Made by a program: the position numbers and the translations under genes. Below are positions 1 to 64,000 of a stretch of 64,000 nt of DNA, piece after piece. This DNA comes from Ptychodera flava (Eukaryota; Hemichordata; Enteropneusta; Ptychoderidae), in the NCBI RefSeq assembly GCF_041260155.1, contig NC_091944.1:12589272-12653271 (forward strand). The letters run 5' to 3'. Within the stretch, counting starts at the first letter, position 1. Each line of letters opens with the position of its first letter. Below the pieces are notes generated by a model. The model ran no database searches and was not told the DNA's origin. It saw only the letters and a list, made by a program, of their open reading frames with translations.

Positions 1-3000
1 AAGGGTGTATATATTACATCCATCTCGAACGATTTACTTTGAATCAACAGATTTACGAACTTACTGTACTTTTGATGTGTGAAAAAATTGTATACCATGT
101 TTGACATCACCTTTATTGTCTTCTACCTGTCAAAAACCGAGACAGTGTGATGCACGCGAAAATGAAATTAATTTTCGTTATATTTCACTATTATTTGAAT
201 GGAAAACAAAGTCATGATTGATCTAAAAAGTGGTCAAGACCCATACAACAGCCTATCATTTGTAAAAAGGGGAAACAATAAACTATATAATCGATGATGA
301 CGTCATATTTGTACACAACGTACGAGCTGTGAGGTCTAGCCGCAAAGGAGAAGGCGAGAAATTGTATTCTGAGAAGCGCGGAACCGAAAATTAAGTAGTG
401 GTCTCTCCGATTACTCCATGTTTAACTTGGAACATAGATTCTCTGTTTCGCGGCTTAATGCAGGGAAGCAGTGCTTAGAGACAAAATAGAGCTATTGTTT
501 GCTGCGTGCTCCGAGTCACGGATCAAATCATGAACAGCGTGCTTCGTCCAGTGGATTGTGGAAAACACTTTCGCGTTCATCATACAGATGTACACTCTAT
601 TGTTTACAGTTTGGGAGTCTTTTGTTTCTGTTCTGAGCGCGAATTGTGTAGTGAAGTACCACTTGTGTCAACAAGACTTAAACTGATACAGATCTATGTT
701 GTATTTTTACCCCCCCCCCCCACGTGACATTCAATGGAAACGAAAGCATTTCGCAAGCAGTGATGGCACGGTGCTCACCATGGCAATATTGTCGTGTTCA
801 TTAATTTTGTGGTTCAGTAGATTGTTGTATACTTTTCCCTGCAACAAGGAATGAATGATTGACAGTCGCCCTGACTTGAACAGACATGTCTTACTTTAAT
901 GGTCCGTCACCCCTTAAACAAGATTCATAGTAACGTGCGAATCCCCTTCTTCTGTAACTTAGCTCTCGTACCTTCGTAGGGGTGAGTGCGCGTATGTCAA
1001 TCAAAACTTTCTGAGAGTTCAGGCCCACACTTTCAAACTCCTTGAGGAATTCTTTTTAATAAGTTGAGGTCTATTATGCTGCGATTTCAATGTCTAACTG
1101 CTCCTCTTTTCGTCAACGTAAAATCTGACACAGCACCTATATAAAACAACTTAAACAAATATCTGTTCCTTTGTTTTTTGTCTGAGTAACTGTTACGGCG
1201 TTCGATGCCGGGAGCGTCACAATGGTTGGAAACGCGCAACATCGTTACGGTAAAATGGTCGAGTTCTTTGCAACAGTGTCACTTAAGTTAAGGTACAGTT
1301 TGCCGTGGGCAACCTGCAATCTAACCGAGTCCAAGCGATTTTATTTTAAATGCTTGCTATTTTTCCAAAGAGTTTGAACAATACTTGGCTAAATACGCGT
1401 GAATGATTGCATTATCGACTACAAGGTATCATCGGAGCGTGATGTGGGAAGCTGGCCAGTGATCTAACTGATAAGATGAGACAAACAGAGGCGACAACTT
1501 CGCACTTTGAGTTCTGTGACACGGTTACATGGTTAGTGGTGCGGGCTGACATATCGAATTTCTGTTTTCTTCCTATTAGAACGGTGACAACACCGTGTAT
1601 GTACCGCGACTCTAACCGACGCCGCGCCACAGACAACTACACCAGCAAGACAGACAAGATAGAATCAGTTTGTCAGAGTATTTGAACGGTTTACAGACAC
1701 ATTCAGCCGTGATTTTATGATTTCAGGGGTTATTGATAGGACTTTCAGTAGTAGCCCATAAGGACGATAATATCAATGAAAAAGAGAATTCGTACATATT
1801 GTAGTTACTGAGTTAGCGGTCACTTGTTTTGAGTCAACATCAAACGCTGGCGACATTTTACACTCAGCGCTCCTTACACAAAATCTTGTGATCGAATCAT
1901 TTATAGTTTAGCTGCCACGATATGAACAATATCAACTTTTTTGAATTGTCAGAAACTGTTACAGTAATGGTGAACAAGAGTCTGATCAGCGAAACATACG
2001 AGGGAGGTTTCACGTTGTCTTTGAACTTGCTGTTTCTCGATTCAGTAGTGTCTGAATATTGACGATAAAGTTGTAAGCATGGCAAAATCGCTGTTCTCTA
2101 TGGATTCAGGATTAATCAGCGGTGTTTCAAAGTGATTAGTATTGCTTTTCACGATGTAGACAAGTAATTATAGGTAATAGAATTAGCTCCGTAATGCAAT
2201 AAAACCATTACTTACAAAGCGTGCACTAGTAGGACACTCTTGAATTGGCGTTTACTTGCCTCGTCGAGTTAGAATTATTGTTCGTTGAATGGCCTTCACT
2301 TTTAAAGAGCGCCGCTCTATGTTTGTGTCGTCAATATTCACCCCACGTTGTCGTTGGTAAATATTATGAACAAAAAGAAAACCTTGGTTATCCGAAACGC
2401 AAGTCAATCTTGGGCAGTTTCGCTGCAAGGTTACCTTGTGTACATCTACCATTCGGCTCAGAAGAAAGCGAAGTGGGTGGCGTGTCAGCGGCTCTGCGCA
2501 AATGCCAAAGAACCGCAAACCACCTGTTGCACGTGAGTTGACATCGTCACAGTGTAAATCACTGCATCTAACAACCGATCCTCCTCGAGCTCGCCCTCTG
2601 GTGTTTAATTAAGTCAGCCCGTTTCGCATTGTCAGGCTACAGCGGCATTTCACGCCCTCACATTCACAGGAAACTATTTGCCACTGTAATTGTTGTGACT
2701 TTATGGCAAGTTCAGATAATACGTCGATTGTGTGGCGGACGGTTAACAAATTTTGTTGACCGCACATTAGTACCAATTCGTAACACGATCCTTGGGTCTG
2801 CAAGACAATGAAAGCCTTTGGAGACCAAAACAAAGTCTGTTTGATTTAAGAGTTGTCGGAAAACTGTTTTAATACAGTCGGATCGATTCTGAATGCAAAC
2901 GATGTAAGAGTACACATAAAAAAATGTATTGACATAGAAGGTCATCGCGCCAGGTTGAAGTCAAATGCCTAAGATTAAATTACAGCAAAGGTTTCTTTCT

Positions 3001-3384
3001 ACGAATACGCCTTGAGCTGACTAAACGGAGAGCAGCAAGGGCATTTGACCGCTTGCCAACTCAAGGTTAACTAACCATGGAATGATTAGTCGTGACGTGT
3101 CGAGAAAATCGTACAAGCGTAGCGAGTAGAAATATAAAGTATCTGTATGTCAAAAGCATTTACAAAGATGAGCCATATGCGCTTTTATCATTATTATTTT
3201 TACGTTATATGAATAGCATCATTGATATGGGGGGATTAATAATCGCTCCTACATACATATATCCATCCATGTACGCAGTAGTCATAGAGGTAGAACAGAT
3301 GACAAAATTTGACAAAATTTCGGAAAATCAGGCAACTTTAATAAACTTATGAACGGCTCACTATACGGCACACAGTCTAGCATA
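1..3384. other. No recognisable gene
   Basis: I see no supported coding exon here on either strand. Open frames are short, overlap on both strands and match no family I know. The stretch holds a run of twelve C at 710-721 and otherwise unique-looking AT-rich sequence. The segment from about 3337 carries, on the minus strand, an ATTAAA-type polyadenylation signal (plus-strand 3337-3342), about 45 bases past the stop codon of the sialyltransferase gene to the right. The last few tens of bases are therefore probably its 3' UTR. Confidence 0.6.
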
Positions 3385-12343
<8,959 letters not shown>

Positions 12344-15300
12344 GATCTGGCCTTACGTTTGCGTTTTTACCGATAACAAACAAGAACCATAAAAACCAAT
12401 AACGAATCTTCACTGTAGGTATCAAATGAGTCTACCAGTTCCATGTTGTCCGGACTTGAAATCAGTCAAAATTAACTGATCCGCTGTAAAGTACACAGTA
12501 CAACAGCACATTTACATATCTCCCTTGACATTGAAGATAAAAAAGACTAGTTGCACATACACTGAAACGAAGCCTCGTATGGAAAAAGTTAAAAGGAACC
12601 TTCGGCGACAAATATCTCTTTAAACAACTGCACAGCTGGAAATGAAGGCGTCAGACGAAAAATGAATGCAAAGCATTATTACATTTAGCGGCGCAGTCTC
12701 ACTCGAGTCGAATCGTGCTTTCAGGCGGTGATAAAACAGTCATCATGGTTGATATACACTAGTTGAACTCTGAAAACTGGCCGCAGCGGTAACAATATTA
12801 GATTGGCCCCAGTCGCCTGGCTTTTCTCGACAGCTTAGTTACCTAGGCTTTTACCCCACAATCTTAAGCAACAACCTACCATTTCACAGTCTGCTATTAA
12901 AGTTTATTCCTTCAATTTATTACACTGTAAATGATCACAGATTTGGAGCAAGTCTATAAAAATAAACAATGGTCACTTTCAGTGTCACATAACTTTATCG
13001 CCATATATACAAAATAGTTCCAACCGTTAAGCTGTGAAAGAAATTGGTAAGGTTGCATTTACAGACACCTATCAGTCGTCAATAATGTACTTGTGTAAAT
13101 CAATGTTCCACTCTGAGCTTATAGTATCCCAATATTTCTTGCTCTTCTTCTTCATTGGGTCCACTATCTGTCTACTGCGAGGGTCTATGCTGTGAATCAG
13201 TACTCTTTACATCCTTGCATGACAAAAGGATAATTATGTAATGGTTATTATGGATGTAAAACAATAGAAGGCTACAGGACAGCCCTATAATCCCTTTCAC
13301 ACCTATTGTTATCTCTTTGTCTACGCTGGTCTTTGAAGTTGTGGCATTGTTGCCGCGATCAGGACGGCTCAGACACACCCACTTCACTCATAATATCGTG
13401 TACATCAAATTATTGTTGCCAAATTCATAAAAAAAAACTTTCAAACTTGTGAAATTGCTTGTGTTGAATGCCCAGACTGAACAAAGCTCAAACAAACCAA
13501 AGACTGAGAAAATCGACGCATATTTGACCAAGTTATGACTATTCTTTTGAAGCGACTTGGATAAAGTCCCCTGATTGTAAAATTACTCTCACTTACAAAG
13601 TATCTAACCGCGGAGTCTGATTTTTTCTTAATTACGAGGTTCAAGGTATGAACTCTTAAAAAATGTTTGTCCTAAGTGCTGGTTCGCCTGGCCGTTGAAG
13701 TTATCGTATTCTAAAGTTGGGCTATACTTGCGGTACGCCGATAGTTCGTCCCCATAGGATTGCGTGCAAATGCGTTTGTCGTTCATGCCACTCCCATGGT
13801 TCACCCGTTTTTCACATCCATGCTTTTTTTTACATCCATGAGTTTCATGCTTCCATTGTTCTAGCATGGAGCTAAATGTTTTCGCTCCTACTGTTGTTTA
13901 TTGTGTTTAGTTTTCTTGATATCAAGTTATTCTTTTGCATGTAAATTTTGTCGTTTTTGTGCTGTTTATTTCTATGCCCGCAACTCGGAAATTATGTGTT
14001 GTATTGGCTCCTCGTTAGAGTGTATTGGCTCAGGTTCAGATTGGTTGTTATATCTGATAAGTGATAGATGGTTCTGTGTACGGTTGCACAGAGTATCAGC
14101 TGTCTCTCCTAGTAGACTATTTTTTCACGCAAGCTGCATGAAATTGCCTTCACTGCAAAGGTCGTTGGATTTGCAGTTGATGGTAATTTAACACCCAAGT
14201 ATCAGCTAAGCTACATAAAATCTGGACAATGAATCCACAAAGTCATCGAGCTAACGTCAGCTAATGTCAGCATAACAAGCTGGAAGTTTAGAGTAGACAT
14301 ATCGAAGAATATCTGTTGTTTTCGCTAGTGGGTAATTAATTTTGGAGAGTTTCTTTCCGAAGCGTAACTCAATGATCTGAATACAATCATTCATTAAGAT
14401 ATATAAATTACTGCCCGCTAATTGTTTCGAGAGTTGTTTGTTCACCTTGAATTATTGTAATAAGTTGGATGGAGAATCACAGACAGTAGTCTCTACTCTC
14501 TGTGATAGAATATTCATTTATGAAGGTAGAGTTAGTAGTATTGATCTAGCAACCTTCTATCGTCAGAGGCCTCTCGTCATCAATATGTAAGTTTTTCACG
14601 TAAGAATAAAGCGGTGTTACCTTCGAAGACTGATTCCGACGACCTTTCGCATGGCAATGTCCCGATGGATGACAGAAATAAAGTGCAATAGAGTCTTTTG
14701 TTCTGTGTCATCAACTACAAAATACTCAGAACGTTATCCTCTGTAGAGAAATTTTAACTTTACGGAGAACTGTCTTTTTCGTACACTGTATGTCGTGTAT
14801 CAAGTGTAGTCAAAGGTCACGAATGCCAATTGGATACAGCGGTAATTGGCAAAGGTCACGAATGCCAATTGGATACAGCGGTAATTGGCCGTTGTGTCAA
14901 TGATGTTTGCATACCTAATAAATGCTAATGATCGATCCAGCACTCCCAGACGTTATGCAACGGTGACTCGCTAATTTTGAATCTGTGTACATCCACAGTC
15001 CCTCTATATGTTGCCGTTTGAACGGGAATGGTTTGAAAATGGCCTGAATTCTCAACGACGCATCGTTTCTCGATGGCCCAGTCTTTACTTGTCACATAGC
15101 CGAGGGTCCAAAACCAGGTCGGTTCGATGCCTCCTGACCTATCGACCTACCCCAATACGGTAGAAAATTACGGAATCAAGAAGCAGCACTGAAGAAAACT
15201 TCAGTTATTCCTTGAAGGCCTGTGCACCAATCGGATACTCAGAGGGGGGCTCAGAGTCGGCCTCCTTCCTGGAGAAACTGCCGAGGCAGTACTGAGACTG

Positions 15301-15469
15301 CGCCTCAAGTGACTGCGCAATGCTAAACAGTTGTATGTAACAATATTGACCAATTGTATCTATTTCTGAGAGTCTTTGCTACAACTGCGCGAATTTGGCA
15401 CAAATACTGATCATCTTGCAGGATTCCGGTGAAGCTGGGTACTTTTGCAAGGATAAAATGATGACAGAA
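12344..15469. other. Intergenic, no supported gene
   Basis: This is the upstream (5') flank of the sialyltransferase followed by unique-looking sequence. No known domain is visible on either strand. It contains a perfect 39-bp tandem duplication (14812-14889) and a short exon-like minus-strand frame near 13070-13190, listed among rejected items. No promoter motif is clear enough to call. Confidence 0.5.
14812..14889. repeat. Perfect 39-bp tandem duplication
   Basis: Two identical head-to-tail copies of a 39-base unit starting AAAGGTCACGAATGCC. The lack of any difference indicates a very recent duplication or polymorphic copy number. The unit contains an AGGTCA nuclear-receptor-like half site, which may be chance. 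Confidence 0.9.
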
Positions 15470-16025
15470 ATATAGATTTTTTTTATCAATATAATTTATA
15501 ATAAAAAGATATTAATAATAGGGTCTGCACTTCAACTACGTGACTTTTGGCTGAATACTAATCGTCATTCAGGATTTGAGTGCTGTAGGTTACTTTTTTA
15601 GGTATTCAATAATGATAGAAATATTAAATTTCCGTCAACAGTATTCATAATAATAAATTTATTACTTTTTTACACTCTTGCTATGACTAATATCGCCTTG
15701 TCCCCGGTGGTTTTGCTGTATAAGTAGATGTTGTATAGAAATAACATACAAATATAGAACCACTGTAATTTCATTAGTTTAAAATGTTCAATTTAATTTG
15801 ATTAATCATCGTTGATTCCTATTTATTGAATTCATATTGAAACCACACCTTGAGTGAGCAGATGAAACTCTCATTGTTTTCACAACGAACATATGAGCGG
15901 GGCAAAGGATTTCCCAGCAGCAAGGTCCAAGTCATGATGTTCGTGGACTTTCATCTCCTCGAAATAAAAGGATTGTATTATAGAATCTTATTAATACTGC
16001 CGTTACACTCTTGACTTTGATTTAG
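15470..16025. repeat. Relic of an additional array unit
   Basis: Collinear with 28050-28600 and 36770-37315, the distal upstream segment of the secreted-protein units. Shared words include GGTCTGCACTT/GGTCTGTACTT, ATCATCGTTGATTCCTATTT and CACAACGAACATATG. It is clearly more diverged than those two are from each other. It marks the left limit of the array and shows that a unit once lay here. The homology stops near 16025 and resumes only near 19610. Confidence 0.75.
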
Positions 16026-16499
16026 TGGTGCGGCATGGCAAATCCATTGTACATTTTTTGATAAAAGCACCAAATTTGGCTCAGATGTGTCTTATTATGT
16101 GTTGAACGAATTCAGATACCGAGCCACTGAAAATCTGTTGAAGCGTTGCCATGGCAGCCATTTTTCAAAATGGCCGCCAGACAAGCTATTTCTCACCTAG
16201 TAAATGTCAACTGCACAACGCGTTGAGTAATTTTGGGTTGAATATTTTCAATTAGAAACTATGGGAAGAGTAATTTACAATTTTTTTTCAACTTTTCTTA
16301 ATCGTCTGACTTGTTAAACGGGTAAATACATACAAAAACACAATTCTTATGCATAAAATGCACGGTATTAGATCCTATCAAAGGACGACACTATGTCAGC
16401 AGTCAAGAAATATTAGGCCATGGGCTAGAGGGGTCTACATGCACCTCTAGGATATCAAACTGTATGTATTTATAGAAGCCTTGGGATCTGTAGAATACG
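16026..16499. other. Unassigned insert sequence
   Basis: Start of the foreign DNA that interrupts the first array unit. It contains the pair CATGGCAGCCATTTTT/CAAAATGGCCGCC, a theme also seen near 51640-51680. No coding frame is recognised. Confidence 0.4.
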
Positions 16500-17770
16500 A
16501 AATAAAATTTTAACAGAAAAAAGGGATGCAATAACTGTTATGGTTGTGTTTTGAAGAGTACCTCAAAATCACTATTTTGCGCAAACCCACGTGCATTTGT
16601 CTTGTTGTACTACTACATGTCAGTCATCTGCTAAGCTTTTTTAACATAACCTGATTTTTTGGGTATCATTAGAATGGAAATTTATTCGTCTTTAAAATGA
16701 CATATGTAATATGCAATATGTTCCATAGATTTTTTTATGAAATAGAACCAAAACTTACCCGATACCCCGAAGTTTGCCATGCAAGTTATAGCTAATATCA
16801 AATTATACCAATGTTTTACCTTGGCATAATACAAAAAGGCAATGCTTTGTATGATATCTGTTTTATTTGCTACAGGGACATGTTTATCATGTGAAATAGA
16901 CTTTTGACAGAAAAAAGATTGGGATGTTATAGCTCTACCGGTCATATTTTGAAGAGTACCGCAAAATCATAGTATTGCCAACTCTAATGCGTTTTCGTTA
17001 AACCTGTCTTCTTGTAGGTCATCTGCTGAGCTCAATGTTTAACATAACATGGCTTATAGGGTAACATTGGAAAGTAATTGTATTCTTCTTTCAGATGACA
17101 TATTGTAATTTGCAATATCTTCCACAGATTTTATGAAATATGTCCAAAACTTACCCCATACCCAAACTTTACATTGCAAATTACTGGCACTGCTTATCTC
17201 AAATTCTACCAATTTGTACCTAGACATATTACAAAGGGCAATGCTTTGCATGAAATATGTTTTATTTGCTACAGGAATACGTCAAAATATGAAATAGACT
17301 TTTAACAGCAAAACTATTGGGATGCAATGGCTGTTACAGTCATGTTTAAAGGGTACCTTAAAGTCAAGTTTTGTGAATATTTGTTAAGCGGATCCTTGTA
17401 AGTCATCTGCTTAGCTTATATTTTAACATGACATGGTTTATGGGGTAACATTGGAAAGTAATTTTGTTCTTCGTCAGATGACAAATTGTAATATGCAATA
17501 TCTTCCACTGTTTTTATAAAATATGACCAAAACTTAGCCATACTCCAAACTTTATTGAAAAGTAATGTCACTGCTTATCTCAAATTCTACAACCCTTTTA
17601 CCTAGACATATAATAATAGGCACTGCCTTGTATATGAAATATATTTTATTTACTACCGGGACGCGTCATAAATATGAAATAGACTTTTAACAGAAAACAT
17701 ATTGGAATGCAATAGCTGTTACAGTCATGTTTTGAAGGGTATTGTAAATCATCATTTTGAGACTCTTGTT
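16500..17770. repeat. Tandem repeat, about 390-bp period, three-plus copies
   Basis: The motif AACAG/GACAG-AAAA followed by GGGATGCAATAGCTGTTA and TTTTGAAGAGTACC recurs at 16512, 16906, 17304 and 17689, giving periods of 394, 398 and 385 bases. Other blocks (CAATATCTTCCACAG, CTTATCTCAAATTCTACCA, GGCAATGCTTTG) recur in the same order. Copies are clearly diverged. No coding capacity is seen. Frames here that look like short proteins are repeats of each other. Confidence 0.8.
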
Positions 17771-18423
17771 AAACCAGTCTTCTGCTGAGCCAAATCTCTG
17801 AGGTTTATGTTTCAATCTTGACTAGAGTGTCACTATTTGTATAAGAAGGAATACATCACATTTGATCAGATAATTGGCCACCCAACACTACCTTCCTTAG
17901 GTCTTGGGTGTACGTGTCAAGTGGATAACCAAAATATGATTGGCAATTGTCTAGGATTGTCGTTTAAACTTGTTGTCTCAGCCTATGTAAACACCATGGA
18001 AAGGAATAAAATATTCGCCGGTTGACTAGCCATGCAAAAGCAAGCACAGGTCCGGGGAGTGCCAAGCACGGACATCACTGACAAAAGTGCAGGATTGTGT
18101 TTGAGCTTTGCTTTCCCTATCTTTCATGTTTGTTAAAATGAAAGAAAATTGAGTAATACAATTTAATGACTATGGTACCATGTTTTTGCATTTGAATAAA
18201 AAATTGTGTACTATCAAGATTAGGACCAGAATACACGATGTTCGAAATATGATCATTCCAGCCCCGCGTCCACACAAACATTGACCAGTTTGGGATTATG
18301 GCCCATGGACTAGTTTTATTGTTCCCAATGTTTTTCCTCAAATATTGGGTTAGTCCGATGTACTTGGCACTTTTCGGGAAACTTGTACCCGGTTGGTCTA
18401 AAGGGCTCTTCCAATAATTTTGT
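17771..18423. other. No supported gene
   Basis: A long minus-strand open frame (18569-18117) covers this stretch, but its right part is the antisense of a probable retroelement fragment and its left part matches nothing I recognise. No other structure is seen. Confidence 0.4.
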
Positions 18424-18666
18424 ATGGCCCCTTTTGCCAGTAACAAAGTCTCAGCTACAAACAACATGAAATTCATCAAGAACCTATCATCGCTCAAACT
18501 AACAAACACCGAAATAATAGCAGTAGGCAAAGGCCTAAACTTCATTCTGACATCAACAAAACCAAACATAATAAAACTACTTCATGATTTCAGCAAATAT
18601 AGTCGTAAAATGAGACTACGCTACATCATGAGACACAAACAATCGCAACATTTTTTAGGGACGTAG
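18424..18666 (+). mobile_element. Probable Penelope-like (or related) retroelement fragment
   Basis: The frame contains FIKNLSSLKLTNTEIIAVGK followed by GLNFILTSTKP and a Lys/Arg-rich helix, KYSRKMRLRYIMRH. The pattern 'L(T/S)xxE...L(S/G)KGLNF.PTP.KP...L..F.RKLRL' is what I recall from the N-terminal part of Penelope-like retroelement proteins. Only this short piece is present; no reverse transcriptase core follows in any frame. Assignment is from memory of the motif and is tentative. Confidence 0.4.
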
Positions 18667-19407
18667 CTGGTATGTGTGCATCACACGTACGGCACACTCA
18701 CCAGATTTTGCAAACTATTGGCCTAGATCGGCCCACGGGTATGAAGAGTTTGAGTGTAAGAACAGCGTGTCCCATGTTCTGCCAATGGATGGGGGTTCTT
18801 GAGTAGAAACGTTGAATATGAGCAATATTTTGACATTCTAATTATCGTTTCTAAACTTTATAATTAGCCATTGACTTGTTTTGCAGGGCGTTCTTGCTCA
18901 AAAGGCCTAACATGGAAAATTAACCCAATCCTTCACTCTTGTTCATCTACATTCATACCTAGGTCTACATACAAAAACATAATAATATTTACTGTATAAC
19001 AATTTTTTAAGTTTGAATGCTGAAAGCAATAATATTTTTAGGGAAAATCTCTTATATGTCCCCATAATTGTCCTCTTAGAGATTTATCATGTAAACTACA
19101 ATTAGTGGCGCCATTTAGAATTTGACCACGTGGAGAACACGATCATATTTTATATTATTTTTGGCTATATATATTACGTTTTATACATTGACTTTTTATA
19201 CATTGCTTTTCATAATTCATTTAAGATACTGATCTTGTGTAATTTGATATAAATTTCATGATTTACAAATTAGTTTAAGAGTTATTTCAACGTCACGCCA
19301 ATGGTCTATTGCACGAATATAGATTCATGCCCATCATGACAGCCCTTGAACTTGACGGGGTGGAAACCGTCGATCTCGCCTGAAACGACGTTCTGCACCC
19401 CGTCTAT
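18667..19407. other. No supported gene
   Basis: AT-rich sequence with no recognised coding frame or clear repeat structure. It ends in a splice-acceptor-like CCCGTCTATTAG just before the exon-like frame at 19408. Confidence 0.4.
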
Positions 19408-19620
19408 TAGTTATGCATAGTTTACCTTTCTACTTTAATGGAAGATACGCTTGGCACCTTTTGGTCGTCTTCGCAAACGAACGGCTGTTCCAATTATACG
19501 GTTTCCACCCGACTAGAATTTACCAACAGCGCCACTGTCGACTTTTTGCCTGCCCTCGGGCTGGTGGTCATGATCGAAATATTGATGATGCCCGAGCCGC
19601 ATCATCAATACGAGAGATAA
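19408..19620 (+). other. Exon-like open frame abutting the array boundary
   Basis: After a CTATTAG acceptor-like site, one frame is open for about 70 codons (contains GTFWSSSQTNGCSNYTVSTR and a hydrophobic FLPALGLVVMIEILMM). Its third codon positions are visibly GC-richer than the neighbourhood, with one NYT glycosylation sequon. The stop codon falls just inside array-derived sequence: homology to the secreted-protein units starts near 19608. It could be a terminal exon displaced by the insertion, or chance. No family is recognised and no partner exon was found. Confidence 0.2.
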
Positions 19621-20139
19621 ACCCTTTCTGGGCAAGATATACCATGCTTGTACACTCTTACAGTGAGCGCTTTGGATCAACAAAGTCGCTATACTCCATT
19701 TTCGTACGGTAATGCTTTCGTTCGTGAATTTATTCTCGATTTCGGTCGAGTTTCAATTTCATAATACCAAACCACTGCATTGAAAAATTAAAGGGACTAG
19801 CGATGGAACCCAACATTGAATCTAAAAATTGTCTCCTCAGTTCTAGTTGTTAAAGTACTTTACAATCTATGGAATCTGATGAAAGGCGCATGCATAATAT
19901 TTTTATCGATATCCCGTCAAAATATGACAAACAAAAAACGTCTTTTGGTACAGTATTTCGACTTACCATGTCACAACAGTCTTTTTTCGTCGCTTTTAAA
20001 TCTTCGTAATAGTCTATTGTACAGTTTCGGCAGCCATCGAGGTCGTCAGCATCAACGATCTTGTCGCCCTGAATTGTCAAGTGGAAAACACCGCTGATAA
20101 GAAAAACGCTGCTCGGCTAAACCCCAGCCTTAAGCTGGC

Positions 20140-20650
20140 GTTGCACGTCAGACAGCGTATTTTGCTAAAAATTAACTTTTTTGCAAAGATTCATTCAATT
20201 TTAGGAATTTGCGAACCCGAGATTAAAATATTAGTTGCGTTCATCTTTTAGCTTGTCAAGCATGTCAAGCATGACAAGAAGTGTCAGTTTATGCAAATAT
20301 ATGCAAATCATCCGGTTTCCTGGCTTTTCTTTTCTCCCGATATCAAGATTTCAAAACAATTTAATTCCGCTCTGGCTGAATCAAATTTCGTAAAATTTTC
20401 ACATCATGTTCTGTAAATACTATGTAACGAAAACAGTATCAATAAAGTTCTTACACTTTGAATAAGAGGCATTTTTATTTTAGTTATCATGATTGTTTAT
20501 CATGATCCGAGCTATTAAAGTTATTGTATTTTTTCTGACCGCTACACCTGCGCACGCTGTAGGATTCATGAAGCACTCGCACTTACACACTCGCTATCGT
20601 GAGTTGCACTGAACACTTCGAAAAACTGGGCTACAGATAGCTTCAGGTAT
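20140..20650. repeat. Repeat R copy and adjoining interspersed repeat
   Basis: 20140-20480 matches repeat R (9016-9300, 29815-30065, 38885-39150). 20520-20650 (CACGCTGTAGGATTCATGAA) matches 39235-39330 and, in reverse orientation, about 42270-42350. Both lie in the same intron position of copies 1 and 3, so they predate the unit duplication. Confidence 0.6.
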
Positions 20651-21250
20651 TCGGCATGTTCGAATTCAAATTAGTTCAAATTTAACAAGCAGTTTCCCTC
20701 AGTGACTTTCAACGTGCTGACTATCGTAAGAAAATAAAACAACTATCAACGATAAATAAAACGAAAAGCAAAGTTGTCGAAATTATGTGCTCCTAATTTA
20801 TGAACGAGTCAAATTTATGAATAGGCAATCGCACAATAACAAAAAATCCCTCCACGTTTGGCATCTTCGATTTCGCCAATAGTACGTGGCTAGGTAGACA
20901 CAACTCCTTGGTTCTCCTTGGTTCTAATTCTTTGAATCATTTATAGAAATGCAGGTACATATCACCGTAATATTTCAGTCTTCCTGTAACATTCAGAAAC
21001 GACTCGGCAAGAAAGTCGTTGAAAAAGAAGCGGTCGAAGGTGCCGGATGTCATCGTGCTCAATTTCAAAATGGCAATGGATTGTTCTTTACAAAGAACCC
21101 GTGAAAAAATGCTGACTCTGCAGTTTTCTTCGTGTTTTCACTACAAGTTTGCATTTTCATCGTTTGGTCAGCAACCTACTTGTTTTGTTAACATCTGAAA
21201 TTTATTTTCAGCCGAGAGTAATGTTTTAACAAGCGACCTAGCGGCCGATA

Positions 21251-22731
21251 TAGCTCCGCTGTGTTTATGTAGAGAATAACTATTTTTGACACATGTTGAT
21301 GAAGAAGGTGGAAATCTTTGATAGCTCAATGCAGTGGCCAGAAAAAACTGGCTAAAATAAGCTGCAAAAAATACACAATTGAAGATTTCATCATACTTTG
21401 AATATATCACATCGGATCATCCCTAAGAACATGTCAACCAAAGCTATCTGATGAGTAGTTTTTTGAGAATAAAATTTTCTGACCAAAAATGGCAACAATT
21501 GCCCCCAAAAATAAAAATTGCAGATTTCATCATAATTTCAAAAGATCAAATTTAGTTCATCTATAGAAACCTGTATACCAAATTTCACAGCTGTTAGACC
21601 AGTACTTTTTGAGAAACACATTTTTTGACCAAAAATGGGAAAAATTGCCCCCAAAATTCAAAATTGCAGATTTCATCATTATTTCAATAAATATCATTTA
21701 GTTCATCTATAGAAACCTGTATACCAAATTTCAAAGCTATCAGATGAGTAGTTATGGAAATACACATGTTTTGACCAAAAATGGCAAAAATTGCCCCAAA
21801 ATACAAAATTACAGATTTCATCAGAAATTCAATATATATTACTTAGCTCATCTGTAGAAACCTGTATACCAAATTTCAAAGCTATCAGGCCAGTACTCTT
21901 TGAGAAACACATTTTTTGACCAAAAATGGCAAAAATTGCCACAAAATTACAAAATTGCAGATTTCATCATAATTTCAATAAATATCATTAAGGTGATCTG
22001 TAGGAACCTGTATATCAAATTGCAAAGCTATCAGATGAGTAGTTTTGGAAATACACATTTTTTGACCAAAAATGGAAAAAATTGCCCCAAAAATACAAAA
22101 TTGCAGATTTCATCATAATTTCAAAAAATATCATGTAGTTCATCTGTAGGAACCTGTATACCAAATTTCAAAACTATCAGACCAGTACTTTTTGAGCAAT
22201 ACATTTTTTGACCAAAAATGGCAAAAATTGCCTTAAAAATGCAAATTTGCATATTTCTGCACAATTTGAACAAATCTGAAATAGATAACCCTAGGGACAT
22301 ATGTACCAAATATCAAAGCTATCTGACTGGTAGTTTTGAAGAAGAAGATTTTTAAAGTTTTTTTACCAAAAATAACAAAAATTGCCTTAAAAATACAAAT
22401 ATGCAAATTTCACCACGATTTGAACAAATCTTACTGAAGTCACCCTAAGTAAACTGCATATCAAATTTCAAAGCAATCGGACAAGCGGTTTCAGAAAAGA
22501 AGATTTTTTTACCAAAAACACCAAAAAATGCCCCAAAAATACAAATATGCAAATTTCACCACGATTTGAACAAACTTAAGTGAGGTCACCCCAAGTGAAC
22601 TGCATATAAAATTTCAAAGCAATTAGACTTGCAGTTTCAGAGGAGAAGGCAATTGTTGACGGACAACGACGACGGACGACGACGGAAAATCAACCTATTT
22701 GATAAGCTCCGCGTCGCTGACAGCGGAGCTA
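21251..22731 (+). mobile_element. Hairpin-terminated, satellite-bearing element (Helentron/HINE-like), with 12-bp inverted ends
   Basis: The left edge TAGCTCCGCTGT (21251-21262) is the exact reverse complement of the right edge ACAGCGGAGCTA (22720-22731). The body contains about eight degenerate tandem units of roughly 150 bp (recurring TTGACCAAAAATGGCAAAAA, GCAGATTTCATCATAATTTC, ACCAAATTTCAAAGCTATCA). Then comes a GACGGACAACGACGACGG tract, and a terminal hairpin AGCTCCGC...GCGGAGCT followed by CTAAAAA. It is inserted in intron A-B of pseudogene copy 1. Many weak open frames inside are shadows of the repeat. Confidence 0.6.
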
Positions 22732-23093
22732 AAAAGCTATGCAAAAACAAACTCGCAATGCTTCAGGCTGAATTATCTCCGCATATCTTTGAAAATATAA
22801 TTTGTCATAAGGCAGTGTGACTCGTGTAAAATAAAACTTTTAAGTATGGTGTCAGAAATGTTAAGATTGGAGGGACAATTTTTCTCACCACATTTGTTGA
22901 CTACTTATTTTTCCTCAAGCAAAGGATTGTAAAGAAATGACAATTTTCTTCCTTTTTGCAGCACCGTCCATTTGAAGTGAGGAACTGGTCATATTCCATT
23001 TTCTAGAGTGAGTTACACGAGATGGATTGTGACGAATACACGTGATGTGTTCTGAGATGTACAGACTGGCATGAAAACATTTTACATAATAAA

Positions 23094-23442
23094 GGTAATA
23101 TGCGCCTCGAAACTGTAAGAATTAAACTTTTGCTCAAACTTTCCTCAATGAAACTTACGACCATCCTCTTACCAAAGTAAGAATAAAAATCAGAAGTCAC
23201 CATGCAAGCTTTGTTACTAGGGAGACAAATTACTAAGATGTCCCGATATTTTCAAATTAAAATGGCCGCCATCTCTGTGTTAACTCTATTGGGAAAAATA
23301 AAATCTTCGATTTTCGAAAAACTAAGACGGTGAAAACTTTTCTCTCACTAAGAGCTTAAAATCAGCCTCCACAAGTAATAGGTCAGAAGAGAATTCATAA
23401 AATTTGAAAGAGAGAATTTATGTCCCCGAGGTACGGTCTACC
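23094..23442 (-). mobile_element. TTAA MITE (family 1), intronic copy 1
   Basis: Ends GGTAATATGCGCCTCG and, inverted, CGAGGTACGGTCTACC. The right flank is TTAA (23443-23446); the left flank is degenerate (ATAA). The body shares GCCGCCATCTCTGTGTTAAC and AAACTAAGACGGTGAAAACT with 32478-32812, 39482-39616 and, inverted, 26968-27313. Consistent with a non-autonomous piggyBac-type element by its TTAA target; no transposase is present. Confidence 0.7.
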
Positions 23443-24208
23443 TTAATGTAAAACAATTATCAAATTTCAAATTAATTTTTTTAATCAAATATATACTCAC
23501 GAAGCTATCGGGCGATATTGTGTCATACTGGCTACTGTCAATGTAGAAAATCAGTTCAATACGTTCGTAGATTGTGCGAGCCTAGTAGACCTGAAAGGAT
23601 TTAGGCGGAGAAGCTCCTTCCAATTGTGACTGTATATTAGTTAATTCATCGACACATGAAATTCCAAATACAACCAGCCTGTTAGCTAGCGCGAGATTCC
23701 ATAGACATCGCTTGAAACGAAAACGCACGATCCATCATCTTCGCTTCCACTTCCGCCTGATCGTCTATTTACAGCACTGCCATCATCCAGCAAAACTGCC
23801 ATTAACGCAACTGTAAACTTCATCTTCCTATTAGCAAAACCAATTCTGCGAGAAAAAAATGTTTTTCATTTACAGACTACTATGAAGTGTTATGTCGATG
23901 GCTTCAAACTCTTTTGAACACTTATAATGGGTGCGAAATTCGGAAGTTTCAAGAATCAACACACCAAACTTTATTTAGATTTCACAGGTTCATATTCGCT
24001 TTTTTCTTATAAAGATTAGCTGATTACACTACACAAATCTTCACATTCTTCATTGTTAGCTAAGTAGGCGTTTTCTTCTTCCCGTAATCTAAATTTAAAA
24101 ATTGACCTTTAGCATTGGGCCAATGAAGCACACCCGAATCATTTCTAACAGTCAAAACCGGCGTCTGCGGTTCCTTGAAAATACGCACTTTTTTAAGTTG
24201 AATTTTAT

Positions 24209-24849
24209 CACAGACAAATAGAAAGGAAGATTAGCAACGGGTATTGTTCATGGTGTGAAGCGGCTACGTAACCCCTTCATGTACTCCTCGCCTCAGGTAG
24301 CTCTGGACTATCTTTTTCCGATGAGTGCCGACCATGCACCTTTCGGTAGTTTCCGGATTTTCGCCAATTTTTAAGCGAAAGTATGTTAGGCAAAGTTTGT
24401 GTTGTTGTTGTCGTGTGGTGCCGAGCGGAATTGGCATGCTGGTGAAAACGGGAAAGTTTTGAGCTTCAGGGAGGTGAGTTTAACCATTTTAAAAATCCTC
24501 TCACATTTTTATGAATATATGATGACTGTTTTTTAATCAAATTTGAAAGTCTTTTATTGATACTGTCAGATTTTACTCAATGGTTTACGGTCAGTCGTAT
24601 CGTCTTTTACAAGTTCGTCATGGGAGGAAATGTTTTGATTGGCGTGAAGCAGTGTTTCTGCCCTGATAGCACACAAAGTAAGTATAGTTGCTACGCGACA
24701 GGTAGCAGATGCCATCTCGAGCTACTTTTCGCATATTATCAACCAAAACATCAAACACCTGTGAAGCTCATTTTAATATCGAGTTTATCGAGACGACCAT
24801 GAATCAAATGGCGTGCCGCGTTGATAGCCTGTCTTTCTATTTGTCTGTG
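24209..24849. mobile_element. 641-bp DNA transposon/MITE with CACAGACAAATAG ends and 7-bp TSD
   Basis: Terminal inverted repeats of 17 bp: CACAGACAAATAGAAAG (24209-24225) and CTTTCTATTTGTCTGTG (24833-24849), flanked by the direct repeat ATTTTAT (24202-24208 and 24850-24856). The paralogous positions in units 2 (about 33570) and 3 (about 40380) lack it, so it inserted after the unit duplication. The interior holds a donor-like GGAG|GTGAGT near 24472 but no recognisable protein. The CA...TG ends and 7-8-bp target suggest a hAT- or Mutator-like origin. Confidence 0.75.
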
Positions 24850-26707
24850 ATTTTATTAAAGAGTATGGACCTTGTTTTTGTTTTATAGTCACATCTTTGT
24901 TTTCAAAGACCTCAAAATATCAGATGGAAAAATGCATCTCATGCTCAGTGTTGTGCATGGAATATTTACCAGCGTAAATGTATACTGAAAGTCGAGTCAT
25001 GCGCAGGTATTTTGGGTCATTTTGAGAGGGAAAAATTAATGTGACAGACTGGTTTCGTAAATGATTGTCCCGCTAAGTGACTAGGTTTCGTCTTTTATTA
25101 TCAAACAACAAGAAGATATGAATTGCCATCACATTTTTCATTGGGGCCGCCAACTGCAGTGGTAAATTTAATCAACTTTAAAAAATCATCACAAAACATA
25201 TTTCGAAGGGCGATATATTGATTTTACATATTTTTGACCTTGTCAGTAACTTTGGACGGAAAAGAAGAGTTGTTCGTAACTGCCCTCCAACTAGCATAAG
25301 CGGAAAATATGCCCTCCGGCCCACTGAATTATGAGGCCGACTGCCCTCCAGTATCGACGGTCTGCTCGCTCCCCGATTCCCACAATAGTTCAAGCTCCCC
25401 ACTGTCCACTCCCATCACTGAAATTCCCCATTGCCTACTAGATGTACATATTCCCACATTGCGCAACTAGTATCTATTTCCTAGACGTGCGTGCGTGTGG
25501 CAACCAAGATCAACGCAAAACTGGGCAAGAAAAAAATCATTTCAACCTTCGGACATTACTCCCCTCTAAGTTAGGTGCTTAATCTTCCCTAAAATTCTGT
25601 AAACGACGGCATTCCCCTGTCTCTACCTATTTTCAGGTATCTATTACCAGAAATTTTCTCCCTGCCCTCTGTAAAAACTGAAATTTCTTCGACTCCCTCT
25701 GTAAATAGTGACTTTTTCTCAAGCCCACTGATTAGTTTTAAAATTCGCCAGCCCGCTGAAAACCAATTACACCGGTTAGTACGAACAGTTGCGTTGGGGG
25801 CACCTGTTTTTCAGCATGTTCAAGGGGTCCATCTTCCTCTAAAATGATTACGAAATTGAAAAATAATGCTGAAACACAATGTCTTTTCTCCTAGCATGTC
25901 TTCATGTTGCGCTGTGGTGATGAAGAAGACATATCCTACTTCAGAAAAGTAAAAGAGAGAGTCCGCTGAAAGTAAAACATCAACAAATATAACGCACTTT
26001 CTATGATTCAGGATGTAAATCTTACTATTACGTTTTATAATCCGCTGTGTCTAATAAAACGAGACATTGCGACACAAGCGTGGGAAATCTCCCTACCTGT
26101 ACATGTACTGCAGCTTCACTATGGTTTGTCTCTGTCTTCGGGGCCAGTCTCTATAAATTTAAACCTCCGATCAGAGTGTGTCCTGTTACAATGATATCTC
26201 GTCTTTATAGTCTTGAAAGGTAATTGTAATTACCAACCATCAAGACATAGAACCATACGGTGTATAGGATCCAAATTAATCGAAATAATTATAATGTTGA
26301 ATTTTGATTAATTGGAATTATCAGTGATTGAACCTCCATGAATAGACCAATACCCGCGCCAAGTCCCAAGAAAGGTTTGGCAGTAAGTAATGTTTTTTTA
26401 TTTCCTTCTATACCTGACGCACAATAAGCGAATGGACACCCATTTAATATTCAGAGTGAATTTCTAGAACTTTGTAACCGCGAAAGTTTGGATTTTACGT
26501 GCGGGTATGCATGTCTCTGAAAAGTTAATTGTTATCGACCATTATGTTCTACCGAAACATAAAACGTAACTTTGTGTGTGGCCATACTGCTATCTGACGA
26601 AACAAAGTCTTTGAGAAGCAGAATTGTGTGATCCGAGTATTTCCTTAGTTTCAATGTTTATATGTGTACACATGCGAATATAATGCCCCTTCATCTGCAT
26701 GTTTTGT

Positions 26708-26935
26708 CATGAACACGATGGGAACTATTTTGGGATAATTGGATGGTGGATGGTAAAGTAATATTGATTTAATCTACAAATGTGATCTCGTCTGCTTTCC
26801 TTTTTACATTAGACACTTGGTTTTATAAGAAATTTGTATTATTGCAACATTAAACTATCTGGTACCTAAAACTTTTGAGAAATTTAAAGATAATGAAAAT
26901 CCAATTATCCTAAAATAGTTCCAATCGTGTTCATG
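26708..26935. mobile_element. MITE with 36-bp inverted ends (unit 1)
   Basis: Left end CATGAACACGATGGGAACTA... (26708-26743) and right end complementary (26900-26935, ending ...CCAATCGTGTTCATG) pair over 36 bases with very few mismatches. The unit 2 counterpart is at 35432-35659. In unit 3 this place is replaced by unrelated sequence from about 42068. The outer MITE at 10806-11084 has related ends. Confidence 0.7.
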
Positions 26936-26967
26936 CAACATTTATTGCAAAGGTCCTTCTAAATTAA

Positions 26968-27313
26968 GGTAGAATGCGCCTCGGGGAGAGATATTCGGAC
27001 CCTCAAACTTTTACAGTTCTCTTCTGATATACCACGTGTGACGGTTCATTGAACCTCTAGGTAAAAGAACTTTTCACCGCCTTAGTTTTACGAAATTCGA
27101 AAATTTATTTTTCTCAATAGCGATAACACCGGGATGGCGGTCATTTTAAATTTTAAATATCGGTAGATCTTGGGTTCTTTGTTTCTCTAGTACCAAAATT
27201 TTCACGGCGACCCCGATTTTTATTCTTGATTTTGAACGGGAGTGGTTTTAAAGATTTCTTAAGGAAAGTTTGAGCAAATGTTTCAGTCTTTCACTTTCGA
27301 GGCGCATACTACC
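26968..27313 (+). mobile_element. TTAA MITE (family 1), complete, unit 1 upstream
   Basis: Perfect TTAA on both sides (26964-26967 and 27314-27317). Terminal inverted repeats are GGTAGAATGCGCCTCG and CGAGGCGCATACTACC. 346 bp, no coding capacity. Orthologous copies: 35692-36040 (unit 2) and a truncated 42534-42840 (unit 3). The intronic copies (23094, 32478, 39482) lie in the opposite orientation. Confidence 0.8.
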
Positions 27314-29041
27314 TTAAACGCCAAAGGAAAGAGGTAAAACATTTAAATAAATAAACACGGATTTAAGATGTTCGATTATCTTATGTAGGCACAGAAAAAT
27401 GCCTACCGTGATGAATATGTGTGCTTTTTAAAGAGTGAAAGCCACAGAATCTATTGAGTGGCTTTTCTTTAAATTACTCCAAAAACCGAACTGCATATCA
27501 CTGAATTGAATATCTAAACCACTTACAATGCCTGTATATAACAGTGTATCATGATAAGCGATAATCGTTACGAATCTTCAATACCGGTGACCTGCATATT
27601 TAAAAGTTAGTTTCTGTCAATTTAATTGAGTATTGGCAATAAATTGAATCATAGATGTTATATTCAATAGATTAAAAGTTCTTTTGTATTCGACTACAAT
27701 GTATAGATTGGTGAACGAAAGAAAATCCCAATTTTAGATTATTTTCCTGTTGAAGTTTCATACATTACAGTGTTCGGAAAGAAAGTGTACTGCGATGAGT
27801 TGATTTTGTGAAAGGCTCGAAAATCTATGATGCAGATCACTGCAGCAAAACATTAAAATCAGTGTTCATATCTTCATTTCGGTTTCCATTTATAGTCACT
27901 GATCGAACACGAGTGGTGGTGGGAATTAAGCGTGTCCTCATCCAGTTTAAACTAACAACTTTTTTCGTATTCGGATCGAAGTGTTGTCCAAATCACACAA
28001 CACACCTGAAGTTATTCACATTTATTCAAGGCCTGACAAGTATACAATAATGACAGAACTATTGATTTTTTTATCATCAATATTCATAATAATAAATATA
28101 TTAATAATAGGGTCTGTACTTTAAGTACGTGAATTGGGCTGAATGCTAATCGTCATTCAGGATTTGAGTGCTGTAGGGTACCTTTGTAAGTATACAATAA
28201 TAATAGAAATATTAAATTTTATTAATATAACTGATAACACCTTGTCCCCCTGTGGTTTTGCAGTATAAGTAGATGCTGTATAGGATCAAAGTCCCTCCAC
28301 ACACTGCAGGGACTGTGATAGAATATACAATATATAGAACCAATGAATTTCATTAGTTTAAAATGTTCAATTTAATTTTATTAATCATCGTTGATTCCTA
28401 TTTATTGAATTCATATTGAAACCACACCTTGAGTAAGCAGATGAAAACCCCTTGTTTTCACAACGAATATATGGGCGGGGCAAAGGATTTCCCAGCAGCA
28501 AGGTCCCAGTCATGATGTTCCTGGACGTTCATCTTCTCGAAATAAAAGGATTATGTTATAAAATCTCATTAATACTGCCGTTATAGTCTTGACTTTGATT
28601 CCCGGTAACATTATCACTTCATTTCAAAAGAATCAAGTAAATTATTGGTAAGTATTTTTAGGAACAGACCAGGACGATGTGTGCGTGCAAGTATCACAAA
28701 AATGTGTGATGACGATAGGGTATACAAGCTGAAGTTATCCCCCAGCCCGAAAGAAATCTAAATCAAGATAAAAACTGTTATTCCATTAATATTTTATTCT
28801 ACTGTTTGTAAATTGGTTAAGCAACTATAAACGCTCACTGATGTGCAAGACATGCGTTAAATGTTTGCAGTGATCCATTCTTTGAGAACAAAATAAGCAG
28901 CTAAGAGTATGTATGTATCTATTTAAATGTCTGGTTAGATGAAGACGCGGAAAACGAGATTCAGAGTGAATTCTTGCATCGGTCGATGACTTTTCTTGTC
29001 GTGTCCATCGAAAGTCCATGGTTAACAATCTTCAGTGAGTG

Positions 29042-32000
29042 TTAATTGTTCAGTAATGGTGGCGTAAAATCCTTGCAGTAAAAGGTATCCTTATTGGCGT
29101 TGGAATGGCAGAAACCAACCAGTCCAGTGTACGATACGGGCAATGGTGAGTTCCAGTATATGCCATCAAGCTTTGGTGGGCAATCCTGCAGTATTTAAAA
29201 GCAGATGCACAATTATGAAAGGCTTCTGGTGTAATATCGGCAATGAGGACATTTTTATTGCGATTATATATGGAAAAGGAGAGATAAACCCTTTCTGGGC
29301 AAGATATATCATGTTTGTACACTTTTAGAGTGACCGTTTTGGGTCAATAAAGTCGCTATACTCAATTGCAGTACGGTAATGCTTTCGTTCGCAACTAAAA
29401 CGATTTTTTTTCCGATTTTGGTCGAGTTTCAATTTCAAAATATCAACCACTGCATTGGAGAATTAGAGGGGCTAGTGCTGGAATCAAAAATTGAATCTAA
29501 AAATTGTCTTCTCGGTCCTAATTGTGAGATTACATTGAAATCTATCACATCTAATGAAAGGAGCATGCATAATTTTCTCATATCAATATCCCGTCAAAAT
29601 ATGACAAACAAAAACAAACGTCTTTGGTACAGTATTTGGACTTACCATGTCAGAACAGAGTTTTTTCATCGCTTTTAAATCTTTGTAATAGTATATTGTA
29701 CAGTTTCGGCAGCCATCGAGGTCGTCAGCATCTAAGATCTTGTCGCCCTGAATTGTCAAGTGGAAAACACTGCTAAGAAAGGCTAAACCAAATCCCTAAG
29801 GTGGCGTTGTACGTAACACAGCGTATTAACATTTTGCTGACTCGATACATTCCATTTTCGTAATAATATGCAAACCCGAGATAAGAATATTGGTTAGGTT
29901 CACCTTTTAGCTTGTCAAGCAGTCGTAAGTTTGGTGAAGAAGAAGAAGTGTAAATGAATGCAAATCATCCTGTTTCCTGAGTTATCTTTTCTCCCGATAT
30001 CAAGATTCCAAAACAATTTGACTTCTTGATGCACATTATGTTCTCGAAATACTATATATCAAAATCAGGAAAGTTCATTAATAGCGCTAATTGAAATTTA
30101 TCAACATGGCACTGATAAATGTCATTATTCACTGATAAAGTAATGAGAGCGAAACGCCTGCACCAAGTTACACGAAATTTTATGAACCATTTCTCGGTAT
30201 ACCAGCCTTAATTACGAAAATTAATAATGTACGCAAATCAGCAGTTAATTGATATGATATGATACTGCTACATATCTTTACAGGCCATTACACTATTGGA
30301 GGAAAAACATACATACCGCGTTTCATTAATTTGATTCAGCGCGTCTACACATATTACACTTATTATGAAAATTCATCACATTTGCAAATTAGCAATTAAT
30401 TGACTTGATGCTTCTTAATTTACAGAGTATTATGGTACTGTGAGCTTAACATATGTACCATGATACTGTTACATAACATTGCACGTCATTACACTACTGA
30501 AAGATTTACATCCATATCACGTTGAACCAAATTTGATGCAACATTTATAGACATTTCATACTAATTATGAAAGTTCATCAAATATGCAAACTAGCAATCA
30601 ATTGACATGATACTTCTTCAAGACTTCATGCAGTATTACCATACTCAAAGGTCCACATCTGTACCATGTTTCATTAAATTTGATACAGCATATCCTGAAA
30701 TATCACTCTAATCAAGAACGTTCACTTCATATGCAAATTACAACTTTAGTAACATGACACAGATAAACGTCTTTATTCACTATTAAAGCAATGTGAGCTC
30801 AACATCTGCACCAAGTTTCATAAAAGTTGTTGAACTATTTCTTGATTAATCAGCCTAATATGCCTAATTGACAAGAAACTGCTACATATTCTTTGCACGC
30901 CATCAGACTACTGAAAATATGTAAATTAGCAATTAATTGAAATGATACTCCTTAATGTGTTCACTTAGTATTACAATACTGACATCAACATTTGCACCAT
31001 GTTTCATAAAATTTAAAGCAGTATATCTGGAGATGGCCCACTAATTAGGAAAAGTAATGAAATATGCAAATTAGCAATTAATTACCATGATACTGCTAAG
31101 TGTCTTTGTATGCTATTGCAGGACTGTGTGCTGAAGATTTGTACCATTTGTTTCATTAAATCTGTTGCAGTATTTCTAGACATCACCCAATTAAAAAAAA
31201 TCATCAAATATGCAAATTAGCAATTAATTGATGCAATACTGACATATGTCATTATGTGATATTTGAACTCTGTGAAAAACATCTGCACAAAGTTTCATCA
31301 AATTTGGCACAGTCGTACCAGAAACAGCGCTCTAATCATGAATTATGCAAATTAGCACTAATTATGCATGCCACACCAATATAAATGGACCTGCATATGT
31401 ATGCCATAGTGTAGTATCCTTGTACCAAGCTTAAAAAGAATTGGCACAGGCATATCTGAGATATCTGCATTCATGAGCCCTATGCATGGACATAGCATTA
31501 ATATTAATACCATCCTTGAACCCCTGTGGATGAATCCTGGCAACCCTGTGGATGGATATCAAATACAGGAAAGAAAACGGCCGTCACACAGCCATTTTTG
31601 ATCAGATCATTACGAAAATTGGCGTGCATATATATGATATAGAGGTAAATATATGTACCAACTTTCAATGCAATCATGCCCGGCATCACTGAGAAATTTA
31701 CGTGAACGGACGCACAGTCGTCAAATATAGGAAACAAAATGGCCGCCACGCAGTCATTTTAGACCGGATCAAAACAAAAATCAATGTGCATATGTATAAC
31801 ATATGGAGTAATCCATGTACCAAGTTTGAATGGAATCGCACCTAGCATCACTGAGAAATTTGCGTGAACATACGCACCGACATCAAATACAGGAAACAAA
31901 ATGGCCGTCAAGCGGCCATATTTGATCGGATCACAAAACAAATTGAGGTGCATATGCATGTATGACATAGGTAATAATCCTTGTACCAAGTTTGAATGAA

Positions 32001-33192
32001 ATCGCTCCAGGCATATCTGAGATATCTGCATGAACGGACGGACGCACGGACGGAAGCACGGACGTGACCAAACCGATAAGTCCCCCCCCCCCCCGAACGG
32101 TGTCCGTGGGGACTAAAAACTACGCAAAAGAAACTGGCAATGCTTCAGGCTTAATTATCTCCGCATATCTTTGAAAACTTTAATTTGCCTTATGGCAGCG
32201 TGACCCGCGTAAATTCAAACTTTTACGATATAGTGTATGAAATTTTAAGATTGGAGCGACAATTTTTCTCACCACGTTTGTTGACTGCTCATTGTTTCCT
32301 CGAGCAAAGAATTGTAAAGAAATGACGATTTTCTTCAGCTTTGCATCATCATCCACTTTGAAGTGAGAAACTGGTCATCTTCCATTTTCCAGTGCTAGTT
32401 ACACCAGATGGTGACAAACAAACACGCGTCATGTGTTCTGAGATGTACTGACTGGTAGCATGAAAATATGTTACACATTAAGTGAAAGACTTAAACTTTG
32501 CTCAAACATTCATCAATTAAACTTTCAACAATTCTCTTACCAAAGCAAGAATAAAAATCAGGGATCACCGTGTAAATTCTGGTACTACGGAGACAAATTA
32601 CCTATGATTTCCCGAGATTTTGAAATTCAAAACGGCCGCCATCCCTGTGTTAACCCTATGGGGAAATTCAAATGTTTGATTTTCGAAAAACAAAGACGGT
32701 GAAAACTTTTCTTTTGTCAAGAGCTTAGAAATGAAGCTCCATAAGTGATAGGTCAGAAGAGAATTGATAAAATTTGAAAGTTTGAATTTCTATTCCCGAG
32801 GCGCGTTCTAACTTAAAAAAAAATCGGCAAATGTCATATCATTTTTTTAAAATCAAATATATACTCACGAAGCTATCCGGCGATATTGTGTCATACTGGC
32901 TGCTGTCAATGGTGAAAATCAGACCGATACGTTCGTTCAGTACGCGTGTCTGGTAGATTTTAGAGGAATAGGATGGAGAGACTCCTTCCAATTGTGACTG
33001 TATGTCAGTTAATTCCTCGTCACATGGAATTCCAAATACAACCAGCCTGTTAGATAGCGCAAGATTTCCATAGATATCGGCTGAAACGAAAACGCATGAT
33101 CCATCGTCTGTGCTTCCACTTCCGCCTGATCGTCTATTGACAGCACTGCCAACAGCCAGCAAAACTGCCATTAACGCAACTGTAAACTTCAT
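29042..33192 (-). CDS. Small secreted protein, array copy 2 (unknown family)
   Basis: Function unknown. Exon A 33192-32869 (108 codons) has a signal peptide (MKFTVALMAVLLAVGSA) and a Gly/Ser-rich stretch. A domain with two Cys follows (GSCVFVSADIYGN, FGIPCDEELTD) and ends ...SSQYDTISPDSF at a GTGAGT donor (phase 0). Exon B 29772-29646 (127 bases) encodes FHLTIQGDKILDADDLDG then CRNCTIYYYKDLKAMKKLC, ending at GTAAG in phase 0. Exon C 29185-29042 (47 codons plus stop) encodes DCPPKLDGIYWNSPLPVSYT...FYCKDFTPPLLNN. B-C phases agree. A-B do not (B needs one leading base), so a further small exon in the 3.1-kb intron is likely. A minus-strand AATAAA lies at 28798-28793, about 245 bases past the stop. 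I expect an extracellular, disulphide-bonded protein. Confidence 0.65.
29815..30065. repeat. Repeat R copy, unit 2 intron
   Basis: Matches 38885-39150 nearly base for base and 20150-20470 less closely. It ends where the hairpin-terminated element begins (about 30066), which the unit 3 comparison fixes as an insertion point. Confidence 0.6.
30066..32117 (+). mobile_element. Large hairpin-terminated, satellite-bearing element (Helentron/HINE-like)
   Basis: Absent from the unit 3 intron. The body has many degenerate tandem units of about 150-170 bp (ATGCAAATTAGCAATTAATT and TGCACCATGTTTCATAAA recur). The last third changes to units containing AAAATGGCCGCCACGCAGTC. It ends in a GGACGGACGCACGGACGG tract, a C14 run and a hairpin AGTCCCC...GGGGACT followed by CTAAAAA. 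No transposase or Rep/helicase frame is seen. Compare 21251-22731: different sequence, same design, same right-hand insertion point in the paralogous intron. Confidence 0.6.
32478..32812 (-). mobile_element. TTAA MITE (family 1), intronic copy 2, worn left end
   Basis: The right end CGAGGCGCGTTCTAAC is followed by TTAA (32813-32816). The body matches 23094-23442 (AAGACGGTGAAAACTTTTCT, CGGCCGCCATCCCTGTGTTA). The left inverted end is degraded near 32478. Confidence 0.65.
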
Positions 33193-33599
33193 CTTCCTAT
33201 TAGCGAAACCAATTCTGAGAGAAACAAGAATGTTTTTCATTTACAGACTGCTTTGAAATGTCACGTCGATGGCTTTATACTCTTTTGAACACTTACAAGT
33301 GGGTGTGGTTTTTTTAAAATGTCAAGAATCAACACATACCGAACTTTTATTCAGACTTCCCAGGTTCATATTGGCTTTGCTAACTAATCAAGATTACCTG
33401 ATTACACTAAACAAATCTTCACATTTTTCATTGTCAATTAAGTAGCCGTTTGCTTCCCCGTAATATAATTTAAAATTGACCATTAACATTGTGCCGATGA
33501 AGAAGACCCGAATCATTTATTATAGTCAAAACCGGCGTCTGCGGTTCCTTGAAATTATGCTCTTCTTTTAAGTTCAATAATTGACTGAAAAGGGTATGG

Positions 33600-36500
33600 A
33601 CCCTTGTTTTTGTTTTATAGTTACATCTTTATTTTTAAAGACCTCAAAATGTCAGCTGGAAAAATGCATCTTATGCTCAGTGTTGTGCATGGAATATGTA
33701 CCAATGTAAATGTATACTAAAAGTCGAGTCATGCGCACGCAGGTATTTTGGGTCATTTTGAGAGGGAGTAATTAATGTGACAGACTGATTTCGGAAACGA
33801 TTTATCCCTTTAAGTGACTAGGTATCGTCTTTTATTATCCAACAATAACAAAATAATGAATATGTGCCGTCAACTGGTAAATTTCGTGAAGTTTATAAAA
33901 TCATCAGAATACATATTTCGAAGGCTGATATATATGATTTTACGTATTTTTGACCTTGACCTAAAATTTTGAGGGGAAACAAGAGCTATTCGCAAGTGCC
34001 CTCCCACTGACATATGCGGAAAATATGCCCTCCGGCCCACTGAATTATGATGCCCACTGCCCTCCAGTATCGACGGTCTGCCCGATCACCAATCCCCACT
34101 ATAGTTGAAGCTCCCCACTGCCCTCTGCCAACCACTGAAATTCCCCGTTGCGAACTAGATGGACATATTCCCCCATTGCGGAATTATTATCTATCTCCCA
34201 GACTTGCGTGTGTGTGGCAACCAACATCAACGCAAAACTGTGTAAGAGAAAACATCATTTCAACCTTTGGACATTGCTCCCTATAAGTTATGGGCTTAAT
34301 CTTCCCTGAAGTTCTATCAACCACGGCATTCCCCTCCCCCTACCTATTTTTAGGTTCACACGGCCAGACATTTCTCCCCGCCAACTGTAAAAACTGAAAT
34401 TTCTTCGTCGCCCTCTGTAAATATTAACTTTTTCTTCCGCCTGCTGATTAGTTTTTAAATTCGCCCGCCCGCTGAAAAACTGCGCACCTATTACACCGTT
34501 TATTATGAACATTTTCGTTGGGGGCACATGTTTTTCAGCATGTTCAAGGGTTCAAACTTCCTCAAAAATGATTATGAAATTGGAAAATAATGCTGAAACA
34601 CAACGTCTTTTCACCTAGTATATCTTCATGTTGCGCTATTATGATGAAGAAAACGTATACTATCCTGTTTCAGAAAAGTAAAATAGAGAGTCCGCTGAAA
34701 GTAAAACATCAACAAATATAACGCACTTTCTATGATTCAGGACGTACATTTTGCATGTTACATTTTATAATCCGCTGTGTCTAATAAAACGAGACAAGCG
34801 TGGGAAATCTCCCTACCTGTACATGTACTGCAGCTTCACTATGGTTTGTCTCTGTCTTCAGGGCCAGTCTCTATAAATTTAAACCTCCGATCAGAGTGTG
34901 TCCTGTTGCAATGATATCTCGTCTTTATAGTCTTGAAAGGTAATTGTAATTACCAACCATCAAGACATAGAACCATACGGTGTATAGGATCCAAATTAAT
35001 CGAAATAATTATAATGTTGAATTTTGATTAATTGGAATTATCAGTGATTGAACCTCCATGAATAGACCAATACCCGCGCCAAGTCCCAACAAAGGTTTGG
35101 CAGTAAGTGGTGTTTTTTTATTTCTTCTATACCTGACGCACAATATGCGAATGGGCAACAATTTTAATATTCAGAATGAATTTCTAGAACTTTGTAACCG
35201 CGAAAGTTTGGGTTTTACGTGCGGGTATGCACGTCTCTGAAAAGTTCATTGTTATCGACCATTATGTCCTACCGAAACATAAAGCGTAATTTACTTTGTG
35301 TGTGGCCATACTGCTATCTGACGAAACAAAGTCTTTGAGAAACAGATTTGTGTGATCCGAGTATTTTCTTAGTTTCAATGTTTATATGTGTACACATGCG
35401 AATATAATGCCCCTTCATCTGCATGTTTTGTCATGAACACGATTGGAACTATTTTGGGATAATTGGATGGTGGATGGTAAAGTAATATTGATTTAATCTA
35501 CAAATGTGATCTCGTCTGCTTTCCTTTTTACATTACACACTTGTTTTTATAAGAAATTTGTATTATTGCAACATTAAACTATCTGGTACCTAAAACTTTT
35601 GAGAAATTTAAAGATTATGAAAATCCAATTATCCCAAATTACTGCCAATCGTGTTCATGCAACATTTATTGCAAAGGTCCTTCTAAATTAAGGTAGAATG
35701 CGCCTCGGGGAGAGATATTCGGACCCTCAAACTTTTACAGTTCTCTTCTGATATACCACGTGTGACGGTTCATTGAACCTCTTGGTAAAAGAAAACTTTT
35801 CACCGCCTTAGTTTTACGAAATTCGAAAATGTATTTTTCTCAATAGCGATAACACCGGGATGGCGGTCATTTTAAATTTTAAATATCGGTAAATCTTGGG
35901 TAATTTGTTATTCTAGTACCAAAATTTGTACGGTGACCCCTGACTTTTATTCTTGATTTTGAACGGGAGTGGTTTTAAAGATTCCTTTAGCAAAGTTTGA
36001 GCAAATGTTTCAGTCTTTCACTTTCGAGGCGCATACTTCCTTAAACGCGAAAGGACAGAGGGAAAACATTTATATAAATAGACACGGATTTGAGATGCTC
36101 GACTATCTTATGTAGGCACAGAAAAATGCCTACCGTGATCAATATGTGTGCTTTTTAAAGAGTGAAAGCCACAGAATCTATTGAGTGGCTTTTCTTTAAA
36201 TTACTCCCAAAACCGAACTGCATGTCACTGAATTGAATATCTAAACCACTTACAATGCCTGAATATAACAGTGTATCATGATAAGCGATAATCGTTACGA
36301 ATCTTCAATACCGGTGACCTACATATTTAAAAGTTAGTTTCTGTCAATTTAATTGAGTATTGGCAATAAATTGAATCATAGATGTTATATTCAATAGATT
36401 AAAAGTTCTTTTGTATTCGACTACAATGTATAGATTGGTGAACGAAAGAAAATCCAATTTTAAATTATTTTCCTGTTGTGGTTTCATACATTACAGTGTT

Positions 36501-37372
36501 CGGAAGAAAGTGTACTGCGATGAGTTGATTTTGTGAAAGGCTCGAAAATCTATGATGCAGATCTCTGCAGCAAAACATTAAAATCAGTGTTCATATCTTC
36601 ATTTCGGTTTCCATTTATAGTCACTGATCGAACACGAGTGGAGGTGGGAAGAAAGCGTGTCCTCATCCAGTTTAAACTGACAACTTTTTTCGTATTCGGA
36701 TCGAAGTGTTGTCCAAATCACACAACACACCTGAAGTTATTCACATTTCTTCAAGGCCTGTCAAGTATACAATAATGACAGAACTATTGATTTTTTATCA
36801 TTAATATTCATAATAATAATATATTAATAATAGGTTCTGTACTTTAAGTACGTGAATTTGGGCTGAATGCTAATCGTCATTCAGGATTCGAGTGCTGTAG
36901 GGTACTTTTGTAAGTATACAATAATGATAGAAATATTAAATATTATTAATATAACTGACAGCACCTTGTCCCCATGTGGTTTTGCAGTATAAGTAGATGT
37001 TGTATAGGATCAAAGTCCCTCCACACACTGGAGGGACTGTGATAGAATATACAAATATACAACTACTGAAATTTCATCAGTTTAAAATGTTCAATTTAAT
37101 TTTATTAATCATCGTTGATTCCTGTTTATTGAATTCATATTGAAACCACACCTTGAGTAAGCAGATGAAAACCCTTGTTTTCACAACGAACATATGGGCG
37201 GGGGCAAAGGATTGCCTGGTAGCAAGGTCCCAGTCATGATGTTCCTGGACGTTCATCTTCTCGAAATAAAAGGATTATGTAATAGAATCTCATTAATACT
37301 GCCATTGTAGTCTTGACTTTGATTCCAGGTAACATTATCACTAAATTTCCAAGGAATCAAGTAAGATATTGG
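33600..37372. repeat. Upstream/intergenic segment of array unit 2
   Basis: Near-identical to 24890-28620 and similar to 40390-43570. It includes MITE copies at 35432-35659 (36-bp ends) and 35692-36040 (TTAA family, TTAA flanks 35688-35691 and 36041-36044). No conserved protein frame. The segment continues beyond the insertions at 37375-37747 to exon C of copy 3. Confidence 0.75.
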
Positions 37373-37374
37373 TA

Positions 37375-37612
37375 ATTATTATACACCTACTGCCGTAACC
37401 TATGGGAGTTTGACCGTCCAATAACTTTCCGTATTTTGTATAGTACGCGGAGTCCCGAATACGGGAGACGCGCGACGCGCCTGTTTGGCGTTTGTAGCAA
37501 TTTTATTTCAACGATCGTGCGCGTTCCACTCATATCGCGTGTGCCGCATCCCTCAAAATTTATCATAGAATTAGTTTATACGGACGATTAATGGAGGGAG
37601 GTGTATAATAAT
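37375..37612. mobile_element. MITE with ATTATTATACACCT ends
   Basis: The 14-bp inverted ends ATTATTATACACCT (37375-37388) and AGGTGTATAATAAT (37599-37612) match perfectly. The insertion is absent from the paralogous site near 28650, so it postdates the duplication. No clear target duplication is visible. It directly abuts the foldback hairpin at 37611-37747 and shares words with it (CGTCCAATA, CCGTATTTTGT), so the two may be one compound element. Confidence 0.65.
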
Positions 37613-37747
37613 AGGGTTATACACAAAATACGGCCCTGTATGGACTCGGGCTCAGTGAGTGACTTATTGGACTCGCCTTCGGCTCGTCCAATACGTCACT
37701 CACTGAGCCCTCGTCCATACAGGGCCGTATTTTGTGAATAACCCTAT
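37611..37747. mobile_element. Giant foldback hairpin A
   Basis: An almost perfect 137-base palindrome. The arm ATAGGGTTATACACAAAATA... at the left is answered by ...TATTTTGTGAATAACCCTAT at the right, centred on CTCGCCTTCGGCTCG (about 37679). Arms are about 65 bases with only a few mismatches, mostly at CTCG/CGAG steps. The central motif is shared with hairpin B at 55331-55482. Confidence 0.8.
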
Positions 37748-38127
37748 AGTATTTTTAAGAACAGACCAGGACGATGTGCCCGTGCAAATATCTCAAAAAT
37801 GTGTGATGACGATAGGGTATACAAGCTAAAGTTATCCCCCAGCCCGAAAAAAATCTAAATCAAGATAAAAACTGTTATTCCATTAACATTTTATTCTACT
37901 GTTTGTAAATTAATTAAGCAACTATAAACGCTCACTGATGTGCAAGACGTGCGTTAAATGTTTGCAGTGATCCATTCTTTGAGAACAAATTAAGCAGCCA
38001 AGATCTATTTAAATGTCTGGCTAGATGAATTCGCGGAAAATGAGATTCAGAGTGAATCCTTGAATCGGTCGATGACTTTTCTCGTCGTGTCCATCGAAAG
38101 TCTATGGTTATCCATCTTCAGTGAGAG

Positions 38128-39996
38128 TTAATTGTCCAGTTCAGCTGGCGTGAAATCCTTGCAGTAAAAGTTATACCCATCCTTGGTGATATAACAGAAA
38201 ATAGCCAGTCCAGTGTACGAAACAGGCATTGGTGAGTTCCAGTATACACCATCAAGCTTTGGCGGGCAATTCTGAGTATTTCAAAACAGATACACAATTA
38301 TGAAAGGCTCCTAGTGTAATATCGGCAATGAGGACATTTTTATTGCGATTATATATGGAAAAGGAGAGATAAACCCTTTCTGGGCAATATATATCATGTT
38401 TGTACACTTTTAGAGTGACCGTTTTGGGCCAATAACGTCGCTATACTCAATTGCAGTACGGTAATGCTTTCGTTGGCAACTAAAACGATTTTTTTTTTCG
38501 ACTTTGGTCGAGTTTCAATTTCAAAATATCAACCACTGCATTGGAAAATTAAAGGGACTAGTGCTTGAATCAAAAATTGAATCTAAAATTGTCTTCTCGG
38601 TCCTAATTGTGAGATTACATTGAAATCTATCACATCTAATGAAAGGAGCATGCATAATTTTCTCATATCAATATCCCGTCAAAAACAAACGTCTTTGGTA
38701 CAGTATTTCGACTTACCATGTCAGAACAGAGTTTTTTCATCGCTTTTAAATCTTTGTAATAGTATATTGTACAGTTTCGGCAGCCATCGAGGTCGTCAGC
38801 ATCTAAGATCTTGTCGCCCTGAATTGTCAAGTGGAAAACACTGCTAAGAAAGGCTAAACCAAATCCCTAAGGTGGCGTTGTACGTAACACAGCGTATTAA
38901 CTTTTTGCTGAGATACATTCCATTTTCGTAATAATATGCAAACCCGAGATAAGAATATTGGTTAGGTTCACCTTTTAGCTTGTCAAGCAGTCGTAAGTTT
39001 GGTGAGAAAGAAGTGTAAATGAATGCAAATCATCCTGTTTCCTGAGTTATCTTTTCTCCCGATATCAAGATTCCAAAACAATTTGACTTCTGGATGCACA
39101 TTACGTTCTCGAAATACTATATATCGAAATAATATTTTGTTTGGCAATAAATTTGTTACATTTTGAAAAAAGAGGAATTTTAATTTTCGATATCATGATC
39201 GTTTATCATGATCCGAGCTGAGTTATTGTAATTTTTCTGAAAGCGACCCCTACACACGCTGTAGGATTCATGAAGCAATCGCACATACACACTCGCTATT
39301 GTAAGTTGCTCTGAATACTTCGCAAAAACTGGGCTACAGATAGCTTCGGGTCTTCGGCATATTAGGTTCTAATTTAATTAAACTTTAACAAGCAGTTGCT
39401 CTTAGTGACTTTCAGAGTATTTAAGTATTTGGTGACGATCGTACGAATATGAAACAGCAATCAATGATAAATGAAATGCATATATTTCGAAAAACTAAGA
39501 CGGTGAAAACTTTTCTTTTGTCAAGAGCTTAGAAATGAACCTCTACAAGTGGTAGGTCAGAAGATAATTGATAAAATTTTAAAGCTCGAAATTCTATTCC
39601 CGAGGCGAGTTCTACCTTAAAAAAACTATCAGCAAATGTCAAATAAATGTTTTGAATCAAATATATACTCACGAAGCTATCGGGCGATATTGTGTCATAC
39701 TGGCTACTGTCAATGGTGAAAATCAGAGCGATACGTTCGTTCAGTGCGCGTGCCTGGTAGATTTGAGTGGAATGGGATGGAGAGACTCCTTCCAATTGTG
39801 ACCGTATATCAGTTAATTCATCGTCACATGGAATTCCAAATGCAACCAGCCTGTTAGCTAACGCGAAATTCCCATAGACTTCGCTTGAAACGAAAACGCA
39901 TGATCCATCGTCTGTGCTTCCACTTCCGCCTGATCGTCTATTGACAGCACTGCCAACTGCCAGCAAAACTGCCATTAACGCAACGGTAAACTTCAT
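38128..39996 (-). CDS. Small secreted protein, array copy 3 (unknown family)
   Basis: Closest paralogue of copy 2 and the most compact gene. Exon A 39996-39673 (108 codons) carries signal peptide MKFTVALMAVLLAVGSA, then Cys in GSCVFVSSEVYGN and FGIPCDDELTD, ending SPDSF at GTGAGT. Exon B is 38843-38717 (GDKILDADDLDGCRNC, KAMKKLCSDM). Exon C is 38271-38128 (NCPPKLDGVYWNSPMPVSYT, FYCKDFTPAELDN). The A-B intron is only 829 bases because the 2-kb element of copy 2 is missing, yet the A (phase 0) to B (phase 2) mismatch persists. A minus-strand AATAAA is at 37895-37890. Exon C differs from copy 2 mostly in its middle (LAIFCYITKDGYN versus LVGFCHSNANKDT), hinting at faster change there. Family not recognised. 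Confidence 0.65.
39482..39616 (-). mobile_element. TTAA MITE (family 1), truncated intronic copy 3
   Basis: Only the right part remains (AAGACGGTGAAAACTTTTCT to CGAGGCGAGTTCTACC), followed by TTAA at 39617-39620. The truncation fits a deletion that shortened this intron. Confidence 0.65.
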
Positions 39997-42067
39997 CTTC
40001 CGATTAGCGAAACCAATTCTGTGAGAAAAAAATGTTTTTCATTTACAGACTACTTTGAAGTGTCATTTCGATGGCTTTAAAACTGTCTTGAATACTTACA
40101 AGTGGGTGCCTTTTTAAAAAATGTCAAGAATCAACACATACCGAAGTTTTATACAGACTTCCCAGGTTCATATTCGCTTTTGTAACCAATCAAGATTACC
40201 TGATTACACTACGCAAATCATCACATTCTTCATTGTCAGTTAAGTAGCCGTTTGCTTCCCCGTAATATAATTTAAAATTGACCATTAACATTGTGCCGGT
40301 GAAGAAGACCCGAATCATTTCTAACAGTCAAAACCGGCGTCTGCGGTTCCCTGAAATTACGCTCTTCTTTTAAGTTCAATTGACATAAAAGGTATGGACC
40401 CGTGTTTTTGTTTTATAGTTACATCTTTAAAGACCTCAAAATGTCAGATGGAAAAATGCATCTCATGCTCAGTGTTGTGCATGGAATATTTACCAGCGTA
40501 ACATACTGAAAGTCGAGTCATGCGCAGGTATTTTGGGTCATTTTGAGAGGGAGTAATTAATGTGACAGACTTGTTTCTGAAACGATTTATCCCCTAAGTA
40601 TCCCCATATTATCCAACAATAACGAAATAATGAATAGGTAAATTTCGTCAAGTTTATAAAATCATCAGCATACATATTTCGAAGGCTGATATATATGATT
40701 TCACGTATTTTTGACCTAGACCTAAAATTTGGAGGGGAAAAAAGAGCTTTTCGTAGGTGCCCTCCCACTGACATATACGGAAAATATGCCCTCCAGCTCA
40801 TTGAATTATGTTGCCCACTGCCCTCCAGTATCGACGGTCTGCCCGATCCCGAATCCCCACTATAGTTAAAGCTCCCCACTGCTCTCTGCCAACCACTGGA
40901 ATTCCCCATTGCCCACCAGATGTACATATTCCCTCATTGCGGAATTATTATCTATCTCCCGGACTTGCGTGCGTGTTGCAACCAACATCAACGCAAAACT
41001 GCAAGAGAAAACATCATTTCAACCTTTGGATATTGCTCCCTATAAGTTATGAGATTAATCTTCCCTGAAGTTCTATCAACCACGGCATTCCCCTCTAACT
41101 ACCTATTTTCAGGTTCACACAGCCAGACATTTTCTCCCCGCCAACTGTAAAAAATGAAATTTCTTCGTCGCCCTCTGTAAATATTATCTTTTTCTTCCGC
41201 CTGCTGATTATTTTTTAAATTCGCCCGCCAAATGAAAAACTGCGCACCAATTACACCGTTTAGTACGAACAGCTTCGTTGGGGGCACATGTTTTTCAGCA
41301 TGTTCAAGGGTTCAAACTTCCTCAAAAATGATTATGAAATCGGAAAATAATGCTGAAACACAATGTTTTTTTCACCTAGTATGTCTTCACGTTGCGCTAT
41401 TATGATGAATAAGATGTATCCTGTTTCAGAAAAGTAAAATAGAGAGTCCGCTGAAAGTAAAACATCAACAAATATAACGCACTTTCTATGATTTAGGACG
41501 TACATTTGCATATTATATTTTATAATCCCCTGTGTCTAATACAACGAGACAAGCGTCGGAAATCTCCCTACCTGTACATGTACTGCAGCTTCTCTATGGT
41601 TTGCCTCTGTCTTCTGGGCCAGTCTCTATAAATTTAAACCTCCGATCAGAGTGTGTCCTGTTGCAATGATTTCTCGTCTTTATAGTCTTGAAAGGTAATT
41701 GTAATTACCAACCATCAAAACATAGAACCATGCGGTGTATAGGATCCAAATTAATCGAAATAATTATAATGTTGAATTTTGATTAATTGGAATCATCAGT
41801 GATTGAACCTCCATGAATAGACCAATATCCGCGCAGAATGAATTTCTAGAACTTTGTAACCGCGAAAGTTTGGATTTTACTTGCGGGTATGCACGTCTCT
41901 GAAAAGTTTATTGTTATCGACCATTATGTCCTACCGAAACATAAAGCGTAACTTTGTGTGTGGCCATACTGCTATCTGACGAAACAAAGTCTTTGAGAAG
42001 CAGAATTGTGTGATCCGAGTATTTCCTTAGTTTCAATGTTTATATGTGTACACATGCGAATATAATG

Positions 42068-42530
42068 TACTTAAGACCAAACACCCATATTCGATGAACA
42101 TGATTACCGCGTGTACATGATGAACACTATGTAAAGATTGTGTTGCATGACGTGTGTCGAAAATGCATCTTTACCTGGGTTGATAGCTCTGCTGGTGGAC
42201 AGAATTGTCCCCGAGGCAGTCTTTCCCGCAGTTTAAGCGATGTATTCATTGCTTCGCTTCGATAAAGTTTGTGTGTGATGTGTGATAGCGAGCGTACGAG
42301 CGTGGGTGCTTCACGAACTCCACAGCGTGTGGAGGGGTCGTAGACAGAAAAATGTAACAACTTAGTTTTGTTATTGAACCAATCTTTTTGAGATTGGGGA
42401 TTTGGCCGAGCGGTTTTGTCTTTGGCTTCTCCGCTAGGTGACTGGGTATCGTACGTTGTGAGTTCGAACCCGATTGAAACCACTCTACTTTATCTACATT
42501 TTTGTGTCATACCACGTTTATTGCAACGGT
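42068..42530. other. Unit 3-specific insertion/replacement
   Basis: Sequence absent from units 1 and 2 at this point. Its middle (about 42270-42350) is the inverted counterpart of the repeat at 20520-20650 and 39235-39330. Its right part holds a tRNA-like RNA polymerase III promoter pair (42402-42471). No coding frame is supported. Confidence 0.5.
42391..42480 (+). ncRNA. tRNA-derived (Leu/Ser-like) SINE head or tRNA pseudogene
   Basis: An A-box match TGGCCGAGCGG (42403-42413) and a B-box match GAGTTCGAACCC (42460-42471) lie 46 bases apart, as in long-variable-arm (Leu/Ser) tRNAs. The T-stem and acceptor stem do not pair well, so this is not a working tRNA. Confidence 0.5.
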
Positions 42531-42533
42531 CCT

Positions 42534-42840
42534 ATTACTCTTCAAACCTTTACAATTCTATTCTCATATACCACGTGTGACGGTTCATTTTAAAGCTCTT
42601 GGTGTAAGAAAACTTTTCACCGACTTAGTTTTTTTCGAAATTCGAAAATTTATTTTTCTCAATATAGTTAACAGAGGGAACGCGGTCATTGGAAAATTTT
42701 AAATATCAGTAAATCTTGGGTAATTTATTATTCTAGAACCAAAATTTGTACGGTGATTTTGAACGGGAGTGGTTTTAAAGATTCCTTAAGCGAAGTTTGA
42801 GCAAATGTTTCAGTCTTTCACTTTCGAGGCGCATACTTCC
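42534..42840 (+). mobile_element. TTAA MITE (family 1), left-truncated, unit 3 upstream
   Basis: Ends CGAGGCGCATACTTCC followed by TTAA (42841-42844). The left inverted end is missing, cut at the junction with the 42068-42530 insertion. Confidence 0.65.
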
Positions 42841-43570
42841 TTAAACGCGAAAGGACAGTGGGAAAGTATTTGTATCAATAGACACGGCTTTAAGATGCTC
42901 GACTATCGTTATATGTAGGCACAGAAAATGCCTACCGTGATCAATATGTGTGCTTTTTAAAGGGTGAAAGCCACAGAATCTATCGAGTGGCTTTTCTTTA
43001 AATTACTCCCAAAACCGAACTGCATATCACTGAATTGAATATCTAAACTAATTACTGTGCCTGAATATAACAGTGCATTATGAAAAGCGATAATCTTTAC
43101 GAACCTTCAATACCGGTGACCTGCACATTTAAAAGTTAGTTTCTTTTAATTTGATTGAGTATTGGCAATAAATTGAATCCTAGATACCATATCCAATAGA
43201 TAAAAGTACCTTTGTGTTTGAGTACAATGAAGAGATTGGTGAACGAAAGAAAATCCAATTTTAAATTATTATCCTGTTGCGGTTTCATAAATTACAGTGT
43301 TCGGAAATAAAGTGTACTGCGATGAGTTTATTTATTTTGTTAAAAGCTCGAAAAGCTTCTATGCAGATCCCTGCAGCAAACCATTAAAATCGGTGTTCAT
43401 ATCTTCCTTTTGGTTTCCATTTATAGGCACTGATAAAATCAAACACGAGTGGGGGTGGGGAGGCGTATCCTCGTCCAATTTTAACTGTCATTTTTTTCGT
43501 TTTCGGATCGAAGTGTTGTCGAAATCACACAACACACAAGTAATTCAGATTTCTTCAAGATCTGTTATTG

Positions 43571-46527
43571 AGGGAATATAATGGGGAAACTCCTTTATTC
43601 TCCGTTGAACCTTAAATGATCATAAAGAAAAGGACGTTTACAGATTTCGTTTAAGAGAGAGAGTATCATGTCAACTGAAAAAACTGTTAGCGTATAGCGA
43701 AAAACTGGAGTTTACATTGTATTGTATTAAGGAATACTTCTACCAGACTTTATATGTGACACCCGACGCGAAACGCTCCGTCAAAAAGACATCGGGAGGA
43801 TGTGGAAGAAATTTTATGTTAATATATGTCACGTGAGAGATTTTACACTCTGTCACTAATGGGGGTGATGATTGTTATTTGACCACTTGTTACCCAGTTA
43901 AATAATACTTTCCCACAAACAAATGCTTAGAAATGGAATTTCCGTAACAAGTCAGGAAACTCCGGTCTCATTCGAGATAAAAGTAGGTGTGAGACAGATT
44001 TTCCCAAACGAACGGGACACATTTCAGCTCAAATCGTTGGCATGTGAAATTATTTTTATTGTCTTTTTTAAACCTTTAAGAACTTGCCTGTATGTAGCAA
44101 AACACCGTTCGCACCAATAGCTTTGTCAGGTTACTGATGCTACGTAAAGGTGTTTTGTATCATCCTGAACAGAGAAATTCAATTCTTCGATTCGAATTCA
44201 CAATCACCGTGAGTTATGCTAAACGTGTTAATCTTATAAAGCTTCACCTGTCACTTTTGTTCTATTCTTATTCTATCCTTGACTTAAACATAATTATCCA
44301 ACACATTTCAGTAAGTTCACAAAACTCCTTCACTTTGCAATTGCCATCTGTTGGTGATGATAATACTTCTAATTTCACAACACGGCGTTCAAGTCAGCTC
44401 GATAGCAAAGCAAAAGCGGCGGGAGCGACTCGGAATGACCTGTGAGTACAGTATACTGGTGACACGAAGCTTATTACTTCGTCCGATAATACAGAGTATG
44501 GGTAAAAGCGATCTTTTGCTGGTATTCCTTTACAACCAGTGTGTCGAGAACGAGGGAAATAATTCTTCTGAATATATATTGTTGCCACATTGTTTTTTTA
44601 CACAGCCATTAATTGCTGTGAATTGTTGCGCAAGATAGTAACGAGCGGTAGAATTTTCCATATCAATCCTTCTTTTGGTCGCTGATGGATTCGCTGTAAA
44701 TATACTTCATTCAGGGATTCATCGTTTGGTCCTGCAGGGTGGTTTGGTCACGGGGAAACATATATTCCGAATCGAAAAATCCTGAAATAGTGTTCTACTT
44801 CCTTTGCAATAAACATCAACGTGTATGGAAAATAAGAAAATACAATAAAATTTTGACAATATACTCAATTTCTGCCCACATCAATATATCAAACTTTGAA
44901 AGCATAGCGGAAGTACTAACTGAAAACCCCATGTAAAATGGAACATCCCTTACTATGACGGAAGCAGCCGCCTTGCGAAGCGGTGACAATTATCGATCAT
45001 TGAATTAATGAAGGAGGGACAAGCTCAAACAGAACGCATAATTTGCATATTTTACATTTTAATATGGCGGCTAATCAAGAACAATTATGAAATATTGATT
45101 TAATTTTGTAGTCAGAGGCACTGCAATCGTTGTAAGCTGTATATCCTGTATGCTTGTGCCAACTTCAAAAGGAAATTATCCCAGAGGCCGAGGAAGACTC
45201 TGTTTATCAAAACGGTAAGAGCATCCTGTTTTAAGTTATTTCGAGAAAGAGAGAGACTTTACTTCCATTGTCGCTGTTAACAGATCTATATGTTATTTTT
45301 AAGTTGGCCTCTGATGTTTAGTCAGTGGTTAATGCAACTGTCATCGGAAAATATAGAAATCTACCGGCATTCAGACTGGTAGATGGTGTACCTCATCTGG
45401 CTTTCAGAGGAAAATCAGTTCTTTTCAGTATCTTCTAAAAAGTCAGAGGGATTATGAAAAGGATCTTCTTCATTTATAGAGGTGAGTTTAACTCCTGCGC
45501 TCGTTTATATGAACGCACACGGAGGCGTCGTTTCTGGTTCAGGGGTGATCGAATTGTATGGATTATGTCTACCAGCTCAAAAATGCTGCCACACGTACAA
45601 GCATGCCTTCTAGTATCTTCAAAGCGGCAGCAAATGCACCCAGTTTGTCCCGTCAAAATAAGTATAAAGGAAAAGTACGAAAAAGATGTTAGACCTTTTA
45701 TAGAAATTTTCAGAGTATGTGTGATGCAGTAGTGTTCGGATTCGGAGCACAGTTCGTTGTTTTCAATTGTTTATGAAATCGACATATGCGTTTTACGCAT
45801 GTGTGCAATTATTAAAATCGATCAAATCTGATTTATGTTTCACCATTCAAGAGGAGGGCGACCAGTATCGGTGTTCCATTGAACCACAGACAAATAGAGG
45901 ACTGTCTCTCTATTTGTCTGTGATTGACCGTTAATACGACTGTCTTTTTATCTGTAGGTAAAGTGATTGACAAGTGGCGAAATTTAGCGACAATACACTT
46001 CAAAGGTCTTATCAATGTTGTTGATTTGCTGGTCTAAAGTGTATTTCTGACATTGTTCTTGTCTATATTTACCGCTAAATATCCTTGTAGTCAGGTTGAT
46101 AATCGCAATGCATATGGTGAAAACTGTCATTTTTCGAAAATCTTGTTTTAAGACTGACCCATAAGGTAGCGAGTCAGGTTCAAAGGTCAATTTTAGCATT
46201 TGTTTTATTTCAAATTTTGAACCTTGACACATGGTCTTTCTTTTGGCGGAAAGTGTTTGGTCACACGGTACCGGGAAATTCCTGAAATATTACTAAAATG
46301 GCAAACTATCAGCTCCACTGCGTGCCATTATTTTTTCCCTTTGTAATAACGGTCCAGGATCACTAATCAACCAAGATCGATATCCAAAAAAGAAGACATG
46401 TGTCTCTATTTGATTTAATCGACAGTGTAAATAATTAGGCTCTATCCTAGACCGGAAGATCGATCCGTTATTCGTCAAAGCATCACTTATTATCTTCTGT
46501 TTCTTTGACTGTTGACATTCCAGCACT
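43571..46527. other. Intergenic between secreted-protein array and oxygenase pair
   Basis: No supported coding exon. Contains a 38-bp TIR-only palindrome (45885-45922). The last few hundred bases are the 5' flank of the first carotenoid oxygenase gene. No TATA box at a convincing distance is called. Confidence 0.5.
45885..45922. mobile_element. Minimal TIR-only element (38 bp)
   Basis: A perfect 15-bp stem CACAGACAAATAGAG / CTCTATTTGTCTGTG around an 8-base loop. The stem is the terminal inverted repeat of the 641-bp element at 24209-24849. Flanks ATTGAAC (left) and ATTGACC (right) agree at 6 of 7 positions, matching that element's 7-bp target duplication length. Confidence 0.7.
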
Positions 46528-49500
46528 ATGCAGTGTTTAACAGCACCAGTTTGCATCGTTGTCGTTCATGCATATTTGATGTCTGCGGCATTCAGTTGGA
46601 AAGTTCCCGACAATGTTTACGAAACTTTCTACGGTACAACGAAAAAGGAACATGCTGGCGTTCAGCTCAAAACCAAGGGTTCCATTCCAAAATGGTTAAA
46701 TGGTGAGAGCATTTTAATTTTTTTTCATATAAAGACTGTAAATACAGTAGAATTAGCATCTTTACCGACAGATTTGAAAAGGTATTTCGGTGAATTTCCA
46801 CATGCCTGTCTGATCGTTAACCATTCATTTGCTGCATTCGGTTGAACAAACGGAAACTGGAAAATGGAGGATCCGTCGCATCGCTGGAGGGCGCAAGAAG
46901 CGCCACTATGAACAGTGTTGATCTCAGTAGAAATTACCAAAGACCTTACCTTGTATATTTCTCTTTAATATAACTACATTCCGTAGCGTACATACTCCAT
47001 GCTCTTGTCACTTTGCTTTGCAGGGTATTTTCTGCACCAGAGTTGTGGTTCGTTCGGAAATAACAGTAGTGACCCTGGGAGTAAAATACTTCACATCTTT
47101 GATTGCATTGGCTCCGTCACCTCATTTGACTTCAACAAGGGACGTGTCGATTACTCACACAGGTAAGCGTGAGTGGAGTTATTGTACATGGGTAGTAGTA
47201 TATGTTAAAGTGAGAAAATATGGTGGAGATATGCTTAAATGTATTTTGATCGACCAGACTGAATATCTGACTGACGGGCTGACTTGCAGAGAGTGCGTGT
47301 ACTATTGTATCTGAGGACATAATTTACTACCCGTCTCTTTACAGGTTTTACCGCACTAGACCTTTTAAAATATGGGATTATTACGAAAGAGATATGGATA
47401 AATCCAAAGTCGCCTGGATGACCGCTTACTCTGAAATTGTAAGTAATCAAGGTGCAAATTCGAAAATTTTCTGCTTTGGTTCACAGATCGAGAAAGTAAG
47501 CCTGTTCTCTTGTTCTTCCCCCAAACGTATACAGCCAGTCAAAGATTTCGGGCACTACGAACACAAAGCTTTGTGTATAATGTAAACTTGCATCGCTGAC
47601 AAATATACTATACTAGTCCAGACTAGAATTCAATTGTCGCCAGTAGCATTGGTCACGAGACATACAAAGGCCAATAGAATTTATTACTCCCTCTCACGTG
47701 AAATTATGTGATCCTACTTGACATTTGAAGCCTATTTTAGTGACGACGTTAGTATAAGAGAGGAAGGATCGTATGTGCTTGAGTGGGAGAGCGGGCGCTT
47801 TTGCTCTAGCGATGTACGCTTCTAGTGAAACCCGAGGACAGATCGATTAAAAAAATAGATGTTGCTCTTTTCGTTTTCAAGGATCAAGACCAGTACAAGA
47901 AGTGGTCGCCATTACAAGATTACCCCGTCCTCAATCCGAACGTCGCATTCTGGAAAATTGGCGACAAAGTAGCAGCCGTGACGGATAACCCTTCAGGTAG
48001 GTAGCTGTCTATGATAGCATATGCTATTCCCTGAACCATCAAAATGTCCGCAGTGACGGACCGAAAGACACACAGACTGACATGCGCAAAGGGACAGGCA
48101 GTAACAGAGATGGGATTGGCAAGTGGAAAAAGTGCAATTAACTAACAAACAAACAAACAAACAAACAGATCGTAATATTTACTGTCTGACACATGTAGAT
48201 GCAGCTTTAAAAACGTGTCTTTATTTAATTACAGGGTACTGGTTTGACTTGCACACCCTCGAAAGTAAAGGTATCTTTCCTTTTAAAGACGTCAACTTTG
48301 GTTTCTCACATTCGATGGTTCCTGTCAATAATCCTGCGCATGAGCACGTGGATGAAGACGGAGTTACTTTGTACAGTTCAGTTTCTATGTATGACATCAG
48401 CGATTTTGACAATGTCAATGTCATGTACGTGTGTTAGTATTATCGAACTCACCTATCTCCGTACATACCAAGAAGTGACATTGTAGTTACAAAAATGTTT
48501 TGTTTGAAACCAGTTTTCATACAGTATGCAGTCTACTAAATCTAAGACGGGCTGTGTACATTCAAAATATTGTAACTATTGATAGCATCGAGAAGAATCG
48601 TTTTCAAGATTTGATGACAAAGAGGAAGGCATTGTTTGTTTTCCGTTCTGTTTGGCAAGGGAGCACTTTGTAAATATTTCATCTTTTCAGATGTCAGATT
48701 TTCGATTTATAGCTTCTCCTCACTGTAATTGTGTGTCGTTATTAACTGCACAGGAACTATGAAGTTCATAATGCTAGGATAATTCCTTCGTCTGCTTCAT
48801 TATCAAGATCAATATTTGACTGACCGTGCTAAGATTTACTTTCTGTCTGCAGACGTGTGATATATAAAATCGTCAACGAAACAAGAGTTCGGATCGCATC
48901 ATTCCAAGAAGCGGGGCCTTTTAATCTGAACCATTGCTATTTCGACTCGACTTATCCTCTGATGACAACACGCGGTTCATACTTACATTCGTTCTGTATG
49001 ACAGAAAACCACTTTGTACTACCGATGAGCACCTTCCTCTACGATAAATGCAGTTTATTTAGAGGTAGGTCGAAAGTTGGTTCTCTTATATTTTTACTTT
49101 GCACGGCAAAATATTTCGGTTTTCAAAAGACTTTTGAAAAAACTGGCCAGAGTTTGACGTTTGTCTACATACTTTTTAGCTCCAACATGAAAAAACACAT
49201 CAAGAGAAATGAAAGCCCATGATATGATATGGACATTCTAATTTGTGTACTGAATTGTAGTGTGCCAAACAAACAGACTCACTGCAAATGTCCTGCTATT
49301 TTTTCAGTCAATGATCGAGATGGGCCTGAGGTGCCTCTCTACAGCACGATTATGAAGTATTCCGAGGACGTCCCGACACGTTTTGTTGTCGTTAGCAGAA
49401 GAACAAACGAAGTTGTGGGCGAATTCACGACTGAAGACGGCCTCTTCATCACACACCAGGTCAGTTTTGAGTTTTGAAGTTCATGTACGTTCACAATGTA

Positions 49501-50686
49501 TGCTGCCCTCAACGGTAAACAATGTACAGATGAGATTCCTGTCGATCGGTAAGCCCTATATCTGAAATTACCTGACCGCTACAGTATTACTGGTGTCCTT
49601 CTTGGATGTACCCACACAAGAAAGTATTTTTTCGAAATATTTAATGGATTCTGCATGATATATGGCATACTTAAGCGCAAAACATACTAGTTAGTATCAG
49701 GAAGCAAAAACGGGTCAGCGAATACACAATTACGTAGACTTGGTTCAAGTCTGTGATTTGTGAATGTTTGAGTCCATGGGTTGAATGCGATAACTTGTGT
49801 TCTGTTTTCGTGTGAAACGCGCGAGTGCGGTGAACGCCATGAGTGGGGTGAACACTTTACAGGGGAGTTTCTCCTGGAATTCGGCAGAAATTAACTCACT
49901 ACTACGCAGACTCAAAGGTAACGCATTCAATTAATCGCAAGGAAACCAGGCCTTGGCTGCCAAATTCCAAATACCGACTTGAACTAAGTCTAACAATATC
50001 GCTGCAATGAATAGTTATTCCGGTTCATGCATAGTGACCAGCACAAAAATCAAGATATTGATGTGTCCTTTCGATACTATCTGGGGCATTCTAAAAATTG
50101 TGTTTTTATCAATGGTCTCCTCTCCCTTAAATTCATACTTCAACATTTGATTACTTGACCACGCACTATTGTTAGTCCGTAAACAGTGCCTAATGAGCCA
50201 CGGTGTTCACCTTACCGGGGAATTAAATCAGTCGGTCAACGAACTACCAATGACCTGAAAGAAGGACTTTCACGTCTTTTCACAAGGGAGTAAGGAACAA
50301 GGAAATCAAGTACACGACTTGATGTACGAACACTTTCGTTTATATTTGTGAAAAGATTTTCTTGTTTTAAAAAGTTGTCAAAGAACCTTACAAGAAAATT
50401 AATGTGTTGAAATCAAAATAAACGCTAAGACAAGTTGAGTTTTTTACCTTTACAGTACAGAAATGGGTCTACTCGATGTGTTGTCAAATTAAACGAGGTT
50501 ATTTTCGTTTTACAGCTGAATTCCTACGAAGAAAACGGTATAATGTATCTGGATATGTTGACTTACCGGGGAGATATTTATGAACATATGCACTTGGATA
50601 AACTGCTGACCACTCCAGTAAGTCAATATTATGTTGTAAGGGAAATCAACTTGAACCACCTCTTCCTCCTCTGTCTGTCTGTCTGT

Positions 50687-50725
<39 letters not shown>

Positions 50726-52800
50726 GTTACATGTCACCGCTTCTTCATCTATTTGGATAACCTGTCAGCCAGTTCAAACACGAGGATAGAAAGTAATCGA
50801 TAAGCTATGAAAACATTGATAGCAATCATCACTCAAAATCATAAAATCGTGCATTTTTGTGTGTTTTGGCATGTTGTCGCGATTTTATGCTAAACTGATA
50901 TGATTTATAAAAAAAATACTCTGTTTTTCTTTCATGCTACAATTACAGAATTTTGTCACCAGAGTTGAGAGATTTTTAGTGGACATGTCAGACTGGACTC
51001 TATTAGACAGAATTGACCTCTTGCCCAATTCTAAATACAGCCTGGTTGAATTTCCAACCATGAACTATGAAGTATACAACACCAAGCCGTACAATTACAC
51101 ATATATGGTTGGCTTTGACCCGATACCAAATGTACTAATCAAGGTATGCGTTTTCTTTACATCAAGTTAGAAGCGAATATGGCGTCGTCTGGTTGCGATC
51201 TCTTGATTAATTCTTTCCACTGCGCCTTTTCTTTTCCGAACCGTTTTGGCTGGTACGTTTGGGCAATTGTTCACATGAAGAAATTAAGGTTTCTTATGTT
51301 CTTGTGTGATCGGTGATCTCAACCGTGTGAAATAAAATCTTCTGTTAAACAAACCACTGTGGACACCGACCTACTACCCTATCCTCACTTCGTGGCATCA
51401 AAGTAGCGATGATCCAAAAATTGTTTAGATGAAACCAGTGTGTTTTCTGCATATCTTGATCTCACTCATCGCAGTTCGATAATTTTGTGAATTGATACAT
51501 TAGATGGGAGTAGTAGAGTAGATAAGTGGGTATTTTGGCAAAATATTTCATTTTATGATACAAGAATGAAACTTTGCAGAACCATCAATGGTATATCACT
51601 TAGTGAAAAAATAACGCTGGCCACCAGAAAATCCAAGATGGCGGCCGCATGGCAGCCATTTTCCAATATGGCTGCCGTGCAAATATAAAGGTTGAGAATA
51701 ATCATTACAAGCGGGCTATTTGAATCATGAATGCATCATTACGGATTTATCACTCATTCTTGTGGAAATGTTTCCGTGTGACTGAACACAAAACTTAATT
51801 AAATGTGATCTTCCCGCCAGAAAAAAGGTGTTCTACATTCTAATTCCCTGATATTTTCATACATTCCAAGTTAAATGTCCAGACCAACGAAACATTGTAC
51901 TGGGGTCCATTCGAGGGGCTTATACCCGGCGAACCAGTCTTTGTTGCCAGACCAGACTCGACGGCGGAGGATGATGGCGTCATCATTTCAACTGTACTGG
52001 ACACAAACGTGAAGAAAGGTGGGAGACAAATTTCTGCCTTTCTTCCTGAAATACATATTAGCGTCATAGTTATTTTTTTTTATTTCCAAGGCGAAAACTC
52101 TCAAAAACACAACACCCTGTGATTTGAAACAAGACCAGAGTCTTTTGTTTCGGTGGTCTTCTGTACTTTGAATGTGTTTATCGATAAATGTTAACGTAAA
52201 ATAAACTTAGCTCACGTGATCGTAGTTATGATCTACTGATCAATCGATAATAGATGGGTAGATAGAAAAATATAATCGTAAGATACATATATATGACGTT
52301 TTCATTACTAAAACTGGTGTAATGCGACTTGTTGATATTTTACATCTATATTACGTCATTTTCTCCCTTTGATGTCTCTGGTGTAATGATAATGTAAATT
52401 TATTTTATTTTTAGTGAATTTTCCATTGTTCTGTAGGACCGCATTTTTTAACATTCCGTTCGTTTACTCTGTTCATTTTAGCCTACCCGTTGTAACTTGA
52501 AATATTGATACGAGTCGTGAAATACTATCATGCGACTGAACTGTTCCCATCCTCTATTTCTTTCTCGTTGCCGCAGGAATGGTTGTCGTCCTTGACGCGC
52601 AGACCTTCACCGAAATCGGTCGAGCTGTATCCCCCGAGCTGATGCCATTCGGTCAGCACAGCAAATTCATAAGGCAATCAGCTACTGGCTCGACCAGAAA
52701 TGTCGTTCAACGAGTTGCATTTGGGATGATATCCGTCTTGTCACCAGTTGTGTTGCTAGCTATTTCCCTCGGCAGAAACATCGTTGTTTATCTCTCGTAA
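46528..52800 (+). CDS. BCO-like: Carotenoid oxygenase family protein 1, signal peptide and hydrophobic C-tail
   Basis: Fe(II) oxygenase of the BCO1/BCO2/RPE65/NinaB family, expected to cleave or isomerise a carotenoid/retinoid. Eleven exons: 46528-46702, 47024-47162, 47345-47438, 47882-47996, 48235-48424, 48853-49064, 49308-49459, 50516-50617, 50949-51143, 51871-52018, 52577-52800. All have GT-AG borders and consistent phases, 581 codons. Iron histidines: NPAHEHVDEDG, YLHSFCMTEN, FITHQLNSYEENG, LMPFGQHSKF. Second-shell acidic motifs: LVEFPTMNYE, GEPVFVARP and EDDGVI. N-terminus MQCLTAPVCIVVVHAYLMSA looks like a signal peptide. After the last His the chain continues about 40 residues with a hydrophobic segment (AFGMISVLSPVVLLAISLG), unlike cytosolic relatives. 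Cysteines at NLNHC, HSFC and YDKC are shared with the next gene. Sequons: NET, NYT. Likely luminal or surface-anchored (type I or GPI). The substrate is unknown. Confidence 0.9.
50691..50722. repeat. (CT)n microsatellite in intron 8 of oxygenase 1
   Basis: Sixteen CT units 74 bases past the exon 8 donor. It creates spurious Ser-Leu frames. Confidence 0.9.
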
Positions 52801-53354
52801 AATTTTCACAGTGGCAGTTTAAAACGTTTTTATATCGACCACAAACATTGATTGTAGAGATTCACCTCTGGACCTCAGCAAGTCTCCAATATAATCAGCA
52901 GAATCACGGGAAATGTTGGTATTAAAAATGAATGGCGGAGGGTGGACGTATCAAAACATAGGCCGTAAGCTAAATGACAAGCGATTCTTAAAGGAAATGA
53001 ATGACACGAGAAAATAAGAGGGAGAGAGTTTCACATTCGATCAAAATGGCCGTTAGAAACCTTGCATCTAACACCCTTCTGCATAAAGAGACTTTTAGAA
53101 TCTTTGCTTTGAAATGATTATCAGAAAGAATATGGTCGGTATCACCTCTCTTAATCGATCGTTGCAATTTACGAAAAGCTGGAACCTGTCTTATGCTCGA
53201 TCTCATATTCTCCGATGCGACGTGTGTAAATCCAAGTTGATAAGTATTTTGCCATATACGGTATCTATGATCCAAAGATTTTGAACAAGCTTTGAGGGGC
53301 CTTGGTGGGACACCTGGATGAATTGAGGGGGTTACTGTAAGTGTCAGACGTTAA

Positions 53355-53537
53355 TGGTATACTGTCACCTGTTCCAATTTTGCCACAGTTACCATGGAAA
53401 GAGAAAATCTAACCAATCACAGATTTTAAGCGGGTGACCGCTTTTTAAAACAGCGCCCTCACATGGGCATTTTGAATATCAAGGACGCCCCTTTGACCAT
53501 ATATGGGCATACTTAGATTACAGGTGACTGTATGCCT
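53355..53537. mobile_element. TTAA MITE (family 2)
   Basis: TTAA on both sides (53351-53354 and 53538-53541). Inverted ends TGGTATACTGTCACCTGT and ACAGGTGACTGTATGCCT (16 of 18 pair). 183 bp, non-coding. The TTAA target suggests a piggyBac-type source. The ends differ from the family 1 MITEs in the secreted-protein array. Confidence 0.7.
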
Positions 53538-55330
53538 TTAACATCTGGTGGGTATGTTATTGTTTGATACAACGTTTAGCGATCTTTCATCGGCGCACAG
53601 TCACTCCACTGCGATTGGCGTATGGGAGATTAAACAATGGGACTAATATACAGCGTCTGGGAAGCTTTTATCCTATTGGTTAGCTGAAACGCATATTTCT
53701 TATTCAATTATTTCCAAACGTCCAATCAGAGGATAGCCCCTAGTTTTAGACTCCTTAGGTTGCCGTTGATAATGACAACTACCCAATCAGATGCATTTAA
53801 ATAACTGCAAAATGTAGTGCTGCTTGTTACAGCCTCCTTGAAGATATGAAAAATGACTGATTCAATGTTAAAACTTCCTCTACACAGCTTGATATATGAC
53901 GTCCTTCTTCGCACAGGAAGGATCCACTTCACCTTTTGAGGAGTGGTACACTACAAATATGTGTCACAGATCGAGTGAAAGTGTTCAGGAAATGCAGCTG
54001 ACGTCGTGAAAGTTATAAGAGGAGTGAAATAAAGAAATACAATTTTATAAATGAGCCTTCTCCCGAAAGGAGAAAATCGTAACCTGCGTGGCACCCTTCT
54101 TGTTCTGATCACCCCTAAAATGTGATGGTTTGTCCCATATCATACTTGCACATATATTAGCTGAACAGGGATGTCTGTACAGTCTTTCCTTTGGTAAGAA
54201 ACACTATATAAAGAAATAAACAAAAAGGACAAGACTGATACTGAAAAAGTTCGACGACATAGCCTCAATGCCGATAAAATATCTCTCATCGACGATTATA
54301 ATATATACTTGTGACATCACTGTGGGGAAATGCTTGCTACAGTTTTCGCCTCTTCCTATTCGTCTCTTTTTCCAGTTTCATGATGTGCTTCGAATATTTT
54401 GAGTCAATTAAGAGAGATTGGTTGTCACTTTTGTTTACTCCTTATGGCACAGGGTATACTTAATTTCATATGTGGGATTGTATTGGAAACTTTTAAAAGT
54501 ATCATTTTTTGCCACAACACTTGTAAACAACTCAACAACAAATAAACAAACAAACTTCATCCTTTTTTGACAAACATGAACACAAATACAACTCTTTATT
54601 GGTTCTTTATAGCACATGCACAAGCCAAGTTTGTCGTCTCCGAACAAAAAATACGGGATTTATTCTCTGGTCGTTCTACGTCACGACAACCCGCGTCTAT
54701 GTCATCAATTTTGGTGCGTCGGACCTTTTTTTTTGTCGATCTTCGGTGTGCTCGTAAATATGTAAACAAACAACATGGTGGCCGATGTTTCTCCCACGAT
54801 CAAAAGTCATGTAATGAAATCGATATTTTCACAGACTACGACATTACTAATCCGAACAATGTAAACACAAGAGTGTACCGCCTGTATATTCCGAAGGAAT
54901 TACGTGAATAATTTGCGGAAACAACGAACTCGAAGCTGGTCGCGTATACCGTGGGTTCCGTACGCATTGCAAACAGGGTCAGGCGTGACGTTTACAGTGT
55001 TCGCGCCGTCGAGATTCAGTCGATATTTGTTCCCGAAAAACAGCGTATCTTCGTCTGTGATAAATTTCTAGGACTATGCTATCTTTGAAATAGAGTATAA
55101 CTTTGCGGAAGGTAGCCTACGTGTAGACCGAGAGCTGTCATTTGCTCCACACACGAACGAACGTGAGCGCGAACGCACACGACGGACGACTGGAAATGAT
55201 TGACAACTTGTGCACGGCGTACTGATATTTATTCCTAAAGTAGTTCAAAAGTTTAAACGCGGAATCCTCATGGAAAACTTATTTTATTTTGCAAAAAATA
55301 ACGAATTCTTGGCTTGTGCATATGATAAGT

Positions 55331-55482
55331 ATATTATTCCCTAATATTTTTCTTCATTCAGCTCGGAAAATACTCGTGACGTAATGACCGTGTCACCACT
55401 CGTCTTCGACTCGTGGTGATACGGTCATTACGTCACTCGTATTTTCCTTCCCTGAACGAAGAAAAATATTAGGGAATAATAT
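55331..55482. mobile_element. Giant foldback hairpin B
   Basis: A 152-base palindrome: ATATTATTCCCTAATATTTT... on the left and its complement ...ATATTAGGGAATAATAT on the right. It is centred on CTCGTCTTCGACTCG and has arms of about 70 bases with a few mismatches. The central motif and GGTCATTACGTCACTCG-type arm sequence relate it to hairpin A at 37611-37747. Confidence 0.8.
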
Positions 55483-56800
55483 CTAATTATTCAGTACATG
55501 TTTATATGGTAACAAATAGACAAACACGCATAAACAATCAAATAAACAAGGAGCAAGAGTTCCCTTTGGTTTTACACATATCATCGCCTATTACGACATA
55601 CACAGATATGCTAGGGATTCCTTGATTGCAACTGCGCCCTGCTCACCGCAGCAGGTACATCAATAGGCACTCTCATGGCCCCTCGTTCTCTGAGCAGCTC
55701 GTCCTGGCGAGTGAGGCTGACTGAGACAGCCCTTGGCGGCTTCACCGGCTCACTTAGCCAAGCTTTGCTCGGATGAACTGCTTAGGGTGTTTGCAAGGTC
55801 AACAGGCGTTGCAGCAGAGGGGCCGTGAGAGAGTCTAGTACATAAAGTACTGTAATCGCTTTGCGTGAGGGATCAAAGGTTATGATCTGTTTTCTCCTGA
55901 CCTGCCATGGGTGTTAGTCATTCCGATTCAATCTTTTCAACGAAATGTTTTTTCACAATCACGCGTTTTTGCAGTTTATTGACGATATAGATTGAGAGTA
56001 AGCGGTGGACAAAGATAAGTTAAACAATCAACATCACTGCGACACGCTTTTAAGTTTGAGGATTCGTTTAATTTAAGGTAAGTTGGAGAAGTTGATCGAA
56101 CAATGATATTCACCCGAACATCGCTAAATAAATATGTGGCATCGAGGTTGATGTTTCCAAATAGTTTATAAGCTATTACAAGTAATGGTATCGATTTCAC
56201 AAGTTTGTTAATATTAATATATCCTGAAATAATCTTTTACCTCGAACTGTGGACCCTAGAAAAAGAACGAACAGTGTTTTTAAGGGTCGCAAAAACAGAA
56301 CGAACTGTCGTTGATAGTTTGCTTAACCACTGTGGGGTCATTGTTCCTTTGTGACCTGATTCAAGCTAAGCACAGGACAACCAATGGGGCGTAAAAGGGG
56401 ACGCCCAAACTGAAAATAGGCACCACAACAAACGAAAATACATGGCGGGAATAATATTACAATGTTCTGACCGGACGAAGAACTCCCTTCGACTATCAAT
56501 GGTTCAGTTCTGGGATTGTACAATTACTTGTTAGTTGGCACTGCTTATTTGCGAGTATTCGAGATACTTACGACAAATGATAGACTCGCTCCAAGTCTGT
56601 GGGCATACAAATATCAAAACATAATATTGAAGAAATGTACTTCAGCTCACTCTCGCTTTAAAGATAGCCTGTCGCATGGGTCGTGGGGTGGACGCGCGTG
56701 CTGCTGAGAAAAGCCAAGCGACTGGGGTCCAGTGTAGGCAAAGAATTGTCAGTTGTTTGCTTTTAAGAAACCATGGCCTTTCATTCTAATAGACCGTAAA

Positions 56801-59663
56801 ATGGTGGATCTGAAGGTTGCATTCCTTTTTGCGTTGATCACCATGACGACATGTGACGACATGGCCCACGACCTGTTGAAGACCTATTTTGGCACCATAG
56901 AACGGGAACACCCCTACACAGACATTAAAGTGGAAGGATACATTCCAGAATGGTTGTCCGGTGAGTAAAAATAAAGTATTCACCGTGCGCAGTACAGGTA
57001 TTGACACCGATGGTCCTAGCTATATCTTCAAGCATTGAGGTTTGACCTCCATGTTTCAAGCAAGGACGGTAAGACGTACTAGTTGAGCGTGAAATTCCGT
57101 AAAGTGTATCGAATAAGTTTACACAGTCTGTGTTTGGAAAAGTGGAAAGAGCGGTATACTTGAGAAGAATTACACTTCCATAAGATTTATCGTGTCGCGT
57201 GTGGGTGATATTCATGCACCTTTGCTAAAGTTGAACACTTCATATCTATCATATATACGCCCGCCCTTGTGGTATTCACTTTGATATGTTCGACAGTTTG
57301 TTATTTGTTACCTCACCTTGTTTATGTGCGGCATTGCAACCGTGACTCGTTTTGCTTGTTCATTTCTAGGATACTTTTTGCACCAGACAGCAGGGAGCTA
57401 TGGCAACCAAAGCAACCCCAAAGTAGGAGAAAAACTGACGCACACTTTCGACGGAGTTGGAGCAGTTTCTTCTTTTAAATTCAACGGTGGTCACGTGCAA
57501 TATTCGATCAGGTACTGTAGTATAAAGAGTTCTGCAGAAAATATGTTCGCTCGAGTTGTCAGTTATAGCCTAGACAAGATAAGTAGATTCGTTTGTGGAA
57601 CTATCGTTTCTGGACGCAGTCTAGCCATATTATGGCACCAATTATGTTACGTACATACAAAGGAAGACCATCTAATTTTCACCGTTCACGAAAGTCAAAG
57701 AGATGTCCGATCGGGCAATCAAATCAAATCAAAACAACTAATAAAGTTATTTACTAAAAGATATGTCAATGGTGCCACGTGAACACGAATACACCTGGAC
57801 AATAGTAATCGAATTTTTTACTGACTATGAATTAAACGTGCGAGGCAAACTTGTTCCTGTCTGGTCCTAATTCTACACTCTTTTCTGAGGCTCACACTTA
57901 ACTCGTTGCATTGTCTAACTAGTCAAAGGCATCAAAACGCGCCTTTGCTATCCACGTTCATCCATGGTCACTCCATCTTGTGGAGTGACCGTGGTTCACC
58001 CAATCAAACCTTGCCAATCAGGGAGTGCCCATCAGAGCTAGGCTCGGTCAGCCATTGACCCGAGATCGAAATACGGTTACAACGAAGGCAATATATGTCT
58101 CGCGCGTCCTTTGCAGGTACTATGTGACGCAGCTGTTCAAGATATTTGACTACTACAGTCGGAACATGGATAGGTCAAAGGTCGCGTGGGGGACAACCTT
58201 CAGTCCCTTTGTAAGTAATTCTGTAGAAGGCAGGTCTTTAGAAGTGTGACTTTAACAGAAGATTTATCTACGACATCCGCTGAATATTATAATAAGGTTA
58301 TACGGTGAACTCCTAGACTCGACAGTAGTAGATGTATGGTCACAATCAGTGTTAAGCATTCAGTTTAGTGTGAAGAAAGGGCCAATCATGCTGTGGCTCT
58401 TTTGAGTAGACTTAAAAACATCAATGTATTTCTTCATCCATTTTTTCTATTCATTCATCCATCCATCCATCCATCTATTCATTCATTCATGTATCTTCTT
58501 ATCTACACATTTGTTCCATCGTTCACTTATTCTCAAAGGATCAACAGCAATTCAAAAAGTGGGAAGACTTCCATGATTATCCTGACGATAATCCCAATGT
58601 GGTATTTTGGAAGATCGGGGACAAAGTGGAAGCCATGTCTGAAGCTACTGCCGGTAAGTATTTGGCTCTGTACCATGCCATCCACGACTGTGATACTGGA
58701 ACATCTATTCATGGCCCATGTCGCTTATCTATCCATTATGGGTCCGTCCGTTAACCATTCACCTACTTTTTTTTTGTAATTAAGTTCTTACATTTGGAAT
58801 AAGAGTCGTTTCAATTTTTCTTAACAAGATGTTAATCACTTTTTTAAAGACAGTCTCTCAATTCCTACCATTTAAGAATTGTAATAAATAATGCAAAATA
58901 AAATTATCGTCTCTTCAACATAAACTCTGGTTTCAAATGTGATGTTGCATTTCATAAAGTAGTGTCAAGTTCTTGACATTAATTAATGTTTATTGTTAAT
59001 ACCAAAAATGGGGTTTTTACCCCAAATATGTACCCTTCATCCTTCAAGTAATCTACTACTACCATACTAAACTTTACATTCTATGCTTTTTGAAATTATA
59101 GAGAATGTGGGGGGGAGTTAATGTATCTGTAATGAGTATATAATGTTTTGAAAAAAGCGTGTTGTTCTAATTTTCGATCATTACAGGAGTGCAGTTTGAC
59201 CTTGACACACTGCAAACCTTGGGAACATATCAATTTAAGGACGACAACTTTGGTATGCCACCGTACATGGCTTACTTGAACAATCCAGCCCATGAACACT
59301 ATGGCGGTGATGGCGTTACCATCTACAGCGCTGTTGCTATGTACAACATGAGTGATGTCTCCAAGATAAATGTGACGTAAGTTGAACGGCCATAGCACAG
59401 GCGCCGGTGAAGTTTGGCAAATGTAGTGTTGTGATTTCATGGTATCGCCATAGTGTAAGAACCTACATGCAAGTGCCCGATTTCACCAACGCCTGTGTTC
59501 TACATGTGTCACAAAGGTAAAAAATATTCCGGTTTCTGACACGTAGCGATGATGTCACCGAGCACTCCACCAAGCCCAGACAGAGCTGGTTGATGCCAAG
59601 AGAGCCCTAGGTGGCACCCGGGTGCATATATGTCATGTTCCTGATGATGATGATGATGATGAC

Positions 59664-59711
<48 letters not shown>

Positions 59712-60195
59712 AGTGCGTCGATTATCAATGATTTTCTTACGAATTTCAACATATCATACATACTGGTCGACACTGAGAGGTCTAAGTTTTGCCTTTTAAA
59801 CTGAGTACCCCATACAAGCTCTATTAAAGTAACAGAAATTCGTAGAATCACCAAGAATCCAAATTTTACCCGATGATTGGGTCAGTATCACAACCGATGA
59901 CCTCATTAATCCATGACTTTTAGCAAACACTTATTGGCTTCTTTATTTGAACAAGACACAAATATTCTGCACTTACGTGTATCTCACCTTTCTCTCTCCA
60001 ACACACAGACAAACGGAGACATACAGTTTTAATATTGCGAAGACATTGTCACACAATATTTTGTGCTTCGTTTTGTTCTTAAGGTATCTGAGTACCAAAA
60101 ATGTAATTTATTATAATGACAGTAACTGCGACTGTTTGCTCTTCATTTCAACATTACTATATATTCGGAATCACAATTTGGCAGTGTACATGCCA

Positions 60196-60268
<73 letters not shown>

Positions 60269-63200
60269 CCCAGAGGTATCTTCTACTATGAAAATTGTTG
60301 TCATAAGACCGAACGAACGACCCTGTAACACTTGGTGTAATCTCTAACGTTTACCCGGCATCGCATCACTACCATTGTGAATAGGTCAGGTTTCTCCACC
60401 TTCAAATATTGATATCTTTGTACTTCCTGATATTGCATCGAGGTTCAAGTCTGAAATAGTTTTTTTAATCGTCTAAATCCCATTGTTGTATTCACATAGG
60501 CGGATGCTGTACAAAGTGGTCGACGACACGCGTATTCCAGTCGCCTTATTCCATGAGGCCGGGCCGTTCAATCTTTCCGAGTGCACGCCTGGGTCTTCTT
60601 ATCCGGATATGGACGACAGAGGGGGCTACATGCATTCCTTTTGCATGACAGAAAACTACTTTGTTATGCCAACCTCAACATACAAGTATGATGTCTGTTC
60701 AATTTTCAGTAAGTGGTCGTCACATGAGAGGATTTCTGTCATCAAGATATTCATTCATGTATCGTCGCTTTAAATTATCCTTGTTGTCCGTTTTTTGTAC
60801 GCTATGATGCAGTAATTAACATAGTTTGTTCCAGTTCTGGACGTCCTGTCCCTATATCACTCTGGCACGTCGACTTTGTGATAGGGTTTTTGCATCTTGA
60901 TTACAATGTTGAAAAAGCGACGCTTTCAGCTAGGCAATAACCATCACGAGGCGCTGTCACATAACCACGTAGATATATGACGTGTGCACTAAAGAAATTA
61001 TTACTCTCTCGTTGTACTAGATGAGAAATTACCTCCGGAACCGTTTTTCAAGACGAAAACTGAGTACTCGGAGACCTCACCTACGCGTTTCGTCGTAATC
61101 AGTCGATCGACCAGAAACGTCGTTGGGGAATTTTCAACACCAGATGGTTTATTCGTTACGCATCAGGTATGACGACTGCCCTCAACCTGCAGAAATTGTC
61201 AGGGGGACGATCCACGGCATAGTGGCAACACAACAATCGTAATCTTTCTCAAAGTTTAAACATCTTTCATATAGCTCGTACAAGAAGTTTTTCCAATGAA
61301 CGCCCATCTACTGTAACAGATTTAATATATACTAATCTATTATGATGGAACAATTTTTAATTGGCACAAGCAGATTATGGAAATAGTTATATAATTCAAT
61401 GATCAACCTGATTCCTAGAATGATATCTTCGAAACAAAATTCCATAATGTCGGGAAGTGTCGATTTTTTATCTGTTGTGATTTGTTTCTTTCCAGTTGAA
61501 TTCCTACGAAAAAGACGGCATGATGTATCTCGACATGTTGACCTATCGTGGAGACGCTTACGGACATTTTTACATCAAGAATCTTTTGAAAGGTTCGGTA
61601 AGTCACGCCGTGAAAAAATTCTAGCTCTTGAAAGGATTGAAAAACGATTTGTCGTCTTCATCTGTTGTCTTTCCAAGAAAGTGTGTAAAACAATGCTGTT
61701 TCTTTCTGGCTGGGTTTAGCTTTGTTTTTGCCCAACAAAGTGGCATAAGGTAGATCGCGCCTCTCAAACAAAGTTTCTCTTTCAAAATAAAGGATAAAAA
61801 TAAGGGATTTGTAAATTTTGGAACTAGAGAAAATCAATATTTACTGATATTTGAAATTCAAAATGGCCTCCATCCCTGTGTTATCTCTATGGGGGGAAAA
61901 ATAAAATTCATGAGTTTCACTCTATTAGCCGGTAAAACTTTATTACTCCATAAGCTTCAAGATGAGCCCCCACGGGTGGTGGGCCAAAAGAATATTGTTA
62001 AAGTTTGAGAGTTCGAATATCTGTCCTGGAGGCGCCTTTTACTGTACTATAAACAGAAAACTTTACTCTTGTTTTGCAGAAAGGATTGCGAACTAGAGTG
62101 GAGAGGTTTGTTGTGAATACATCAGACTGGTCCTTGACAGAAAGGAAAGAACTATTTCCAAAACGTGACCATGACTTGGTGGAATTTTCAACTATCAATT
62201 ATCAAAGTCACAGCGGCAAACCTTACAAGTATGCCTACATGATTGGATTGGATCCTGCGCCCAATGTCCTAATCAAGGTAAGGTCGGAGAATGATAATGC
62301 AACTTGACATAAAACTGTACAATGTCGTTTTCTATGATATCTAGAACGATACGTTTGCTCTAAAGAAATGTATTTTCACACAATAAGCGACGTTTTGGTT
62401 GACCAGACATCTACTTATTCTTTGAAGTATACGAAATTTTCTTACAGGAATTATATTTGATACTATCCCCGGGTTTTCATTCTCTCACAGTTGATCATTA
62501 ACTGCGAATAACTATTTCTACATCGTTGGTCATTTTCTCTCCAAACGAATTCAAAAACAGAAATTTCTAAGTTTTAAATAGGATTCTTTATCGTCACTCA
62601 CATCGTAGACAGCAGAAGCGAGATCACACTAAAAGCATGCGGGGATTACGAAATGCGAAGTCCGACAGCAACGCAAGTGAAGGCGTAGACAAATATAAGA
62701 AGCTCACGCATGCGCACTCATCGAAAAATGTTCTCAAACATGCACTGGTACCCGTTACATGCATTCTGTTACGCTTTATAGCTGAATGTTGACACCGGAG
62801 AGGCGAACTACTGGGGTCCATACGATGACCTGATACCAGGAGAGCCCATCTTTGTCGAGAAACCTGGCTCCAGTGCCGAGGATGATGGAGTGATTCTTGC
62901 AAATGTTCTTGATACCAACACTGGAAAGGGTATGTATTTTGACGTCATAGCTATGGCAGCTTTTCGCACATTTTCGGCGACCAGGTGCTTTTTCAAGTGC
63001 CCCAGGATACCGATGTTGTCGCCAGGTGTCCATTGTGTGCGTTTGTGTGTCTGTTTGTGTAACATGTCCTTGTGCACTGAGGAAATTTTTGTCAAGTTTC
63101 ATTATATAAAGAGCTTATGTGTGCCACATTTTACTATGATGATGATAGGATACGCATCAGGTATGTAGAAATTGAGTTGTCGTCGTATTCCTTTATAAGT

Positions 63201-63661
63201 ACAAAAGAACTGTAAATAGCCAAACGGGGTTTTCGGATCAACATTTGCATGAATTTGTGTTTATTCATTAAATGCCTAGGCTATTTAATCAGAAGAAACA
63301 TGATACAAGCGCAGGAAAATACGTATTGATATGGTTCGGAAATGAATTAACTTACAGGAAAGGAAAATTTCTCGAAAGAATCAAAGGTTACATTTCTTCC
63401 GTTGGTTTGTTTATTATTTTGCTTGCATATTCATTCACTCGTTTTCCCGTTGATTCGTTCACAGGAATGGTCGTCGTGCTGGACGGCAAATCATTCGCAG
63501 AGCTAGGGCGAGCGATATCGCCCGAGCTCATGCCCTTTGGATTTCACAGCAAATTCATCGAAAAGGCATTCGATGAAGGCACGGTAACTTTGTCAAGACA
63601 TACTACATGCGTCGTGTTCGTATTCCTGTGTGTCGCCATTTTAGTTTTCATGAAACGGTGA
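56801..63661 (+). CDS. BCO-like: Carotenoid oxygenase family protein 2, signal peptide and hydrophobic C-tail
   Basis: Tandem paralogue of the upstream gene with the same 11-exon layout: 56801-56960, 57370-57511, 58117-58210, 58539-58653, 59187-59376, 60500-60708, 61021-61166, 61496-61597, 62080-62277, 62782-62929, 63465-63661 (566 codons, all phases agree). Iron histidines: NPAHEHYGGDG, YMHSFCMTEN, FVTHQLNSYEKDG, LMPFGFHSKF. Acidic motifs: LVEFSTINYQ, GEPIFVEKP, EDDGVI. The start at 56801 (MVDLKVAFLFALITMTTC) gives the better signal peptide; an in-frame Met 48 bases upstream would bury it. The C-terminus has a hydrophobic segment (CVVFVFLCVAILVF) and a basic end, MKR, like a type I anchor with a tiny cytosolic tail. 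Cys at NLSEC, HSFC and YDVC match gene 1. Sequons: NLS, NMS, NVT. AATAAA signals lie at 63829 and 63943. Catalytic residues look intact. The substrate is unknown. Confidence 0.9.
57966..57990. repeat. Short perfect hairpin in intron 2 of oxygenase 2
   Basis: GGTCACTCCA-TCTTG-TGGAGTGACC; the pairing can extend about four more bases outward with one mispair. No transposon flanks or known function. Confidence 0.7.
59642..59711. repeat. (GAT)n microsatellite, intron 5 of oxygenase 2
   Basis: About 23 trinucleotide units with one GAC interruption. Poly-Asp, poly-Met and poly-Ser frames here are artefacts. Confidence 0.95.
60199..60265. repeat. (AT)n microsatellite, intron 5 of oxygenase 2
   Basis: Uninterrupted AT run, 235 bases before the exon 6 acceptor. 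Confidence 0.95.
61749..62047 (-). mobile_element. TTAA MITE (family 1), diverged, in intron 8 of oxygenase 2
   Basis: The left end GGTAGATCGCGCCTC follows ATAA; the right end is GGAGGCGCCTTTTACTGTA. The body shares AATGGCCTCCATCCCTGTGT and the GGTAAAACTT/GTGGTGGGCC blocks with the array copies. It is older than those copies by divergence. Its right end lies only about 33 bases upstream of exon 9, so it overlaps the likely branch-point region of that acceptor. Confidence 0.6.
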
Positions 63662-63828
63662 GAGATATTGCCGATCATACTTTGCCAATGCAGCTCATAA
63701 GGTTCTCGACAGTGTGAAAAGCGCCCTCTATCTGTGCAAGACAAGCAAAAACACCGCTATTTACTTTATTGAAACTCAAGCTTGATGCTTTTATTTCTTC
63801 GTCTTACTTGGGAATTCGACAAAGCATT

Positions 63829-63834
63829 AATAAA
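63829..63834 (+). terminator. Polyadenylation signal AATAAA, oxygenase 2
   Basis: Canonical AATAAA 168 bases past the stop codon, with a second at 63943-63948. Either could define the 3' end. The rest of 63662-64000 holds nothing else I can support. Confidence 0.5.
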
Positions 63835-64000
63835 TTGACATGTCAACTGAAAGATAAAGGAGCAAAAGGCATAGATTGAGTTGTCTGCCTACAAAACCGA
63901 CATACGATACATCGATTCCTCGAAGCAGTCAGATAGTTTTAGAATAAACCTTACTTCGACGCGCTGGTTACCTGTGGTGGAATACTGGAATTAACCATCT

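Follow-up and report, generated by a model that had tools for sequence, protein, structure and literature searches.

The window (the whole 64-kb stretch of DNA analysed) holds two tandem carotenoid oxygenase genes, g1 and g2, whose products keep the four iron histidines of their family, carry a hydrophobic segment at each end, and lack both the PDPCK motif and the hydrophobic residues found there in relatives. These features together suggest that g1 and g2 are probably type I membrane-anchored oxygenases, facing a lumen or the cell surface. What looks new is the combination of a signal peptide, a C-terminal membrane segment and the loss of the amphipathic membrane-sensing helix.

Both genes lie on the + strand with 4.0 kb between them, and were rebuilt from GT/AG splice sites and homology:

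46528..52800, + strand: gene 1 (g1), carotenoid oxygenase of 581 aa, splice model of 11 exons, PF03055 E 1.9e-72
46528-46702, 47024-47162, 47345-47438, 47882-47996, 48235-48424, 48853-49064, + strand: g1 exons 1-6, splice model
49308-49459, 50516-50617, 50949-51143, 51871-52018, 52577-52800, + strand: g1 exons 7-11, splice model
56801..63661, + strand: gene 2 (g2), carotenoid oxygenase of 566 aa, splice model of 11 exons, PF03055 E 1.3e-76
56801-56960, 57370-57511, 58117-58210, 58539-58653, 59187-59376, 60500-60708, + strand: g2 exons 1-6, splice model
61021-61166, 61496-61597, 62080-62277, 62782-62929, 63465-63661, + strand: g2 exons 7-11, splice model

These models recover the tandem carotenoid oxygenases of 581 and 566 residues that the sequence-only reading had proposed. 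By profile match, g1 and g2 are members of the carotenoid cleavage oxygenase superfamily (PF03055), the match running nearly end to end over the 469 profile positions in both (g1, 245 bits, positions 6-468; g2, 259 bits, positions 4-468; cut-off 27 bits). The two proteins share 57.6% identity over 516 aligned positions, and all ten intron phases are identical between the genes. No convincing third copy was detected inside the 64-kb window by tblastn, the remaining matches having E values of 3.2 or worse; the viral contigs scanned contained no relative, and the Rfam search gave 0 matches. The window also contains one sialyltransferase match and one reverse transcriptase match, which fits an animal genome, as do the intron-rich genes.

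All four iron-binding histidines are kept in both proteins in the alignment, at positions 206, 279, 351 and 529 of g2 and, located by alignment offset, at 210, 283, 358 and 535 of g1, in line with the earlier claim that the four are retained. At the presumed second-shell acid positions, taken from RPE65 numbering, the alignment gives Glu/Glu/Glu in g2 and Asp/Glu/Glu in g1; the first of them is Glu in 48 prokaryotic rows and Asp in the lancelet protein BCOLg. The FDG motif is FDG in g2 and FDC in g1, and the fourth histidine stands in the context FHS in g2 and QHS in g1, most relatives having FHG. Given three substitutions, FDC in place of FDG, Asp at the first second-shell position and Gln preceding the fourth histidine, the activity of g1 may be altered.

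The sequence-only reading had taken the known animal enzymes of this family to be cytosolic, ER-monotopic or mitochondrial. This is out of date, because the BCOL proteins have predicted signal peptides and one of them is partly secreted (PMC5643517 and PMC7221588). A 2017 paper introduced the BCOL family, covering lancelets, molluscs and nematodes and listing an annelid in Table 1; a TargetP signal peptide is given for 19 of the 20 listed proteins, the lancelet members are without PDPC(K), C-terminal extensions in "some" members are mentioned without detail in the accessible text, and both beta-carotene and lycopene are cleaved by BCOLg when assayed in E. coli (PMC5643517). A significant fraction of BCOLg is secreted from HEK293F cells, and the protein is not palmitoylated (PMC7221588). 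Hence the secretory half of our reading is already known, since BCOLs have predicted signal peptides and BCOLg is partly secreted. In the BCOLg structure (PDB 9plv), PRSFQ ends with its Q at residue 531 of the solved chain, and the listed native length is also 531; the letters after it are presumably a V5-His vector tail. BCOLg therefore appears to be without a hydrophobic tail, as its native length ends at PRSFQ and the remainder looks like vector.

Beyond HSKF, which contains the fourth histidine, g1 continues for 43 residues and g2 for 34, and each of these ends contains one hydrophobic segment:

52714..52770, + strand: g1 C-terminal hydrophobic segment VAFGMISVLSPVVLLAISL, residues 554-572, KD19 2.36, followed by GRNIVVYLS and the stop
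63608..63652, + strand: g2 C-terminal hydrophobic segment CVVFVFLCVAILVFM, residues 550-564, KD15 3.35, followed by KR and the stop

The 19-residue Kyte-Doolittle peak of the tail is 2.36 in g1 and 2.19 in g2, and the highest 19-residue window between the two ends of each protein reaches 1.38 and 1.26, respectively, below the usual 1.6. When random reads to a stop were drawn from both strands of the window, leaving out the genes on the + strand, the 19-residue peak was reached by 0.56% (g1, n=538) and 0.88% (g2, n=1138) of them, and the 15-residue peak by 1.86% (n=538) and 0.09% (n=1138). Among prokaryotic relatives with a readable end, a control set selected on a single alignment-derived motif, all 49 stop 2-14 residues past the H+3 position, and a tail of at least 20 residues was found in 0 of the 49. 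By hydropathy and weight matrix only, both proteins combine a predicted signal peptide with a single C-terminal hydrophobic segment of helix length, the arrangement of a type I membrane protein.

Alternatively, g1 and g2 could be ordinary secreted BCOLs, having a real signal peptide and soluble like BCOLg, with a tail that is trimmed, spliced off or a 3' run-on. We regard this as unlikely, although BCOLg itself is partly secreted and tailless. A donor matrix was built from the 20 donors of g1 and g2, in which the model donors score 5.2-12.6. After the fourth histidine of g1, the best donor-like sites score only 0.6 and 0.1, so that this gene has no donor there comparable to those of g2, which stands against removal of its tail by splicing; a further g1 site, at 52651 (score 5.9), was set aside as it lies upstream of the fourth histidine and its use would remove that histidine. 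The last exon of g2 contains the following sites:

exon end 63583, 63627 or 63657, + strand: donor-like GTs in the last exon of g2, scores 6.1, 6.4 and 7.9
63829..63834, + strand: AATAAA lying 167 bases after the stop of g2, compatible with this exon being terminal

Among GTs at positions 1-46000, 3.9%, 2.8% and 0.8% score as high as the sites at 63583, 63627 and 63657, respectively. Of the three, only 63583 and 63627 would delete or truncate the hydrophobic segment, as the secreted form would need; the strongest site, 63657, falls beyond it, and its use would add a further exon. Downstream of the g1 stop, an ATTAAA comes first, after 120 bases, and the nearest AATAAA is 1227 bases away. The end of g2 is less sure because three donor-like sites follow its fourth histidine, and judged from these scores the C-terminal end of g1 appears firmer than that of g2.

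The evolution of the tail bears on the same alternative. Between g1 and g2, the tails (pN 0.61, pS 0.76) show no sequence conservation, which speaks for the secreted form, whereas the bodies (pN 0.27, pS 0.81) are under purifying constraint; dN/dS is unusable for this pair because synonymous sites are saturated. Nevertheless, both tails are open and hydrophobic despite their unlike sequences, and both are more hydrophobic than most random reads, which speaks against it. In simulations of neutral drift (20000 runs), the tails of both descendants stayed open with a peak of at least 1.6 in 0.27% of cases, whichever gene supplied the start; for one lineage taken by itself, an open tail whose 19-residue peak was at least 1.6 survived in about 5% of runs. 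Among simulated tails that stayed open, 31% (g1 start) and 23% (g2 start) kept a 19-residue peak of at least 1.6, and hydrophobicity alone is weaker evidence than the figure of 0.27% suggests, because stop codons cause most of the simulated loss.

It is also conceivable, although improbable, that g1 and g2 are GPI-anchored enzymes of the cell surface, in which the C-terminal segment would be a GPI signal swapped for lipid. The short tails, the small residues upstream of the segment (TGS in g1, EGT in g2) and the predicted signal peptide would all agree with this. GPI signals normally end in a hydrophobic stretch, however, and in our case polar or charged residues follow it (KR in g2, GRNIVVYLS in g1), making a GPI anchor seem less likely than a type I helix. 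Of the earlier proposal of secretory and membrane-anchored enzymes, "type I or GPI-anchored", both the secretory and the anchored part are supported by the sequence, while the GPI variant loses ground to the type I helix on account of these residues.

At the other end, the first 18-23 residues of both proteins are hydrophobic and followed by a predicted cleavage site, as scored with a von Heijne-type weight matrix, for which the usual cut-off is 3.5:

46528..46596, + strand: g1 predicted signal peptide, residues 1-23, weight-matrix score 3.76
56801..56854, + strand: g2 predicted signal peptide, residues 1-18, weight-matrix score 5.67
46524 and 56768, + strand: acceptor-like sites upstream of the ATGs, scores 6.5 and 7.7, within the 3.8-15.5 range of the 20 model acceptors

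The earlier observation of a hydrophobic N-terminus and a hydrophobic tail in both proteins therefore holds, with these two scores at one end and the KD19 values of 2.36 and 2.19 at the other. Among 189 random ATG-led open frames, drawn from all of the - strand and the part of the + strand outside the genes, 3.2% (g1) and 2.6% (g2) matched the proteins on both score and hydrophobicity; taken alone, the N-terminal signal is moderate evidence, because about 3% of random frames match both criteria. It is very doubtful that the N-terminal segment stays uncleaved as an anchor or is preceded by a further exon, either of which would alter the topology: the two acceptor-like sites do score within the model range, but the cleavage scores exceed the cut-off. 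The sites also differ in phase (2 and 0) though the ten known introns agree, so that a coding exon common to both genes further upstream is disfavoured. Sequons in the two proteins number 5 against 4.4 expected and 5 against 3.2 expected, not clearly above expectation; sequons and cysteines, examined as signs of luminal exposure, say little.

The type I reading, which we favour, gains from a change within the body of the enzymes. In RPE65, residues 107-125 with the palmitoyl site PDPCK form a membrane-sensing helix (PMC9585964). The corresponding segments of the pair are as follows:

47882..47929 (two preceding residues at 47433-47438), + strand: g1 segment replacing the RPE65 membrane-sensing helix, mean KD -1.52
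58539..58586 (two preceding residues at 58205-58210), + strand: g2 segment replacing the RPE65 membrane-sensing helix, mean KD -2.0

The stretch is polar and acidic in g1 and g2, whereas in BCOLg and the four other references the helix region has a mean KD between -0.13 and -0.30, and the PDPC(K) motif, present in RPE65, NinaB and BCMO, is absent in both. In a second alignment, in which two rows had too few letters in this region, the helix regions of g2 and g1 have the two lowest hydropathies of 52 rows, and 0 of 46 prokaryotic rows reach -1.5. Another stretch, which presumably corresponds to a membrane-facing region of RPE65, is likewise more polar in the pair (-0.15 and -1.18, versus 0.39 to 0.92 in the references). 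We read these changes as a monotopic grip that may have been lost where a C-terminal anchor was gained.

The topology, location, substrate and activity that we infer for g1 and g2 could be joined in one scheme. As non-haem iron carotenoid or apocarotenoid oxygenases, they would be made on ER-bound ribosomes, signal peptidase would remove the N-terminal segment, and a seven-bladed propeller, the fold expected from the family, would fold in the ER lumen. The C-terminal hydrophobic segment would then halt translocation, so that the product would span the membrane in type I orientation, with very little of it in the cytosol and its enzyme portion facing the ER lumen, an endosome or the cell exterior. 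There, Fe(II) held on four histidines could, with O2, act on a polyene taken up from the adjoining membrane or from lipid particles and cleave it, and the C-terminal anchor would take over the role that the amphipathic helix around PDPCK has in RPE65. Tentatively, the pair might represent a distinct animal subfamily that swapped its membrane grip, the cytosolic amphipathic helix giving way to a signal peptide and a type I helix that keep the enzyme on the luminal or outer face, so that cleavage could take place at the cell surface or along the secretory route and release apocarotenoids or retinal there.

A membrane-tethered form would imply a fixed site of action, for example at the gut or skin surface, and would offer a natural comparison for how such enzymes reach membrane-buried substrates. 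Among the matches listed in open-licence PMC text, mostly the beginnings of abstracts, no animal carotenoid oxygenase was found to be described as having a membrane segment at its C-terminus. Predictions of secretory carotenoid oxygenases exist for lancelets, molluscs and an annelid, and among the matches listed no paper was found on their role outside the cytosol.

The best-scoring solved relative is an archaeal carotenoid oxygenase (PDB 6vcf, its end identical to that of Nitrosotalea locus L002), with 176 bits to g2 and 28% identity; it ends 4 residues after HG and has no tail. RPE65, NinaB and BCMO (PDB 3fsn, 8fty and 7wh1) share with the pair the fold family, the four histidines and, with g2, the second-shell glutamates, and differ in having PDPC and a less polar helix region; none of the three is known to be secretory. 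The solved chains of 6vcf and of these three end 0-5 residues beyond the matched motif (3-5 in the last three). In the phylogenetic tree, holding the pair with RPE65, NinaB and BCMO gave a log-likelihood 1.40 above the free search (p-AU 0.573), and holding it with BCOLg, represented by one incomplete BCOL row, gave one 1.90 lower (p-AU 0.379); the branches are very long (2.52 changes per column for the pair, 2.51 for BCOLg), and neither placement is rejected.

The features that g1 and g2 share with BCOLs are the absence of PDPC(K) and, by the weight matrix, the predicted signal peptide; of the FDG motif, g2 has the full form and g1 reads FDC. BCOLg is likewise an animal protein with a predicted signal peptide and without PDPC(K), and it keeps its iron histidines, three of four in the letters compared here and all four as reported in its paper; BCOLs also occur in several copies per lancelet genome, like the tandem g1 and g2. 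Nevertheless, BCOLg has about 21% identity to g2, its GTLLRNGPG-like stretch is replaced in g1 and g2 by GYFLHQTAGSYGN-like letters, with extra insertions in addition, and BCOLg lacks the C-terminal hydrophobic tail of g1 and g2.

Between the two carotenoid oxygenase genes lies a nested inverted repeat (55331-55482), with outer arms of 31 nt (97%) and inner arms of 40 nt (88%), which resembles a small palindromic mobile element. Segmental duplications were found at 22725-43559 of the window. The duplicated blocks measure 1.0-3.8 kb, are 83-92% identical and carry a repeated ORF with a signal-peptide-like MKFTVALMAVLLAVGSAVNRR, for which a comparison with Pfam returned zero matches. The ORF copies, the satellite-like arrays and examples of the block pairs are as follows:

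24858-28656 with 33589-37380, duplicated block pair
32681-35079 with 39485-41834, duplicated block pair
32842-33240, minus strand, ORF copy
39532-40038, minus strand, ORF copy
16618-17741, satellite-like array, unit ~384 bp
21439-22648, satellite-like array, unit ~146 bp
31558-32040, satellite-like array, unit ~162 bp

A partial family 29 sialyltransferase gene (PF00777) is located at 3388-4145 on the minus strand, and a retroelement remnant at 7203-8881, also on the minus strand:

3388-3741, minus strand, sialyltransferase ORF (PF00777, E 7.5e-13)
3825-4145, minus strand, sialyltransferase ORF (PF00777, E 0.053, short of the cut-off)
8177-8881, minus strand, reverse transcriptase domain (PF00078)

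Judged by eye, the ORF at 7203-7739 (minus strand) looks like a further part of the same retroelement as the PF00078 domain.
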